DNA from: a virus
Direction: 5' to 3' (one strand)
DNA: 64,000 nucleotides
IMG/VR virus record: IMGVR_UViG_3300020172_001416
Coordinates: 34,788 to 98,787 of that record
The notes under the pieces are model-generated. The model had not been told where the DNA came from. It saw only the letters and a program-made list of their open reading frames with translations, and ran no database searches. Numbering within the stretch: position 1 is the stretch's first letter; each line of letters opens with the position of its first letter. Positions 1 through 64,000 of this stretch are shown in pieces. The position numbers and the translations under genes are program-made.

Positions 1-3000
1 GGGGCTGTTGGGGCTGGGTTTGCTGTACAAGCGGCACAAGCGGCCTACGCATTACAAAATTTTAATAATGGACTAGTAGGATTAAACGTAGCAAATGCAA
101 ACCTTGTCGGCGGTTCTGCATTACAAGCCGGACTTTCTACTTTAGCAAAATATTCGTCATATCTAGCGGTAATAGTAGCTGGAGTCAAGTTAGCTGCTCA
201 ACGTAGACAACAGGGTAGAGAAGACAACTCTGCTCCGTGGAAAATGACCCGGGCAGATTTTCCAAATATCACTTCACAAGCGATTGCAGGAAATAGTAAT
301 AGACGTTCTATCGAAAGATTGTATGATTCTAGAAAAGAAACAGACTTAGCACTAAAGAGAAATCAAGTATCCACGGAAGAAGCTATTGCACTTCTTGTAC
401 GTGAAACTTTAGCTGACGCATTGTTCTGCATTTCAAACCCATCTGGCAATGCAATTACCCCGCCGGAACATCCTGGTCCTGGCGGCAATGGTACAGAAAG
501 ACCAAGCTGGGTAAATAAAGATGCGCTAATAAATCATTTTCCATTTAAGCACGTAACCACGGGATCAGATAAAGTAGAAAGAACTTATGTAAATGCATTA
601 ATATATCTCAAAAATTATATTGATTTAATTGATGCTATCGTAAATGTACAAAACCAATCATTGTCCCGTTCTCCGGACGTAAATCAGGCAACCATCAATA
701 TCCCACTTCGCATTACGTTATCAACTGCAAATGTACAGTTGTTTGATGCGATGGCAAATGCCGCTCGTGAAGTAATTCGAGAAAAAGTACTAACATTCTT
801 TGATGAAAATAGAGAATACAAGACATTACTTAATCTTGGAAATGATAGACAATATGTAGCAGAATCGTGGCGTCTTGCCCCAACAATAAGTGGGTCTGTA
901 CAATTAAAGTTATTAACTCCACTTGACCAAACGGTTACGGTAGAAACGCGGGCATTTATTAGTAGAGAATTAGCAGAATCCGTTGTAGATATTGTAGATT
1001 TTGATGCGGGTCCAGCATTAGATAATACTCCATATTTACGTCCATTTAATATGGATTCTAGAAACTTTGTAGATAACAAGATGGCAGCTGCAAATGTTTC
1101 TCTTACTACGTTGGGACTTGCAACGGGGTCCGCTGGTACAATTATTAACGGCACTACGATTAGCTATGGCGACGATGTATTCCGACGGTGGTTTACCGGC
1201 GACTTTAAGTCATCTGAATTGAATATTGATTTTACTGATTATAACAATTTCATACATTTCGGTTCTGCATATAACAGACTTGACGCATTTAAGCAAAAGC
1301 TTTTAAAAATTGAGGAGCTAACTTCTGCTAGTATTTCATCAAGTGTATCAAGTAGTACTATCAGTTTGATGTTGAAGGCAAAGGAAAAAGAAAACATTAT
1401 CAGAAACTTTGATGCTTATGAACAATTCCTTTACTACGCAAGTCAATCCATAGCATATTCAGCTAGTGCATATTATGTAAGCTCGGAAGTTGAATATAAT
1501 GTTACTGGGTCGTGGCCAAAACAATCAGATGGAACGGTCCATAGCCCAAATAGTACCGTAGCTATAAATTGGCTAACAATGCAGCAAGGCATTGCTGAAC
1601 GATATGATGACAATAATCCAAATTATTTAATAAAGAGTTTACCGAATCACATTCAAGAAGATGCGGAATCGGATGAATTCTTGATGTTTTTTGCGATGGT
1701 CGGTCACTTGATGGATAATATCAAGGTATACATTGACCAGTTCCATAATATCTATTCAACTAAGATAGACCCGTTGCAAGAACTAACGATGGACCAAGTG
1801 TATGAAGTGGCACAATCATTTGGTTTAAAGTTACCTAATGTGTATGCGCTTGAAAATCTACAAACATTCAATGCACAATTTACCGGTGAAACCGGTTCAC
1901 GTGCATATGTAGCAGAAACGTGGAAGCGGTTCTTGCACAGTATGGTTTACTTCAATAAAACCAAGGGGTCACGTACATCATTTGATGCATTATTAAATAC
2001 GTACGGGATTAGTTCACCCGTTCTACAAATTAAAGAAACTACATATCCCGTAGCAGGTAATTATATTAAGTCCGATGAACTAACGTATGGGCTACAATTT
2101 ACCGCGTCGGTCGATAACTTCGTCAGAGTTCCGTTCGTTTCTTCTTCTATAACTGCGTCAACCCTACAACTACGATTTGTACCAAATAGAGTACAAAGCA
2201 GTTCTCTTGTTACGAGTGATACTTGGGCAATTGATTTAATTCCACATCCATCTGCGTCAAAAACAGAATATGGTAAAATTCACGTAGTAAGTGGGTCTGG
2301 AAGAACTATTATCGCAACCAGTAGTTATTTCCCATTGTTCAGTGATGACTACACAAACATTATGTTACGTAGTCAATCTGGAGATATTACCATCGTACAA
2401 ACGGACGGTGACCAAATATTATTCCAAGAATCCGCATCAGTAAATCTTTCTTCGTTATGGAACAGTACCACATATGCTTATGTTGGTGGGTCTGGTTCTA
2501 TTAAGCTTAGTGGTAAATTTGACGGTATTATAGATGAAATTAGAGTTTGGGGAGAAAATATCTCAGATGACGATTTTATCTCACAAGCATACGATCCGGG
2601 TTCGTATTACGGAAATAGTTATACTTCGTCATACGCAACATTATTTGTACACGTACCATTCAGTCAACCGCTATCATCAATCACTGCATCTGTAACTAAC
2701 GAAAGTCCGTATCAAAATGTATCTATTGTATCTACATTACCTGCTACTGGATTTACAACCGCATCCTTCAAGAGAATTTCTCGTACGGTTAAGCAATTTA
2801 CCCCAATTGTCGGTTCTACCTCATATACCAACAATAAGGTTGTTGTCGCGCCGGCACCAGTATTCAGTAAGCAATTTATTGATGAAAGTGGAAGTAAAGT
2901 ACTTAGTTCAAAGGTCAGTATAAAACAAATTGAAGACAAGCAATATATTGGTGGACAAAATATAGTTGCATTTAATATCTCACCAGTAGATTTTATTAAT

Positions 3001-4545
3001 CAAAATATTATGCGGTCGATGGGCGTGGTGGACGTTAACAACATCATCGGTAGTCCTCGCTACACCACGGGGTCTGTATACAGTAGCCTCGACATTTTAC
3101 AACGGCAATATAAGAAATATTTTAATAAAACTGTAAATCCAAACGAATATACTAGATTCTTTAAGGATTTGGTACAAGGTCCGAGTGAATTGGCTGATGA
3201 TATGGCGCCTGCCCGTGCTAAGTTGCTAGATGGAATAGTAATTGAATCATCTATCCTATCACGTAACAAGGATACATTAGTTCGCTCAACCAGAGTCGAT
3301 GGTAGTAATACAAGAGACTTTGACGCATATGTGTCTGGGTCTGGTTCCAGTGCGGTTGGGGCATATGACTTCTCTGCAAACTTTGCAAAGTTTAGTTTAT
3401 TACCATCTGCAAGTTCCTACACATTACCAATTGATGGGATATTGCCGGTAACTGATACGGTCAATGTGGTTGACAGTACGCTTTCGTCAAAGTTACCACC
3501 ATTCCGAAAAGTAAAACAAGTTATCGGTAATTCAAACGTTACATCATCCTTATTAGACAATAATAGCTCGTTCAGTTCCATAGAAGCACTTACAATAGAT
3601 ACAAGTGTCGGAACTAATACACTTTCCGCTGGTTATGCTCGCAACCCATATCTTGGAATTGCATCACGGTTAGGCGGTGAAGATAATACACTTACACCAT
3701 TCTACAACATTCCACCACGGTCAGACTTGACAGAAGTTGGAACAACCAGTTATTTTCATAAAGAAAGTGGAAAATATTATTACGATATTTATACACCATA
3801 CAGACAATTATACACTGTTCGATTAGACACCAGAACCGATTCACCGATAGACAGAGTGTATGCAAAGGTAACATTACTTCCATCAAGTTCTATTGCATTA
3901 GAATATGGAAGAAATATCACCAAAATAGCACAGACTACATACGAATCGGGTTCTTCTGCTCAAGGAACAACTGGTGTAATTAAGATAGCTAATATATTCA
4001 GTCTTTATGGGGTATCGGGTGCGCCGGGATTGAGAGTCCGCATGTACGCCTCGGATGTAGATAGAGGTGCAGATATCTCACGTGATTTTACTACACTTCC
4101 GAGTGGAAGTTCTGGAGTTCTATTTGATGGTTTACTTGAAGAAATACCGGCTGTATTTCCGTATGTATTGATGCAAACTCAAGGGTCTAATATCTATTAT
4201 ACCATTAATAATCAAACCGGTGCATCAATAACGTCTGAAATTGAATTTGATTATTTTGCATACGAACCGGATAATCTATCACCAATGGGGTACCTCCCCC
4301 GCCATTACAAGTTCAGTAGAGACAATAATACTGCACTAAAGCGTAGAAATTATCTAGGATGTCGAGATACCAATAGTACGTTTGACAATAAGCCACCATT
4401 TAGTGTATCAATTTCTAGTGAATTTAATGTGGTGGTAAACACAAACACCACACAAACTACCTCTGGAGCCGGCGGTACCGTCCAGATTCCAGAACAAATG
4501 GACACCATTACGTTTGGCGGCGGTGGTCAGTTAGACGTAAAATAA
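1..4545 (+). CDS. Large baseplate/tail structural protein with LamG-like domain (5' partial)
   Basis: The frame is open from the first base, so the gene starts upstream; the in-frame ATG at 244 is internal. About 1514 residues are visible. The middle part holds an alpha-helical stretch followed by a KGSRTSFDALLNTYG-type segment, as in tail proteins that attach to the baseplate. It is followed by a concanavalin/LamG-like beta sandwich (about visible residues 690-870) ending in the characteristic FDGIIDEIRVW motif. The C-terminus is rich in Gly, Thr and Gln. Size and place, before a run of virion genes, suggest a baseplate wedge protein of the gp7 size class that may bind host glycans. The structural role is likely; the exact T4 equivalent is not established. 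Confidence 0.75.
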   Translation, partial: GAVGAGFAVQAAQAAYALQNFNNGLVGLNVANANLVGGSALQAGLSTLAKYSSYLAVIVAGVKLAAQRRQQGREDNSAPWKMTRADFPNITSQAIAGNSNRRSIERLYDSRKETDLALKRNQVSTEEAIALLVRETLADALFCISNPSGNAITPPEHPGPGGNGTERPSWVNKDALINHFPFKHVTTGSDKVERTYVNALIYLKNYIDLIDAIVNVQNQSLSRSPDVNQATINIPLRITLSTANVQLFDAMANAAREVIREKVLTFFDENREYKTLLNLGNDRQYVAESWRLAPTISGSVQLKLLTPLDQTVTVETRAFISRELAESVVDIVDFDAGPALDNTPYLRPFNMDSRNFVDNKMAAANVSLTTLGLATGSAGTIINGTTISYGDDVFRRWFTGDFKSSELNIDFTDYNNFIHFGSAYNRLDAFKQKLLKIEELTSASISSSVSSSTISLMLKAKEKENIIRNFDAYEQFLYYASQSIAYSASAYYVSSEVEYNVTGSWPKQSDGTVHSPNSTVAINWLTMQQGIAERYDDNNPNYLIKSLPNHIQEDAESDEFLMFFAMVGHLMDNIKVYIDQFHNIYSTKIDPLQELTMDQVYEVAQSFGLKLPNVYALENLQTFNAQFTGETGSRAYVAETWKRFLHSMVYFNKTKGSRTSFDALLNTYGISSPVLQIKETTYPVAGNYIKSDELTYGLQFTASVDNFVRVPFVSSSITASTLQLRFVPNRVQSSSLVTSDTWAIDLIPHPSASKTEYGKIHVVSGSGRTIIATSSYFPLFSDDYTNIMLRSQSGDITIVQTDGDQILFQESASVNLSSLWNSTTYAYVGGSGSIKLSGKFDGIIDEIRVWGENISDDDFISQAYDPGSYYGNSYTSSYATLFVHVPFSQPLSSITASVTNESPYQNVSIVSTLPATGFTTASFKRISRTVKQFTPIVGSTSYTNNKVVVAPAPVFSKQFIDESGSKVLSSKVSIKQIEDKQYIGGQNIVAFNISPVDFINQNIMRSMGVVDVNNIIGSPRYTTGSVYSSLDILQRQYKKYFNKTVNPNEYTRFFKDLVQGPSELADDMAPARAKLLDGIVIESSILSRNKDTLVRSTRVDGSNTRDFDAYVSGSGSSAVGAYDFSANFAKFSLLPSASSYTLPIDGILPVTDTVNVVDSTLSSKLPPFRKVKQVIGNSNVTSSLLDNNSSFSSIEALTIDTSVGTNTLSAGYARNPYLGIASRLGGEDNTLTPFYNIPPRSDLTEVGTTSYFHKESGKYYYDIYTPYRQLYTVRLDTRTDSPIDRVYAKVTLLPSSSIALEYGRNITKIAQTTYESGSSAQGTTGVIKIANIFSLYGVSGAPGLRVRMYASDVDRGADISRDFTTLPSGSSGVLFDGLLEEIPAVFPYVLMQTQGSNIYYTINNQTGASITSEIEFDYFAYEPDNLSPMGYLPRHYKFSRDNNTALKRRNYLGCRDTNSTFDNKPPFSVSISSEFNVVVNTNTTQTTSGAGGTVQIPEQMDTITFGGGGQLDVK

Positions 4546-4566
4546 TTGACTTAAATTAAATTACTT

Positions 4567-4577
4567 TATACTTATAG
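4567..4577 (+). promoter_or_regulatory. Putative late-promoter box
   Basis: TATACTTATAG, 31 nt before the start of the 4609 gene. One of eleven similar boxes in this window. A TTGACT lies at 4546-4551, but its spacing to TATACT is only 15 nt, so the single-box reading is preferred. Confidence 0.5.
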
Positions 4578-4608
4578 TAGATGTACCTTACTCAGGAGAT
4601 TAAGAAAT

Positions 4609-5265
4609 ATGGGATACCTAGATAAATCCACAATTACCGTGGACGCTATTTTAACCAATCGTGGACGGGAACTCTTGTCGCAAGGGACCGGCACGGGTAA
4701 TTTCCAAATTACCAAGTTCGCAGTCGCAGACGACGAAGTGGATTACGGTCTTTATAATACCGCTCACCCACTAGGGTCAAACTATTACGGTGCAATTATT
4801 GAAAACATGCCCGTATTAGAGGCAACTCCTGATGAAACGCAAATCATGCGGTATAAGTTGGTAACGATTACTCAACCTGAATTATCGCAAACTGCAGGAA
4901 CGCCAATCATTCCTCAAATTGAAATTCAAGGAACATCAATCCCAACAAGCGGTACACTTACTATCTATAGAACCGGTACATCGGGAACCACCAATATTAC
5001 CGTTACACCTATTACTACATACACCTCTACTTCTCCTTCAAAAGCTGAGACTAGTTATACAATTCTTTTGGCAGATAGTTCATTAGCAGAAGTACAAATA
5101 GTAACACCGAATACAGGAATAGTTCCTGCAAATAGTAGAGGGTCAATCGTTGCCAATGGGCTATCATTTAAGATTAGTTCTAAAACAAAGACCGGATCAA
5201 CCTCTGTTTCAATCTTTGGTGCAGAATCCGGTGCCGTATATAATTTTACGTTAACAATCGCATAA
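4609..5265 (+). CDS. Virion structural protein, unknown role
   Basis: 218 residues. The N-terminus (MGYLDKSTITVDAILTNRG) and the following ITKFAVADDEVDYGLYN segment form a compact conserved-looking domain that I associate with structural proteins of T4-like environmental phages. The C-terminal half is Thr/Ser-rich beta sequence, like a fibre or decoration domain. A good Shine-Dalgarno site (CAGGAG, 4593-4598) precedes the ATG. It lies between the baseplate-type gene and two paralogous virion genes. Function not recognised. Confidence 0.7.
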   Translation: MGYLDKSTITVDAILTNRGRELLSQGTGTGNFQITKFAVADDEVDYGLYNTAHPLGSNYYGAIIENMPVLEATPDETQIMRYKLVTITQPELSQTAGTPIIPQIEIQGTSIPTSGTLTIYRTGTSGTTNITVTPITTYTSTSPSKAETSYTILLADSSLAEVQIVTPNTGIVPANSRGSIVANGLSFKISSKTKTGSTSVSIFGAESGAVYNFTLTIA

Positions 5266-5277
5266 TAGGAATATCAC

Positions 5278-6336
5278 ATGCCATATAGTATTTTTACAAC
5301 CTTAGATACCGGCAGTGACATAACATCATTACGTAGTAATGAAGTAACTACGGGGATGTGGTCAGGAGACACGGGAAGTCTTTCAGCAATATACACTTCA
5401 AGTGTACAATTTGCAAATTCTGGTGAGTTTTATTATGACCTCTATAACGGGGTAGATACCACTGCGTCTGACATTCAATTCTCTGTAGCATACGGACACG
5501 TAAGTGGAGCGGGTTCTCCTCCGCTTACTTCATTAAATACATCAACATTGCCTACACAAGTTACGTACGCTCAGTATCGTAATATTTTGTTGAGTAAAGA
5601 CGTTTCCTTATTCTCATTTAACGAAGTAGATTCGGAAGATATTTACGTCATCAACGTACAACGTTCACGTTTAAAGCAAGCAATTGACCCAGGCAACTGG
5701 CAATTAGGATTGTCGGGATCACGCGGCATCCGTACCTTTATTGACGATAGTGGTCTTGGAACCGCTGTTGTTGGAAACCTTGTTGCAAATAATGTGTACA
5801 ATATTCGCTCTGGCACACTTGATGCGGGGATTGCAACGAGTGACAGTACAGTATATGGATTAGTATTCCCAGACTACGGTGTTATCGTACTACGTCCTTC
5901 CGTGGTCAGTTCGTCGGTTGGGTTTATTACTCCTTCAAACAACATTAGAACCTCTACCTCTCGCCCATTTGCGCCATATACGGGTAGTAGTATTACTACT
6001 TATCAGTACCAACACGAAGGTTTAGTTCGTTCAATCTCTTCTTCTATGGCAGCGGGCTCACCATTCATCGCACGTTCCGCAGAAAAGATTACATCAAATA
6101 ACTACTTCATACGTTTGAAGAACGGAAACTATAACTACTCCAATAATCCAACATACTATAGTGGGTCAAATCCACAAACGCCACTCACACCGTTCCTTGA
6201 TAATCCAATCACATATCCAACCACAATTGGACTATACAACGACGCAAATGAATTATTGGCAGTAGCAAAACTCAGTAGACCAATCCAAAAGAGTACAGAT
6301 AAAGAAGCATTGATTCGCGTTCGCTTAGACTACTAA
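5278..6336 (+). CDS. Virion structural protein, paralogue of the next gene
   Basis: 352 residues, beta-rich, no signal peptide or membrane segment. Its last about 40 residues (IGLYNDANELLAVAKLSRPI and following) match the end of the next gene product, so the two are paralogues sharing a C-terminal module. The central part contains VDSEDIYVINVQRSRLKQAI, which looks like a conserved structural segment. Likely a small tail or baseplate component, judged only from its neighbours; no enzymatic motif seen. Confidence 0.7.
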   Translation: MPYSIFTTLDTGSDITSLRSNEVTTGMWSGDTGSLSAIYTSSVQFANSGEFYYDLYNGVDTTASDIQFSVAYGHVSGAGSPPLTSLNTSTLPTQVTYAQYRNILLSKDVSLFSFNEVDSEDIYVINVQRSRLKQAIDPGNWQLGLSGSRGIRTFIDDSGLGTAVVGNLVANNVYNIRSGTLDAGIATSDSTVYGLVFPDYGVIVLRPSVVSSSVGFITPSNNIRTSTSRPFAPYTGSSITTYQYQHEGLVRSISSSMAAGSPFIARSAEKITSNNYFIRLKNGNYNYSNNPTYYSGSNPQTPLTPFLDNPITYPTTIGLYNDANELLAVAKLSRPIQKSTDKEALIRVRLDY

Positions 6337-6358
6337 ACCGCTTTTCGGGTGGACAATT

Positions 6359-7180
6359 ATGACTCTTCCTGTTACTGCGTTTAAGTCTCTTGCTCCTACT
6401 GAGTACACTGTAACACCATTTCGAACATATGCCCAACATAGCTACACGCATGTTTCCGGGTCTACATCAAATTCTATTGATGTAAAAGTTCTATTTGGTA
6501 AGCAGTATGTAACTGGAAGCGGGTTACGTGTACAAAACGATGAGCATGAATTATATGATTCTATAGTTCAATCGTTTTACTCACCGATTCCATATACATC
6601 ATATGGAATTCAATCTTCTTCGTACTCACCATCGGGGTCGGTGTTTGTAGTAAGTGCAACACAAGACCTTGTTGGAGAAGAAATAAAACCTGGTACATTT
6701 ACTATTTCTATTGGTACATCGTCATCATATGATGATTCTACTGGAAATATATTTATATCACAGTCGGGTGTTGGATATAATATTGGCAGAATCTTTTACG
6801 ATAAAGGTATAGCAGTTATTAAGCCACTCATCGGAGTCTCGGGTAAAATTACAAGTGGTGGAATGTGTATCGTCAGCGGAACCAACGTAAACATACAGTT
6901 CACATCCTCGGTAAAATTGTTTGAACATTCTGTTAAAGTTAAGCTAAACCCAACAGACTTTCTATACTCGGTATATAATCCATCTGCCACAAAAAAGATG
7001 ATTACCGGGTCAACCGAAACACCGTTAGTATTGATGGCTTCTCAAAGTTTATATCCATATGTCACTTCAATCGGGTTATATAATCAAGATCATGAATTGG
7101 TGGCGGTAGCTAAACTGTCGAACCCAATCCAACGCACAGATTACAGCACGCAAACGTTTGTTGTTAAATTTGATACCTGA
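6359..7180 (+). CDS. Virion structural protein, paralogue of the previous gene
   Basis: 273 residues, beta-rich and Ser/Tyr-rich. The C-terminus (IGLYNQDHELVAVAKLSNPIQ) is clearly related to that of the 5278-6336 product, and a central ...YNIGRIFYDKGIAVIKP segment matches its ...VYGLVFPDYGVIVLRP segment in position and pattern. Probably arose by duplication and forms part of the same virion substructure. It is followed 8 nt later by a further small gene with the Shine-Dalgarno-like site TGAGGA. Confidence 0.7.
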   Translation: MTLPVTAFKSLAPTEYTVTPFRTYAQHSYTHVSGSTSNSIDVKVLFGKQYVTGSGLRVQNDEHELYDSIVQSFYSPIPYTSYGIQSSSYSPSGSVFVVSATQDLVGEEIKPGTFTISIGTSSSYDDSTGNIFISQSGVGYNIGRIFYDKGIAVIKPLIGVSGKITSGGMCIVSGTNVNIQFTSSVKLFEHSVKVKLNPTDFLYSVYNPSATKKMITGSTETPLVLMASQSLYPYVTSIGLYNQDHELVAVAKLSNPIQRTDYSTQTFVVKFDT

Positions 7181-7188
7181 GGATTTTT

Positions 7189-7563
7189 ATGTCATTACTA
7201 GACTTATACAACAATTGGAATTTTAAAAACGGAAATACTTTAGGTACCAATAAAACACCTAGAGAACAAACCGAAGGTAAAGTTGCGGCAGACTTTTTAC
7301 CAAACACGTATCAATCAGAAGTTAGAAATCGTGACCCACACAACAAGACGGTTACACAAGCGGCAGCTGATGATGCAACTAATGGAACATTCAACACTAC
7401 CTCGGCATTCAAATATTATAGTACTTTAATTAACAGTCCGTTAAAAACATTTAAGTCTAAAGTAGTACACTTATACAACGCACAAGGAACCGATTCTACT
7501 AAATACGCAACTTCAAACGAAATTAGAAACACACCAGGCGCATTATATAATACAAACAGTTAA
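7189..7563 (+). CDS. Small hypothetical protein, probably virion
   Basis: 124 residues, polar, rich in Asn, Thr and Lys, with no Cys and no membrane segment. It ends the first structural block and is followed by the DNA-metabolism island. No family recognised; the virion assignment is from position only. Confidence 0.6.
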   Translation: MSLLDLYNNWNFKNGNTLGTNKTPREQTEGKVAADFLPNTYQSEVRNRDPHNKTVTQAAADDATNGTFNTTSAFKYYSTLINSPLKTFKSKVVHLYNAQGTDSTKYATSNEIRNTPGALYNTNS

Positions 7564-7580
7564 TGTTATAAGAGGTTACG

Positions 7581-7931
7581 ATGAAACCACGTAGTGCAAA
7601 AAATAAAGGTAAGCGGTTACAAAACGCAGTACGAGATATGATTTTAGAAAACTTCACACAATTGGAACCAGATGATGTGGTTTCAACCTTGATGGGTGAT
7701 AGTGGAACAGATATTAAGTTGTCACCTGCGGCGCGGAAGGTATTTCCCTACTCTCCAGAATGTAAGAACCAAGAAAAGATGAACATCTGGGCTTCTCTGG
7801 AACAAGCAGAAGGGAATACGAAAGAAGGAACGACTCCCGTTCTCTTCTTTAAGAGAAATAATACACCAGTGTACGCGGTTATTCCCGCAGAGCACTTCTT
7901 TCAACTGGTTAATAAAAAAGAAGTTGAATAA
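7581..7931 (+). CDS. PD-(D/E)XK-type nuclease, possible Holliday-junction resolvase
   Basis: 116 residues. A basic N-terminal helix (KNKGKRLQNAVRDMI) is followed by D44 and E60-C61-K62, spaced as in the PD-(D/E)XK fold, where the acidic residues and Lys bind metal and cut DNA. The pattern resembles small phage resolvases and recombination endonucleases. It sits directly before primase and the Mre11-Rad50 gene, which supports a role in DNA repair or processing of replication intermediates. The exact substrate (junction, flap or duplex) cannot be told from sequence. Confidence 0.6.
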   Translation: MKPRSAKNKGKRLQNAVRDMILENFTQLEPDDVVSTLMGDSGTDIKLSPAARKVFPYSPECKNQEKMNIWASLEQAEGNTKEGTTPVLFFKRNNTPVYAVIPAEHFFQLVNKKEVE

Positions 7932-7937
7932 GAAAAC

Positions 7938-7966
7938 TTGACAATTTATAGAAGAGAGGTTAGATT
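7938..7966 (+). promoter_or_regulatory. Weak sigma70-like promoter before primase
   Basis: TTGACA (7938-7943), 17 nt, then TAGATT (7961-7966). The -35 matches consensus, the -10 only 4 of 6. Transcription would begin almost at the primase ATG (7973), which conflicts with use of the upstream GAGAGG as ribosome site, so the call is weak. Confidence 0.3.
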
Positions 7967-7972
7967 TCTATT

Positions 7973-8884
7973 ATGAATCTAATCTCTCTTTTGTCGCAAA
8001 TATTAGGTGATTTTAAACAGTTTGGAAATGGTGAGCACTATTTCCAATGTCCTTTTTGCCATAATCATAAGAGAAAATTCGCTGTCAATTTGTTAAAAAA
8101 TGTTTTTCATTGTTGGCATTGTGGGGCTAAAGGACGTTCTTTAATAACACTATTTAAGAGACTGGATGTATCTCCTTCCCAAATGAAGGAGCTAAAGTCG
8201 CTTCTGTCCGATGACCAAGTACGGAACTATGTAGAAACAGCGGACGAAGTTACTGACCTTTATCTCCCGCCTGGTTTCAAGCCATTGTGGATTCCATCAA
8301 AAAATCTTCACTATAAGCACGCTGTTCGGTATATGAAGAACAGAGGAATTACGGGATACGATATTATCAGATATCAGATGGGATACACAGTTGATGGTCC
8401 GTATGCGAATCGTATTATTATCCCGTCGTACGATACAAATAACAAGCTAAATTATTTTATCGCCCGCAGTTTCTATGATGGCGGGATGAAATATAAGAAC
8501 CCACCTGTCTCAAAAAATGTGGTGATGTTCGAGAATCAAATTAATTGGAAGATGCCGTTGGTGCTGTGTGAAGGTGTGTTCGATGCTATCGCCATTCGTC
8601 GAAACGCCGTGCCACTTTTGGGTAAGTTCGTACCTAAAAAGCTATTGAAGCAAATGGTGAAGAACAAAGTCAAAGATGTCTATGTCGTACTGGATGATGA
8701 TGCATTAAACGATGCACGTGAAATCGAACAAACGTTAAATACATATGAGATGAATGTAAGGCTGGTAAACCTTGACAAGAAAGACCCTTCGGAGTTAGGT
8801 TTCAAGGATACGTGGGAATGCATCGAACGTGGGTCTGCAACAACATTTAAAGACTATATTGGTGGCAGGTTACAGAATATATGA
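7973..8884 (+). CDS. DnaG-type DNA primase (gp61-like role)
   Basis: 303 residues. An N-terminal zinc ribbon has C26-P-F-C29 and C47-W-H-C50. A TOPRIM domain follows, with the catalytic Glu in LCEGVFDAI (E200) and the acidic cluster VLDDDA (D241-D243). This is the layout of phage primases, which make RNA primers for lagging-strand synthesis together with a replicative helicase. The helicase is not in this window. The gene overlaps the next by ATGA, indicating translational coupling to the Mre11-Rad50 gene. Confidence 0.88.
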   Translation: MNLISLLSQILGDFKQFGNGEHYFQCPFCHNHKRKFAVNLLKNVFHCWHCGAKGRSLITLFKRLDVSPSQMKELKSLLSDDQVRNYVETADEVTDLYLPPGFKPLWIPSKNLHYKHAVRYMKNRGITGYDIIRYQMGYTVDGPYANRIIIPSYDTNNKLNYFIARSFYDGGMKYKNPPVSKNVVMFENQINWKMPLVLCEGVFDAIAIRRNAVPLLGKFVPKKLLKQMVKNKVKDVYVVLDDDALNDAREIEQTLNTYEMNVRLVNLDKKDPSELGFKDTWECIERGSATTFKDYIGGRLQNI

Positions 8885-11800
8885 GAATTGACGTACCATT
8901 TAAGAAGTTACGAACAATCGCACATACCGCAGATATTCACATCCGTCTTTTCAAGCGTCACGAAGAATATCGGGAAGCATTTAATACATTCTACCAGCAA
9001 CTCCGTCAGACAGATTTAACTGACGGGGTTATCCTTGTTGCTGGTGATATACTTCATGCTAAGACGGATATGAGTCCAGAGATGGTGGAACTCGCGTCAG
9101 AATTTCTCCGTAATCTTGCGGACATTGCTCCAACTTTCATCATCGCAGGCAATCACGACCTCAATCTGTCCAATATGAATCGGTTGGATAGTTTGACGCC
9201 GATTATTAAGAATCTGAACCATCCGAATCTCCATTACTTCAAACACTCCGATATCTACCAAGTTGCTGACGTAGATTTCGCAGTATTTTCTATATTAGAT
9301 GACCGTGACCAATGGCCGGTTGTCGAAGATTGTCGTAAGAATGTACGAAAGATTGCATTATACCACGGACCAGTTCACGGCGCACAAACCGATGTCAAGT
9401 ACGTCATCACCAATCGTCACGTAGATGTGACCACATTCGAGGGATATGACGCCGTACTTCTTGGTGATATTCACAAGTATCAAGTATTGCAGGAAAGTAA
9501 TCCCGTCATCGTGTACTCATCGTCGCTTATCCAACAGAACCACGGAGAAACGGTTACTGGTCACGGCTGGTGTCTCTGGAATGTTGAAGAGTGTACACAC
9601 GTATTTAAGGAACTTCCGAACGCATATGGATATTACACACTGGAGTTAGTCGAAGGTAAGATTAACTTTCCAATCGATATGCCGAAGAATGTCCGACTTC
9701 GGTTGTTCACGGGAAACGCTGATACATCACTCATTAAGAAAACGACAGCGGCACTTCGGAAGCGTTACAATGTGATTGAATTGAGCATCAACAAGAATCG
9801 GTTCAATAATTCATCCCCGTCGTATCGTAAAGGAACGCATATCACGACCGATGTAACTAATGTGAACACGCAGAATTCGTTGATTCAAGATTGGATTGAA
9901 CGGAATCACGAAACCGTTGATGATGAATTGATGAAAAAGGTTGTATCCGTCAACAATAAGTTGAACGCCCAAATAAGTCATGAGGACCACTCACGAAATA
10001 TCCATTGGCGTCCGTTGAAGTTCACGTTCTCCAATATGTTCTCGTATGGTGAGAATAACGAGATTGATTTTGAGAATATGCATGGGATTCACGGTATCTT
10101 TGCTCAGAATGCATCTGGGAAGAGTTCATCGATGGATGCTCTTATCTTCTGTCTCTACGACAAGACTCCTCGTGCGTTCCGCGGTGACCATATTATGAAC
10201 AATCGGAAAGATACGTTTGAATGTGAGTTGAAGTTTGAGATTGACCAAGAAACTTATTTCATCCGTCGAACAGGTACACGGAAAAAGACAGGCGATGTCA
10301 AGGTGGACGTTTCGTTCTGGAAGGAACATTCTGATGGAACGCATACTTCGTTGAACGGTGAAGACCGCCGGGATACAAACGCCAATATCCGTAACTATGT
10401 AGGCAGTTATGAGGACTTCGTATTGACCACGTTGAGTAGTCAGACGGCAAACGCCCTATTCATTGACAAGTCACATTCGGAACGGAAGGACTTACTTATC
10501 CAATTTATGGGATTGAATATCTTTGATAAGTTATTTGATACCGCAAACGAGGAGAGTAAGGAAATCTCTGGTGCACTCAAAAAGTTTAAGAAGATTGATT
10601 TCGACCAAACCCTATCGGATACCCAAACCAAGTTAGAAAATGCAAAGGTACAACACGAAATGGTAGAAACTACTATCACGGAAATCAAGGGCGAACGTGA
10701 GGTGTTAGATGGGAAACTTCGTGATTGGCAGACCCAAAAGAAACCCGTCCCGAATATTGAACTAAATTTGGATAAACTGCAACAGAAGTTGGTTGAGACT
10801 AATAAATTAATTACGCAACATACCGAAAGTAGAGCTGACGCCGAAACCAGACTCCAAGAACTTCACTCAACGATTACCGAAAAGACGCAGCAGGTTGTGG
10901 ATGCGAACGTCCCAGAACTTCGTCAATCGGTAGAAGAATATAACAGATTGTCTGCTTTATTCAATAAGGGGACTGCCGCATTAAAGCTGACTACATCAAA
11001 GGTAACGGAGAAGGAAAAGTTCAAGACCAAGTTGGAAAGTTACAAGTATAATCCAGATTGTAATGTCTGCGTAGAAAACAACAAGTCTATCATTGAAGAT
11101 ATGGAGTCTGTCACTCACGAACTTGTTGACTTGTATGAACTTCAGACTAAACAAGAAGATGCAGTAAACGAAATCAAACAGCAGATGGAACCGTTGGTCG
11201 ATAAGGTTAATCTCTGTGCATACTACGAGAAGATACAGAGTGAAGTCCAACAACTCCAGAAGAAGGCAAGTGGATTAGAACTGGATATTCAGAAGTTGAT
11301 TACCAGTATTGAAAAGTGTGACCGTAATCGGGAACAGATTGAGAAGGACATTGAATTACATAAGGTGAACGAAGAAAACATCAAGCACAACAAGACGGTT
11401 GACGAACATATCAGTCACGTTGAATACGATATTAGTGTCAACAAAAAGACGATGGACAAGTTGGAGAAGCAACTTCGGGAACTTCACGGTGAAATTAAGG
11501 TATTAGAGGCTACTAAAACTGATATCCTTAACCAAATCAAGGAAGCAGAAGAACTTGAAGATACTTACGAAGCCTACAAGTATTATATGGAAGCCGTGGG
11601 TCGTGACGGGGTACCATACGAACTGATGTCACGGGCAATCCCGGCGATTGAGTCTGAAATAAATAATATTTTAACACAGATTGTCGAGTTCACCATTTCT
11701 CTCGAAGTGGATGGGAAGAACATTCTTGGGAAGCTTAACTACGACCACGAACGTATTTGGCCGTTGGAAAACTCGTCGGGTATGGAACGATTCATCAGCA

Positions 11801-12045
11801 GTCTCGCCATTCGGGTGGCTCTGTTAAACGCATCCAATCTCCCAAAACCGAACTTTATGATTATTGACGAAGGATTGGGAACACTTGACCCAGAAAACCT
11901 CAGTGCGATGGGAACAATGATGGGTATCCTAAAGTCACAATTCGATTTCCTTATCCTCATCAGTCACTTGGATACCGCTCGGGATATGGTGGATAAGGTA
12001 ATTGAAATCAAACGGGAGGACGGTTTCTCGTATATTAATGTCTAA
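8881..12045 (+). CDS. Fused Mre11-like nuclease and Rad50-like ATPase (gp47-gp46 in one chain)
   Basis: 1054 residues. The N-terminal part is a calcineurin-type phosphoesterase with the Mre11/SbcD motifs: D18-x-H20, G55-D56, G90-N91-H92-D93, a YHGPVHG motif and GDIHK. The second part is Rad50/SbcC-like: Walker A NASGKSS (about 410-416), long coiled coils, a zinc hook C727-N-V-C730, the signature SSGMERF, and Walker B MIIDEGLGTLD (about 993-1003). In T4 these are two proteins, gp47 and gp46, which resect DNA ends for recombination-dependent replication. No stop or frameshift separates the halves here, so a single chain is encoded. UvsX and gp32, its pathway partners, lie at the right end. Confidence 0.92.
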   Translation: MRIDVPFKKLRTIAHTADIHIRLFKRHEEYREAFNTFYQQLRQTDLTDGVILVAGDILHAKTDMSPEMVELASEFLRNLADIAPTFIIAGNHDLNLSNMNRLDSLTPIIKNLNHPNLHYFKHSDIYQVADVDFAVFSILDDRDQWPVVEDCRKNVRKIALYHGPVHGAQTDVKYVITNRHVDVTTFEGYDAVLLGDIHKYQVLQESNPVIVYSSSLIQQNHGETVTGHGWCLWNVEECTHVFKELPNAYGYYTLELVEGKINFPIDMPKNVRLRLFTGNADTSLIKKTTAALRKRYNVIELSINKNRFNNSSPSYRKGTHITTDVTNVNTQNSLIQDWIERNHETVDDELMKKVVSVNNKLNAQISHEDHSRNIHWRPLKFTFSNMFSYGENNEIDFENMHGIHGIFAQNASGKSSSMDALIFCLYDKTPRAFRGDHIMNNRKDTFECELKFEIDQETYFIRRTGTRKKTGDVKVDVSFWKEHSDGTHTSLNGEDRRDTNANIRNYVGSYEDFVLTTLSSQTANALFIDKSHSERKDLLIQFMGLNIFDKLFDTANEESKEISGALKKFKKIDFDQTLSDTQTKLENAKVQHEMVETTITEIKGEREVLDGKLRDWQTQKKPVPNIELNLDKLQQKLVETNKLITQHTESRADAETRLQELHSTITEKTQQVVDANVPELRQSVEEYNRLSALFNKGTAALKLTTSKVTEKEKFKTKLESYKYNPDCNVCVENNKSIIEDMESVTHELVDLYELQTKQEDAVNEIKQQMEPLVDKVNLCAYYEKIQSEVQQLQKKASGLELDIQKLITSIEKCDRNREQIEKDIELHKVNEENIKHNKTVDEHISHVEYDISVNKKTMDKLEKQLRELHGEIKVLEATKTDILNQIKEAEELEDTYEAYKYYMEAVGRDGVPYELMSRAIPAIESEINNILTQIVEFTISLEVDGKNILGKLNYDHERIWPLENSSGMERFISSLAIRVALLNASNLPKPNFMIIDEGLGTLDPENLSAMGTMMGILKSQFDFLILISHLDTARDMVDKVIEIKREDGFSYINV

Positions 12046-12050
12046 ATATA

Positions 12051-12060
12051 CTATTTATAT
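12051..12060 (+). promoter_or_regulatory. Putative late-promoter box
   Basis: CTATTTATAT, 21 nt before the start of the 12082 structural gene, directly after the end of the recombination gene. It marks the return from DNA metabolism to virion genes. Confidence 0.5.
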
Positions 12061-12081
12061 TGAGACTCTAGCCAGAAACCT

Positions 12082-13890
12082 ATGCCAAAGACTAGAAAGA
12101 CGTTACAATTAAAAAACTTAGCAAAATACGATGTGTTGGTTGAAGATAGGTCAGCCACCTCATCGTATTTTCAAGTAAACCTACCGCAGACTTTTAGTGG
12201 TGGTAGAAATTCGTTTTTATTAGCGGGTTCTCCATTTCTAAAAGCTGGGTCTAGTATTCAAATAGAAATTTTGGATGCGAAAGGACAAACTATATTTCAG
12301 AACCCAGTTCAAAAGTATATACAAGGCAATTCCAGATTGATATCTGTAGAAATTACAGAAAAAACAGCTCCTGGATTTGCTACAGTTATTATTATGGGAA
12401 TAGCCTCTAAGTTGACAACCGGAGAAGCTATACCTTCTAACTGGGAAAAGTCGTATAATGTTCGCTGGTCAACTAGAATTTTGGTTGAACCCAACGCGAG
12501 AAACACTTCCCCACTTGTATTTTTAAATACACCAGTTGTGTTTTCGGAAGAAAAGAGGTTGTATAGTGTGGCAACCTCGTCGTATGTATCCGCGAGTACG
12601 CAGTTCACGGCAAGCTTAACTCCGGTAAAATATTCTAGTTTTCAAATTGGTTATTTGATTAAGGCAGAAGCACCTACGTCATTTTCCGCAGACTATATTG
12701 GCGGGTACATCACGGGGTCGTTGTTGATAAACGGGGTAAGCGCAAGCTTGTATGTACCCATCAATGAAATTTTAAACGATACGACGGCGTTTAGTACAGG
12801 TGAACTTATCAAAACCTCAAACGGTGAAGTTATAGAATCACTATATTTGACAAGTGGTAGCTACTCATCATCAATATTAGGAGCATCGGTGAAAGTGTCA
12901 TCGTCTGCCAAGTTGGTATATAGTAAACTAAGTACCACCGAAGTGAACATACCAATTTCATACGCCAAGCTAAGAATTATTAATCTTAATACGGTTAGTG
13001 GCGAACCATTCAAGTTTAAAGTATCAAGTAGAGTTTCAACGAACATATCCGATTATAAATTCGTTGCAGATACTCCAGTAACTACTAATGATTTATTAGT
13101 AACCAGTTCGATTCGTGGTGATTTATCTATCGGAGACTTTTATACAACACCAACGGCATCAAAAAACTGGTATGCGGATTCGCTACTATCCAGTAGTAAT
13201 CCGATATACACAGTGTCGGGGTCAAAACCGTATTATAATTCATCACTTACGTCTACACCTTTCACACTATCTGTAACTGATGATGTGTTACTACGGTCAA
13301 TTCGGGCAGATGTTCCAACATATAATGACCAAGTATTTTCCGGAAGTGTGTCTGCTAGCGGATATTTTATTGGAAATAAAGAATCTATTACATTATTCCC
13401 AACAACAGAATATACTCTCCAACTTGATGCATTTTACAAAAATTATTCAGGATCAGTAAATTTAACTGGTGTAGACCCGAAGATAGATATTTATATGGTA
13501 GGAGTTAATAACACACTGGTTATTGATAATAATCCACTAGGACAAAAAATAGGTACATTATCTGTAGTAACTGGAGCGGCGTCTCAACGATTCCAACAAA
13601 AACAATTTAACTTCACGCCGGCTATTTCCATAGGAAGTTCGGTTGGTATTCGGTTTGTAGTAAGTAATGGATTTTGGTATTTGTCTAATATTTCATTAAA
13701 ACCAGCCTCAGATAAGTTATTTTCTCCAGATGAAGCACAAGTATTAGTACCAAATACTGAATATTTTAATGAGTTATTAGAGCATAAAGTAGAATTCTTT
13801 GATATTAACAATAATTCAACAGATGTCGCTGTTTCTTCGATACCAACTTTCTTTACTGGTTCGAATATCGACTTGGGTACTCTTCCATGA
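12082..13890 (+). CDS. Virion structural protein, unknown role
   Basis: 602 residues, Ser/Thr-rich, almost entirely beta-type sequence with no catalytic motif, membrane segment or coiled coil. The N-terminus is basic (MPKTRKTLQLKNL). Low-complexity beta stretches such as LTSGSYSSSILGASVKVSSS resemble other tail proteins in the window. A putative late promoter precedes it and it overlaps the next gene by ATGA. Probably a tail or fibre-attachment protein; identity not known. Confidence 0.65.
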   Translation: MPKTRKTLQLKNLAKYDVLVEDRSATSSYFQVNLPQTFSGGRNSFLLAGSPFLKAGSSIQIEILDAKGQTIFQNPVQKYIQGNSRLISVEITEKTAPGFATVIIMGIASKLTTGEAIPSNWEKSYNVRWSTRILVEPNARNTSPLVFLNTPVVFSEEKRLYSVATSSYVSASTQFTASLTPVKYSSFQIGYLIKAEAPTSFSADYIGGYITGSLLINGVSASLYVPINEILNDTTAFSTGELIKTSNGEVIESLYLTSGSYSSSILGASVKVSSSAKLVYSKLSTTEVNIPISYAKLRIINLNTVSGEPFKFKVSSRVSTNISDYKFVADTPVTTNDLLVTSSIRGDLSIGDFYTTPTASKNWYADSLLSSSNPIYTVSGSKPYYNSSLTSTPFTLSVTDDVLLRSIRADVPTYNDQVFSGSVSASGYFIGNKESITLFPTTEYTLQLDAFYKNYSGSVNLTGVDPKIDIYMVGVNNTLVIDNNPLGQKIGTLSVVTGAASQRFQQKQFNFTPAISIGSSVGIRFVVSNGFWYLSNISLKPASDKLFSPDEAQVLVPNTEYFNELLEHKVEFFDINNNSTDVAVSSIPTFFTGSNIDLGTLP

Positions 13891-16700
13891 AATCAGCAAT
13901 AGATATTTTATTTGAACAAGCTCAATCTGAACAGTTTCATATAAACGAGTTCAATCGGATGCTTCATGCGTTAGATGAAAAGAAACGAAAGAAGTGTACC
14001 ATCTATCCGACTGATTCTGGAAATCAAATACGTAAAAAGTGTAAGCAAGCCAAGGTGTGGGGATTACACTACGCTCCGGTTTGGGATAAGTATATGAAGG
14101 ACAACCCGCCTGCAGAAATTCCAACAAGTACAGATGGTGGAGTAGACGCAGGGGATGCTGGAGACGCCGGAGATGCAGCAGGCGGAGACGGAGCCGGAGT
14201 TGGTGAAATGAAAGGTCTAGCTGGGTCAAAATTCACATATCCGATGTCAAGCGGTCCAGACGATGACTATCAACTTAAACCAAAAAACGAAGCAGGTTCC
14301 AGCACAGAACGTGTTCGTCGGTATTATCGCCGTCATCCAGAAAAAGTTCGTGCATATCTAAAAAAGACACAAGATGATCGTGTTGCTCGTAATCGTGACA
14401 GACGTAAGGCAGTTAAAAAACACGGCAAAGCTAAGATGAAAAATCACGATGTGCATCATCCAAACGGTGCACAAAATGGTAATTGGAAATTAGCAAAGAA
14501 AGACCACGGCCGGGATAAGAAGAACGAAAATATTGAATACGTCTATCTGTCAGAATTAGCAGAGGGGCTTGTACCAAATGGTAGTTGGACACTCATTTAC
14601 GAAGGTGGTGCCGCAGGACATATGGCGCACCCATACGAAGATGATTCACTTTCATTTACAGACGTAAAAGATATGGTTACCCGTGGATTGGTTGGTGATT
14701 TGGGAGCAGAAGAACCCGTCACTGAAAAACTTGACGGTCAAAATATTATGTTCACCGTGCGCGACGGTCGTGTTTATTTCGCTCGTAATAAGGGACAAGT
14801 CAAGAACAAAGGTAAGAACGCATTAGATACCGCCGGCATTCGTCAAATGTTTGCTGGCCGTGGGGATATTGAAAAGGCATTTACTGGGGCAGCAGAAGAT
14901 TTACAAAGTGCAATTGATGCACTCCCAGAAGATGAACGAAGTAAGATGTTTGCCGACGGGTCGAAGTTTATGAATGTTGAAATCGTTTTTCCAGACACTA
15001 AGAATGTTATCCCGTATGACAAGTCAGTATTGGTGTTTCACGGAACCGTTGAATATGACGACGAAGGTAACGAAATCAAGCGGTCAGTCGAAGATGGCCG
15101 TGAATTATCTGACCAACTTACTAAGGTTAATGCGCAAAAGCAAAAAACATTTGGTATCTCTGGTCCAAAGACAATCAGTTTCAGCGATGCACAGACAGTA
15201 GAAAATAAAAATGCATTGAAGAAAATCGGTGCACGTATTTCTCAATTACAGAAAGAATATGGATTGGACGATAAGTCCACTATTGAAGATTATAAGACAA
15301 AGTGGTGGGAAGATAAACTTATTCAAATTTCCCAAGAAAATGGTTTGGAATTTACTAAACAAGAATTTGAAGGTATGACTCGTCGCTGGGCATTGGGTGA
15401 TAAGAAGTTCAAAGTCTCCGACATTGAAGACCCAGAAAAGAAAAAGTGGTTCCGTCAATTTGAAGGAAGTGAATTAAAAGCCGCACAACGCGAAGCAGTA
15501 CGTCCGCTGGAAAGTGTATTCTTGCAAGTGGGTGCTATGTCACTTAAGCGGGTTACTGATTTCTTATCAGCAAATAATCCAGAACTTGCGAAGAAGTTGA
15601 AGGCAGAAGTGTTAGATACAATTAAGCAAATTCAGCAAACGGGTGATGCAAACAAATTAGCTGCGTTACAAATTCAATTGGAACGCTTGCAAGATATCGG
15701 AATGGATAATATTGTTCCAACCGAAGGTATGGTCTTTATGTACAAGGGCAAGCCATACAAGTTCACCGGAACATTCGCTCCAGTAAATCAAATTTTAGGT
15801 ACGTTGAAGTTTGATAAGGGCGAAGCAAAGTTAGTTGATGAACCAAAAGAAACACCAAAAACAGAACCAACCACAAAACCAGCTCAAGGGGAACAACGTA
15901 CTGTCGCTATCTTTACCGGACGTTTCCAACCATTCCACGCTGGTCACTATAGTATCTACAAGTCAATGGTGGATAAGTTTGGTAAGGAAAACGTATACAT
16001 CGCAACAAGTGACAAGACCGAAGCTGGGAAGTCTCCATTCAGATTCAACGATAAGAAGCAGATTATGACCCAGATGTTTGATATTCCAGAAGATATGGTG
16101 GTTCAAGTCAAGAATCCATACGCACCAAAAGAAATTCTTGAAAAATTACCACCAGAAACCGTATACGTTACTGCCGTCAGTCAAAAGGACGCGGAGCGTT
16201 TAGGTGGAAAGTATTTCCAACCATACGATGAAAAGGGTCCAAAGAAAGGATTTGCCGACCAAGGATATTTTATGGTCGCTCCAGAATTGAAGGTTGATAT
16301 TGATGGGAAGAATATTAGTGGAACACAACTTCGAGCAATTTTTGGTAATCCAAATATCACCGATGAAGTCAAGCAAGAAATCTTCGCAAAGGTATACGGT
16401 AAGTTTGACCAAGATATCTTCGATAAGGTTATAAAAACCACAACCAAATCAGAAGAAGAATTGAAAATTACCAACAAGTTTACAGAACCAACAAAAGGAA
16501 AAGTAATGCCGGTAACTCCAGCACAAAAGCAACCAAAGGACAAGCCAAATGTAGATACTAATACAAGTAATGACGCATCTCAATACCAACCAGGCGAAAC
16601 GTGGCAAACCGCCGGTGGTAACTTTGGCGGTAAAAATAAGAAGGGTCAAATTAAGTACTTCGGTACAGAAGACAAGGCACAGATATTCGCAACCAAGTGA
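13887..16700 (+). CDS. Multidomain ligase-like nucleotidyltransferase fused to NMNAT/cytidylyltransferase-like domain
   Basis: 937 residues. An N-terminal region begins MKSAIDILFEQ and continues with a Gly/Asp-rich linker, then a basic segment with an HNH-like DVHHPNG (188-194)...NGNW...HGRDK pattern. A ligase-type core follows: motif I E-K281-L-D-G284, E365 in a motif III-like position, E613-G-M-V-F as motif IV and K625 in a motif V position, as in ATP-dependent RNA/DNA ligases. A Pro/Thr linker leads to a nucleotidylyltransferase domain with GRFQPFHAGH (678-687) and ISGTQLR, as in NMN adenylyltransferases. Possible roles are nucleic-acid end repair and NAD synthesis. The N-terminus resembles a capsid-targeting peptide, so the protein may be packaged. 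Domain calls are good; biological role is inference. Confidence 0.8.
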   Translation: MKSAIDILFEQAQSEQFHINEFNRMLHALDEKKRKKCTIYPTDSGNQIRKKCKQAKVWGLHYAPVWDKYMKDNPPAEIPTSTDGGVDAGDAGDAGDAAGGDGAGVGEMKGLAGSKFTYPMSSGPDDDYQLKPKNEAGSSTERVRRYYRRHPEKVRAYLKKTQDDRVARNRDRRKAVKKHGKAKMKNHDVHHPNGAQNGNWKLAKKDHGRDKKNENIEYVYLSELAEGLVPNGSWTLIYEGGAAGHMAHPYEDDSLSFTDVKDMVTRGLVGDLGAEEPVTEKLDGQNIMFTVRDGRVYFARNKGQVKNKGKNALDTAGIRQMFAGRGDIEKAFTGAAEDLQSAIDALPEDERSKMFADGSKFMNVEIVFPDTKNVIPYDKSVLVFHGTVEYDDEGNEIKRSVEDGRELSDQLTKVNAQKQKTFGISGPKTISFSDAQTVENKNALKKIGARISQLQKEYGLDDKSTIEDYKTKWWEDKLIQISQENGLEFTKQEFEGMTRRWALGDKKFKVSDIEDPEKKKWFRQFEGSELKAAQREAVRPLESVFLQVGAMSLKRVTDFLSANNPELAKKLKAEVLDTIKQIQQTGDANKLAALQIQLERLQDIGMDNIVPTEGMVFMYKGKPYKFTGTFAPVNQILGTLKFDKGEAKLVDEPKETPKTEPTTKPAQGEQRTVAIFTGRFQPFHAGHYSIYKSMVDKFGKENVYIATSDKTEAGKSPFRFNDKKQIMTQMFDIPEDMVVQVKNPYAPKEILEKLPPETVYVTAVSQKDAERLGGKYFQPYDEKGPKKGFADQGYFMVAPELKVDIDGKNISGTQLRAIFGNPNITDEVKQEIFAKVYGKFDQDIFDKVIKTTTKSEEELKITNKFTEPTKGKVMPVTPAQKQPKDKPNVDTNTSNDASQYQPGETWQTAGGNFGGKNKKGQIKYFGTEDKAQIFATK

Positions 16701-16706
16701 GGTTAT

Positions 16707-17345
16707 ATGTTTAAAAATGAAGAAGCATTAAATGATGTTCGTAGAAAAGTTGCAGAAAAAATGAAGAAGGATGGTGACAAGTTAATATTTGGATGGCGAG
16801 GAGAGCCAGAACCCACTAGAAAGGAAGGCGATGAGTGGGTAGATGTTAATGGAAAGAAATGGACAATCAAGGGTGGTATCCGCCAATCCGTTACAAAGTT
16901 GGATTCTGCAAAGACTCCCTATTGGTGTCCAAAGTGCAGTAAGCCAATGAATCATAGATTTGATATTAAATTTTGGAGAATCCGTGGTCATTGCTTTGAT
17001 TGTAACATTAAAGCTGAAACGGAACTTCGTCGTCAAGGAAAATGGCAAGAATTTGAACACAAGACATTACTGAGAAATTACATAGCTAAACTCAGAGACA
17101 CTATTGCAGAACTTCAAGACTATCACGATACCGTCACCAAACCAGAATTCGTGAACGCTGACGAAACAAAAATTTTGATGATTGAAAAGTGGGACGTTGA
17201 TATTGAAAAAGTAAAGTCTGACCTTCGGGCAGATATTGCGAATTTGCAAAAAATGTTAGATGATACAATTACAGAATTTGGTACTGGAGAAGATAATGAA
17301 ACGAAAAACGAAGTCGTTACTGGAACGGACGAAGTTAATAGCTGA
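16707..17345 (+). CDS. Zinc-ribbon protein, unknown role
   Basis: 212 residues. A four-cysteine zinc ribbon is formed by C74-P-K-C77 and C96-F-D-C99. The region before it is Trp/Lys-rich, and the C-terminal half (from about 105) is helical and probably coiled coil. It follows the ligase-NMNAT gene by 6 nt and its end overlaps the membrane-protein gene. No family is certain; the zinc ribbon suggests nucleic-acid or protein binding. Confidence 0.65.
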   Translation: MFKNEEALNDVRRKVAEKMKKDGDKLIFGWRGEPEPTRKEGDEWVDVNGKKWTIKGGIRQSVTKLDSAKTPYWCPKCSKPMNHRFDIKFWRIRGHCFDCNIKAETELRRQGKWQEFEHKTLLRNYIAKLRDTIAELQDYHDTVTKPEFVNADETKILMIEKWDVDIEKVKSDLRADIANLQKMLDDTITEFGTGEDNETKNEVVTGTDEVNS

Positions 17346-17964
17346 AACTATCACGGCGGTACTGCCACTCGCTAAAATTGCATTAGTAGCGGCCGGTGTA
17401 TTGTCATTAGTAATGATGTTCAAGGTTAATAAGACCGAAGATGAAATGGACAAATATATTGCCGAATACAAGGTATTTCAAGCAAAGGCTGAACAAGCGA
17501 CAGAACTAGCCGATAGTTTGTCACAAGAAATTGTTATTGCCGACAATGAGTCCCGAGCAGCTGAAGGTCGTGCCAAAGTATTAAGTCGTCAAGTCAGTGT
17601 ACTACAGAACGAAACATTAAGTATGGAAGAACGGGCGGAAGTGATGAAAGAAACATTACTTGACACGTTAGAATTAGCTCGTCAAATCTTACCACTTAAA
17701 GATTCTATTATCGCAAAACAAAAAGAAACCATTGCCACACAAGGTACCCAAGTAACAGAACTTGAAGGTGCATTGTTAAGCAAAGATAATGCATTGCGTA
17801 TGGCGATGATGCGGGGTGATAGTCTCCAAGCAGTTATCAATCTTATCCCACCTGCCCCAAAGAATCCTAACCGTATGTTTGGAATCAAGTTACCAAGTCG
17901 AAAGGCATCCTTTGCGGTTGGATTAGCAATGGGTATCGGAGCAGGAGTCCTTGTAATCAAGTAG
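17296..17964 (+). CDS. Membrane-anchored coiled-coil protein (spanin-like topology)
   Basis: 222 residues from the ATG at 17296, chosen over the in-frame ATG at 17260 because GGAGA (17287-17291) lies 4 nt upstream of it. It overlaps the previous gene by 50 nt in another frame. A basic N-terminus is followed by a hydrophobic segment (about 24-43, IALVAAGVLSLVMMF), a long charged coiled coil, and a second hydrophobic stretch at the very C-terminus (FAVGLAMGIGAGVLVIK). The first part looks like an inner-membrane spanin, but the C-terminal segment is unusual for one. It directly precedes terminase; a lysis role is only a possibility. Confidence 0.6.
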   Translation: MKRKTKSLLERTKLIAETITAVLPLAKIALVAAGVLSLVMMFKVNKTEDEMDKYIAEYKVFQAKAEQATELADSLSQEIVIADNESRAAEGRAKVLSRQVSVLQNETLSMEERAEVMKETLLDTLELARQILPLKDSIIAKQKETIATQGTQVTELEGALLSKDNALRMAMMRGDSLQAVINLIPPAPKNPNRMFGIKLPSRKASFAVGLAMGIGAGVLVIK

Positions 17965-17971
17965 AGGTTTT

Positions 17972-19555
17972 ATGAACGCGACAGCACAACAGTTACGTGA
18001 AAAAATTAAAGAAGAATTTAAGAAATGTGCAGTAGACCCCGCATACTTCTTATCACGATACTCATACATTCAACACCCGATTCGTGGTCGGGTGTTGTTT
18101 GATTTATACAAATATCAAGAAAACGCATTAACTGACTTTGAACAGAATGATTATAATATCGTTCTCAAAGGTCGTCAGATTGGTATTTCCACGTTAGTCG
18201 CGGGATACTCTCTGTGGTTAATGTTATTTCACAAAGATAAAAATATCCTCGTTATCGCAACCAAACAAGAAACCGCAAAGAACTTGGTCACTAAGGTAAA
18301 GTTCATGCATCAAAATCTTCCAGTTTGGTTACGGGGACAGGTCACGACAGATAATAAACTTTCTTTACAATTCTCCAACGGGTCACAGATTAAGGCAGTT
18401 GCGTCAAGTCCAGATGCAGGTCGTTCTGAAGCACTTTCTCTGTTGATTCTGGACGAATGTGCGTTCATCGATGACGCAGATATCATCTGGACCGCAGCAT
18501 CCAGTACGTTATCTACGGGTGGTAAAGCAATCCTATTATCCACTCCAAACGGCGTTGGTAACTTCTTCCATAAGATGTGGCAGCAAGCAGAGGCCAAGAC
18601 CAACGGATTTAATACTATATTATTAGATTGGAGAGTTCATCCAGAACGTGACCAAGCATGGCGTGACCGTCAGACAGAATTGATGGGCGAAATGCAATCG
18701 GCACAAGAACACGATGCATCATTCATTTTTTCGGGTAATACTGTAGTTCCGCCGGAAATCCTTGAATTCTATAAAAAGACGTATGTTCAAGAGCCGATGG
18801 AAAAGACAGGGTTTGATGGAAACTTCTGGATTTGGGAATATCCACATCCATCCAAGTCATATATTGTCGCCGCTGACGTTTCCCGCGGCGACGGCGAGGA
18901 CTATTCAACCTTTCACGTAATTGATGTAGAATCGTCCACCCAAGTTGCGGAATATAAGGGGAAAATTGAAACGAAGGCATTCGGAAATATGTTGGTGTCA
19001 ATTGCCACGCAATATAATGACGCCCTCCTTATTCCGGACAACAGTAGTATTGGGTGGAACGCTATCCAGCAAATTATCGACCGTGGGTACAAAAATCTCT
19101 TTTATATGTCCAGAGATTTACAATATGTGGACGTAGAACACCAAATATCTGGAAAATATTATAAAGAAGAAAAGAGCATGGTACCTGGATTTATGATTTC
19201 GCAACGGACTCGTCCATTGATTATCGCCAGATTAAAGGAATATATGTTGGAAACCTCATTCACCATTCGTTCCCCACGTATGATTGCAGAACTGGAAACG
19301 TTTATTTGGAAGAATGGTCGGCCGGAAGCGTTGTCGGGGTACAACGACGACTTAGTGTTAGCGCTTTGTATCGGATTATGGGTACGTGACACCGCTCTCA
19401 GATTACGTCAAGAAGGGATAGAGTTGACCAAAATAGCGATTGATAAAGCAAAATATCAACTCGGAACCATGGTGTATAGTTCCAATAATATGAACCAGAA
19501 CCCGTATGAGATGCAAATTGGTCAAGAAAAGGAAAATTTACGGTGGTTACTATAA
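17972..19555 (+). CDS. Terminase large subunit (gp17-like)
   Basis: 527 residues. The ATPase domain has Walker A K66-G-R-Q-I-G-I-S73 and Walker B LLILD161-E162, followed by the coupling motif LLSTPNG. The C-terminal RNase H-like nuclease begins at VAADVSRGDGEDYS, giving the first metal-binding Asp. This motor cuts concatemeric DNA and pumps it into the prohead through the portal (23150 gene). No small terminase is recognisable next to it. Length is somewhat shorter than T4 gp17 (610). Confidence 0.93.
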   Translation: MNATAQQLREKIKEEFKKCAVDPAYFLSRYSYIQHPIRGRVLFDLYKYQENALTDFEQNDYNIVLKGRQIGISTLVAGYSLWLMLFHKDKNILVIATKQETAKNLVTKVKFMHQNLPVWLRGQVTTDNKLSLQFSNGSQIKAVASSPDAGRSEALSLLILDECAFIDDADIIWTAASSTLSTGGKAILLSTPNGVGNFFHKMWQQAEAKTNGFNTILLDWRVHPERDQAWRDRQTELMGEMQSAQEHDASFIFSGNTVVPPEILEFYKKTYVQEPMEKTGFDGNFWIWEYPHPSKSYIVAADVSRGDGEDYSTFHVIDVESSTQVAEYKGKIETKAFGNMLVSIATQYNDALLIPDNSSIGWNAIQQIIDRGYKNLFYMSRDLQYVDVEHQISGKYYKEEKSMVPGFMISQRTRPLIIARLKEYMLETSFTIRSPRMIAELETFIWKNGRPEALSGYNDDLVLALCIGLWVRDTALRLRQEGIELTKIAIDKAKYQLGTMVYSSNNMNQNPYEMQIGQEKENLRWLL

Positions 19556-19561
19556 TTGTCT

Positions 19562-19572
19562 TATACTTATAT
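19562..19572 (+). promoter_or_regulatory. Putative late-promoter box
   Basis: TATACTTATAT, 38 nt before the 19611 start; it opens the block of small head-module genes. Confidence 0.5.
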
Positions 19573-19610
19573 AGTAGTGTCATTTTATACAATATTTTTC
19601 GAGAATTCCT

Positions 19611-19943
19611 ATGAAGGCAGAAGATATTCGTCGTATAATTCGTGAAGAATTAGAAGCAGCAATCAAATCACGAATGGAAAAAGAAGAAATCTGTGAAGGT
19701 GAGGGATGTTTAGACGAAAAGTCCGTCCCACAACCGTATAATCGTAAGACTGCTCGTAAAATGAGTAAGTCTCAAGTTGACCTTCGTAAGAAGATTGGTC
19801 AAGCTATGATGCGTGACGAAAAGAAAGTCAGTAAGTTCAGAAAGAAGTATGGTGATGAATGGAAAGATTATCTTTGGGCAGCAGCATCCTCGGCCGCATT
19901 CAGACAAAGTGGTTCTACGAAGAGCGACGACAAACGGAAGTAA
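19611..19943 (+). CDS. Small basic head-module protein
   Basis: 110 residues, highly charged. The N-terminal helix (MKAEDIRRIIREELEAAI) contains I-R-E, which may be a prohead-protease site. The C-terminal half is Lys/Arg-rich with a KKYGDEWKDYLWAAASSAAF segment. First of nine small genes between terminase and portal. May be an internal or scaffold-associated protein; no family recognised. Confidence 0.6.
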   Translation: MKAEDIRRIIREELEAAIKSRMEKEEICEGEGCLDEKSVPQPYNRKTARKMSKSQVDLRKKIGQAMMRDEKKVSKFRKKYGDEWKDYLWAAASSAAFRQSGSTKSDDKRK

Positions 19944-19945
19944 TA

Positions 19946-20836
19946 ATGCAATATAAGTTATTTTTTAATTTTGAGCAATATAAGCATTCACATAAGCGTC
20001 ACGATCCACCTGGGTCAGAAGATGCGGATGTAAACAATGATGGTAAGATTGATAAAAATGACAAGTATATAATGGCAAAACGAAGACTGTATAAGCAATA
20101 TCAATCGGCACAAAAGAGTAACAAAGAAACAGACTTTTCTACACCGAAGTTGGAGACTGATATGATTAGATTAATGGGGCTTGTTGAAGTACCGTCCATA
20201 ACACCACTTAAAGAAGAATCACACGAAGAACCAACACCAGCTCCAACTGCAGCTGTTGATAAAAAGTCGTTGGTTGGAATGAAATTAAAGAAGCTCAAGG
20301 GAATGCAAATGACCCCAGACCAAGAAAAGAAGGTTGATGAGCTTTTGGTTCAAATGGAAGAATTAACTGCTGGTCAGAAGAAACTTGACGTTGATGGAGA
20401 CGGCAAGATTGAAGGTGATGACTTAGCAAAACTTCGTGCTGGTAAGAAAGCTGATGAAGCAGTTGGGGAAGATCATGAAGTATCAATGGGAATTAAGACC
20501 CTCGACTCTATCATCAAACACGCAACTGAATTAAAGGGTAAGCTTGGAATGGAAGAAAAGGACATTCCAGCATGGATTCAAGACCATATCGCTGTTGCTG
20601 AAAACAATCTTGACCAAGCAAATACTGGATATCACGAATACGGCGAAGAAGAAAAGACCGACGCCCCAGTAGACCAAGATATGGCAGCAATGAAGGAAGA
20701 AGTCAGTGAAGCAGCTCCAGAAGGTTGGGAAAAAACTGTTCTCGCTATGAAGAAGCATAAGGAAATTGATAATCCTTGGGCACTTGCACATTGGATGAAG
20801 AAGAAAGGATATCACTCACAAAAAAAGGAAGAATAA
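19946..20836 (+). CDS. EF-hand-like calcium-binding protein of the head module
   Basis: 296 residues from ATG 19946 (GGAAG at 19936-19940; the upstream in-frame ATG at 19859 lies inside the previous gene). Two 12-residue EF-hand/dockerin-type loops are visible: D28-V-N-N-D-G-K-I-D-K-N-D39 and, at about 148-159, D-V-D-G-D-G-K-I-E-G-D-D. Both have acidic residues at positions 1, 3 or 5, 9 and 12 and Gly at 6. The rest is acidic and helical, ending in a short ALAHWMKKKGY motif also seen in other phage proteins. It ends in TAATG overlap with the next gene. Function unknown; binding calcium or a partner is plausible. Confidence 0.65.
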   Translation: MQYKLFFNFEQYKHSHKRHDPPGSEDADVNNDGKIDKNDKYIMAKRRLYKQYQSAQKSNKETDFSTPKLETDMIRLMGLVEVPSITPLKEESHEEPTPAPTAAVDKKSLVGMKLKKLKGMQMTPDQEKKVDELLVQMEELTAGQKKLDVDGDGKIEGDDLAKLRAGKKADEAVGEDHEVSMGIKTLDSIIKHATELKGKLGMEEKDIPAWIQDHIAVAENNLDQANTGYHEYGEEEKTDAPVDQDMAAMKEEVSEAAPEGWEKTVLAMKKHKEIDNPWALAHWMKKKGYHSQKKEE

Positions 20837-21198
20837 TGGAATCCGTCGCAAAATTCATTTCAGTGCTTCTCGCTAGCCGGGAACAAGCACATATCTTCCA
20901 TCTTCAAACCCAATCATATGCCCAACATAAGGCATTACAAGGGTATTATGAAGGTATCGTGGACTTAATTGACACTTATGTAGAATCATATCAAGGTCGG
21001 TATGGTATTTTGAAGGGATATAAGCCAACTACCCAAATCTTTGAAGATGATTCAACCCTTCGATATTTTGCAGGTTTATTGTCATATGTGGATAACGCTC
21101 GTAAAGATTTACCACAAGACGGTGAACTTAATAACACGATTGATGAAATTTCAGGGTTAATTTCCAGTACACATTACAAGCTTAAATTTTTAAAGTAA
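20836..21198 (+). CDS. DUF5856-like helical protein
   Basis: 120 residues from ATG 20836, which shares its first base with the upstream stop codon. The sequence SREQAHIFHLQTQSYAQHK followed by YYEGIVDLIDTYVESYQGRYG resembles a phage family I remember as DUF5856, a four-helix, ferritin/Dps-like arrangement with conserved His, Gln and Glu. Whether it binds metal is not known. It lies in the terminase-portal interval among other small conserved genes. Confidence 0.65.
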   Translation: MESVAKFISVLLASREQAHIFHLQTQSYAQHKALQGYYEGIVDLIDTYVESYQGRYGILKGYKPTTQIFEDDSTLRYFAGLLSYVDNARKDLPQDGELNNTIDEISGLISSTHYKLKFLK

Positions 21199-21200
21199 AA

Positions 21201-21509
21201 ATGAGATACAGAGACTTTTTTCCAGAAGGATATTCCGATGGGGCGGTATTCAACCAAACCAAAGGAGATTTTGGTCAAGAACAACCAGAAGAAATGCCTT
21301 CCACTGACCCAAAAGATTTAGCAATCCGTACCGCACGTATCAGTGATATCTTAGAACGGAATATCCCAACTAGCCCAGACAAGTGGGCAAAGGCTAAGGC
21401 AGCAGCACGTTCAAAGTTCAAGGTCTATCCATCTGCATACGCTAACTTATGGGCAGCAAAGAAATATAAGAGTATGGGTGGTGGTTGGAAGAAGGGAAAA
21501 AATGATTAA
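21201..21509 (+). CDS. Small conserved head-module protein
   Basis: 102 residues. The C-terminal half carries AKAKAAARSKFKVYPSAYAN and GGGWKKGK, a motif that recurs in small phage and giant-virus proteins and is probably a basic nucleic-acid-binding element. The N-terminus (MRYRDFFPEGYSDG) contains F-P-E followed by Gly, compatible with a prohead-protease-type site. Its end overlaps the next gene by 8 nt. Confidence 0.6.
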   Translation: MRYRDFFPEGYSDGAVFNQTKGDFGQEQPEEMPSTDPKDLAIRTARISDILERNIPTSPDKWAKAKAAARSKFKVYPSAYANLWAAKKYKSMGGGWKKGKND

Positions 21510-21837
21510 GTTAATGGATATCTTACTTGAAGAAGAACAACCTCATCAAAAAGAGATGATTGACGGGGTTGTTGATATGCTTAATCAAGTAAAAGATATC
21601 GATAATAGAAAAGAAATGGCAATGGATAGATTAAAAGATTTTAAACAAAGTAAAATTGAAATCAATCCAAAAGAGTTTATGGCAAGAGTTGGGTTAGATT
21701 CCATAGATGAAAAGTGGACAAAGAAATATAAGAAGTCTATCGATTGTAGTAATCCAAAAGGTTTTAGTCAACGAGCACATTGTGCTGGTCGCAAAAAGCG
21801 AAAAAGTGGCGGCATAACTAAATCAAAACCAGTATGA
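21502..21837 (+). CDS. Small basic protein with capsid-targeting-like N-terminus
   Basis: 111 residues from ATG 21502 (the in-frame ATG at 21478 lies within the upstream gene). It begins MIKLMDILLEE, with L-L-E as a possible cleavage site, in the style of T4 internal proteins. The C-terminus has CSNPKGFSQRAHCAGRKKRK, a Cys-containing basic motif recurrent in phages. Likely a DNA-associated internal head protein; this is inference from the N-terminal peptide, charge and place. Confidence 0.6.
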   Translation: MIKLMDILLEEEQPHQKEMIDGVVDMLNQVKDIDNRKEMAMDRLKDFKQSKIEINPKEFMARVGLDSIDEKWTKKYKKSIDCSNPKGFSQRAHCAGRKKRKSGGITKSKPV

Positions 21838-22169
21838 CACGACTTTCCGACTTATTAGTTGAAGTATCTATTGACCTTGACGAAAAGTATAAAACCAAGG
21901 GAAGTCTTGGTAAGTGGCTTCGTCAAAAGTGGGTTGATATTTCTCGTAAAGACCCAAAGACCGGCAAGCATCCACCGTGTGGAGCTTCTGCTGGTAAGGG
22001 AGAACGTGGTTCATCTGGGTCACGTAAATATCCAAAGTGTCGTCCAGCACGTTCTGCGGCAGCAATGAGTAAGGGTGAAAAGCGGTCAGCAGTCACTCGT
22101 AAACGTAAAGCAGGAAATCCGGGTGGGAAACCAACAATGGTATCCACGCTTAAGAAGGAAGAAGAATAA
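21834..22169 (+). CDS. Small very basic protein with capsid-targeting-like N-terminus
   Basis: 111 residues. Begins MTRLSDLLVEV, where L-V-E fits the gp21-type cleavage rule. The rest is strongly basic (GSLGKWLRQKWVDISRKD, then CGASAGKG, YPKCRPARSAAAMSKGEK), a family I remember as DUF5872 and related, seen in phages and giant viruses. It overlaps the previous gene by ATGA and the next by TAATG. A packaged DNA-binding protein is a reasonable hypothesis. Confidence 0.65.
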   Translation: MTRLSDLLVEVSIDLDEKYKTKGSLGKWLRQKWVDISRKDPKTGKHPPCGASAGKGERGSSGSRKYPKCRPARSAAAMSKGEKRSAVTRKRKAGNPGGKPTMVSTLKKEEE

Positions 22170-22585
22170 TGGAAAATATTACTGAAGCCTGTTGGGAAGG
22201 ATATAAGCAAGTTGGGATGAAAGACAAAAGTGGCAAAATGGTCCCAAACTGCGTTCCTATCAATGAAGACGATATTATTGAAGATTATTGTCCACGGTGC
22301 TTGGCAATGCAAATTTTACGGTCGGCTACAGAACCTCTTGAAGAGGCCGAATACCACGGTCGTAAAGTTCCTCTTGGAAAACCAATGCGGGGTGACGTTA
22401 AAAAGTTCAAAGTATTCGTAAAAGACCCAAGCACTGGTAACGTTAAGAAGGTCAACTTTGGTGACAAGACGATGAGAATTAAGAAGTCTAATCCAGCTCG
22501 TCGTAAGTCATTCCGTGCAAGACACAACTGCGCAAACCCAGGTCCACGTACTAAGGCAAGATACTGGTCTTGCCGGAAGTGGTAA
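22169..22585 (+). CDS. Basic Cys-containing conserved head-module protein
   Basis: 138 residues. An N-terminal segment ACWEGYKQVGMK...VPNCVP is followed by a CPRC pair and a basic C-terminal domain with KVPLGKPMRGDVKKFKVFVK and RARHNCANPGPRTKARYWSC. Both motifs recur in conserved proteins of T4-like environmental phages. The paired cysteines suggest metal binding or disulphides. Function not known; located with other basic small proteins near the portal. Confidence 0.65.
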   Translation: MENITEACWEGYKQVGMKDKSGKMVPNCVPINEDDIIEDYCPRCLAMQILRSATEPLEEAEYHGRKVPLGKPMRGDVKKFKVFVKDPSTGNVKKVNFGDKTMRIKKSNPARRKSFRARHNCANPGPRTKARYWSCRKW

Positions 22586-22586
22586 T

Positions 22587-22802
22587 ATGAAAGAAAAAGT
22601 CTCACGGAAGATTTCCGACGCTGTATTAAAGAAAATGGGTTATACATTCGACCCTAAAGAATTTCATATGGGAATGAATGTAGAAATGGAACATAAAGAT
22701 GTTACGAATGGAAACGTGGTAATGACGGCAAAAATTGCCGCGGCCCACTTGACAGAGAACCCAAAATATTATACATTACTTAAGAAGTATGTGGAGAAAT
22801 AA
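22587..22802 (+). CDS. DUF5661-like small protein
   Basis: 71 residues from ATG 22587, directly after the upstream TAA (the longer in-frame start lies inside the previous gene). FHMGMNVEMEHKDVTNG with AAHLTENPKYYTLLKK matches, from memory, the DUF5661 pattern found in phages and giant viruses. Function unknown. Confidence 0.6.
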   Translation: MKEKVSRKISDAVLKKMGYTFDPKEFHMGMNVEMEHKDVTNGNVVMTAKIAAAHLTENPKYYTLLKKYVEK

Positions 22803-22803
22803 A

Positions 22804-23139
22804 ATGAGTACAAAGTTAAAGGACTTATTGTCAGAAAACGTAGAAAATCGCGTTAGTTTAACGCGTATTGAAGCTATTTTAGAAAATTTGGCACCACAAT
22901 TAAGTGAAGCCGAACAAAACAAATTGGCTGGCGCCTATGTTGAATTAAAGACATTAGCAACAGCACTAAACGAAACTCCATATACTATCTTCAATCACGA
23001 CCACTGGAAGTTATTAAAGATGGTATTGGTAGGCAAGGTCGCTGAATTACGACTTGTTCTTGAAGATATCGCAGAAGATAATAAAGAAATCGACTTCTTC
23101 CCAATTATGAAGGCGGTCGATTTAATTCTTACTTACTAA
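22804..23139 (+). CDS. Small helical protein with capsid-targeting-like N-terminus
   Basis: 111 residues from ATG 22804. It begins MSTKLKDLLSEN; the LLSE/N junction is identical to a candidate maturation site at residue 60 of the major capsid protein (29203 gene). The rest is helical and acidic with no known motif. Likely a prohead-associated protein processed by the 26460 protease, by inference. Confidence 0.6.
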   Translation: MSTKLKDLLSENVENRVSLTRIEAILENLAPQLSEAEQNKLAGAYVELKTLATALNETPYTIFNHDHWKLLKMVLVGKVAELRLVLEDIAEDNKEIDFFPIMKAVDLILTY

Positions 23140-23149
23140 GTGAGGGGTT

Positions 23150-25018
23150 ATGGCAGATACTAGTGTGTTTGGTCGCCTACGGAAACTGTTTTCAACAAAT
23201 ACAGTTGTCCGTAATGTAGGCGGTAAAAGATTAAAAGTCGCTGACACCGACAATATCCAGTCGTTTATCAATAGACGCGGTATTGATAGATACCACCGCG
23301 TCTATTCATCAATGACGGGAGGATATGGTGCAGCTGGTGGTCGTTACGAATCGTCAGCAGCATTCCAAGGGTCACGCCTTCAATTGTTCCGTGACTATGA
23401 TATGATGGATAATGACCCTATCATTTCATCGGTTATGGACATTTACGCCGACGAATCAACTGTAAAAGATGAATTCGGACAAGTACTTAGTATCCGTTCA
23501 AAAAACCAACAAATTCAAGATATTCTCCATAACTTATTCTATGATGTATTGAATGTTGAATTCAATCTCTGGCCATGGGTCAGAAATATGGCTAAGTATG
23601 GAGATTTCTTTTTATTCCTTGACATCGATGAAAAGTACGGTGTGGTAAACGCTATTCCACTTTCCATCTATGAAACCATCCGTGTAGAAGGTCAAGACCC
23701 AGGCAATCCATTCTCAGTCAAGTTCAAGATTGAAAATGACTTCTTAGCACTAGGTAAAAAGGAATTTGATAATTACGAAATCGCACACTTCCGTCTCCTT
23801 TCTGATACGAACTTCCTTCCATACGGAAAGGCGATGATTGAAGGCGGCCGCCGTATTTGGAAGCAACTTCAATTGATGGAAGACGCGATGTTGATTCATC
23901 GTATTATGAGAGCACCAGACAAGCGTAAGGTCTTGGTGGATATCGGTAATATTCCACCAGCTGAAATTGATACGCATATGCAACGTATCATTGACCGCAT
24001 GAAGAAAGTACCATTAGTGGACCCAAAGACGGGTGACTACAATCTTCGTTACAATATGATGAACATCACGGAAGATTTCTATCTTCCAGTTCGTGGTAAG
24101 GATTCTGGAACAGATATTACCAATCTCCCAGGTCTCCAATTCAACGCTATTGAAGATATCGAATATCTCCGTAATAAGTTGATGGCAGCCTTCAAGGTAC
24201 CGAAGTCATTCTTGGGGTACGAAGAAGATAATAGTGGTAAGGCATCATTGGCAGCACAAGACGTTCGGTTCGCTCGTACCATCGAACGCATTCAACGTAT
24301 TGTCGTATCAGAACTCACCAAGATTGCAATTATTCACTTATATGTTCAAGGATTTACCGACGAAGAATTGATTGACTTTGAGCTTGAAATGACTTCACCA
24401 TCGGTCATTTACGAACAAGAAAAGTTAAACTTGTGGAAGGAAAAAGTCTCCTTAGCAGAACAAATTGCTAATAGTAAGTTCCTTTCCCGTGATTGGGTAT
24501 ATCATAATATTCTTCAAATCGCTCAAGATGATGCGAAGGAAGAACAAAAGAAAGTTGAACAAGATATGCAAATGTTGGCAAAGTTAGACGCAGCTCAACA
24601 ACAACCAACGCAACCAGAACAACCAACACAATCAGCAGAAACTCCGGCCGCAGAAGAACCTGCTCCAGAAGACCAAAAGATTGATAGTGTAGCTGATGTT
24701 TTGGCTTCATTGGAAGATATCCCAACTGAAGATGAAGGTGGTGACGACTCTGAATTAGAAGAAGCCAAGATAGGTCGTCCAAAAGAAGGTCAAAAGTATG
24801 GTCAAGATAGTCACCCACGGGGACGCGACCCACTTGGGCATAAGGAAAACTTGGGAGCTTTACGAGTAGGACAATTACGTAAGCCAACCAAAAAGTCACC
24901 ACTATCCTTAGAAAATCACGAAGTTTTTAACCTCATTAAACAACTAAACGCACATAAATCTGGTACAGCACAACCTAGTATCTTAAGTGAAGATAACATT
25001 TTAGACATAGAAAACTAA
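23150..25018 (+). CDS. Portal protein (gp20-like)
   Basis: 622 residues. T4-type portal sequence is clear: YDMMDNDPIISSVMDIYADE near the start, IHRIMRAPDKRKV, and LMAAFKVPKSFLGYEED. Residues from about 475 on are Gln/Glu/Pro-rich and low in complexity, then basic. The portal forms the dodecameric ring at the DNA entry vertex, binds terminase, and nucleates the prohead. It is longer than T4 gp20 (524), mainly from the C-terminal extension. Confidence 0.93.
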   Translation: MADTSVFGRLRKLFSTNTVVRNVGGKRLKVADTDNIQSFINRRGIDRYHRVYSSMTGGYGAAGGRYESSAAFQGSRLQLFRDYDMMDNDPIISSVMDIYADESTVKDEFGQVLSIRSKNQQIQDILHNLFYDVLNVEFNLWPWVRNMAKYGDFFLFLDIDEKYGVVNAIPLSIYETIRVEGQDPGNPFSVKFKIENDFLALGKKEFDNYEIAHFRLLSDTNFLPYGKAMIEGGRRIWKQLQLMEDAMLIHRIMRAPDKRKVLVDIGNIPPAEIDTHMQRIIDRMKKVPLVDPKTGDYNLRYNMMNITEDFYLPVRGKDSGTDITNLPGLQFNAIEDIEYLRNKLMAAFKVPKSFLGYEEDNSGKASLAAQDVRFARTIERIQRIVVSELTKIAIIHLYVQGFTDEELIDFELEMTSPSVIYEQEKLNLWKEKVSLAEQIANSKFLSRDWVYHNILQIAQDDAKEEQKKVEQDMQMLAKLDAAQQQPTQPEQPTQSAETPAAEEPAPEDQKIDSVADVLASLEDIPTEDEGGDDSELEEAKIGRPKEGQKYGQDSHPRGRDPLGHKENLGALRVGQLRKPTKKSPLSLENHEVFNLIKQLNAHKSGTAQPSILSEDNILDIEN

Positions 25019-25030
25019 CGAACTAGGAAA

Positions 25031-25054
25031 TATCATACTATTTAATATATGATA
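25031..25054 (+). repeat. Inverted repeat upstream of the 25071 gene
   Basis: TATCATA (25031-25037) and TATGATA (25048-25054) form a perfect 7-bp inverted repeat around ACTATTTAAT, which itself resembles the late box. It may be a weak hairpin or protein site in the 52-nt gap after the portal gene. Confidence 0.35.
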
Positions 25055-25070
25055 AGGTATTTATTCACTT

Positions 25071-25958
25071 ATGGCGGATTATCTTATGAAATCTAGTATC
25101 AAACACAATAAGTTGAGAAACACCGGCATTTTGTTTGAACTTCTAGTACGTCAAATTACAGCTGACGTAATGGAAAACAAACAAAACGGAGTAGCCGTCA
25201 AGTTAATGCGTGAATTCTTCAATTCTAAGAAGGAACTAGGAAAGGAATTGATGTTGTATCGCGCATTCTTTAATGTTCAAAACTTATCTGAACAGAAGGC
25301 ATTTCAATTATTGAAGCTAGTCAGTGAACAACGAAAGAATCTTGACCAACATACGTTAGATACACAAAAATACCTTTTAATTAAAGAAATTAAAAAGAAT
25401 TTTGATTTGAAAGAATTTTTCGCAGCTCGCGTTCCATCATATAAAATTTACGCATCAATCTATAAGAATTTTGATGCAGCGGTCAATGGCGTCGGTGATG
25501 TCACAACGATTGAAGAATTAGCAAATAGCCAATTTACCATTGTAGAACATTTGTCTGGCAAGGCTGTCACAAAAGAAATCAAAGAACACAATGAACTGGC
25601 ATCTATCATCCGTAGTCAAGACGATGATATTCGCTTCCTTTCTTACAGAATCTTAATTGAACGTTTTAACGAAAAGTATAAGGGATTAGACGAAGCGCAA
25701 AAGAAGCTTCTCCAAGAATATATCTATAATATTTCTAATACTGGTAATTTAAAGAAGTACACAATGTCAGAAAGTCGTAGATTGGTAAAAGAAATTTCAG
25801 AACGTGCTAAGAAAGTCTCCGATAAGGTCGTTCGTATTAAATTAGCAGAAGTTGTTACACAATTACAACGTATCCAACACGCGACAACCATCAAAGAAAA
25901 TCATATGACGGCTATGTTAATTGGATACGAAATCCTTAAGGAGCTCACGTCCCTATGA
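25071..25958 (+). CDS. Conserved head-module protein, unknown role
   Basis: 295 residues, mostly alpha-helical and charged, without Cys. No clear ribosome site precedes ATG 25071; a second ATG at 25086 (MKSSIKHNKLRNTG) could be the true start. The gene lies between portal and prohead protease and overlaps the next by ATGA, a place where T4-like phages encode core or assembly proteins. No catalytic motif seen. Confidence 0.65.
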   Translation: MADYLMKSSIKHNKLRNTGILFELLVRQITADVMENKQNGVAVKLMREFFNSKKELGKELMLYRAFFNVQNLSEQKAFQLLKLVSEQRKNLDQHTLDTQKYLLIKEIKKNFDLKEFFAARVPSYKIYASIYKNFDAAVNGVGDVTTIEELANSQFTIVEHLSGKAVTKEIKEHNELASIIRSQDDDIRFLSYRILIERFNEKYKGLDEAQKKLLQEYIYNISNTGNLKKYTMSESRRLVKEISERAKKVSDKVVRIKLAEVVTQLQRIQHATTIKENHMTAMLIGYEILKELTSL

Positions 25959-26458
25959 CCAACGAAGAAAAGCTCAGAGCATATATCCGTAAGCTTATTG
26001 AAGAAGAATTAAATGAAATTAGTACTTCTGCAGGAGCTGGAGCTTATTTAACAGCAAAAGCATTTCGTGGAAATATTAAACAAAATATTGCAAAGATGAA
26101 GAATGTTGCTACTCAATTGGGATATACGTTGTCACATCGTGGGGAAGAAGAATTAAAGAGTAGAGCAGACACGATGGAACAATTGCAAAAAGAAAACCTC
26201 GCAGAAGCAAAGATGCGGTATCACGAATATAAGAAAGATGAAAGTGCGACTCCACATCAAAAGATTGCAAAGGCCATCTCAGAAGTCAATAAGAATCTTC
26301 AAGAAGTTGAACGGATGATTAAAATGAACGCCCGTTTACAAAGTGAGTCTGGAATTGCCAGTGAGGCATTATATCGCCGGACCCAACAAGGATTATTAAA
26401 GTTGGAAGCTCGGTTGATTCATCTAGCCGGCAAAGTCCGTGACATCAGAGGAAAGTAA
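25955..26458 (+). CDS. Helical protein upstream of prohead protease
   Basis: 167 residues, helical. The N-terminal amphipathic helix (LRAYIRKLIEEELNEI) is followed by a small-residue segment STSAGAGAYLTAKAF that recurs in phage head-module proteins. I-E-E and L-N-E there could be prohead-protease sites. It may be an internal core protein. Two bases separate its stop from the protease start. Confidence 0.6.
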   Translation: MTNEEKLRAYIRKLIEEELNEISTSAGAGAYLTAKAFRGNIKQNIAKMKNVATQLGYTLSHRGEEELKSRADTMEQLQKENLAEAKMRYHEYKKDESATPHQKIAKAISEVNKNLQEVERMIKMNARLQSESGIASEALYRRTQQGLLKLEARLIHLAGKVRDIRGK

Positions 26459-26459
26459 T

Positions 26460-27047
26460 ATGAAGAACCTATTAGTTGAATACAACGTTATCGAATACGG
26501 TAAAGACCTTCTAGTTGAAGCAGCCGATGTTACTAAGCCATTAATGTTAAAGAATGTACTTCTTCAACGTGCTGAAGCAAAGAATCAAAATGGGCGTATT
26601 TATCCTCGGGAAATTCTTTCGAGAGAAGCAGGACTATACAAAGAAAATTTCGTTGTACAACGCCGAGCACTTGGGGAACTCGACCATCCAGAAAGTCCAG
26701 TTGTTAACTTAAAGAATGTATGCTGTAACGTCACCGACCTTTGGTTTGAAGGTCAAGACGTTCGCGGAAATATCGAAATCCTTTCAACCCCATCTGGCAA
26801 TATCGTTCGTGAACTTATCAAGAACAATATTCGTCTCGGTGTCTCATCACGTGGTATGGGGTCAGTTCGTCAAATGGGCGAAAGTACGGTAGAAGTACAA
26901 GACGATTTCAGTCTCATCTGTTTCGATATCGTCAGTAACCCAAGTACTCACGGCGCTTTCATCAATGAAAACACTAAGAGTCAAATCATTACCCCATATT
27001 CACGTATCGATTCACTTGTATACGATTTCTTAAGTGAAGTAAAATGA
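26460..27047 (+). CDS. Prohead core protease (gp21-like)
   Basis: 195 residues from ATG 26460; the longer in-frame start at 26439 lies inside the previous gene. The herpes-assemblin-like fold is indicated by the catalytic His in LGELDHPES (H76) and Ser in RLGVSSRGMGS (S129 or S130). In T4 this enzyme cuts scaffold, capsid and internal proteins at [L/I]-x-E sites once the prohead is complete. It begins MKNLLVE, itself a possible self-processing site. Several proteins in this window carry matching sites near their N-termini. Confidence 0.9.
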   Translation: MKNLLVEYNVIEYGKDLLVEAADVTKPLMLKNVLLQRAEAKNQNGRIYPREILSREAGLYKENFVVQRRALGELDHPESPVVNLKNVCCNVTDLWFEGQDVRGNIEILSTPSGNIVRELIKNNIRLGVSSRGMGSVRQMGESTVEVQDDFSLICFDIVSNPSTHGAFINENTKSQIITPYSRIDSLVYDFLSEVK

Positions 27048-27610
27048 AATTAGCGAAGGAATTTGTTAAATTTACTGTAAAAGAATTAGGATTAAAATCA
27101 CTACCTAAGAGTATCAAATTCGAAGGTGATAATTATTCTGCTCAGTATTTAACATTTGGTACATACAACCCTTCTACCGATGAAGTTGTTGTTGTTAAGG
27201 GGCAACGACATCCCGTCGATGTTCTTCGTACATTAGCACATGAATTAGTTCATCACAAGCAACGTGAAGATGGTCAAGAATTAAATGGTGAAGATGGGTC
27301 AAATATTGAAAATGAAGCAAACGCAAAGGCTGGTGAATTGATGAGAAAGTTTAGAACAGTTCGCCCAGAAATATTTAATGTTGGTCCTTGGGGATTTCAT
27401 ACAAATATGGAAAACAATAAGATTGAGAAGATTTTACACGTTGCTAAGACGGGTGAACCAGAAAAGATTGATGAACAGTACGTTGATGGGTTTACCGCAA
27501 AATTATTGGTGACGGTGGCTCACAAACTTTCCCCAGAAAATAGAAAGAAGTTTTATAATGAATCGATTGGTGATATGGTCACCCTCGCATATAAATTAGT
27601 TACTCGGTAA
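27044..27610 (+). CDS. Putative zinc metallopeptidase (HExxH)
   Basis: 188 residues. The motif LAH66-E-L-V-H70-H is an HExxH zinc site, and a downstream NIENEANAKAGELM helix could supply the third ligand, as in ImmA/IrrE or SprT-like families. The upstream part (YNPSTDEVVVVKGQRH) looks like the strand before the active helix in those families. It overlaps the prohead-protease gene by ATGA, suggesting coupled translation and perhaps a role in head maturation. Substrate unknown. Confidence 0.65.
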   Translation: MKLAKEFVKFTVKELGLKSLPKSIKFEGDNYSAQYLTFGTYNPSTDEVVVVKGQRHPVDVLRTLAHELVHHKQREDGQELNGEDGSNIENEANAKAGELMRKFRTVRPEIFNVGPWGFHTNMENNKIEKILHVAKTGEPEKIDEQYVDGFTAKLLVTVAHKLSPENRKKFYNESIGDMVTLAYKLVTR

Positions 27611-27622
27611 AACGGAGGCAGT

Positions 27623-27838
27623 ATGTACGTTGAAGTAAAAGGCGATAAGCAGTCTGATTTAGAACGGGCCCTCCAACAATTCGTCAAGCAAGTTAAGCGG
27701 GCTGAATTAATGGAAGATTTAAAGAAGAAAGAGTTCTACTTAAAGAAATCTAAAAGACTTGAAAAGAAGAGTCAAGACGCGTTCCGTAGACGGAAACGGG
27801 AAGAGAGTAAGGCCCAGAAGAAGAATAATACATTCTAA
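27623..27838 (+). CDS. rpsU: Ribosomal protein bS21 homologue
   Basis: 71 residues, very basic. The N-terminal strand (MYVEVK), the ERALQQFVKQVKRAELMEDL helix, KKKEFYLKKS and the Arg/Lys-rich tail follow the bS21 pattern throughout, at the usual length. bS21 sits on the 30S platform near the anti-Shine-Dalgarno region. Phage bS21 genes are known and are thought to replace the host copy and favour phage mRNAs. A strong ribosome site (CGGAGG, 27613-27618) lies 4 nt before ATG. It is placed between the metallopeptidase and scaffold genes. Confidence 0.85.
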   Translation: MYVEVKGDKQSDLERALQQFVKQVKRAELMEDLKKKEFYLKKSKRLEKKSQDAFRRRKREESKAQKKNNTF

Positions 27839-27883
27839 CTAAAAAATGATGTTTTTAAGAAAACGTTAATATATATTTAAAGT

Positions 27884-27910
27884 ACACCTCATTTGGGGTG
27901 TGATTTTGTT
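27884..27910 (+). terminator. Possible terminator after bS21
   Basis: ACACCTC (27884-27890), ATTT loop, GGGGTGT (27895-27901) form a 7-bp stem with one G-T pair, followed by GATTTTGTT. Short T-run, so moderate strength. Confidence 0.5.
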
Positions 27911-27971
27911 GTATATATTACTTTGTAATGGCTCTGAATAGTCATTTTTATTCTCATAGGAGAGCACTTTT

Positions 27972-29183
27972 ATGGCAGAGTTCGAATTCACGAACAAGCT
28001 TTTAAGAGAAGCTATCGCAGACGCAGAAGCAGTTCGTCAAACTGCTATTGAAAATGCAAAGCTTTCATTAGAAGAAACGTTCACACCCCAAATTAAGTCT
28101 ATGATTTCTCGTAGACTTCGTGCCGAAGCAGAAGGCATGGAAGAACCAGAAGAAGAAAAAGAAGCACCAGAAGCAGAAAAGGAAGCTCCAAAGATGGCAG
28201 CTACCGCCGAACCAAAGATGGAAACTGCTAAGGAAATGGACGCACACGAAGCAGAACCAACTGGTAAGTCTGATATGCACCTCGCTACATCAGATATCGG
28301 CGCTTCTGACAACAAGGAACCTTCAGCAGCAGCATTTGATTCCGCAGAAGATGACCAAAGTGGTGAAGATGCAGGTGAAGGTGAAACCGATTGGTACGAA
28401 GATTGGACAGAAGCTGACTTCGACCTTGACGAAGTAATCAAGGAACTCGAAGAAGACATGAAGAAGATGTCAGGCGAAGAAGAAGACGAAGAAGATAAGG
28501 AAGAAGAAATGGCTGACGAAGCATATCCAGCAGAAGACCCAGAAGCTGGTGTTGAAAAGCCTGAAATTCCAGCAAAGACATCACATATCGGAACCGCAGA
28601 AGGCGCAGAAGATGCAGCCAATGTAAATACTTTCGTAACCGAACCATCAGATGTAAATAAGATGGAAGGTGAAGAAGGCGAAGAAATGAAAGGTCACGAA
28701 GAAGAAGGCGAAGAAGAAGAATTGGATTTAGAAGCAATCCTCAAGGAACTCGAAGCCGAAGATGAAATGGAAAAGAAATCATCTGAAAAAATGGCTTCCC
28801 TTGAAAAAGAACTTGCAGAATATCGTCAGGCTGTAAAGCTCCTACGAGGCAAGCTACATGAAGTAAATCTTCTCAACGCAAAACTCTTATATACCAACAA
28901 AATCTTCCGTAAGGAAGGTTTGACCACCGAACAAAAGGTGTCAGTCATTGAAAACTTTGACCGTGCAACCTCAGTTCGTGAAGTCAAGATGGTATACACA
29001 GTTCTTGTTGAAACATTAACTTCAACAGCAAAAACAATTAAGTCTACAAAGGCAACAAAGGTCGTTGCAGAAGGATTTGCAAGTAAGGCAACCCCAAGCA
29101 CCGCACCAAAGGCAGCAGCAATGGAAGTAATCTCAGAAAACTCCGTTGCAAAGCGCTTACAACAATTAGCAGGTCTTATCTAA
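27972..29183 (+). CDS. Prohead core scaffold protein (gp22-like)
   Basis: 403 residues, very acidic, with Glu-rich low-complexity segments between about 50 and 270, then coiled coil and the conserved-looking LNAKLLYTNKIFRKEGL and KVSVIENFDRA segments. It lies exactly where scaffolds lie, between protease and capsid genes. Near the C-terminus EVISENS gives an I-S-E site for the prohead protease. AGGAGAG precedes the ATG. The scaffold forms the core around which the capsid assembles and is then degraded. Confidence 0.85.
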   Translation: MAEFEFTNKLLREAIADAEAVRQTAIENAKLSLEETFTPQIKSMISRRLRAEAEGMEEPEEEKEAPEAEKEAPKMAATAEPKMETAKEMDAHEAEPTGKSDMHLATSDIGASDNKEPSAAAFDSAEDDQSGEDAGEGETDWYEDWTEADFDLDEVIKELEEDMKKMSGEEEDEEDKEEEMADEAYPAEDPEAGVEKPEIPAKTSHIGTAEGAEDAANVNTFVTEPSDVNKMEGEEGEEMKGHEEEGEEEELDLEAILKELEAEDEMEKKSSEKMASLEKELAEYRQAVKLLRGKLHEVNLLNAKLLYTNKIFRKEGLTTEQKVSVIENFDRATSVREVKMVYTVLVETLTSTAKTIKSTKATKVVAEGFASKATPSTAPKAAAMEVISENSVAKRLQQLAGLI

Positions 29184-29202
29184 CCTCATAGGAGAATAAC
29201 CA

Positions 29203-30774
29203 ATGTCCGACGTAATGAACCTTATCAGTGAAGCCGGTTCAGCACACAAGGTAATCACTGAAGAATCCCGCAAGTTAGCGGGCAAGTGGGAAAAGTCAGG
29301 CCTTCTCGAAGGCTTGAAGGGCGCAGACCGCCAAGGGATGGCAGTAATGCTTGAAAACCAAGCATCACAACTCCTCTCAGAAAACTCATACACCAACTCA
29401 GCAGGCACCTCAGGTGAACAATGGGCAGGTGTCGCACTTCCATTAGTCCGTAAGGTCTTCGGAAGTATCGCAAGTAAGAACTTCGTATCAGTCCAACCAA
29501 TGAACCTTCCTTCAGGACTTGTGTTCTACATGGACTTCAAGTACGGCAACTCAGTAAACGGAAAGGTCGCTGGTCAATCACTCTACGGTAGTGGTTCAAG
29601 TAACCTCTTCACCTCATTCGGTAACCAAGATGCAGGTGGCCTCTACGACGCAGGTGCTTTCGGTTACTCACTCAATGACGTAAGTACAACCATCGTAGCA
29701 GTTGCATCTGCATCAGTAAGTTGGGCAGACGTTAACTACAACAACTTGTACAACACCGCATCATTGACCAAGTACGTAGTACCAGCAGCATCAGCATCAG
29801 CTGGTGACTTCTTAGCAGTACGTGCCTTCTCAATCACCGGTTCAGGAATTGACTTCGCAACTCGAGTTCTCCCAGAATTCACCAAGTACGACGGAACCAA
29901 CATCACCTTCGTTGTTGGAACCACCACCGCAGGTTCAGCAACCACCCTCAAGTACGTCAAGCAACCAACCGACACCACCCGTGGTGACTTTGAAGATCGT
30001 GATGGTTCAAGTGACTTAGTAATCCCACAAATCGACTTAGAACTTAAGTCAGAAACAATCGTTGCTAAGACACGTAAGTTAAAGGCAGTCTGGTCACCAG
30101 AACTTGCACAAGACTTGAACGCTTACCACAGTGTTGATGCAGAAGCTGAATTAACAGCAATGTTAAGTGACTACATCTCAACTGAAATCGACCTCGAAAT
30201 CGTTGATATGTTAATCCAAGCAGCTCCAACTCAAACCACTGAATTCTGGTCAGCAGACATTGGTAAGGTATGGAATGGTTCAGCATTCGCAGCTTCCTCA
30301 TTCACTGGAACTGCATGGACCAACATGACCTGGTTCCAAACACTCGGTCAAAAGATGCAAAAGGTCAGTAACAAGATTCACCAACTCACCATGCGTGGTG
30401 GTGCAAACTTTGCAGTATGTTCACCAACCGTCGCAACAATCCTTGAAACCATCCCAGGCTTTATGGCTGGAACCGATGGTGACAAGATGGAATTCGCAAG
30501 TGGCGTAAGTAAGGTTGGTTCATTCCAAAACCGCTTCACCATCTACAAGAACCCATACATGAAGGAAAATGTATTGTTAATGGGCTTCCGTGGAAGTAAC
30601 TTCCTTGAAACTGGTGCAGTCTACGCTCCATACATCCCACTCGTATTAACACCATTGGTCTATGACCCAAATAACTTCACCCCACGCCGTGGTGTGATGA
30701 CCCGTTATGCGAAGAAGGTTGTACGTCCAGAATTCTTCGGTAAGATTTACATCGACGGATTAAGCTTAATCTAA
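29203..30774 (+). CDS. Major capsid protein (gp23-like)
   Basis: 523 residues, HK97-fold T4-type capsid protein: an N-terminal region with MNLISEAGSA, ESRKLAGKWEKSGLL, then LPLVRKVFGSIASKNFVSVQPMN. A candidate maturation site LLSE60/N61 lies close to where T4 gp23 is cut (after residue 65). Codon choice is strongly biased to C-ending codons (TTC, AAC, TAC, GAC), unlike the flanking genes, as expected for the most highly expressed product. The ribosome site is TAGGAG. A strong terminator follows. Confidence 0.95.
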   Translation: MSDVMNLISEAGSAHKVITEESRKLAGKWEKSGLLEGLKGADRQGMAVMLENQASQLLSENSYTNSAGTSGEQWAGVALPLVRKVFGSIASKNFVSVQPMNLPSGLVFYMDFKYGNSVNGKVAGQSLYGSGSSNLFTSFGNQDAGGLYDAGAFGYSLNDVSTTIVAVASASVSWADVNYNNLYNTASLTKYVVPAASASAGDFLAVRAFSITGSGIDFATRVLPEFTKYDGTNITFVVGTTTAGSATTLKYVKQPTDTTRGDFEDRDGSSDLVIPQIDLELKSETIVAKTRKLKAVWSPELAQDLNAYHSVDAEAELTAMLSDYISTEIDLEIVDMLIQAAPTQTTEFWSADIGKVWNGSAFAASSFTGTAWTNMTWFQTLGQKMQKVSNKIHQLTMRGGANFAVCSPTVATILETIPGFMAGTDGDKMEFASGVSKVGSFQNRFTIYKNPYMKENVLLMGFRGSNFLETGAVYAPYIPLVLTPLVYDPNNFTPRRGVMTRYAKKVVRPEFFGKIYIDGLSLI

Positions 30775-30799
30775 TCTTAGATTAACGGGATAATAAATT

Positions 30800-30824
30800 G
30801 GGTGGCCGAAAGGTCACCCTTTTT
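30800..30824 (+). terminator. Rho-independent terminator after the capsid gene
   Basis: GGGTGGCC, GAAA loop, GGTCACCC (one G-T pair in an 8-bp stem), then TTTTT. The C-GAAA-G closing is a stable tetraloop. Confidence 0.9.
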
Positions 30825-30865
30825 ATTTTCTGTGCCTCAAAAATACAACTTAATGATTAAATAAA

Positions 30866-30875
30866 ACTATTTATT
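30866..30875 (+). promoter_or_regulatory. Putative late-promoter box
   Basis: ACTATTTATT, 24 nt before the 30900 start and just after the capsid terminator, so it restarts transcription for the neck genes. Confidence 0.55.
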
Positions 30876-30899
30876 ACTAGTCCCTATTTAGAGAGAATT

Positions 30900-32054
30900 A
30901 TGGAAACACAAGAACCAATTTTTTACGATGGTGTTCCTAGAAGTCCAGTGGGTATTACTCCATTTGGATTCTTTGATAGTGATTCCCAATTTCAAACAGA
31001 TGCCCCAAGAGCAGCCGAATTCGTTGCTAGAAAGTTAGGATATCCTGTTGTAGAAGTGGAACTACTTGACAAGCAAATTTATGCTTGTTTTGAAGAAGCT
31101 ATTACGACTTATGGAAATCAAGTCAATCAATTTAATGCGCGTGAATATATGATGACGTTGCAAGGCGCAACGACAGCTACTAGCGCAACTCAACGAAATA
31201 TTATTGGGTCACCAATTCCTCAATTAATCAATATTGCAAATGACTACGGCGTTGAAGCACAGTCCGGCGGAAATGTTGAAGTAAAGCGTGGGTGGATTTC
31301 TGCATCTATTTCAACTCAATCATACGACTTAAAATCACTGTGGGCAGACCCATATGAAAGTGGCTCAGCGATTGAAATTCGTCGGGTTTATCACTACATG
31401 CCTTCAGCCGTCGCACGTTACTATGACCCATTTGCAACTACTGGTCTTGGATTGACTAATTTGATGGCAGAATTCGGATTTGACGGATACTCACCGCCAG
31501 TCACATTCGTGATGATGCCTGCATATGAAGATTTACTTCGTATTCAAGCAATTGAAATTAATGACATGATTCGTAAGAGTCAATATGGATTTGAAATTTC
31601 AAATAATATTATTAAGTTCTCACCGATATTTAAGCGCGATTCAATTGTCTACTTTGATTATATTGTAAAAAGTGATAAGAAAGCAAATCTATTACAATCT
31701 GGAAGTAACATTGCTAGTGACCTTTCAAATGTTCCATATACTCACATATCGTATACCAAAACAAATGATATGTCTCGTACGTGGATATTTAAGTATACAC
31801 TGGCGTTAGCAAAAGAACTCCTTGGTATCATTCGTTCCAAGTTTGAAAATATCCCATACCCAGATGGACAAATTCGTTTAGACGGGGAAATTCTTCGCAG
31901 AGAAGCAGTGGCAGAAAAGGAAGCATTGATTAAAGAACTTAGAGAAACCCTTGAAGAAACTGGGCTCCAAGCTCAAATGAAAAAGCAAGCTGAAAATTCT
32001 AAGGCAATGCAAGAAACATTCCGTAATGTTCCAACTCTTATTTACATAGGTTAA
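30900..32054 (+). CDS. Neck/head-completion protein (gp13-like)
   Basis: 384 residues. The segment LGYPVVEVELLDKQIYACFEEAI and the following YGNQVNQFNAREYM are typical of the T4-like neck protein that caps the portal after packaging. The C-terminus is a charged coiled coil. Position after the capsid gene and before gp14/gp15-like genes agrees. It is longer than T4 gp13 (309). The exact T4 number is inferred mainly from order. Confidence 0.7.
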   Translation: METQEPIFYDGVPRSPVGITPFGFFDSDSQFQTDAPRAAEFVARKLGYPVVEVELLDKQIYACFEEAITTYGNQVNQFNAREYMMTLQGATTATSATQRNIIGSPIPQLINIANDYGVEAQSGGNVEVKRGWISASISTQSYDLKSLWADPYESGSAIEIRRVYHYMPSAVARYYDPFATTGLGLTNLMAEFGFDGYSPPVTFVMMPAYEDLLRIQAIEINDMIRKSQYGFEISNNIIKFSPIFKRDSIVYFDYIVKSDKKANLLQSGSNIASDLSNVPYTHISYTKTNDMSRTWIFKYTLALAKELLGIIRSKFENIPYPDGQIRLDGEILRREAVAEKEALIKELRETLEETGLQAQMKKQAENSKAMQETFRNVPTLIYIG

Positions 32055-32057
32055 TAA

Positions 32058-32516
32058 ATGGCACGCTTCGTTACACAACGTGACTTTGAATTTATTCAAC
32101 ACATTACTCGGGAATTAATTGACGAGACAATGGATGTTGCCGTTATTTTATATAAGATTGTCGTGGCGTCTGCTAGAGTAAACATTTACGGAGAAAGTTC
32201 AGCTAAGCCACGATATACTCCCGTTAAAGTAAATGCGATTGTCAAATATGATAAGAACATAGTTAACAATGATGATGGCTTTGGAATAAACCAACGACAA
32301 CAAGTTGAGTTCAGATTCGCTCGTCGTATGCTACAAGAGGTAAGTACATATCCAGAAATTGGCGATGTCATCGGATATAATAATCATTATTATGAAGTCA
32401 ATAACATTACAGAAACTCAATTAATTGCAGGAAAGCCTGGTTTTAATACCGCAGTTATTTGTATCGCTCACCTCACTCGTCGTACAAGTATTGACATTGA
32501 AGAGGCTCAAGTATGA
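32058..32516 (+). CDS. Neck protein (gp14-like)
   Basis: 152 residues. Mixed alpha/beta, with VNIYGESSAKPRYTPVKVNAIV and PEIGDVIGYNNHYYEVNNI, a small beta-barrel pattern common in head-tail connector proteins. It sits 3 nt after the gp13-like gene and overlaps the gp15-like gene by ATGA. Shorter than T4 gp14 (256). Assigned by order and pattern. Confidence 0.65.
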   Translation: MARFVTQRDFEFIQHITRELIDETMDVAVILYKIVVASARVNIYGESSAKPRYTPVKVNAIVKYDKNIVNNDDGFGINQRQQVEFRFARRMLQEVSTYPEIGDVIGYNNHYYEVNNITETQLIAGKPGFNTAVICIAHLTRRTSIDIEEAQV

Positions 32517-33292
32517 CAGATGAAACTAAGATTGTAAACGACAATCAACAATCACCACGGCTACAAAATCGAGCAGACGATACGCAAACTACTGCTCCAC
32601 CAATATCAGTTACCTTATATACGATAGATAATGCTATTCTAAAGTATATGTCTGAACGTATTAAGCCGATAGTGACCCAACAAAATGTTCAAGTACGTGT
32701 GCCGATAATTTATGGCAGTCCTGAACGTTGGAAGTCTGCACAAAAAGACGGAGTATTACGTGATTCTATTGGAAAGATTCAACTTCCAATCATCATGCTT
32801 CGCCGCACGGCGATGAATAAACAAACAGAAATCAACTCTGCGGTCAACAAATACTATGACCGTACATTTTATACTGGTTGGAATCGTAGAACACCATATG
32901 ACCAGTTTAGTGTAGCAAATAAAATAGTTCCAAGCCGGGAATATTATAATACGACAGCAGCCCCAGATTATTATCAAATAACATATCGCTGTATGGTATG
33001 GACCGAATATATGGAACAAATGAATTCTATCGTAGAAAATATCTCATTCGAAAGTGATGAATTCTGGGGAGAACCAAATCAGTATAAATTCCGTACTATT
33101 ATTAAGTCGTTTGAGCCAGTCACAGAATTGCCTAACGATGCGGATAGAGTAGTCAGAACACAATTCGATATGACCGTATACGCATATCTCCTTCCAGAAA
33201 CACAACTTAATGCTGGATTAAACAGAGGATTATTGACTAAGAAGCGATACGGGGTCAAAAAAGTGGTCACTTTTAGTGAAATAGAAGGATAA
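32513..33292 (+). CDS. Tail sheath stabiliser/completion protein (gp15-like)
   Basis: 259 residues, close to T4 gp15 (272). VPIIYGSPERWKSAQKDG and LPIIMLRRTAM are recognisable gp15 segments, and EYMEQMNSIVENI lies at the expected place. The protein forms the hexameric ring that ends the tail and joins it to the neck. It follows the gp14-like gene with ATGA overlap. Confidence 0.8.
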   Translation: MTDETKIVNDNQQSPRLQNRADDTQTTAPPISVTLYTIDNAILKYMSERIKPIVTQQNVQVRVPIIYGSPERWKSAQKDGVLRDSIGKIQLPIIMLRRTAMNKQTEINSAVNKYYDRTFYTGWNRRTPYDQFSVANKIVPSREYYNTTAAPDYYQITYRCMVWTEYMEQMNSIVENISFESDEFWGEPNQYKFRTIIKSFEPVTELPNDADRVVRTQFDMTVYAYLLPETQLNAGLNRGLLTKKRYGVKKVVTFSEIEG

Positions 33293-33317
33293 TAATTGAT
33301 GTTTAGGTAAAAAAACA

Positions 33318-33328
33318 GATATTTATAA
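33318..33328 (+). promoter_or_regulatory. Putative late-promoter box
   Basis: GATATTTATAA, 31 nt before the 33360 start; precedes the coiled-coil protein and the sheath gene. Confidence 0.55.
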
Positions 33329-33359
33329 TACGAGTTGTATTATACTCCAAGAGGTTATT

Positions 33360-33626
33360 ATGGCGGAAATTACCAAGGAAGAATTGGAAGAAATTAGTGT
33401 TTTGCGTAACAAACTCGCATCGGTAGTCTCTGACGCCGGACAGCTAACATTACAGATTCAGCTGCTCCAATCAGATATCGCAGAACTGAATGACAAGCTT
33501 GGTGAACAAACCAAACTATTTAAAAGTCTACTCGAAGAAGAACAAACATTAATTAAACGGTTATCAGACAAGTATGGTGCTGGGTCGATTAATTTTGAAA
33601 CCGGCGAATTTACATCAGAGAAATAA
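33360..33626 (+). CDS. Small coiled-coil protein upstream of sheath
   Basis: 88 residues, nearly all heptad-type coiled coil (LTLQIQLLQSDIAELNDKL), ending in GAGSINFETGEF. Such short coiled-coil genes are common near tail genes of T4-like phages. GAGG precedes the ATG. Function unknown; possible assembly factor. Confidence 0.6.
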   Translation: MAEITKEELEEISVLRNKLASVVSDAGQLTLQIQLLQSDIAELNDKLGEQTKLFKSLLEEEQTLIKRLSDKYGAGSINFETGEFTSEK

Positions 33627-33650
33627 CAAATTTAGTTTGGAGAATACCGT

Positions 33651-35957
33651 ATGGCAGAAAGAATCGTGTCGCCTGGTGTCTTTACACAAGAACGCGACCA
33701 AACATTCCTCGCACAAGGAGTAGCTGAAATTGGTGCGGCATTTGTTGGTCCAACCACAAAAGGACCAGCATTTATCCCGACCACAGTGCAAGGCATCGAC
33801 GGGTTCGTAACTAACTTCGGTGAACCTGACGGCACTTCTTATATGGGATATACCGTTAAGAACTACTTGCAAGAAGCAGGTAGTGCTACAGTTGTTCGTG
33901 TTCTTGGACTAGGTGGATATCTTACCACCGCATCAACAATCTACGCTACCGGTTCATCGGGTAGTAAGATTTTTGCAGTGCTTCATCCAACCGTATCAGG
34001 AAGTACGATTACAAGTGCAACCGCTACTGGTGGTGCAACGAGTTTCAATTTACTCGTCAGTAGTTCTGGTAATAAGAATGTTTCAGCAAGTGCACTAAGT
34101 TCTACTGAAACTAGTACATCATTCATTAGTTCATATTTTGGAACTAACCCACAAAATGGTGACTCAACCCTTCCAGGGTATGTATACGCAGTGTTCCCAG
34201 ACGCAATTGCTCAAGCTGGTGCAAACGTTACAATGACTGCAACCACTTCGACCTTGAGTCTTCTTACTCAATATAATAACGCAACTACCCCATGGATTCG
34301 TTCACAAACCATCGGTAGTTCAAAGTATAATCTCTTTAAGGTTCATACTTTAAGTGACGGTACTGGTGCAAACAAGGAAGTAAAGATTTCTATCACTGGT
34401 ATCTCACCAAGTATCGACCCAGATAGTGACTTTGGTTCATTCTCACTTCTTGTACGTGATTTTAATGACACCGATAAGTCACCAAACGTACTTGAAAGTT
34501 TCAACAACTTAAATCTTGACCCAACCAGTCCAAATTATATCGCACGTGTAATTGGAAACAGTGTTCCAACTTACAATTCAACAACACTTGAAACAAATTA
34601 CGAAGGTGACTTTGTAAATAATTCAAAGTATATTCGTATCGAAATGAGTGCAGACGTAATTCCAGATAATTCAGTTCCATATGGATTTGCTCAACTAAAT
34701 TCAACTGTATCTGGTTCTTCTGGAGAATTTGCAACGGGGTCATTCGTCAACAGTCGTTGGACCAGTGGAAGTACTCCTGGGTATGTAGCATCTAACGCTG
34801 TTGGTCCAAACACCAATTACTACGGATTTGATTTCTCAAACACCACTAGTCTTTCATATCTTGGACCACTCGTAGGAAATAACGTTGTTGGATCTGAATT
34901 CAATATCGAAAACCTAGCAAGTAATGAAGTTGGTGGTTCGGCAATTTCTCTTACCAACCGTGACCACGTAACATATCGTCGCTTCTCTGTTCCATTTCAA
35001 GGTGGATTTGATGGATTCAAGCCAAACCGCTACATCGCATTGGGTGGGTCAATCACCGCAACAAATAGTCAAGGATTCAACCTTTCAAACGCAGCAGCAT
35101 CTGGTTCAGTTGAATTTAAGAGAGCACTAAATCAATTAAGTAATCCAGATAGAGTAGATTTCAATCTCTTAGCAATTCCAGGAGCAATTTACTCACAACA
35201 CAGTTATGTAGTACAAACTGGCATTGACCTTTGTGAATCCCGCGGTGATTGCTTCTACATCGCTGACCTTGATACACTTGATGCAACACTTTCATCAGTT
35301 ACTACTCAAGCTGAACTCCTTGACACAAATTATGCAGCAGCATACTATCCTTGGGTTCGTGTACTAGACGATATCACTGGTAAGTTTATCTGGGCTCCAC
35401 CATCTGTGGTTCTCCCAGAAGTATACGCATACTCTGACCAACAAGGCGCAGAATGGTTCGCACCAGCAGGATTGAATCGTGGTGGTATCCCAGGCGCAGT
35501 TGGTGTCAAGACTCGTTTGAACCAAGCACAACGTGATGAATTATACGAATCAAAGGTCAATCCAATCGCACAGTTCCCAGGACAAGGTATCTGTGTTTGG
35601 GGTCAAAAGACATTACAACGTAGAGCATCAGCACTTGACCGCGTAAACGTTCGTCGCTTACTTATCACTGTCAAGAAGTATATCGCAAGTTCAGCACGTT
35701 ACTTGGTATTCGAACAAAATACCGAAGCAACACGTACTCGCTTCTTGAACATCGTCAACCCATACCTCGCAGGTATCCAACAACGTTCTGGGTTGACCGC
35801 ATTCCGTGTGGTAATGGATGAAACCAATAATACACCAGACATCATTGACCGCAACATCTTGGCTGGTGCAATCTATCTCCAACCAACCCGTACCGCAGAA
35901 TTCATCAAGTTGGACTTCAACATTCTCCCAACTGGTGCAACCTTCGATACCATCTAA
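33651..35957 (+). CDS. Tail sheath protein (gp18-like)
   Basis: 768 residues. The start (SPGVFTQERDQTF) and GPTTKGPAFIP with FGEPD are hallmark sheath sequences; the C-terminal domain contains GVKTRLNQAQRDELYESKVNPI and VRRLLITVKKYI, the conserved sheath core that provides the inter-subunit strands. The middle (about 100-380) is Ser/Thr-rich beta, a variable surface insertion, making it somewhat longer than T4 gp18 (659). Contraction of this sheath drives the tube through the envelope. Confidence 0.95.
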   Translation: MAERIVSPGVFTQERDQTFLAQGVAEIGAAFVGPTTKGPAFIPTTVQGIDGFVTNFGEPDGTSYMGYTVKNYLQEAGSATVVRVLGLGGYLTTASTIYATGSSGSKIFAVLHPTVSGSTITSATATGGATSFNLLVSSSGNKNVSASALSSTETSTSFISSYFGTNPQNGDSTLPGYVYAVFPDAIAQAGANVTMTATTSTLSLLTQYNNATTPWIRSQTIGSSKYNLFKVHTLSDGTGANKEVKISITGISPSIDPDSDFGSFSLLVRDFNDTDKSPNVLESFNNLNLDPTSPNYIARVIGNSVPTYNSTTLETNYEGDFVNNSKYIRIEMSADVIPDNSVPYGFAQLNSTVSGSSGEFATGSFVNSRWTSGSTPGYVASNAVGPNTNYYGFDFSNTTSLSYLGPLVGNNVVGSEFNIENLASNEVGGSAISLTNRDHVTYRRFSVPFQGGFDGFKPNRYIALGGSITATNSQGFNLSNAAASGSVEFKRALNQLSNPDRVDFNLLAIPGAIYSQHSYVVQTGIDLCESRGDCFYIADLDTLDATLSSVTTQAELLDTNYAAAYYPWVRVLDDITGKFIWAPPSVVLPEVYAYSDQQGAEWFAPAGLNRGGIPGAVGVKTRLNQAQRDELYESKVNPIAQFPGQGICVWGQKTLQRRASALDRVNVRRLLITVKKYIASSARYLVFEQNTEATRTRFLNIVNPYLAGIQQRSGLTAFRVVMDETNNTPDIIDRNILAGAIYLQPTRTAEFIKLDFNILPTGATFDTI

Positions 35958-35975
35958 TCAGTTTTTTCAATAACA

Positions 35976-35985
35976 ACTATTTATT
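35976..35985 (+). promoter_or_regulatory. Putative late-promoter box
   Basis: ACTATTTATT, 29 nt before the tail-tube start at 36015; identical in its ten bases to the box at 30866. Confidence 0.55.
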
Positions 35986-36014
35986 AAAGTACCAATCTAT
36001 ATTTGGAGAGCCAT

Positions 36015-36503
36015 ATGGCAAATTTGGTCAATGAACAAGAACTATTTTTTACCGCATTCGAACCAAAGACTGCGAATCGGTATATAATGTTGTTAGATGG
36101 TGTTCCTTCTTATCTCATCAAGAAGGCAGACCGTCCAAAGTTAACCCAAGAAAAGAAGAAGCTTGACCACATCAATCTTCAACGCTATGTCAAGGGTAAG
36201 ACGATTTGGGAAGAAATGAACCTTGAATTATATGACCCAATCGTTCCATCAGGCGCACAAGCAGTAATGGAATGGGTTCGTCTCCACCACGAATCAGTTA
36301 CCGGTCGTGACGGATATGCAGAATTTTATAAGAAGGACATTATCATCAACGTACTTGGACCAGTCGGTGATAAGGTTGAAGAATGGATTCTCAAGGGATG
36401 CCAAATTACTAAGATTGAATTCGGTGAAATGACTTGGGAAAAGGATGACCCAATGGTAATCTCACTCAGTATCCAACCAGATTACTGCATCCTTAACTAC
36501 TAA
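36015..36503 (+). CDS. Tail tube protein (gp19-like)
   Basis: 162 residues, the same as T4 gp19 (163) within one. Start at 36015 is chosen over in-frame 36003 because TTTGGAGAG lies just upstream. The tube fold is indicated by NRYIMLLDGVPSYLIKKADRP, IVPSGAQAVMEW and GCQITKIEFGEMTW. Forms the inner tube around which the sheath assembles. Directly followed by a terminator. Confidence 0.93.
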   Translation: MANLVNEQELFFTAFEPKTANRYIMLLDGVPSYLIKKADRPKLTQEKKKLDHINLQRYVKGKTIWEEMNLELYDPIVPSGAQAVMEWVRLHHESVTGRDGYAEFYKKDIIINVLGPVGDKVEEWILKGCQITKIEFGEMTWEKDDPMVISLSIQPDYCILNY

Positions 36504-36524
36504 TACTAGTTCGTCACAGGACAC

Positions 36525-36553
36525 AAAACCCCACTCAAAAGGTGGGGTTTTTT
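36525..36553 (+). terminator. Rho-independent terminator after the tube gene
   Basis: AAAACCCCAC (36525-36534), 7-nt loop, GTGGGGTTTT (36542-36551), running on into further T. Strong, and possibly active in both directions because of the A-run on the other side. Confidence 0.9.
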
Positions 36554-36583
36554 GTTGGAAATTACTGTATACCAAGAATTTAT

Positions 36584-36594
36584 GATACTTATAT
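36584..36594 (+). promoter_or_regulatory. Putative late-promoter box
   Basis: GATACTTATAT, 26 nt before the 36621 start and just after the tube-gene terminator; opens the fibre block. Confidence 0.55.
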
Positions 36595-36620
36595 AAAGGT
36601 GTATTTTTTCGAGGAAGATT

Positions 36621-36959
36621 ATGGCAGACATTACTGAATTTAATATCGGTCAAGGTGAAACTTTCAAAGTATTGGCTAGCGTGGAAAACGTAGACCAAGG
36701 CGGGTATTTGGATATTACAAATTATAGTTTTGCTGGCCAAGTTAGAGAAAATTATAATACTGATGAAATTGCCGCTTCATTTACTATCACCAAACTGGCC
36801 CCTAACGCTTCGGGAAGTTTTTTCCTAGAACTTACTCCAGCTCAAACAAGTACATTTACACAACGTAAATACGTATACGATGTTAATATGACTAGTGGTT
36901 CAATCACCAGACGTATTCTTGAAGGATATTTTGTAGTACGCCCAGCATCGACGAGATAA
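36621..36959 (+). CDS. Small beta-sandwich tail protein (BppU-N-like)
   Basis: 112 residues. A DITNYSFAGQVRENY segment followed by FTITKLAPNASGSFFLELTP resembles the Ig-like N-terminal domain of phage baseplate upper proteins (BppU type), used to attach fibres. GAGGAAG precedes the ATG. It leads the fibre gene block, which fits an adaptor role; the match is by pattern only. Confidence 0.6.
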   Translation: MADITEFNIGQGETFKVLASVENVDQGGYLDITNYSFAGQVRENYNTDEIAASFTITKLAPNASGSFFLELTPAQTSTFTQRKYVYDVNMTSGSITRRILEGYFVVRPASTR

Positions 36960-36962
36960 TAA

Positions 36963-37742
36963 ATGAGTGATTTCAGTACCGGTATACCAAATATACGGGT
37001 TGTGATTCGGGAGAACACGGACGATAATTTAGCTCTAGATGTACCAAGTATATCCGTTAATATTCAAAAGAACACCGATTATAATGTAAATATTGTCCCT
37101 ACTGCGGTCACGCCTATCAGAACAGGGTCGTGGAATCGCATTGCTGATGTAGCGCTTACCGCAATATCATCCTCGTATGCATTAACTGCGTCATACGCCT
37201 TGAATGCTGGAGCTGGCTCTGGCTCTGGATTTCCATTTAGTGGGTCCGCTGTTATTACAGGATCATTACTAGTTTCTCAAAGTGGAGTTACGGTAACAGG
37301 TTCATTACAAGTTGATGGTCCAGTCACAGCAACATCGGTTACAAGTTCATTATATGGATCGGTTCAATCTAGTCAATTAGAAATAAATGCTGGACAATTT
37401 ACTGTATTATTTACTGGGTCAATTAACACGGGTATATTTGGAGTATCAGAATATATTTACCCGTATATCTCTACGACTCGATATTCTGGGATGGTAGTAG
37501 AGTATCTTGCTCAACGTACAGGCGCATGTCGGATGGGGATTATTATGGCAGCGTGGTTAAATACTGCGAGTGTAATCTTTACTGACGTATCTACTACCGA
37601 TATTGGCGATACAAGTGATATTTCCTTTAAGTTTTTAAGTAGTTCAAACGAACTACGGTTACGGGTTAGCAGTGAAGGATCAGGAAGCGGAGCATGGACT
37701 GTACAAAGTCTATTTAAATTGTTTCCTAATGTGAATCCTTAA
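36963..37742 (+). CDS. Tail fibre protein sharing modules with the collagen-like fibre
   Basis: 259 residues. After an N-terminal VRVVIRENTD-type domain it carries [14 protein letters not shown] and [19 protein letters not shown], also present at about 41401-41510 in the collagen-like fibre, with many synonymous DNA differences. The C-terminal half (from about 140) is a beta domain like that at the end of the next gene product (compare ...DVSTTDIGDTSDI with ...DTSTNDLGNTNDV). Probably a short fibre or fibre segment. Confidence 0.7.
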   Translation: MSDFSTGIPNIRVVIRENTDDNLALDVPSISVNIQKNTDYNVNIVPTAVTPIRTGSWNRIADVALTAISSSYALTASYALNAGAGSGSGFPFSGSAVITGSLLVSQSGVTVTGSLQVDGPVTATSVTSSLYGSVQSSQLEINAGQFTVLFTGSINTGIFGVSEYIYPYISTTRYSGMVVEYLAQRTGACRMGIIMAAWLNTASVIFTDVSTTDIGDTSDISFKFLSSSNELRLRVSSEGSGSGAWTVQSLFKLFPNVNP

Positions 37743-37752
37743 AAAAGTATTT

Positions 37753-37763
37753 AATATTTATAT
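37753..37763 (+). promoter_or_regulatory. Putative late-promoter box
   Basis: AATATTTATAT, 25 nt before the 37789 fibre start. Confidence 0.55.
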
Positions 37764-37788
37764 ACGATAACCCCGTTGGGAGAAATGT

Positions 37789-39630
37789 ATGGCAAATGAA
37801 TTTATTGCCCGTAAAGGTCTAATAGTCCTTAATAACGGTGCAAAAATTACTGGGTCGCTTGAAGTTTCCAGTAATAGTATATTTTATGGCCCAGTCACCG
37901 CATCAGCGGGCGCCACTGGTTCATTTACCGGCTCATTTAAAGGCGACGGATCACAATTAACGGGACTCGGCAGCGACCTTCGTATTAGTGGGTCAACTGG
38001 AAATGACACGCTCAGTTTATTAACAGATACATTAACTCTTAGTGGGTCGAACGGTGTTACCACGGTAGTCACCAATAATACCGTAACTATCGGTATTCCA
38101 TTAGGAACTGTCTCCGCCTCATCACAAGTAGACCATAACGCTACCACTAATTATGTAGCAAACCAACACGTTGACCACTCAACGGTAAGTATTACAGCAG
38201 GCAATGGTTTAACTGGTGGTGGTGATATTACAACTACCCGCACGTTAACGCTTGACACGGGGTCTACTCATTTTACCGATGGTATTAAGAAAAAGCTCAA
38301 TACAGATGGAGTAGTCAGTAGTTCTGCGCAAATCGATGTCACACAAACAACAAATTATTCTACATTAGCAACTACTGGTTCAAATACCTTTACGGGTATT
38401 CAAACGATTAGTAACACCACCAATAGTACAAATTTCACTGACGGTGCTTTAATTGTTCAGGGTGGTGTTGGAATTGCAAAGAATGTAAACATTTCTGGAA
38501 GTTTGAATGTTACAGGATTATTTACTGTAACATCAATGTCTGTCCAATATGTTACATCATCCCAAGTTGTAGTTGCTGATAATGAAATTATTCTAAATGC
38601 AACAAACGCCACTAGATTTGGTGGTATGTCAGTTATTGATTCTGGTTCAGCAACTCCATTAACTGGCTCATTATATTGGGACAGTTACACCAATCGTTGG
38701 TTAGCACAAAATATCTCTGGGTCATCAATTACCAGTGGTATCGTAATCCTCGGTCCAGAAAATACTACTACCACGGGTAACGAAGCACAACTCGTTGATG
38801 GTCGTGTCGTAGTAGCAACGGAAGGAAATCACATCGATAATCGACCAGGATATTCTCCACTTCGTATTGTTGGTAATACATTACATGCAGAAGAAAATGT
38901 ATACGTAACTGGGTCACTTACCGCATCATTCTTCTCCGGCGACGGTAGTAATTTGTCGGGTATCGTTACTACCTTAATCATTTCGGGATCTGATGATACT
39001 ACAACTACAAACGGATACGTCAATCTTAAGAATGAAGCACTTATCGTCAGCGCAAGTGAAGGTATTAATCTTAGTGTTAGTAATCAAACGCTTACCATTA
39101 GTGGTGAATTAGCAAACGGAAGTAATAAGGGTGTCGCATCATTCGATGCGGCAAACTTTTCATCATCGCTTGGACATATTACCGCGTACCCGATTACCTT
39201 TAATACTGTACCACTTAATCTTGGCAGCAGTTATTCGTTTGGTCTTCAAAATATTACTCCATATGGAGCAACGACCACCGACCAACTTTCATTACAAGGT
39301 GGGGCAATCATTCAAGGTGTGTTATTCGCATCAGCAAGTAACCTTGATGTAGATACTGGCACCGAAGTAGTTGCTACTGTATCCACGGGTAGTTATGATG
39401 CAGCATTCTTTGATTATGTCATCAAGAAAACAACCAATTATCGTGCAGGCACGGTAATGGTAGTATGGGACCAAACGGGTAATGTAGAATTTACTGATAC
39501 GTCTACAAACGATTTGGGGAACACAAACGATGTCGTGTTAAGTGCAGACATTCTTTCAGGCAATGCACGACTAAAAGCAACAGTTAATTCTGATAACTGG
39601 ATAGTCAAAACCGCTGTTCGCGCATTATAA
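37789..39630 (+). CDS. Tail fibre protein
   Basis: 613 residues. N-terminus MANEFIARKGLIV is shared with the next gene product, so both likely attach at the same baseplate site. Repeated beta-type fibre segments follow ([49 protein letters not shown]). The C-terminal about 130 residues form a beta domain like that of the previous product. No chaperone domain or enzyme motif seen. A trimeric receptor-binding or connecting fibre is likely. Confidence 0.8.
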   Translation: MANEFIARKGLIVLNNGAKITGSLEVSSNSIFYGPVTASAGATGSFTGSFKGDGSQLTGLGSDLRISGSTGNDTLSLLTDTLTLSGSNGVTTVVTNNTVTIGIPLGTVSASSQVDHNATTNYVANQHVDHSTVSITAGNGLTGGGDITTTRTLTLDTGSTHFTDGIKKKLNTDGVVSSSAQIDVTQTTNYSTLATTGSNTFTGIQTISNTTNSTNFTDGALIVQGGVGIAKNVNISGSLNVTGLFTVTSMSVQYVTSSQVVVADNEIILNATNATRFGGMSVIDSGSATPLTGSLYWDSYTNRWLAQNISGSSITSGIVILGPENTTTTGNEAQLVDGRVVVATEGNHIDNRPGYSPLRIVGNTLHAEENVYVTGSLTASFFSGDGSNLSGIVTTLIISGSDDTTTTNGYVNLKNEALIVSASEGINLSVSNQTLTISGELANGSNKGVASFDAANFSSSLGHITAYPITFNTVPLNLGSSYSFGLQNITPYGATTTDQLSLQGGAIIQGVLFASASNLDVDTGTEVVATVSTGSYDAAFFDYVIKKTTNYRAGTVMVVWDQTGNVEFTDTSTNDLGNTNDVVLSADILSGNARLKATVNSDNWIVKTAVRAL

Positions 39631-39662
39631 TATAAACCTTTGGATAATGAAGAAGGGGAATT

Positions 39663-42600
39663 ATGGCAAATGAATTCGTAGCCAGAAAGGGGCTGATAGT
39701 TTCTGGCAGTGCAAACATTACTAATGCGGTCACCGCATCATATTTTAAGGGAGATGGTAGTCAACTAACCAATCTTCCAACGGCCTCCATACCGCCAGGT
39801 GTGGTATCGTCGTCTGCGCAAATTGATGTTCGTAATACCACCGGTATTCAGACGATTGCCACTACGGGGTCAAATACCTTTAGAGGTAATCAAATTGTTA
39901 CCGGTAGTTTGAACATTACGGGGTCAACCACACAAATTGGTAATAATATATTAGCAGGAAACACACTATTATCGGGAACATTGATAGTATCAAGTGCGCT
40001 CGGGGTTACCGATCCGTCCGTACATATATACGGCGACCTACAAGAAACAGGATATATACGATTCAATCCTACGACTACAAATATTGATTTAGGTATTAGT
40101 GCATCCTACATCTACGTCAGTGGGTCAACCAATGACTTATATTTCACACAAAATGGAAGCGGATTCCTTAACACCACACGGTTACGGTGGTTAGAATCAA
40201 ATTTATATACGGGTTTGCTAAATGGTGGTGTTATGTCGTCTTCGTTGGGGTCAACGACATTTAGTATCACGTCGGGGTCTGGTCTTATCGTTACACAAAA
40301 TGCAAGTCTTGCAAATGAACCGTACCCCGCAGTAAAATATGTCGTATGGGGAAATAAGACAAATGTTCCTATCACGTACTCGGGTTCCGCAAAGATTACC
40401 TACGTTGGATTAGATAGTAATGGCGATGTGGTACAACAAACCGCCGCGTGGGGGTCAACAAATATCGACCAATGGGATACAGAAATCTTCCTCGGGGTAG
40501 TATTGCATTTAAGTGGTAGTGTATCCACTGGGGTGTTTAATTCCCCACAAATTTCCTATGGTGGATTTCAAAAGAATGATGACTTTATTAGAGCATTCGG
40601 TCCATTAAAGGTAACGGGGCATACACTAACCGCAAGTGGGTCAAGTTTAGGAATTAATCGAACCGCAGGAACGGCATTCCGTGAGGGCTCAAATTATACA
40701 ATTAATGCAAACCACCCATCCACGGTTGTAGAAGCTGCAACGACGACCTCAAAAATTTATCGGTATTACCTATCCGGATCCACACCAATCATTGATACAG
40801 GCGTTAGCGCAGTAGGATATACGGTCATTGACCCAACACAATATGTAAACGTTGCTACGGGGCAATTAACCACGGTAACAGGAACTAGTCCAGCTACAAA
40901 TCACTGGACTGTTCAACGTGTATTCTGGGTTCCAAACTCCCCAACAAGTGCATTTATTGTTTATTACGGTAATGCAGAATATGCCACGCTACTTGACGCA
41001 CGGAATGGTATTGATACCGAACCGTTCTCGGAAGCACCGAATACGGCACTCAATGCAATATTCTTAGGTTATTTAATCGTTAGAAAAGATTGTACCAATT
41101 TAACAGATAGTGCAACGTCAGCAATCGTGCAAGGCGGCATTTTTCGTAGTGTTGGTGGTATAGGAGCATCTGGTGTTACCCCAGCATCAACCACACTATC
41201 TTCACTATCTGATGTAGGAATTATAAGCCCTACCGTTGGTGACTTGTTAGTATATGATGGTGCTATATGGCATAATACCAAGACGCTGAATGGAAATTAC
41301 ATATTGACAGGTAGTTTGACTACGAACGATGGTATTACGTCCGTATCGGTTACCAGTTCTTTGTATGGTACCAGTAGTTGGGCAGTTTCCGCATCACAAG
41401 CACTTACTGCCTCGTACGCATTAAACGCGGGTGGCTCTGGATTCCCATTCTCTGGGAGTGCGGTTATCACGGGGTCACTATTAGTATCACAAAGTGGCAT
41501 CGTAGTTACGGGGTCACTAAACGTTTCCGAAGGTATTACAGGATCATTGTTTGGGACCAGTAGTTTTGCAGTATCTGCTTCTTATGCACAAACTGCATCA
41601 TTTGCCCTAACTCCACAAGGACCACAAGGCCGACAAGGCCCGCAAGGCAATCAAGGCCCACAGGGCAACCAAGGCCCTCAAGGGAATCAAGGTAATCAAG
41701 GTCCACAAGGCAATCAGGGTCCGCAAGGTAACCAAGGCCCAACCGGAAATACAGGTGGCACTGGTCCGCAAGGTAATCAAGGACCAACGGGGGTAACGGG
41801 GTCACAAGGCAATCAGGGTCCGCAAGGTAATCAAGGACCGCAAGGTAACCAAGGACCGCAAGGCAATCAAGGACCAAGTGGACAACAAGGTAATCAAGGG
41901 CCGCAGGGACTTGGGGCACAAGGTAATCAAGGTCCGCAGGGTAGTACCGGTCCGCAAGGAAACCAAGGCCCACAAGGAAACCAAGGACCAACCGGACCGC
42001 AAGGCAATCAAGGCCCGCAAGGCAATCAAGGCCCACAAGGTAATCAAGGCCCACAAGGGCGCCAAGGCCCACAAGGCAATCAAGGCCCACAAGGCAATCA
42101 AGGCCCACAAGGAAACCAAGGACCAACTGGACCTCAAGGTAATCAAGGACCAACCGGTGGCACGGGTAGTACTGGACCACAAGGGAACCAGGGTCCGTTA
42201 GGTCCACAAGGTAATTTAGGTCCACAAGGGAACCAAGGTCCAACCGGAAATACAGGTGGTACCGGTCCACAAGGAAACCAAGGTCCAAGTGGTGCTACTG
42301 GACCACAAGGTAACCAAGGACCGCAAGGGTTAGGCCCACAAGGAAACCAAGGTCCAACCGGCGGTACAGGTCCAACCGGACCACAAGGCCGCCAAGGCCC
42401 GCAAGGCAATCAAGGCCCACAAGGTAATCAAGGCCCAACCGGACCACAAGGAAACCAAGGACCAACAGGACCACAAGGAAATTTGGGACCACAAGGGCGC
42501 CAAGGCCCACAAGGCAATCAAGGACCAACCGGAAATACAGGTGGCACTGGTCCACAAGGCAATCAAGGACCAACCGGCGGTACAGGCCCAACCGGACCAC

Positions 42601-43217
42601 AAGGTAATCAAGGACCAACCGGCGGTACAGGCCCAGCCGGACCGCAAGGCAATCAAGGCCCAACCGGACCAACCGGCGGTACAGGTCCAACCGGACCACA
42701 AGGCCGCCAAGGCCCGCAGGGGAACCAAGGTCCAACCGGAAATACAGGTGGCACTGGTCCACAAGGCAATCAAGGCCCAACCGGACCACAAGGTGCAGCT
42801 GGTGGATTTACTACAAGCTCTAACGCCCAAGTAAACTCTTTAGGCGTTGGCACAGCTGCATCGGGTACGGCTGGTAATATTCGTGCAACTAACGACATTG
42901 TTGCCTACTATTCATCAGATGCTAGATTAAAGAAAAATAAGCAAGTTATTGCCAGTGCAATTGAAAAGATTCGTCAATTGGGTGGATATGAGTTTGATTG
43001 GATACCGATGGAAGGTATTCACGAAAACTATGGTCACGACATCGGTGTTATCGCTCAAGAAATTGAAAGAGTCATTCCTGAAGTCGTTATCACCAGAGAA
43101 AATGGGTATATGGCCGTTCGTTATGAAAAGATTGTCGCCCTATTAATTCAAGCAATCAAGGAATTAGACCTAGAAATTGAAAAATTAAAGAATAAGGACT
43201 TGACAACAGACGAGTAA
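39663..43217 (+). CDS. Collagen-like tail fibre with C-terminal S74 auto-processing chaperone
   Basis: 1184 residues. An N-terminal [13 protein letters not shown] anchor and beta repeats (to about 560) are followed by the [19 protein letters not shown] module, then about 397 residues of Gly-X-Y repeats (about 651-1047, mostly [12 protein letters not shown] and GNTGGT). A C-terminal intramolecular chaperone follows: S1085-D-A-R-L-K1090 supplies the Ser/Lys dyad of the S74 family, which trimerises the fibre and then cuts itself off, with coiled coil at the end. Pro is found only at X in the repeats. Its neighbours include oxygenase and glycosyltransferase genes that could modify it. Confidence 0.88.
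41613..42803 (+). repeat. Collagen-type coding repeat array
   Basis: About 397 codons of Gly-X-Y with 9-bp and 18-bp periodicity, based on units encoding GPQGNQ and GPTG. Two places break the triplet (GPQ-GL-GAQ and GPQ-GL-GPQ). The repeats are imperfect at third positions. Such arrays tend to change length by recombination, and they create long spurious open frames in other phases and on the other strand. Confidence 0.9.
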
Positions 43218-43228
43218 AGGTGTATACT
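43200..43228 (+). promoter_or_regulatory. Sigma70-like promoter before the modification cassette
   Basis: TTGACA (43200-43205), 17 nt, TATACT (43223-43228), with transcription expected near 43235. The pair overlaps the last codons of the fibre gene. The hexamers and spacing are the same as in the gp32 promoter at 62755. Confidence 0.75.
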
Positions 43229-43257
43229 AAATAGGTTACAACGCATAAGGACTATAA

Positions 43258-43308
43258 ATGAGTTATATTACAATAAAAATAAACACACGTATTCATACTG
43301 CCATATGA
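43258..43308 (+). CDS. Candidate 16-residue leader peptide
   Basis: ATG at 43258 is preceded by AAGGA (43247-43251) at 6 nt, an ideal spacing. The 16 codons encode MSYITIKINTRIHTAI and stop at TGA 43306-43308, inside the 5' half of the long hairpin that follows. It lies between the promoter at 43200 and the first gene of the cassette. The arrangement looks like an attenuation leader; the peptide has several Ile and Thr codons but no clear single-amino-acid run. It could also be chance. Confidence 0.45.
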   Translation: MSYITIKINTRIHTAI

Positions 43309-43345
43309 GAATTTCTTATATGTTGGTATGAATACGTTTTGTTTT
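43287..43345 (+). terminator. Long hairpin with T-run, attenuator or terminator
   Basis: ACGTATTCATAC (43287-43298) pairs perfectly with GTATGAATACGT (43326-43337). Inside, CATATGAGAA (43302-43311) pairs with TTCTTATATG (43313-43322), with one G-T. TTTTGTTTT follows. This gives about 22 bp of stem with a tiny loop. It could end a short transcript of about 110 nt from the 43200 promoter (sRNA-like) or act as a conditional attenuator for the cassette. Confidence 0.75.
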
Positions 43346-43365
43346 ACACCAATTAAGGAGTTTCT

Positions 43366-44307
43366 ATGAAAGACATTATGAATCATTTTACTAATGTTAA
43401 CGGTATCTTGTGGTATATGGATTCGCTAGAAGTTAACGGAAGTGCGCTGACATTCAAAGGATGGCTGGCTCACACAGAACAAGCTATCAGCTCGATAACA
43501 CTTAATAACCAACCAATCCTTACGACCATCGGATTTCGACCAGATGTGGTTAAGGTGTATCCATTTTTAAAGACACCCCACGTTGGCGTCGAAGTAACAA
43601 TCGATAGAAATCAAATCAAGGATTCCGTAGGACTTATTTTAGCGGACGGGTCAACGGTTCAGAATATTGGTACATTTGAGAAGTGGGCGATATTTTATTC
43701 TGGATTTAATCCGATACAAAAGAAAGGGGTCGTAGTCGTCGATAACTTCTACGACAATCCAGATTGGATTCGTTCATTCGCAATGAATAATTTGACATTC
43801 GCTGGTTCGGATTATCATCGGGGTAAGCGTAGTGAAGAACGTTTCATTCTAAACGGAACGAAGGAAGCTTTCGAGCGTATCTTAGGTAAAGAAATTATTA
43901 ATTGGAATGACCCGTCATATGCAAATGGAAAGTTCCAATACTGCACATCAACAGACCCGATTGTATACCACGTTGACACACAAACATACGCTGCGATGGT
44001 ATACCTCACGCCTGATGCCCCATTAAACTCTGGAACCGCAACGTATCGTAGTAAGATTACGGGAGCAACCCGATTTGACAACTATGATGACAATCCAGAA
44101 CTGTATGAACGTACATTTAAGGGTCGGTCAAGTCAAATGAATTTCTACGACAATAGTACCTACGAATTAGTTGATAGTATTGCAAACGTGTATAACCGAT
44201 TGGTAATGTTCGATGCAAAGACGTTACATGCTGCTACTAACTACTTTGGTGATAGTATTGAAACCGCTCGATTCTTCCAACTGTTCTTCTTTGATGTAGC
44301 GTGGTAA
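43366..44307 (+). CDS. 2OG-Fe(II) oxygenase-like protein (DUF6445-like)
   Basis: 313 residues. An N-terminal beta domain (about 1-115) precedes VVVVDNFYDNPDWIRSFA, a typical start for this oxygenase family. The iron site is suggested by the H-x-D in VYHVDTQ and the distal His in AKTLHAATN; LTPDAPLNSGTATYRS lies between them as in the family I remember as DUF6445. Likely hydroxylates a protein or sugar residue using 2-oxoglutarate. First gene after the leader element; the ribosome site AAGGAG (43355-43360) is strong. Confidence 0.75.
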   Translation: MKDIMNHFTNVNGILWYMDSLEVNGSALTFKGWLAHTEQAISSITLNNQPILTTIGFRPDVVKVYPFLKTPHVGVEVTIDRNQIKDSVGLILADGSTVQNIGTFEKWAIFYSGFNPIQKKGVVVVDNFYDNPDWIRSFAMNNLTFAGSDYHRGKRSEERFILNGTKEAFERILGKEIINWNDPSYANGKFQYCTSTDPIVYHVDTQTYAAMVYLTPDAPLNSGTATYRSKITGATRFDNYDDNPELYERTFKGRSSQMNFYDNSTYELVDSIANVYNRLVMFDAKTLHAATNYFGDSIETARFFQLFFFDVAW

Positions 44308-44308
44308 A

Positions 44309-45127
44309 ATGCAGGTAATTGATTGTGTTATCTTTTCGGACGAGGTTGATTTACTAAAGAAGCGTCTGGCATATTACGATGACAAAGTAGACCAGTTTGT
44401 AATATGTGAAGCAGACAAAAACTTTTATGGGGAAGATAGAGAATTGGTATTTCCCACAATTCGTGACGAACTAAAAAATAAAGACAAAATAACATATTTG
44501 GTTAATCGTGAGTTTGAACACGTATCAAAAGGGATTGAATATACGTGGCCACAAGGTCCGTGGGTAAATGAATGGAAGTTACGAGAACAGCTTAATTCAT
44601 TTATCGCCGACCAACTGGACGATGATATTATCATTATAAGTGACACGGATGAGTTTTACGACAAGCGGTTCATATATGACCACGGAAAGCCGGTCACGTT
44701 TATGATGACAAACAATTACTTTTATATAAATTACGTAGGTAATAAAACGACAATACCAGGCCCGCAATTATTTACTAAAAAGAATTATTATGATTTCGTG
44801 GGTACAGAATTTGAATATTATTCGGCACATTTAAATTCTGTGCAAGGGATGAGAAACAGTCCAATGTCGGGATTTAAGAAGATTATTTATGATGCAGCGT
44901 GGCATTTCAGTTATTTGGGTGGGTTACCATCTATACGAAAGAAATTAAACAACTTTTCTCATTCTGAGCTAATGCACTATCAAAATCAGCCAGATGAGTA
45001 TTTCTTAGATAAGATTTCAAAGTTTGAAGATATTTTTGGTAGACCCGTAACGTATGGAATCAAAGATAACTTGACGCAAGAGCTTAAAGAATTATTTAAT
45101 ACGCCAGAGTATTATTATTCAGTATAA
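44309..45127 (+). CDS. Glycosyltransferase (GT17-like)
   Basis: 272 residues. The start (VIDCVIFSDEVDLLKKRLAYY), DQFVICEADKNFYG and IIISDTDEFYDKR resemble the GT17 family (beta-1,4-N-acetylglucosaminyltransferase type), which occurs in many phages. SDTDE supplies the acidic metal and nucleotide-sugar site. Adjoins the oxygenase gene with no gap (stop 44307, start 44309). Its acceptor is unknown; the adjacent fibre is a candidate, as are host surface glycans or DNA. Confidence 0.8.
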   Translation: MQVIDCVIFSDEVDLLKKRLAYYDDKVDQFVICEADKNFYGEDRELVFPTIRDELKNKDKITYLVNREFEHVSKGIEYTWPQGPWVNEWKLREQLNSFIADQLDDDIIIISDTDEFYDKRFIYDHGKPVTFMMTNNYFYINYVGNKTTIPGPQLFTKKNYYDFVGTEFEYYSAHLNSVQGMRNSPMSGFKKIIYDAAWHFSYLGGLPSIRKKLNNFSHSELMHYQNQPDEYFLDKISKFEDIFGRPVTYGIKDNLTQELKELFNTPEYYYSV

Positions 45128-45134
45128 GGAGAGC

Positions 45135-46955
45135 ATGGTGTTAAAATTACATTTATTTACTAGATGTACTCGGTTACATAATCTAGAAAAAATTAAACAA
45201 ACGGTATTTCCAAGCCCATTTGATGTGGTTTGGCATTTGTTATTTGATACTACTACACTTAAGGATATTGATGCGGAGCTGTTAAACCGACTGCAAAATA
45301 ACCAAACACGGTTTTATTTTCTTAAAAGTAATGGGACTGATTATCTTTATCCGCAAATCAGTACGATAGTGGCGGGGGTTGAAGAAGGATTCGTCTCAAT
45401 TCTAGATGATGATAACATCCTACACCCAGACTTCTATACTGAATTACTGGAAGCGATTCAACAAAATCCAACCAAGAAAGGATTTGTGTTTGAACAATAT
45501 GTCGGTGGAAATGATTTTACGGGATTAGAGATTCGTAAGGTAGGCCCAGAACATATGAAGCTCCGTCATATAGATTCTGCCCAATATGCCTTACATACAT
45601 CTCTGTATAGTCTAAAAACATATGAAGGTGGGTATGATGCGGACGGTCGATTTATTGAACCTTTATATAATCTTGTACCCGATGAGTTTCACTTTATCCA
45701 CAAGGTACTGTGTTTTTACAACTACTTAACAGCTGTCAAGAAAGCTAGAGTACCAAAGGTATTATATATTGGTCCTGATGAGCCAAAGCTTGAAAGTATA
45801 AATTACTTGGGGTACGAAGATGTTAGTTTAGATGTCACGTACGCCAAGGATGATGCACAGTTAAACAATATTTTAATAAACGTCAAACCCGATTCTATTA
45901 TTACCGTATCGGATGATTATAAAAAGTTTCCAAATCTGTGTTATTCAAATTTAGAAGTACGTAAAAAGTGGATGACTGTTCCTCCAACGCAACAGAATAT
46001 CGGAGATATCGCATATAATTGTGCGATGAATCAAATGCTTGAACAAAGTAATGAACATTTGATTTCGTACTTTACTCCAATTTATAACACAGGAACTAAG
46101 CTAGTCCGAACATACGAATCGTTGAAAGAGCAAACCTATCAAAATTGGGAATGGGTGATGGTTAACGATTCATCCGATGGTGGTAAGACGTTAAAAATCG
46201 CAGAGCAAATCGCAGCACAAGACCCCAGAGTTAGAGTATATGATTTTAGAGAAAAGACCAAGGGAATCATTGGGGAATCAAAATATAGAGCTGCGTGTTT
46301 GACTCGGGGTAAGTGGCTCGCAGAACTGGACCACGACGACTTATTAACCGACAACTGTTCGATGGATGTGATGAATGCAGCAAATAAGTTTCCCGATGCT
46401 GGATTTATTTATAATGATAGCGTCGAAGTAACCGAAGATTGGGTATCGCTTACATATGGGGAAGGATTCTCTCTTGGGTATGGCACGTATAGAAAAGTTA
46501 ATTATCGGGGATGTAATTGGGATGTTGCTTTAACCTCGAACATCAACCCAAAAACAATTCGTCATATTGTTGGAGTACCGAACCACGTACGAGTATGGCG
46601 TCGTGATGTGTACTTCGCCGTCGGTGGTCACAATAGAGACTTGGCTATAGCAGATGATTATGAATTGATTGTACGAACATTTCTACACACTAAATTTGTA
46701 AAGATACCAAAGCTCGGATACATTCAGTTTATTTATAATAATCACACGGGTCAGAATACACACGATTTGTCGAGGGCAGATATTCAACGTAGAGTTAGAA
46801 CAATTATGTATCATTATAATGCTAGGATTGCACAAAGATTCGCAGAACTTGGCGTAGACGATTATCCATATCGAATCAACCCAAATGACCCGTTAAGCGT
46901 ACCAAGTCGATTTGGAACAGAAGAAAACTTTGTAAATTACATTTACGAGGATTAA
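45135..46955 (+). CDS. Two-domain glycosyltransferase
   Basis: 606 residues. The N-terminal part (about 1-200) is GT-A-like, with SILDDDNILHPDFY. The middle connects to a GT2-family domain (from about 335) with YFTPIYNTGTKL, WVMVNDSSDGG and AELDHDDLL, all hallmarks of GT-A nucleotide-sugar binding. Two catalytic domains in one chain could add two sugars in turn. AAGGAG lies only 3 nt before ATG 45135; the GTG next to it at 45138 has a better spacing and may be the real start. Confidence 0.82.
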   Translation: MVLKLHLFTRCTRLHNLEKIKQTVFPSPFDVVWHLLFDTTTLKDIDAELLNRLQNNQTRFYFLKSNGTDYLYPQISTIVAGVEEGFVSILDDDNILHPDFYTELLEAIQQNPTKKGFVFEQYVGGNDFTGLEIRKVGPEHMKLRHIDSAQYALHTSLYSLKTYEGGYDADGRFIEPLYNLVPDEFHFIHKVLCFYNYLTAVKKARVPKVLYIGPDEPKLESINYLGYEDVSLDVTYAKDDAQLNNILINVKPDSIITVSDDYKKFPNLCYSNLEVRKKWMTVPPTQQNIGDIAYNCAMNQMLEQSNEHLISYFTPIYNTGTKLVRTYESLKEQTYQNWEWVMVNDSSDGGKTLKIAEQIAAQDPRVRVYDFREKTKGIIGESKYRAACLTRGKWLAELDHDDLLTDNCSMDVMNAANKFPDAGFIYNDSVEVTEDWVSLTYGEGFSLGYGTYRKVNYRGCNWDVALTSNINPKTIRHIVGVPNHVRVWRRDVYFAVGGHNRDLAIADDYELIVRTFLHTKFVKIPKLGYIQFIYNNHTGQNTHDLSRADIQRRVRTIMYHYNARIAQRFAELGVDDYPYRINPNDPLSVPSRFGTEENFVNYIYED

Positions 46956-46956
46956 A

Positions 46957-47619
46957 ATGTACTCTATCGTTATACCCACGATGTGGAAGCAGCACCTAGG
47001 ACGATTTAGAGAAGTGCTAGTTGATTTAAATAATAGCAGTTTGGTTAATGAAATTATTTTGATAGATAATGATTCGAATTCTTGCCCAACTGAAATGTTA
47101 ACGGGTTTAAGTAAATTACAGTATAACAAGCAAATAGAAAATATATATGTAAACCCAGCGTGGAACTTAGGAGTTGATATCTCTACGAGTGAATATGTGA
47201 TGATTCTAAACGACGATGTATGGTGCAATCCATCGATACCATATATATTAACTGCACATCAATCGCACGCTGATAAAGAAAACGGAATCTACGGATTATC
47301 TACGAGTTGCTTTTTATGTGAAGATATGATTACGGATGTCCACAATACGGAAATTCAAGTAGTCAATACAGAAGGTCGAGGTACGGGGTGGGGGTGTTTA
47401 TTTATGTTTAAGCGAGACAGATGGACGCCTATCCCAAATGAATTAAAAGTCTGGTTTGGTGATGATTTTATAACCAGAGAGTTTACAAAACGTAGTGATG
47501 TAGTGTATTCAATTAAAAATGTTTGTGTAACGGAATGGTCGATCACCTCTAGATTACCTGAATTTACCCCGATTACTGAAAACGACAAGGAAATATATTT
47601 TTCTAAATATTCTAACTAA
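46957..47619 (+). CDS. GT2-like glycosyltransferase
   Basis: 220 residues. MYSIVIPTMW, EIILIDNDS and VMILNDDVW are GT-A/GT2 motifs; NDD is the DxD-type metal site. A GTGWGCLFMFKRD segment probably forms the acceptor loop. One base after the previous stop, so same operon. Third glycosyltransferase gene in a row; with the two-domain protein there are four catalytic domains. Confidence 0.8.
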   Translation: MYSIVIPTMWKQHLGRFREVLVDLNNSSLVNEIILIDNDSNSCPTEMLTGLSKLQYNKQIENIYVNPAWNLGVDISTSEYVMILNDDVWCNPSIPYILTAHQSHADKENGIYGLSTSCFLCEDMITDVHNTEIQVVNTEGRGTGWGCLFMFKRDRWTPIPNELKVWFGDDFITREFTKRSDVVYSIKNVCVTEWSITSRLPEFTPITENDKEIYFSKYSN

Positions 47620-47629
47620 GGAGTTATTT

Positions 47630-48214
47630 ATGCAAAACACTTTTATTTTCCCAAAAAAGCACGTAGATTCACAGAACTACTACTGGTTTGACAAAGGGTT
47701 TAGTGACCAAGAGCTTGATAAGATTTATCGGGAAGTTGGCGAAATCCCATTCCAAGAAGCAACCACTGCTGGTGGGAATAAGCAAATCCGCTCATCATCT
47801 ATTAAGTGGGTTCCCCAAACTGAAAAGTGGGAATGGCTATATGATAAGTTAATGCGGATGGCTGTCGAAGCTAATGATGTACTTTGGAACTTCGATTTAC
47901 ATACCGCACCAGAAGGAATTCAATACACCGAATACCACGCTTCTGCTGGTGGTCATTATGGATGGCACCAAGACATCGGACCTGGCATGTTATCACTTCG
48001 AAAGGTGTCTATTACCGTACAATTAGCTGCTCCAGATGAATATGAAGGCGGTGATTTAGAAATCTGGCAGGGTGGAGATGGTCCACTTCAAGCCCCACGG
48101 GGTCGTGGAAATGTGGTTATTTTCCCATCCTATATGATGCACCGGGTTGCCCCAGTCACTAAGGGAACTCGTCGGTCCTTCGTATTGTGGCTTGGTGGTG
48201 ACCATTATCGGTAA
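47630..48214 (+). CDS. 2OG-Fe(II) oxygenase, prolyl-hydroxylase/PKHD type
   Basis: 194 residues. Iron ligands H-Q-D in YGWHQDIG and the distal His in YMMHRVAPV, with the 2-oxoglutarate-binding Arg in GTRRSFVLW, are all present; EYEGGDLEIW is a typical connecting segment. This is the double-stranded beta-helix of the prolyl-4-hydroxylase superfamily. The ribosome site AAGGAG (47619-47624) is strong. Last gene of the cassette. A target in the collagen-like fibre is attractive but unproven. Confidence 0.88.
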   Translation: MQNTFIFPKKHVDSQNYYWFDKGFSDQELDKIYREVGEIPFQEATTAGGNKQIRSSSIKWVPQTEKWEWLYDKLMRMAVEANDVLWNFDLHTAPEGIQYTEYHASAGGHYGWHQDIGPGMLSLRKVSITVQLAAPDEYEGGDLEIWQGGDGPLQAPRGRGNVVIFPSYMMHRVAPVTKGTRRSFVLWLGGDHYR

Positions 48215-48239
48215 AATTTGTCTATTATTGGTTAAATTA

Positions 48240-48250
48240 GATATTTATAG
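48240..48250 (+). promoter_or_regulatory. Putative late-promoter box
   Basis: GATATTTATAG, 25 nt before the 48276 start; returns transcription to virion genes after the modification cassette. Confidence 0.55.
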
Positions 48251-48275
48251 TGGTACCTTTCCATAAGAGACATAC

Positions 48276-49091
48276 ATGGGTATTTTAGAACGAGTATTAG
48301 ACGGGGCGAGTTTTACAAGAAGAACACTTACTATTCCTACGTTTTATGCAGGGATAGTAAGTGGGGCTATGGCACCCCGTCCCGGTGGGGCATTTATTTT
48401 ATTAAATGCAGAATCAAATAAGACCACGCGAATCAGATTATATTCGGACAGTGCTAGTGTCAATATTGATGCTAGTAGAGGGCCTACCGATTTCAATCTC
48501 AACGATTCAGTTGCATTAATCTCCGATATTTCTTTAATACAAGGAACTGGTCTAAGCCTTGATTTAAATCCGCCTATTATCGGAAACACGTTTAGTAATG
48601 GTGATGTATGGTATCATATTAGTAGTTCATTCGGTCCTACAGCGGTGAACTTAACAGTATATGATTTTGGAGTTGTTGGAGATAGTATCACCGACCGCAC
48701 TTCATTAATAATAAGTCGGTCATCTATCCCTACTACGGGGTATGGCGTGTCTGGTAGTATTACCACAAAGAAGAGTTTTATAATATTAAGTGGTAGCGCC
48801 ACAACAGGATCACGGTTAAGACTATATTCAACACGAATTGAAGATGTTCCGTCATCAGAACAAACGCGGTCATTCGATACGGCCTCGGCGGCCGCATCAC
48901 AATTGATTGCAGACGTTATTTTTGATACTGGAAGTTTTGCATACAAGTTTGTTCCTGTGTTGGAAGCCTACACGTGGGAAGCTGGAAACCTTTCTACTGG
49001 AACCGGAACGCTTGGGTATCAATTAGAAAATAGAACGGGTGCTACACAAAATATCACCGCGTCACTCTACATTCTCTCCACAGAAGAATAA
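48276..49091 (+). CDS. Virion protein with internal duplication
   Basis: 271 residues, beta-rich. Two related halves are visible: AFILLNAESNKTTRIRLYSD (about 39-58) and SFIILSGSATTGSRLRLYST (about 168-187), each followed by a similar about 75-residue beta stretch ending in VNLTVYDF or ITASLYIL. Probably a duplicated sandwich domain in a fibre or decoration protein. No family recognised. Followed by three small collagen-containing genes. Confidence 0.65.
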   Translation: MGILERVLDGASFTRRTLTIPTFYAGIVSGAMAPRPGGAFILLNAESNKTTRIRLYSDSASVNIDASRGPTDFNLNDSVALISDISLIQGTGLSLDLNPPIIGNTFSNGDVWYHISSSFGPTAVNLTVYDFGVVGDSITDRTSLIISRSSIPTTGYGVSGSITTKKSFIILSGSATTGSRLRLYSTRIEDVPSSEQTRSFDTASAAASQLIADVIFDTGSFAYKFVPVLEAYTWEAGNLSTGTGTLGYQLENRTGATQNITASLYILSTEE

Positions 49092-49092
49092 T

Positions 49093-49335
49093 ATGAGATT
49101 TTATCCATTTGGGTCGGGTTCAGCAAATTTACAATCCGTATTAACTGCTTCGTATGCTAGTTATGCAGCAACAGCGAGTGCAGCTATACGAGTTTATACG
49201 GCATCGAAAGCTATTACAGGCGTGGATGGTGTAAATGGTTCTGATGGGATTTGTATATATGTACAAGGACCACAAGGAGCAACCGGTAGTAAAGGACCAA
49301 CGGGAGCACCCGGTGGTATTTCCGACGCTTTCTAG
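49093..49335 (+). CDS. Small fibre protein with short collagen-like tract
   Basis: 80 residues from ATG 49093, just after the previous stop (the longer in-frame start at 49039 lies inside the previous gene). It begins MRFYPFGSGSA, has SYASYAATASAA repeats, then GPQGATGSKGPTGAPGG, and ends almost at once. The first of three similar small genes. Likely a minor fibre or trimer-forming accessory protein. Confidence 0.6.
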   Translation: MRFYPFGSGSANLQSVLTASYASYAATASAAIRVYTASKAITGVDGVNGSDGICIYVQGPQGATGSKGPTGAPGGISDAF

Positions 49336-49343
49336 GATTATTT

Positions 49344-49874
49344 ATGCAATTTTTTCCTCATAATGTACCAATAAGCATTACCAATACCGCGGTAAGTGCA
49401 AGCTTAACACAAACGGCACAGTTTTTATATAATTTAGGTACCATAGCAATTAATACCGCGAGTTTTGCACTTAATATTTCTGGGTCTACTGGTGCTAGTG
49501 GGTCGAACTATACCAAGACGGGTGCAACGGGTCCACAAGGATCGACCGGCCCATCTGGATATCGTGGAAATAGTGTGTATCTGTTATCTATAGCCAGAAG
49601 TACGGGGTCTAATACTGTGTGCTACACCACAGACGCTCTTGGTACCGCTACATTTAATGGGGTAAATTATACTTGTAATTACGGATTTGCACAAACCTAT
49701 TACGCCAATGCGAGTTCATTAACGAACGGAGTAGTATTATATTATGATTCATCATGTTCATCACTCGCAGTTAACCTATCAAGTTTATCAGACCCAACAA
49801 GTAACGCGATATTCAATACCGATGGCGCTGGAACTATCACTCTCACCGGCAACACTTGCGCGAGCAGCATCTAA
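49344..49874 (+). CDS. Small fibre protein with short collagen-like tract and Cys-rich C-terminus
   Basis: 176 residues. An N-terminal FFPHNVPI start, an Ala/Thr/Ser-rich stalk, a short tract with [13 protein letters not shown], and then a beta domain with five Cys. Related in plan to the genes on either side. It ends in TAATG overlap with the next gene. The Cys-rich head could bind a receptor; inferred from layout only. Confidence 0.6.
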   Translation: MQFFPHNVPISITNTAVSASLTQTAQFLYNLGTIAINTASFALNISGSTGASGSNYTKTGATGPQGSTGPSGYRGNSVYLLSIARSTGSNTVCYTTDALGTATFNGVNYTCNYGFAQTYYANASSLTNGVVLYYDSSCSSLAVNLSSLSDPTSNAIFNTDGAGTITLTGNTCASSI

Positions 49875-50326
49875 TGTCATATTATTTTCCATTTGGTAAT
49901 TCAAGTTTAGTGGTAAACACAAACGTTAGTTATTCGATATCTGCGGCTACGGCAAGTAGACCACAATTTGCATCGATTGTTGTTCCAACAGCGTCTTTCG
50001 TAACATCAGTCATTAATGCACCAGCAAGTGGTACGATCGGTGTTCACAAATCTGCGTCAGACTGTACAAGTACTTCGCCTGTCGGCGCCCAAGGGGTAAC
50101 CGGTCAACAAGGTGATATGGGTAGTAGTTATACCGTGTGTCCTCCCGGAACAAAAGAATGTCCTGGATTATTTACTTCATTATCTTTGTTTGTTAACCCA
50201 AACAGAGCGTCTGGTTCTCAATTCAGTATCGTATGTATTGAAACTGCTGGGTATGTATACTCAAGCGTAGGATGTCCAGGTTATTTACCAACATCATCAA
50301 ATCCAAACATCCCTGCTATTCCATAA
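49874..50326 (+). CDS. Small fibre protein with short collagen-like tract and Cys-rich head
   Basis: 150 residues from ATG 49874 (shares its A with the upstream stop codon). It begins MSYYFPFGNSS, carries PVGAQGVTGQQGDMG, and has a C-terminal domain with five Cys (VCPPGTKECPG...VGCPG). Third of the related small fibre genes, before the promoter of the helicase block. Unusual for a phage cytoplasmically assembled protein to have so many Cys; they may bind metal or form bonds after release. Confidence 0.6.
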   Translation: MSYYFPFGNSSLVVNTNVSYSISAATASRPQFASIVVPTASFVTSVINAPASGTIGVHKSASDCTSTSPVGAQGVTGQQGDMGSSYTVCPPGTKECPGLFTSLSLFVNPNRASGSQFSIVCIETAGYVYSSVGCPGYLPTSSNPNIPAIP

Positions 50327-50328
50327 CC

Positions 50329-50357
50329 TTGACAAATATTAAACGGCATTTTAAATT
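50329..50357 (+). promoter_or_regulatory. Sigma70-like promoter before the helicase block
   Basis: TTGACA (50329-50334), 17 nt, TAAATT (50352-50357). The -35 is perfect, the -10 matches at 4 of 6. Lies 25 nt before the 50383 start. Confidence 0.45.
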
Positions 50358-50382
50358 TTATTAAACACCATAGGTAGATATT

Positions 50383-50598
50383 ATGACAGCAACGGTTCCA
50401 GTTCCATTGGCATTACGCCATTTAATTGAAAGTAACAACCAATTATTGAAAACGTATCAACAAGAGTTGACCACCAAAGTAGTGGTCGCTAACGAAGAAA
50501 TGATGCGGCTATTAGGATTAGACCCCAACGATGGGTGGAGATTAGACGTAGATACATTCACATACGTCAAGGTCGAAGATGGTACATCCGTCAGCTGA
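50383..50598 (+). CDS. Small hypothetical protein upstream of helicase
   Basis: 71 residues, with a helical N-terminal part and GLDPNDGWRLDVDTFTYV at the end. It overlaps the helicase gene by 20 nt, so the two are probably translated together. No family recognised; an accessory role to the helicase is only suggested by coupling. Confidence 0.6.
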   Translation: MTATVPVPLALRHLIESNNQLLKTYQQELTTKVVVANEEMMRLLGLDPNDGWRLDVDTFTYVKVEDGTSVS

Positions 50599-52468
50599 TA
50601 CCGCAATACTTACGTGGGGAAAATTCAAGGGATATTCGCTTTCGACTGTTTATTATCGAAATCAATCATATCTCCAATGGATGACCACCACGATTGGGAT
50701 TCCCGAAGTCTGGAAAGAAGCAGCCAAACTGGTATTGGCTGGTGAAGACATTTCCCATTTAAAGATTGCCCGTACCACGCAAACTCCCGCGGTAGAAAAG
50801 CCCCAAACATCAACATCAGTTCAAGTCACCGTTACGTTAGTTGATAGTAAAACGGGGGCTGTCGCTATGCCATATAATCCACCCTTGATGGAACGTTTCA
50901 AGTACGAAGTAGACGGTCGTAAGTGGAATGGGGAAAATAAAACGTGGGAGTTTCCAGCAGTTCATCTTCCGAAAGTGTTTAAGGTCTTTGGCGAAGAAAA
51001 TATCCAATGTGATGAGAAAGTCTTGAAGTTACTGGAAAAGCTCAAAGACCGTCGAGAAGATTTAGACGAGATTCGAGTCAAAGATGATATTGATTTTGAC
51101 ATCAATGGCATGCAACTTCAGCTTTACGCATACCAGAAAGTTGGCGTCAAGTTCGTCGAACGAGCCGACGGCCGATGTCTGATTGCCGATGCACCTGGGT
51201 TGGGTAAGACTGCACAAGCAATTGGATTTGCCCAACACAAGAACCTTAAGACGGTCATCGTTTGCCCACTCTCCGTCGTGGTTAACTGGAAGCGTGAAAT
51301 CAAGAAGTTTACTGGAAAGGATGCAACCATCTGGGACAGTAAGAGTTACGATGGAAAACTCTCCAATCAGTTCCATATCGTCCACTATGACGCCGTGGGT
51401 AAGGTTGTTGGTGACTTACGAAAGCAAGAATTTGAACTACTGGTCTGTGACGAAGCAACCTATCTCAAGAACCGACAAACCATCCGAGCAAAGAGTATTC
51501 TGGGTTCGTATAAAGAACGACGTAAATATCCAGGCATCAAAACGAAGTACTGCCTATTCCTTACTGGTACTCCTGTGATGTCTCGTCCAATCGAAGCGTT
51601 CGCTTTGTTGAACTTCCTTGACAAAGAACGTTTCAATAATTTCTTCCATTTTACCCAGCGGTACGGGGGATGGAAGGGAGAAGCACCCCGCAATCTCCAA
51701 GACCTCCACGACCGCACGAAAGATTTGGTTATTCGTCGCAAGAAGGAACAGATTCTTACTGAACTTCCAGCAAAACAACGAAATGACCTATACGTTGAGT
51801 TGACAAAGGACGAACAGAAACAATATAAGGAATTACTACGAGAAGTCTTTGGTCGGTGGAAGGTAGAGAAACCTACCATCGGTCACATGCCGAAACTTCA
51901 AAACTTCTTGATTGAAAAGAAGATTCCACGGTTAGTAGAAATGGTGGATGAATTCTTGGATAACGATAAACCGATACTTATTTTCAGTAATTATATTGCT
52001 CCGCTTAAGTTCTTGGCTGAGCAGTATGGGGACAAGGCAGCACTTTTAACGGGTGAGATGAACAGTAAGGAACGTCAAGTCACAATTGACCGATTGACCA
52101 AGGGTGAAGCAAAAGTAGGGTTGTTTAGCCTTATGGCGGCAGGTATGGGTATTGACGGACTCCAACATCAGATAGATACCGTGGTATTTTTGAACTGTGA
52201 TTGGGTTCCAGCAAACCACGAACAAGCTGAGGACAGAACCCACCGTATCGGTCAAAAAGGACAAGTTCAAGTTTATTATATGTTATGTGCCGATACCATC
52301 GATGAATATATGCGTGATATCCTCAAAGAGAAACAGCAGGTGGCAGACTTAGTGGTGGATGGGGCGTTAGTCACTCCTGAACGTTCTAAGTCCTATTTTA
52401 AGGAATTTGTGAAGAAAATTAATAGTGTTTATAAGCAAGATATTTCCACTCAAAATATAGAAGATTAA
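50579..52468 (+). CDS. SNF2-family helicase with HARP-like domain
   Basis: 629 residues. An N-terminal LTWGKFKGYSLSTVYYRNQSYL segment resembles the small ExoX C-terminal/DUF3820 domain. A HARP-like segment (YNPPLMERFKYEV...WEFPA) follows, as in SMARCAL1 annealing helicases. The SF2 core has Walker A APGLGK210-T, motif II CDEAT (D291-E292) and motif VI EDRTHRIGQKGQ. The predicted role is to reanneal or remodel forks and junctions, like UvsW in T4. The start lies inside the preceding small gene. Confidence 0.88.
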   Translation: MVHPSADTAILTWGKFKGYSLSTVYYRNQSYLQWMTTTIGIPEVWKEAAKLVLAGEDISHLKIARTTQTPAVEKPQTSTSVQVTVTLVDSKTGAVAMPYNPPLMERFKYEVDGRKWNGENKTWEFPAVHLPKVFKVFGEENIQCDEKVLKLLEKLKDRREDLDEIRVKDDIDFDINGMQLQLYAYQKVGVKFVERADGRCLIADAPGLGKTAQAIGFAQHKNLKTVIVCPLSVVVNWKREIKKFTGKDATIWDSKSYDGKLSNQFHIVHYDAVGKVVGDLRKQEFELLVCDEATYLKNRQTIRAKSILGSYKERRKYPGIKTKYCLFLTGTPVMSRPIEAFALLNFLDKERFNNFFHFTQRYGGWKGEAPRNLQDLHDRTKDLVIRRKKEQILTELPAKQRNDLYVELTKDEQKQYKELLREVFGRWKVEKPTIGHMPKLQNFLIEKKIPRLVEMVDEFLDNDKPILIFSNYIAPLKFLAEQYGDKAALLTGEMNSKERQVTIDRLTKGEAKVGLFSLMAAGMGIDGLQHQIDTVVFLNCDWVPANHEQAEDRTHRIGQKGQVQVYYMLCADTIDEYMRDILKEKQQVADLVVDGALVTPERSKSYFKEFVKKINSVYKQDISTQNIED

Positions 52469-52477
52469 TATTTATAT
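52467..52477 (+). promoter_or_regulatory. Putative late-promoter box
   Basis: AATATTTATAT, 34 nt before the 52512 start; opens the baseplate hub and tape-measure block. Same eleven bases as the box at 37753. Confidence 0.55.
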
Positions 52478-52511
52478 AGGTGGTAAAACCAAATAGTTTA
52501 AGGAGTTATTT

Positions 52512-53258
52512 ATGGCAGAATATAGTTTCCCGACAGAAACGATAGACCTCCCAAGTGGTGGAAAACTCTATCCAGAGGGAAGCCCGTTACGGAGTGGGAC
52601 CATTGATATCAAGTATATGACCGCTAAGGAAGAAGATATCTTGACTTCAACCAATCTCATTCAGAAAGGCGTGGTAATTGATAAGTTGATGGAAAGTTTG
52701 ATTGTTACCAAGGGTGTAAAACCCGATGATTTATTGGTCGGGGATTTAAACGCAGTAATGGTTGCGGCTCGTATCCTTGGGTATGGAAAAGACTATCCAA
52801 TTCAACTATTATGTTCATCTTGTGGTAAGAAGGTTGACCACGTGGTAGACCTTTCAAAATTAGATATGGTTACTCCAGAAAGTGACTCGGCAAACGGCGA
52901 ACATACGTTTGTATTACCCACTGGAATTAGTATTACCTTTAAGTTATTGACCCGCGGCGATGAAAAAAATATTCAAGCTGAGGTAGAATCCTTAAAGAAA
53001 ATTAATGGGGCTATTGAAGGTGACACATCGACCCGATTAAAGTACATTATTACCTCAGTCAATGGTAATCGGGACAAGAAAAGTATCAGAGAGTTTGCAG
53101 ATGCAATGATTCTCCGTGATATTCGGGCACTTCGTGAACAAATGAAAAAGGTTTCGCCTGATGTAGATTTTAATTTAAATATTACGTGTTCTCAATGTGA
53201 CACTACTACCGCAGCGAGGATGCCCATTGGGGCAACCTTTTTTTGGCCTGACTTCTGA
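52512..53258 (+). CDS. Baseplate hub/assembly protein (gp26-like, T4_baseplate family)
   Basis: 248 residues. FPTETIDLPSGGKLYPEGSP followed by IKYMTAKEEDILTSTNLIQKG is the signature of the T4 baseplate protein family that includes gp26. Two CxxC pairs (LCSSCGK and TCSQCDT) probably bind zinc. The AAGGAG site is strong. A seven-T run (53238-53244) lies a few codons before its stop and would allow a shift into the next small ORF. It stands where tail-assembly chaperones stand, just before the tape measure. Confidence 0.82.
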   Translation: MAEYSFPTETIDLPSGGKLYPEGSPLRSGTIDIKYMTAKEEDILTSTNLIQKGVVIDKLMESLIVTKGVKPDDLLVGDLNAVMVAARILGYGKDYPIQLLCSSCGKKVDHVVDLSKLDMVTPESDSANGEHTFVLPTGISITFKLLTRGDEKNIQAEVESLKKINGAIEGDTSTRLKYIITSVNGNRDKKSIREFADAMILRDIRALREQMKKVSPDVDFNLNITCSQCDTTTAARMPIGATFFWPDF

Positions 53259-53280
53259 GAACAAGGTTCAAATACATAAA

Positions 53281-53448
53281 ATGTTGTTTACATTAGCATA
53301 TTATAGTAATGGTGCGTTTAACTTTGAACAAGTCTATAATATGCCGGTTTACTTACGAAACTTCTATATGAAGCAACTAGAAGAAACAAAAGAAAAAGAA
53401 GCAGATTTGGTCAAGTCAAACCAACGTAGTAAACCTTCCAAGAGATAA
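53281..53448 (+). CDS. Small hub-assembly ORF, possibly a frameshift extension of the gp26-like protein
   Basis: 55 residues if begun at ATG 53281: MLFTLAYYSNGAFNFEQVYN, then VYLRNFYMKQLEE and a charged tail. Similar short ORFs follow gp26 in other T4-like phages. The frame is open upstream to a GTG at 53197, overlapping the end of the gp26-like gene, and no good ribosome site precedes 53281 (AAGG is 15 nt away). A +1 or -2 shift at the T7 run of the upstream gene would produce a fused product. Both modes are possible. Confidence 0.6.
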   Translation: MLFTLAYYSNGAFNFEQVYNMPVYLRNFYMKQLEETKEKEADLVKSNQRSKPSKR

Positions 53449-53451
53449 TCT

Positions 53452-54897
53452 ATGGCAACCCCAACCCAAGAAGATTTTTCATCATTAAGCAGTGCGATAG
53501 CCTCATTAACAGAAGCACTTGGTAAAGGCCAAGAGAATACTGCTGCGGGTACTAAAGAGTTTAAGAAAAATTTGATTGGACTGGGTACTGAACTATTAAA
53601 GGTAGCCGATGCTGGAAGAAAATTCGGTCAAACCATCGGAGTGTCCGCTACTTCAGGAATAGAATTAGAACTTAAGAATCGTGCACAGGCCGTTCGACAA
53701 ATTATTAGTTTAGAAGCAAATCGCGCAGCGTCACTCAGTCAAATTCAAGCAGTTGAAAAATCTCTAGCAGACACCTTCATTGGTGTACGCGACGGATTTA
53801 AATTCAGTGCACAAGGTGCAGCACAACTTGCAAGTAATTTAAAAGGTGGATTCGGGTCAGAATTTGAATTAACTGGTGAATCGCTAAGAGCATTGACTGT
53901 TATCGGGGCAACCACCACAGAACAATTTACTGCGTTTCGTCAAGCGACCGGTCGAGCAAGTTTGTCGTCTAATCAACTTGCTACTATTGTTAATAAAAAT
54001 TCCTTATCATTTTTATTATATGGAAATAGATTTGCCAAGGCAGCAGCAGATGCAGAAAAGATTGGAATCAGTTTGGCATCTATTCAATCAGCTCAAGCGG
54101 GATTGGTTACCAATTTAGAAGGAACGATTGATACCGTAGCCCAATTAAATCAATTGGGTGGGCAAATTGATTTTGGCACCTTAACTCGAATTGCAGAACA
54201 AGAAGGACCAGATGCGTTACTAGCTTACCTTAGAGCAACAGTTCCATCAGAATTTTTTAAGAGCACCAGCTTCCGTGCTTTGTTTGAACAGTTAGGAGTA
54301 TCGTCTGAACAATTACTCCGAGCTGGTCAAGTACGTACTACTGCTGATAATTTAGACTCACAGCTAAGCCAACTAGGAACTAACGCTACGGCGACTTCCA
54401 AAGCACTAGCGGCGTTGTCTTCCGCAGCTAATGCGGTTAATTCAAGTTTTGGTGGTTTAGCAAAGCAAATAGTGGCTTCTGCGGCAGGTACTGCCATTGG
54501 TGGTGGAGCATTAAAAGGTTTAGGAAAGGCATTAGGTGGTACGGTTGCTGCGTTTGCCGCACCGGAAATTGCAGCAGTCGCAGCCACCGCAGCGGTAGGG
54601 TACGGTCTATACAGTCTATTCAAGGGAGATGATGTAATCTCTGGGTACGGTGAACGTACCTTGGTAACTCCAACCGGCGCGGTAGCATTGAACAATAATG
54701 ATACGGTATTGGCAGGAACTCGCTTGATGTCCCAAGGAGCACTGCAACCGGGTGACACCTCAGAGTTGAATAGAAAAGTTGACACATTAATCGCTACATT
54801 ACAAAACGCAAATACTACGATTAATATTGACGGTACAATGAGAACGGTTCCTCGTATGAGTTTGGTTGGTGTGTACTCACGTAATGAGAGAGCATAA
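53452..54897 (+). CDS. Tape measure protein
   Basis: 481 residues. Helical, Ala/Gln-rich N-terminal two thirds; a hydrophobic, small-residue segment (about 355-395, with Gly/Ala runs) as is usual for tape measures that contact the membrane; and a C-terminus with ISGYGERTLVTPTGAVALNNNDTV, a motif typical of such proteins. T4 gp29 is 590. By the usual about 1.5 angstrom per residue, a tail of about 70 nm is expected, somewhat short. Lies between the hub-assembly ORF and the tube-initiator-like gene. Confidence 0.82.
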   Translation: MATPTQEDFSSLSSAIASLTEALGKGQENTAAGTKEFKKNLIGLGTELLKVADAGRKFGQTIGVSATSGIELELKNRAQAVRQIISLEANRAASLSQIQAVEKSLADTFIGVRDGFKFSAQGAAQLASNLKGGFGSEFELTGESLRALTVIGATTTEQFTAFRQATGRASLSSNQLATIVNKNSLSFLLYGNRFAKAAADAEKIGISLASIQSAQAGLVTNLEGTIDTVAQLNQLGGQIDFGTLTRIAEQEGPDALLAYLRATVPSEFFKSTSFRALFEQLGVSSEQLLRAGQVRTTADNLDSQLSQLGTNATATSKALAALSSAANAVNSSFGGLAKQIVASAAGTAIGGGALKGLGKALGGTVAAFAAPEIAAVAATAAVGYGLYSLFKGDDVISGYGERTLVTPTGAVALNNNDTVLAGTRLMSQGALQPGDTSELNRKVDTLIATLQNANTTINIDGTMRTVPRMSLVGVYSRNERA

Positions 54898-54899
54898 TT

Positions 54900-56843
54900 A
54901 TGGCATTTACGACATTAGCTGATCGGTTTGCCCAATCGTCGCAAGAAATATACGGGAAGTTCGCTACTCGGCAAACTCCTGATGGGCAACCGTACATCAG
55001 TATTCTTCCAGATACCGCTGATTCTCGTAGTAGAATTAAAAGCGATAGCCAATCTGTTCCTGTGGTGTCTACTCAACGTGATGTTACAAGAGTTAGTAGA
55101 TTTTTAAAATCGTCCGATGGACTTCTTTTTATTGCTAAACAAACGTTGTTGCAAACTGGTAATACGTTCGTCAATACGAAACTATTCAATCCTGCCTCGG
55201 TACTATTAAATACTGTTCCGTTCGTGCACGCTCGTCGTCATATTGTAACGTCCGCAATAGTACCAAATCCATCAGGACTACTTCAAAATAGTACTGTGTC
55301 GGACACCGCGGGTCGTATTAAAATTATTACCACAGGCGGTCCAACATTACCTTCACTTTCTCTACGGTCATTTGTATCTACACAATTAAAGAAAGCAGCA
55401 AATACGATTATCCCATTTCCACAAAATTATTTGACATCTAGACCAGAATATAGAACATTTGGTTATACTGGAGGTACTTTAACACCTAAATCATCCGGTC
55501 CAGTTATCGTGGACCCCCAACCATTAAGTTCACGTGGATTGCCAAGATTATCTACCACGGCTACGGTTAAAAGTATTGTACAAAAGAAAGTAACTACTAC
55601 GCTTACGGGGTTAGCAACCAGTGTAATACGTAAATTGGGCGGTCGTATACAAGTTCCGGCGGCATTGAAGGAACCAGAAAAGATTCCAGATTTTGTTAGA
55701 GCAGCGGAACAGTTTAGAGACAATCAACTAAAAAGAACTAAAGATAGATTTAATAGTAAGTTCTTTGCCGAAAAGCAATTTTATCAACAAAACATAGCTA
55801 CCTCGGTGGTAGAAACCAGTGGTATAAATCCTGTAATTAATGGAAGTGCTGGCTCAGTCCTTGACCCATTGAATATTGGATTGGATGGTTCTGCTGATGC
55901 GGGGACGGAACAAGGAAAAACTGATAGAATAGGGTACGGTGGTATAAACACCAAGCACGAAGGTAAAGGCGTTGACATTATAAGATTCGTATTCACAGAC
56001 AGTAACGATAATAATGTACAGTTCAGAGCATTTATTTCTCAATTAAAAGAATCAACAAAGACTGAATTCAATGAACAACGATACGTTGGTCGTACTGAAC
56101 GATTTGTAACGTATGGAGGTGCAAAGCGGTCAGTAAGTATGAATTTTAATATCGCTGCGTTCTCACAAAAAGAATTAATTAATGCATGGACAAAGGTAAA
56201 CTTTCTTACGGGATTGGCGTTCCCAGCAGATGTATCCGAAAGTGGATTTATGGTTCCTCCATTATTTAAGATTACCGTGGGTGGTATTTATGATAATCAA
56301 CCGTGTTACATCGAAACACTAGATTTTGATTTTATAGATGAAAATATTACATTTGATGTTGATAGAGAAGTATCACAAACTATTAACGTAACTATGACAA
56401 TATCGCTACTCGAAAAACGTAGTAAGTTCTATAATAGTCCATTCTACAAGATTACAGAAGATTTACCAGCATATTATTCAGCAAGACTAGCATCAACTGT
56501 GCCGATTAGATCTAATAATGTAGTTGATGCCGCGGTAAAGGAAGCCGCACGTAGAGGAGTTACAAGAGTAGAATTATCACTCCGAGACAGAGTTCGATTT
56601 GCGACCTCAGCTGTTGTAAGCGGGAACCTCCGTGCACCAGAAAGTGTTCTCCGTATACCGGCTCCTCGACAAATTCCGTTACCTAATAACACTGAAGTGC
56701 AGAAGATAAAGTCTGCACTCAGACAATATGAGAGAACCGAAGCAGATGCTAATTTTGTGCGTATTGCGGCAGCTGCATTTTGTCAAGACGCTGGGGAAGA
56801 TAAAGACGCATGTATAAACAATTATTTGTCTGGAGGAAACTAA
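54900..56843 (+). CDS. Baseplate tube-initiator/hub protein (gp48/gp54-like)
   Basis: 647 residues. The C-terminal about 300 residues carry the tube-like fold: VDIIRFVFTDSNDNN, YVGRTERFVTYGGAKRSVSMNF, ELINAWTKVNFLTGLAFP. This is the type found in proteins that nucleate the tail tube on the hub. The N-terminal half is a low-complexity, Thr/Ser/Pro-rich region that makes it about twice as long as T4 gp48 or gp54. It follows the tape measure by 2 nt. Confidence 0.75.
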   Translation: MAFTTLADRFAQSSQEIYGKFATRQTPDGQPYISILPDTADSRSRIKSDSQSVPVVSTQRDVTRVSRFLKSSDGLLFIAKQTLLQTGNTFVNTKLFNPASVLLNTVPFVHARRHIVTSAIVPNPSGLLQNSTVSDTAGRIKIITTGGPTLPSLSLRSFVSTQLKKAANTIIPFPQNYLTSRPEYRTFGYTGGTLTPKSSGPVIVDPQPLSSRGLPRLSTTATVKSIVQKKVTTTLTGLATSVIRKLGGRIQVPAALKEPEKIPDFVRAAEQFRDNQLKRTKDRFNSKFFAEKQFYQQNIATSVVETSGINPVINGSAGSVLDPLNIGLDGSADAGTEQGKTDRIGYGGINTKHEGKGVDIIRFVFTDSNDNNVQFRAFISQLKESTKTEFNEQRYVGRTERFVTYGGAKRSVSMNFNIAAFSQKELINAWTKVNFLTGLAFPADVSESGFMVPPLFKITVGGIYDNQPCYIETLDFDFIDENITFDVDREVSQTINVTMTISLLEKRSKFYNSPFYKITEDLPAYYSARLASTVPIRSNNVVDAAVKEAARRGVTRVELSLRDRVRFATSAVVSGNLRAPESVLRIPAPRQIPLPNNTEVQKIKSALRQYERTEADANFVRIAAAAFCQDAGEDKDACINNYLSGGN

Positions 56844-56844
56844 A

Positions 56845-57102
56845 ATGGATAGATACGTTAAACCGCTATCGGTTGACTCCTCAAAGAAAATTCCGTATTA
56901 TACCACGGAATTGACCAAAGCTATTCCTTTAGAAGATATTCCATTTTATTATATCGTCCAAGAAGGTGATAGACTTGATAGTATCTCTAATAGATTTTAC
57001 AAAACACCTGATAACTGGTGGGTCATCGCTAAAGCAAATTTGTTAGTAAATGGAAGCTTAGCGGTACAGCCAGGAACTAGTTTATTTATTCCAAATATTT
57101 AA
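56845..57102 (+). CDS. LysM-domain baseplate protein
   Basis: 85 residues. YYIVQEGDRLDSISNRFY, DNWWVIAKANLL and VQPGTSLFIP form a complete LysM fold, as in tail protein X and the LysM part of T4 gp53. It joins spike or wedge components in the baseplate. One base after the previous stop; the next gene begins one base after its own stop. Confidence 0.82.
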   Translation: MDRYVKPLSVDSSKKIPYYTTELTKAIPLEDIPFYYIVQEGDRLDSISNRFYKTPDNWWVIAKANLLVNGSLAVQPGTSLFIPNI

Positions 57103-57103
57103 T

Positions 57104-60100
57104 ATGTCAACTATAACTGATGCACCTTGGAGTGCCGCGTTTATATCTTGGGTTCTTAAGCAAGCTATAGCAAGAACTTCAGGATTAGCCTTTCCACAAA
57201 ATAAAACTGCACATACCGAATACGCACAAGAAATTCGAACTAATAGAGCGTATCCGTTTGATGTACTCAATCCAATAATACCCGCTGGTCAGAGTGGGCA
57301 AGGACAATTTATAGAGTTAGTTGACGGAGATATCATCGTTTTTAATAGAGCGGACCCCACGACGGGACAATGGAATACATTAACTTACACCAGTAACCCA
57401 TGGTCTGGCGTTTCTCACGGTGATATTATTACCGGCCGACCATTATTTAGATCAGCGACAAGTAACGCTCTATACACAGGTATTGGTGGAAATTTAGGAA
57501 CAAAAACCAGTTCCGGTAAAGTTACACAAAGAAATATAACAGAGAGTGATTTACTACGGGCGTTTGTTGTGCTTAGAGCAAAGAGCAGACAACATCGGTC
57601 AATTATAAAAGAAATTGCTGTAAATGAAGCCCGATATTGGGATTCAACGGATGGAAAAGCTAGGTGGGATGATGAAAACCAAGAAGGAGCTCGACAACGA
57701 GTAAATGAATATTGGCTATCCGTAGGAATCAATTGGATTCCTTCCCAAGAAGGGGTACTGGTTACTACACTTTCAAACGCTCCAGAGTTCGGTAATTCAG
57801 CGATTACTCCGTTTATTGGGTCACTGGAATCATTTCATCCAAAAATTCAATATGAGTTAACACGACGGAGAGTAGCGGCTGAAACAGCTAATACGTATAT
57901 GCCGTTTGTAAAGCTCACTTCTCTGATGAACGTAAAGAGTAGTAATTTAACGGCAAGAGGCGCGGCATGGTGTCCGTCGTTGGGTATGCACGGAAATCCT
58001 GAAAGTTCATTTAAGGACATCTACTATCCACAAGATAATAGAAGTATTATTGGCTATGCTACATCAAATGGAACCACTGGGACGCCAGTACGAATTCCTG
58101 TTGTGGTGTCTAGTAGTGCTGCCACAACCGACCAACGTAACATTCCTATCCCAGGCATCACGGAAATAAACGCGGAACGTAGTACCGCTGGCCCTATGGG
58201 AGTTCGTGGTGGACTACTTAAAGCAAACATAAAAATTGCAGCGTACTCTGTTGGTCAAGTAGATGCATTACTTACATATTTCCTACGACCGGCGACTAGA
58301 GTTGTGTTAGAGTTAGGCAGAATGTCATCAAACAAAAACGAGTTTAAGATTACCCCGTATGATTGGAATCAACCAAAGGAAGATATCCAAAACGAATTTA
58401 GTGAACTAATTGTCAATCCCGATAAACAAAAGGAGTTTATCAAGCGATATATCTATAACAATTATGGCAACTATGAACTCTTTATTTGTTATGTAGCCAA
58501 CTTTAATTTAAAGTATAACAAAAATAATACATACGAAATAAATCTAACCGTACATTCTGTTCAACAATTTGAAGTTCCAACAAAGCACACGGGAGTAAAA
58601 TCTACTTGTGCAAGTCCAACAACAAATTGTAAAACTATGGATGTTCAAGAATATTTTAATAACGCCTATTCTTGGAAGCAAAATTCGTTTAGTAAGTTAA
58701 TGTCCAAGTATCTAGAAGATAATATATGGCGTGGACAGATTATTCCAATTAGAAATCAACAATCAAATAGTACCGGTGCCGCCAGCTCGGAAGGCGGTAC
58801 CAGAGAAAATGAATATTTTATTAGTTGGAGATTTTTCGTAGAAAAAGTATTAAATGACGCAACCTACGGAATTGCCAGTATGTTAGGTACTTCGGCCGCA
58901 GCAGATTTGGCAGTATTACGTATTTCAAAAGAAGCAACTGAAGAAGAATCTAATAAAGGTCTTATTGCTAATCAAGTTGGATATCATCCAAATTTACGGT
59001 CAGTTAATCCGGAAGTTATGGTGGTCTTTAATCCAAGAGCTCAATCCGCGTATGAAACTTCATTAGACAAGAGTAGGTATCGAAGTATTATCCGTTTTGC
59101 AGAAATATCAGGATCTTCAGATGCATCTCAACGATTAGAAATTTTAAATAATAATAACTTACTTGACCAATTTTATGCATCATCTGTTCCGTTTGAAAAT
59201 ACACTTAACAATATAAATTCTCAAGCGGGCGCCTCATATCTGTATCGTGGAGTGTGGTTAAACACGAAAGCTATTAAGCAGGCATTTACATCGGCAGATA
59301 CAGTCAGTTCGGCAATCAGTAATTTATTGAATATGATGAATTCTGCAACAGAAGGATACTGGAACTTACAAGTCTATTCAACGGATGTAACTAATCCGGG
59401 CATGCATATTATTGATATGGGCTTGTCAAAGCCATTAACCAGATTGGAAAGTAAGGAGAGTAAGACAGACCTAAGTATCGATTTAGAAGAATTACAATCG
59501 AATAATATTTTAGACAATATATCTGGAATTAAAATAAGTAGATATGAAGCATCTCCGAACAGTGATGATGCTAACTATATCTATATGTTCAATAGAAAAA
59601 CTAAATTATTCCAAGATGGAGAACTTGGTAGTGATTTATTAGACTTGGCAGTAGATTTTAACTTACCTCAGGTTATTGCGGTGCAAGCTATTGCCAATAT
59701 TGGTGGTCCTGCGCAAAAGGGAACGTTACAATCTATCAATGTACCAGAATTAAGAGAATTGTCATTAATTCAGAACTTGTTTACTCCGTGTAATCCCGAT
59801 GAAGATTGTATTTCAGAAAGTGCGTGCGAAGACGATGCACTTAGAAATTTACGTGAAGAACAACGGTTGGCATCAATAGGATTAGAAAATGCACGGCTTC
59901 GTCAATTGGGTGGATTACAAAACGCGGGATATAATCCTACCGAAGCGCAACGTATCATTAGTAGAGATCCGTATACTGGTCCATACGGGGATGACGTTAG
60001 AAAATATCAAACTACTATAGACGATATTCAGGCTAAATTAGATGTGGGTGATGCCACTATTTCATTAGGAAATCCCAATCTAGTGAACTTTGTTCGAGAA

Positions 60101-60628
60101 TATGCTGATTTAGGTACTGCCTTGGAATTGATTGAAATTAATCCATCTCGAATGATGAAGCAGTTAAATATAGATTCTACTAACTTAGAAAACGGTAGAG
60201 TAGAACCAATTGCACACGCATTTAATAGTTCAAATCTTACAAAGACCGTCGCAGATGTTACGTTGCCGGGTATAGGTGGTATAAATTTGTTTCAATCATT
60301 CTTGATAGACCGCGTACCATCTATTCTAGAACGAGGATTCTATGTGGTGACTAAAGTAATACATAAGTTTACTGCACAAACTGGATGGACTACACAAATT
60401 CAAGGACGCTTTAGATATCGTCCAACATCAAAATTAGAACCGGGAGCAGTATACACACACTGTAAGGATACTTCACCGGCCAGAACAACGTCCACACCAC
60501 CAAACAGTATAGTTAGAAATCCAAACGCTTCACAAGGACGAATAACTACACCATCTGCTGCAAGCGTACGTAATCAAGACTTTACTAAAATCAAAATTAC
60601 AGGCGTACCTAAGCCTTGGGAACAATAA
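57104..60628 (+). CDS. Large baseplate hub protein with N-terminal DUF2272 (peptidase-like) domain
   Basis: 1174 residues. The N-terminus has APW9-S10-AAFISWVLKQA, H37-T-E-Y and VDGDIIVFNR with a later SHGDIITG, which matches the DUF2272 family, related to CHAP/NlpC amidases but with Ser where those have Cys. The rest is a mixed structural region with a hub-like C-terminal beta domain (VVTKVIHKFTAQTGW). In T4 the hub combines gp27 with gp5 lysozyme; here the peptidoglycan-facing part may be this domain. The start is one base after the LysM gene. Confidence 0.78.
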   Translation: MSTITDAPWSAAFISWVLKQAIARTSGLAFPQNKTAHTEYAQEIRTNRAYPFDVLNPIIPAGQSGQGQFIELVDGDIIVFNRADPTTGQWNTLTYTSNPWSGVSHGDIITGRPLFRSATSNALYTGIGGNLGTKTSSGKVTQRNITESDLLRAFVVLRAKSRQHRSIIKEIAVNEARYWDSTDGKARWDDENQEGARQRVNEYWLSVGINWIPSQEGVLVTTLSNAPEFGNSAITPFIGSLESFHPKIQYELTRRRVAAETANTYMPFVKLTSLMNVKSSNLTARGAAWCPSLGMHGNPESSFKDIYYPQDNRSIIGYATSNGTTGTPVRIPVVVSSSAATTDQRNIPIPGITEINAERSTAGPMGVRGGLLKANIKIAAYSVGQVDALLTYFLRPATRVVLELGRMSSNKNEFKITPYDWNQPKEDIQNEFSELIVNPDKQKEFIKRYIYNNYGNYELFICYVANFNLKYNKNNTYEINLTVHSVQQFEVPTKHTGVKSTCASPTTNCKTMDVQEYFNNAYSWKQNSFSKLMSKYLEDNIWRGQIIPIRNQQSNSTGAASSEGGTRENEYFISWRFFVEKVLNDATYGIASMLGTSAAADLAVLRISKEATEEESNKGLIANQVGYHPNLRSVNPEVMVVFNPRAQSAYETSLDKSRYRSIIRFAEISGSSDASQRLEILNNNNLLDQFYASSVPFENTLNNINSQAGASYLYRGVWLNTKAIKQAFTSADTVSSAISNLLNMMNSATEGYWNLQVYSTDVTNPGMHIIDMGLSKPLTRLESKESKTDLSIDLEELQSNNILDNISGIKISRYEASPNSDDANYIYMFNRKTKLFQDGELGSDLLDLAVDFNLPQVIAVQAIANIGGPAQKGTLQSINVPELRELSLIQNLFTPCNPDEDCISESACEDDALRNLREEQRLASIGLENARLRQLGGLQNAGYNPTEAQRIISRDPYTGPYGDDVRKYQTTIDDIQAKLDVGDATISLGNPNLVNFVREYADLGTALELIEINPSRMMKQLNIDSTNLENGRVEPIAHAFNSSNLTKTVADVTLPGIGGINLFQSFLIDRVPSILERGFYVVTKVIHKFTAQTGWTTQIQGRFRYRPTSKLEPGAVYTHCKDTSPARTTSTPPNSIVRNPNASQGRITTPSAASVRNQDFTKIKITGVPKPWEQ

Positions 60629-60975
60629 TGAAAGCACCATTAAGTAACAAGCCAAAAATAACAACTACGGATATTGAAAAAGGATTTGTTAGTAGATATT
60701 TTGTCAAGTTTATATCCGACCCAAAAGTAGTTGAAGTTGATAAGAAGCAATACGATGAGTTTAAGAAAAATGCTTTTTATCAAACACTTGAATTACCGTG
60801 GCTAATTTCGGGGTATGCGAACAATATTACCGCCGTGGATGGTAAGCCCGTGTATGGTGCCCGGCACAAAAATCAAGTTACCGTAAATTTTTATAGTAGA
60901 CAGATGCCTGAGTTGTCTCGGCTCTTATACAACCCGTTAGAATATTTTCAAGGGGTTGACAACCGTTCCACTTAA
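60628..60975 (+). CDS. Small conserved protein after the hub
   Basis: 115 residues from ATG 60628, which shares its A with the previous stop. The KGFVSRYFVKFISDPKVVEVD segment and the LELPWLISGYANN region are typical of a small beta protein found near baseplate genes in related phages. Function unknown, probably virion or assembly. Confidence 0.6.
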   Translation: MKAPLSNKPKITTTDIEKGFVSRYFVKFISDPKVVEVDKKQYDEFKKNAFYQTLELPWLISGYANNITAVDGKPVYGARHKNQVTVNFYSRQMPELSRLLYNPLEYFQGVDNRST

Positions 60976-61011
60976 TATTATATTTAATTAAAATATATTA
61001 TTGAGGAACCA

Positions 61012-62286
61012 ATGGTTATCACGCGACTAGACGATATTATACAACTCACCAACCGCTTAGAGGAAGAGACGGCGTACGTCTATCCCGTGGCGGTTGATGC
61101 GTTTCTGCATCCCGTACAGAACAAGTTGTCATCACTCCATTTTCGTTTTGACGATGGAACGTTCTATACCGTATCCGTGAACCATCCAGACGCTCCACAC
61201 TTTGAGATGGATTTGAAGCGTGCACACAAGTTAGTTACCCTTCACCAGAAGGAACTGCGTCATCTGACTAATGCAGTAAACATTGTAGATTTGGCTACGA
61301 TACTACACCTTAACTATGATGTGATTCCTATCTATCGTGAATTCTATACGATGGGTATTCATCAGATTAAAAATCAATTCAAGTTCAAGAATCTTCACTA
61401 TAGTATCCCGTTGACTTCATGGGTGGAAACCGCAGAGGCGTTCCTTCAACATTGCGAACATCTCTACAAGCGATATGAGTCCACGGAACACGACTCGGCG
61501 TTCCAGTTCATCAACCAGATAACGATTCCGACGTTGACCAGTATTGAGAAGTCTGGATTGTATACGACCGATAATAACTTCGTATATTCCGATTATAACA
61601 TCTATACGTCTACCGGCCGTCCAAGTAATGCCTTCGGTGGCATCAACTTTGCCGCTCTGAACAAAAACGATGGTTCCCGTGAGAAGTTCGTCAGTCGGTT
61701 CGGGGAAAACGGAACGTTGGTTCAGTTCGATTATGAGGCATTCCACTTGCGGTTGGCTGGGAAGTTAATGGATTATCAACTCCCACCCACCTCACTTCAC
61801 ACCTATCTCGCTCAGCAGTATTATGGAGTGGATGAAGTGACCGAAGAGCAGTATGAGGAGTCCAAGGCCCGTACCTTTGCCTTAATGTATGGTCAGTCTG
61901 ACGATACGGGTGGCGTAGAGTTCTTCCAAAAGATTAAGGGGTATTCCTCCAAACTGTGGGACGAATACCGTCAGAATGGATTTGTATTGTCAGGAACGGG
62001 TCGCAAAGTGACCTTGGTGGACGCTTCCAAGAACAAGGTATTCAACTATATGATGCAGTTGACGGAAACCGAAGAAGCCATCCAACGGGTGTATGATGTC
62101 TGTAATTTTCTTGGAATGCGTGAATCCAGAGTGATTCTATACACCTATGACGCAATTCTATTGGATGTCCCAAATACTGAATTGGATTCTATGGAAAACG
62201 TGGCCAATATATTGAGCGCCGGTGGATTTCCTGTTCGTCAGTATCGTGGGGCTAATTACGATAATCTTTTCTTACATAAAATATAA
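61012..62286 (+). CDS. Minimal family-A DNA polymerase
   Basis: 424 residues. The polymerase core is clear: STGRPSNAFGGINFAALN, motif A FD240-Y-E-A-F-H-L-R, motif B K285-A-R-T-F-A-L-M-Y-G294, motif C YTYD380-AILLD, where the usual HDE is YDA. The second catalytic Asp is kept, the following Glu is not. The N-terminal about 170 residues show no 3'-5' exonuclease motifs. T4 itself uses a family-B polymerase; another polymerase may lie outside. GAGGAA precedes the ATG. An AT-rich leader of 36 nt precedes it. Confidence 0.85.
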   Translation: MVITRLDDIIQLTNRLEEETAYVYPVAVDAFLHPVQNKLSSLHFRFDDGTFYTVSVNHPDAPHFEMDLKRAHKLVTLHQKELRHLTNAVNIVDLATILHLNYDVIPIYREFYTMGIHQIKNQFKFKNLHYSIPLTSWVETAEAFLQHCEHLYKRYESTEHDSAFQFINQITIPTLTSIEKSGLYTTDNNFVYSDYNIYTSTGRPSNAFGGINFAALNKNDGSREKFVSRFGENGTLVQFDYEAFHLRLAGKLMDYQLPPTSLHTYLAQQYYGVDEVTEEQYEESKARTFALMYGQSDDTGGVEFFQKIKGYSSKLWDEYRQNGFVLSGTGRKVTLVDASKNKVFNYMMQLTETEEAIQRVYDVCNFLGMRESRVILYTYDAILLDVPNTELDSMENVANILSAGGFPVRQYRGANYDNLFLHKI

Positions 62287-62304
62287 GTTTATCAAAGACA
62301 ATTT

Positions 62305-62315
62305 GATACTTATTT
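62305..62315 (+). promoter_or_regulatory. Putative late-promoter box
   Basis: GATACTTATTT, 30 nt before the 62346 start; the only one of these boxes not in front of an obvious virion or head-module gene. Confidence 0.45.
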
Positions 62316-62345
62316 GAAGTGATTAACGCTTCTTAAGAGTATCAT

Positions 62346-62747
62346 ATGAACGAAACTCAGTTACTTTGCACGTTTATTCCAGCCGCAGAATTGGAACAGC
62401 ACGTAAAGGCTATCCAAGATTCCTATAAATTGGCTTTTAATAATATCTATGTGTTAGAAAATGTTGATGACGCCAATCAACTAATTTTAACATATAATAT
62501 TGTTGTGGGGTCATTGAAGGCTGGACACCAACCTCCGGCTTCCACTATTTCCGTACATCGGAAAAAGCAAACCAATACAATATACACCATTAATGCATTA
62601 AATGCTCTTATCGCAAGTAAGAATGGTGGTATTATTGATAAGGCGTATAGGGTAAATTGGGATGAATTAAAGAATTCTATTCTAGTTACGGCCCACGGCC
62701 AATTAAAAATAGTTCGTACTAAAATACAACAAATTCTGAATTTCTAA
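62346..62747 (+). CDS. Conserved hypothetical protein near gp32
   Basis: 133 residues. TISVHRKKQTNTIYTINALNALI and the closing WDELKNSILV look like a conserved domain that I have seen in T4-like environmental phages. No catalytic motif recognised. Stands between polymerase and gp32, and may act in replication or its regulation; this is from position only. Confidence 0.6.
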   Translation: MNETQLLCTFIPAAELEQHVKAIQDSYKLAFNNIYVLENVDDANQLILTYNIVVGSLKAGHQPPASTISVHRKKQTNTIYTINALNALIASKNGGIIDKAYRVNWDELKNSILVTAHGQLKIVRTKIQQILNF

Positions 62748-62754
62748 ACTGCAC

Positions 62755-62783
62755 TTGACAAACTAAATTTTTGGTAGTATACT
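62755..62783 (+). promoter_or_regulatory. Sigma70-like promoter of gp32
   Basis: TTGACA (62755-62760), 17 nt, TATACT (62778-62783); transcription expected near 62790, giving a leader of about 60 nt. Identical hexamers to the 43200 promoter. Confidence 0.75.
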
Positions 62784-62812
62784 TCAAGACACTTGGGGTA
62801 AACTACTTGTTA

Positions 62813-62837
62813 TAAACACCCTAAACACTCTAAACAC
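62813..62837 (+). promoter_or_regulatory. Three tandem TAAACAC repeats in the gp32 leader, possible autoregulatory operator
   Basis: TAAACAC at 62813, 62822 and 62831, each 9 nt apart, separated by CC, TC and directly followed by the AAGGAG ribosome site (62838-62843). The stretch has no G and would be unstructured RNA. T4 gp32 represses its own translation by binding an unstructured leader with short repeats, so this is the expected place and form for such a site. Confidence 0.6.
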
Positions 62838-62850
62838 AAGGAGAAGTACA

Positions 62851-63645
62851 ATGGCGTTAGACATCAATGCACTAAAGAGCAAGCTGAACAGTTTCAAGCG
62901 TACCGGCGGTGGGGACCGCGATACCGCTATCTGGAAGCCCAAGGAAGGCAAGACGGTCATCCGTATCGTCCCGTGGAAGGATAACCCCGCGAATCCCTTT
63001 ATCGAACTTTACTTCCACTATCTCGGCAACAAGACTTATCTTTCACCTCTCTCGTATGGTAATCGTGACCCGATTGCGGAGTTTGCTGATTCCGTTCGGA
63101 ATGATACCCAGCGTGAGCCCGATGCGAAGGCTCGGTATGCGGAGGCTCGTCCGTTTATGCCGAAGCTCCGTACCTACATTCCTGTCATCGTTCGTGGTGA
63201 AGAGGATAAGGGTGTTCGCTTCTACTCGTTCGGTAAGACGGTCTATCAGGAACTTCTTTCCTACATCTCTGACCCCGATTACGGCGATATCACCGATGCT
63301 AAGACTGGTCGTGACATCGTAGTTGAGTACATTCCGAAGGAGAAGTCGGATACTAGTTTCGCCAAGACTTCGGTAAAGGTCAAGCCGTCACAGACTCCGC
63401 TTTCGTCGGACGCTTCACAGGCGAATCTGTGGATGACCACTCAGCCCGATATCAAGGAGCTTTATACGGAGCCGACCTACAACGAGCTGAAGGTCACGCT
63501 TGAGAAGTATCTTGACCCTGATAATGCGGTCATCACTCCCGCTCGTGAGGCTGAGGAGCCGAAGGCTGTTACGGCTACCGCTGCCGCTCCAAAGGAGAAC
63601 GTCAAGAACGCCGTTGATGCGTTTGACGAGCTGTTCAACGATTAA
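62851..63645 (+). CDS. Single-stranded DNA-binding protein (gp32-like)
   Basis: 264 residues (T4 gp32 is 301). The N-terminal basic segment (LKSKLNSFKRTGGG), VIRIVPWKDNPANPFIELYFHYLG and the acidic tail ending VDAFDELFND are recognisable gp32 features: cooperativity arm, OB-fold core and acidic C-terminus. The usual zinc-binding Cys/His set is missing. Base composition is visibly GC-richer than in neighbouring genes, with G/C-ending codons. Strong promoter, repeats and AAGGAG precede it; a long terminator follows. Confidence 0.88.
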   Translation: MALDINALKSKLNSFKRTGGGDRDTAIWKPKEGKTVIRIVPWKDNPANPFIELYFHYLGNKTYLSPLSYGNRDPIAEFADSVRNDTQREPDAKARYAEARPFMPKLRTYIPVIVRGEEDKGVRFYSFGKTVYQELLSYISDPDYGDITDAKTGRDIVVEYIPKEKSDTSFAKTSVKVKPSQTPLSSDASQANLWMTTQPDIKELYTEPTYNELKVTLEKYLDPDNAVITPAREAEEPKAVTATAAAPKENVKNAVDAFDELFND

Positions 63646-63654
63646 TTAACCAAA

Positions 63655-63706
63655 GACACGCTGTGGTGCTAGGTAGCCTTAAAACTACCTAGCCCCTGCG
63701 TGTTTT
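63655..63706 (+). terminator. Terminator between gp32 and UvsX
   Basis: GCTAGGTAG (63668-63676) pairs perfectly with CTACCTAGC (63685-63693); an outer ACACGC (63656-63661) pairs with GCGTGT (63698-63703), and TTTT follows. A bipartite long hairpin. Confidence 0.8.
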
Positions 63707-63724
63707 GTTACATAAAGGAACATT

Positions 63725-64000
63725 ATGGCTAAGGAAACAAAATCACCAAAGAAGCCAGTGCCATCCGCTGACCGCGATGAACTGGCCCAAGTTATCGCAG
63801 ATAGCTTGAACAAGTTGTACAAGGATGGACAAGTTGCCTACTTCCTTGATGGAGAAGAGGAAACCCCGACTGATTTGACCGATTTCATTTCAACGGGAAA
63901 TACGATGTTGGATATCGCAATCAGTAATCGTCCGAACGGTGGTATTGCCGCCGGTCGTATCACAGAGTTGACGGGATTAGAAGCATCGGGTAAGTCGTTG
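63725..64000 (+). CDS. uvsX: UvsX/RecA-type recombinase (3' partial)
   Basis: 92 codons to the window edge. The N-terminus is Lys-rich, followed by DFISTGNTMLDIAISNRPNGG and the Walker A GLEASGK90-S, with GRITEL before it, as in RecA/UvsX. AAAGGAA precedes ATG 63725. With gp32 just upstream and the Mre11-Rad50 fusion earlier, it completes a T4-type recombination set. The rest lies outside the window. Confidence 0.9.
   Translation, partial: MAKETKSPKKPVPSADRDELAQVIADSLNKLYKDGQVAYFLDGEEETPTDLTDFISTGNTMLDIAISNRPNGGIAAGRITELTGLEASGKSL

Follow-up and report, generated by a model that had tools for sequence, protein, structure and literature searches.

A viral protein that couples an RNA-ligase-type domain to a nucleotidylyltransferase domain behind a T4-type leader sequence

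One open reading frame (ORF) in a 64,000-base stretch of DNA from a T4-like virus joins two enzyme domains for whose conserved partnership the open literature searched gives no description: an RNA-ligase-type nucleotidyltransferase domain (LIG) and a nucleotidylyltransferase domain of the HIGH superfamily (NMN). The stretch, called the window below, is part of the 98,787-base virus record IMGVR_UViG_3300020172_001416 of IMG/VR. Both domains are more than chance resemblances, and together they form a fixed core around which other modules come and go. We favour, at close to even confidence, the reading that the protein is a prohead-processed, injected RNA-repair cargo in which NMN serves the pathway of LIG. 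Of the original prediction, which had combined ligase, nucleotidylyltransferase and HNH elements with a packaging-type N-terminus and a possible supply of NAD, the ligase fold, the nucleotidylyltransferase core and the N-terminus stood, whereas the HNH element found no support and the supply of NAD was weakened; a counter-defence role, also part of that prediction, is plausible.

The ORF, a 937-aa chain with E280-K281-L282-D283-G284 and GRFQPFHAGH where the original prediction had placed them, overlaps its upstream gene by 4 bases and is laid out in the order leader, N-terminal region, HNH-like basic segment, LIG, NMN and C-terminal module. ARAGORN found no tRNA genes in the window. The features of the ORF are as follows:

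13887-16700, + strand: candidate precursor ORF, 937 aa, ATG start
13887-13916, + strand: predicted T4-type capsid-targeting leader MKSAIDILFE (L8, E10)
14298-14522, + strand: basic HNH-like segment, aa ~138-212, a weak assignment
14595-14603, + strand: I237-Y-E239, predicted prohead-protease site directly 5' of LIG
14604-15812, + strand: LIG, RNA-ligase-type nucleotidyltransferase domain, aa 240-642
14724-14744, + strand: LIG motif I, E280-K-L-D-G-Q-N286
15891-16532, + strand: NMN, HIGH-superfamily nucleotidylyltransferase domain, aa 669-882
15918-15947, + strand: NMN signature GRFQPFHAGH, aa 678-687
16317-16334, + strand: NMN signature S-G-T-Q-L-R (SxTxxR), aa 811-816
16563-16697, + strand: C-terminal module PGETW...YFGT...FATK, present in 12/40 representatives

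Relatives were drawn from IMG/VR (23 loci, plus the best 80 of 510 matches), genome contigs (3 loci) and Mel-JY01. These gave 101 ORF entries with a full LIG and NMN, many of them repeats from a contig retrieved two times; removal of LIG domains more than 93% identical left 40 representatives, all of them required to hold both domains. For the pairing itself, 77 distinct LIG ORFs were recounted without requiring NMN: 75 carry NMN in the same ORF (the best 80 of 510 IMG/VR matches included), as do 42 of 43 once near-duplicates are removed. Of the 77, two lack it. One is a 281-aa fragment in L084, produced by a frameshift, with NMN in the remainder; the other is the LIG of LR756500, which stands alone and has as its next ORF a nucleotidylyltransferase whose GRFQPFTLGH was noted by eye. 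This neighbouring ORF was missed by an ordinary search and scored 39 bits with the cyanophage-type and 21 bits with the window-type profile in a one-sequence search. Domain order among the 40 representatives is LIG-NMN in 35 and NMN-LIG in 5, and LR756508 likewise holds an NMN-LIG fusion.

The modules that accompany this core in the 40 representatives are the HNH-like segment (24), an RVNP repeat (23), a metallopeptidase-like module (12), the C-terminal module (12), a ParB-like module, so labelled by eye (10), the N-terminal region (9) and PGDYG (3); in L020, PGDYG scores above its Pfam cut-off and the peptidase match below its own. One 2051-aa LIG-NMN protein (L082:5944-12096) has about 940 aa separating NMN from the metallopeptidase-like module, and CTP_transf_like is its only Pfam match at E<=0.05. 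Another ORF, of 1909 aa (L106:829-6555), carries NMN and LIG together with PF01743 (PolyA_pol, E 1.5e-29) and PF12627 (PolyA_pol_RNAbd), parts of a CCA-adding enzyme, in what is a single case; PF01743 is absent from the nine records searched, the window's own included. The contig of this ORF was binned as Flavobacteriales, but phage terminase and portal matches surround it. Two further LIG-NMN contigs, L107 and L105, were binned in a Euryarchaeota and a Pelagibacteraceae metagenome-assembled genome; they are probably viral DNA within the bins, and their host is uncertain. An AAA_33 kinase is matched in 6/14 records and is not matched in the window's own, fragmentary record.

Such chains resemble polyvalent proteins, which, in the part of the source drawn on here, likewise hold several disparate domains and lie near virion genes (PMC5512222), and the metallopeptidase and (by eye) ParB-like modules of the relatives are of the polyvalent type. 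They differ in that LIG and NMN here form a fixed core. The main text of that paper, as far as it was drawn on here, names RNA ligases only as not seen with 2H domains and does not contain the word "adenylyltransferase" (PMC5512222). The basic segment ahead of LIG exists as originally predicted, and its HNH identity was rejected: the triad and profile match had no support in Pfam, the PDB or phage records, and the middle Asn varies, leaving aa ~138-212 as a look-alike only. An Rnl2 with an N-terminal HNH, reviewed with CCA-adding enzymes among the RNA-repair functions of jumbo phages in the part of the review used here (PMC7824862), offers a similar arrangement, from which the window protein differs in its unsupported HNH and its extra NMN domain.

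In the NMN domain, aa 675-816 match PF01467 with 29.9 bits, where the curated cut-off is 21, and a profile search of PDB sequences retrieved the archaeal NMN adenylyltransferase (NMNAT) 1f9a (E 3e-8). By fold comparison (VIA), NMN is closest to NadM (2qjt, Z 11.6; 2qjo, 11.0) and PPAT (10.8), which tie under the VIA rule, followed by NadD (10.1); Foldseek alone ranked E. coli NadD first (E 9e-3). These matches bear out the Rossmann nucleotidylyltransferase core expected around residue 678. The S and R of SxTxxR are invariant in 39/39 sequences, and the first H of HxGH is not (L024). NMN is like NadM/NMNAT in GRFQPFHxGH, in SxTxxR and in its top VIA match, but it stays far below the cut-offs of the NCBIfam NMN adenylyltransferase equivalog models (best 33.2 of 449 bits), has no Pfam match at E<=1 in the window protein to a C-terminal Nudix domain of the NadM type and, in nearly all records searched, lacks a NadV partner. 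A two-domain model of LIG-NMN is of medium quality (pLDDT 72.7, pTM 0.44) and supports no domain arrangement.

The scarcity of NadV bears on what NMN might do. Every phage with NadM is said to carry NadV too in the part of the survey drawn on here (PMC9503650), and NadV was found in 2/2 NadM control phages. It was found in 1/20 records with LIG or DUF6267, a cyanophage protein taken up below (0/9 and 1/11, eight of the nine being possibly incomplete contigs), and neither NadV nor NAPRTase was found in the record that holds the window, which is a fragment. Because NadV is missing in 19/20 of these records, ordinary nicotinamide salvage is unlikely, and the suggested supply of NAD is weakened accordingly. 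The same absence, set against the NadM controls, fits an explanation in which the two domains carry out one coupled reaction: NMN would supply LIG with its adenylyl donor, NAD+ or a related dinucleotide, either by making it or by regenerating it from the NMN that is set free, or the pair would build a dinucleotide-type 5' RNA cap. A near-constant pair, in either order or as neighbouring genes, is what one pathway predicts. We nevertheless hold such coupling to be unlikely, since no NAD+-binding Ia domain was recognised with Pfam and an NMNAT-fed ligase would have no obvious gain over the use of ATP. Less probable still is that replenishing NAD+ is the main job, with an injected NMNAT acting against NAD-depleting defences and LIG as a separate cargo. 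Phage restoration of NAD+ is known from the part of the literature drawn on here (PMC9503650), and both sequence and fold of NMN are of the NMN adenylyltransferase type (PPAT being tied in fold), but, besides the lack of NadV, an independent cargo should sometimes vanish, whereas the recount, made from the LIG side, found NMN nearly always retained.

The packaging-type leader has good support. The window protein begins MKSAIDILFE/Q, so that L8 and E10 match the T4 processing positions, and this start fits a T4 capsid-targeting sequence, as originally predicted. The prediction had taken Alt as the model; according to the part of the review used here, T4 IPIII requires residues 8 and 10 of its leader for processing, and the Alt propeptide comprises 7 residues (PMC9026906), for which reason IPIII is the better comparison. 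In that account, the T4 internal proteins and Alt have a capsid-targeting leader, are cleaved by gp21 and are ejected (PMC9026906). The likeness extends to the gp21-type protease and the head-gene neighbourhood; the difference lies in the cargo, here a ligase and a nucleotidylyltransferase with an internal cleavage-type site before LIG. The neighbours in question are as follows, the counts of loci coming from sets in which several loci are truncated:

16707-17345, + strand: downstream gene with Cys pairs, in 38/40 loci
17972-19555, + strand: terminase large subunit, in 37/40 loci
26460-27047, + strand: head maturation protease of the T4 gp21 type (phrog_207, E 2.7e-50), the predicted processing enzyme
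27044-27610, + strand: lone metallopeptidase-like gene beside the prohead protease, the same module being fused in 12/40 LIG-NMN relatives
29203-30774, + strand: major capsid protein (phrog_138)

The major capsid protein itself has MSDVMNLISE and GLLE/GLKG stretches of the same processing type (read by eye). The proteins encoded one after another at 19611-23139 (+) are short and in many cases basic; several have starts of the MxxxxxLLxE type (for example MIKLMDILLE, MTRLSDLLVE and MSTKLKDLLSE), and these may be further packaged proteins. On the other side of the ORF, 8881-12045 (+) encodes a 1054-aa chain with a Mre11/gp47-like nuclease and a Rad50/gp46-like ATPase with a CxxC hook (read by eye), parts that are separate annotated genes in Synechococcus phage S-PM2.

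An [L/I]-x-E near the protein start occurs in 11/19 proteins of the head region (13.8-30 kb; the window protein included, starts set by rule, some matches, such as that in terminase, perhaps being chance) and in 2/36 elsewhere (Fisher p 3.4e-5), against shuffled expectations of 5.0 and 3.9, respectively. The second site lies before the GG that opens LIG, where position -3 is I or L in 40/40 representatives and -1 is E in 39/40; position -2 takes 11 residues, the upstream sequence falls into 19 classes, and the background is 0.0077 per position. When LR756500 and LR756508 are included, the motif stands directly 5' of LIG in 41/43; it fails in L107, which reads LLLM, and in LR756508, where the GG is missing as well. 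In LR756500, MKFLKSYEEFLNENLILE forms the leader of the stand-alone LIG ahead of GG, ending LILE/GG; L082 begins with a short stretch ending LLNE; and the window protein has an additional LAE/G at aa 224-226. That leader and sites are coincidental, and the enzyme a late cytoplasmic one, we consider improbable: the motif is short, shuffling alone gives about five of the 19 head-region matches and two relatives lack the site before LIG, but neither the excess over the rest of the window nor a motif fixed at one exact border across such varied upstream contexts is readily reconciled with chance.

On the ligase side, K281, D283, G284, E365, E613 and K625 are invariant in 40/40 representatives, down to 35% identity, as are E280, N286, R300, N301, K302, H385 and G614. 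The KxDG motif I is followed in order by motifs III, IV and V in all 40. An AlphaFold2 model built from 39 sequences (pLDDT 89.7, pTM 0.85) places the motifs on strands 40-60, 121-151 and 375-387 (model numbering) and shows that motif IIIa is separated from motif IV by a long helical insert. In Foldseek searches of the PDB, RNA ligases rank first (2vug, E 4e-3, then 8uce, 8rbj and 2c5u), the leading matches being the archaeal RNA ligase 2vug, a Palaeococcus RNA ligase, Trl1 and T4 Rnl1; none reaches E<=0.001. VIA, in which even models that match nothing clearly attain best Z values of 7 to 8, gave Z 9.3 for a Naegleria RNA ligase, 8.9 for Trl1, 8.8 for T4 Rnl1 and 8.0 for Rnl2. RNA ligases fill its first 26 rows, and further down the RNA ligases 2vug (6.7) and 8uce (7.0) tie with the DNA ligases 6imj (6.7) and 6rar (7.1), the last of which we take to be a DNA ligase. 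The modelled fold is thus nearer to RNA than to DNA ligases, in agreement with the ligase fold foreseen around K281.

In sequence searches, Pfam finds nothing at E<=1 on aa 240-642 of the window protein except a sub-threshold Nif11 match, and a PDB sequence search with the LIG profile returned weak, unrelated-looking matches (best E 0.23). Across nine records, PF09414 (RNA_ligase) meets LIG motif I as the sole match at E<=0.01 in eight, each time below cut-off; in Mel-JY01, the ninth, a different gene scores best and LIG comes second (E 0.015). LIG stays below every curated cut-off, the PF09414 gathering cut-off included. In the window protein a 26-aa linker separates LIG from NMN, and in Mel-JY01 and LR756500 (loci L024 and L108) the chain ends just after motif V; the OB domain that follows motif V in DNA ligases is therefore absent in all three. 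Because LR756500, LR756508 and Mel-JY01 have other RNA_ligase matches outside LIG, LIG is not simply their repair ligase. LIG shares with Rnl1, Rnl2 and Trl1 the nucleotidyltransferase fold, motifs I, III, IV and V and the lack of an OB domain, but differs in the long IIIa-IV helical insert, the conserved HxxHPxED start, the invariant H385 and its score below the PF09414 cut-off. Repair of DNA ends, with the ligase sealing nicks in the entering phage genome, is the least probable explanation of all, for the superfamily shared with DNA ligases (Z 6.7-7.1) and a basic HNH-like segment ahead of LIG weigh little against the uninterrupted run of RNA ligases at the head of the VIA rows, PF09414 as the family that meets motif I, the missing OB domain and the unsupported HNH.

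A comparable pair exists in T4-like cyanophages. In Foldseek searches of BFVD, the LIG model matched viral models annotated as cytidyltransferase-like, among them a 591-aa protein of phage S-PM2 (E 9e-6, 12% identity, TMq 0.45, rmsd 10.2), which by its length is taken to be S-PM2d138. This protein joins DUF6267 (PF19782, phrog_455) to a domain with GRFNPPTTGH, which the NMN profile matches at E 5e-10. PF19782 matches 9/9 cyanophage members, and a search with S-PM2d138 matched 522 of 50,697 phage records; in 201 the match spans at least 80% of the query and in the rest a part of it. Among 89 DUF6267 loci (80 kept of 583 IMG/VR matches, plus nine phages), NMN is fused in 3, all close to S-PM2, lies within 300 bases in 46 and on the same strand 447-2567 bases off in 21; in 10 it is absent, and 9 loci break off too early. 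The pair of DUF6267 and a cytidyltransferase is common in cyanophages; S-CRM01, MA01 and S-CAM7 have a DUF6267 gene and no NMN match in the stretch fetched. Elsewhere, Klebsiella phage Muenster has a nucleotidyltransferase without a LIG-sized neighbour, and in PA5oct the genes around a cytidyltransferase match are annotated as structural or kelch-like; this phage also has a LIG-like BFVD protein (E 1e-3).

LIG and DUF6267 are alike in having KxDG and EGxV in the same order, an H-x-x-H start, a VFH-like motif and a partner nucleotidylyltransferase, which in DUF6267 is fused (S-PM2) or nearby. The first conserved His is at residue 5-9 in 8/9 cyanophage DUF6267 proteins (the ninth is annotated 22 residues longer), and the predicted cut would put the corresponding His of LIG at residue 6, about the same position. 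By contrast, the window protein has no PF19782 match at E<=1, and DUF6267 lies outside the head cluster in S-PM2, P-HM1 and S-CRM01. PF09414 has no match at E<=0.05 in any of the nine cyanophages. An hhalign comparison of LIG with the nine cyanophage sequences is collinear at the HxxH start and KxDG (E 0.072, probability 0.8%); with 86 sequences the alignment spans 31 columns and is no longer in register, and its E value of 0.085 lies within the range of 20 column-shuffled controls (0.0024-0.85). Homology by sequence is thus unsupported; fold and motif order suggest the relation. Among DUF6267 N-termini, 18/25 have no extension and 7/25 one of roughly ten residues. One of the latter, L130, ends its extension in L-V-E (MQGFQDFLVE, then KNTHLEHLED), and a leader may, judging from this start, have arisen in that branch too.

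If the RNA-repair reading is right, the leader MKSAIDILFE would carry the precursor into the prohead, where the gp21-type protease would cut at [L/I]-x-E after E10 and E239, and possibly after E226, releasing a LIG-NMN enzyme that starts GGAAGHMAHPYED. This enzyme would be ejected along with the DNA; LIG would adenylylate K281 and seal breaks in RNA, the likeliest substrate being host tRNA cleaved by ribonucleases of defence systems or in the course of takeover, and NMN, as an enzyme of the NMNAT/PPAT type, would work in the pathway of LIG and not in nicotinamide salvage. The CCA-adding enzyme parts in the ORF of L106 speak for an RNA-repair context. Counted against the reading are that this fusion is single, that L107 and LR756508 lack the site before LIG, that LIG is below cut-offs and its Z values for RNA and DNA ligases tie in places, that the window's record has no AAA_33 match, that Mel-JY01, LR756500 and LR756508 have further RNA_ligase matches, and that DUF6267 lies outside the head cluster with mostly unextended N-termini.

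The LIG-NMN pair is not described in the open-access literature searched, and the open PMC literature searched does not mention DUF6267, phrog_455 or "cytitidyltransferase". Within these bounds, the near-constant pair, its setting in a protease-processed precursor and the assignment of an RNA-ligase fold look new. A broader proposal, which we regard as rather doubtful, is that T4-like and jumbo phages have a single RNA-end system, ancient and unnamed, made up of two enzymes: LIG or DUF6267 and its nucleotidylyltransferase partner. One lineage would have turned this system into a protease-matured, injected RNA-repair kit that acts before phage gene expression and takes on further cargo such as a CCA-adding enzyme, and the partner would make or recycle the adenylyl donor of the ligase, not metabolic NAD+.

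The predicted cut sites make the precursor directly testable by virion proteomics. If the favoured reading is true, an RNA ligase would reside inside the virion, and tRNA cut by defences could be mended before phage genes are expressed. The finding also suggests a testable function for DUF6267, a common cyanophage protein of unknown function, and points to a partnership of nucleotidylyltransferase and ligase.
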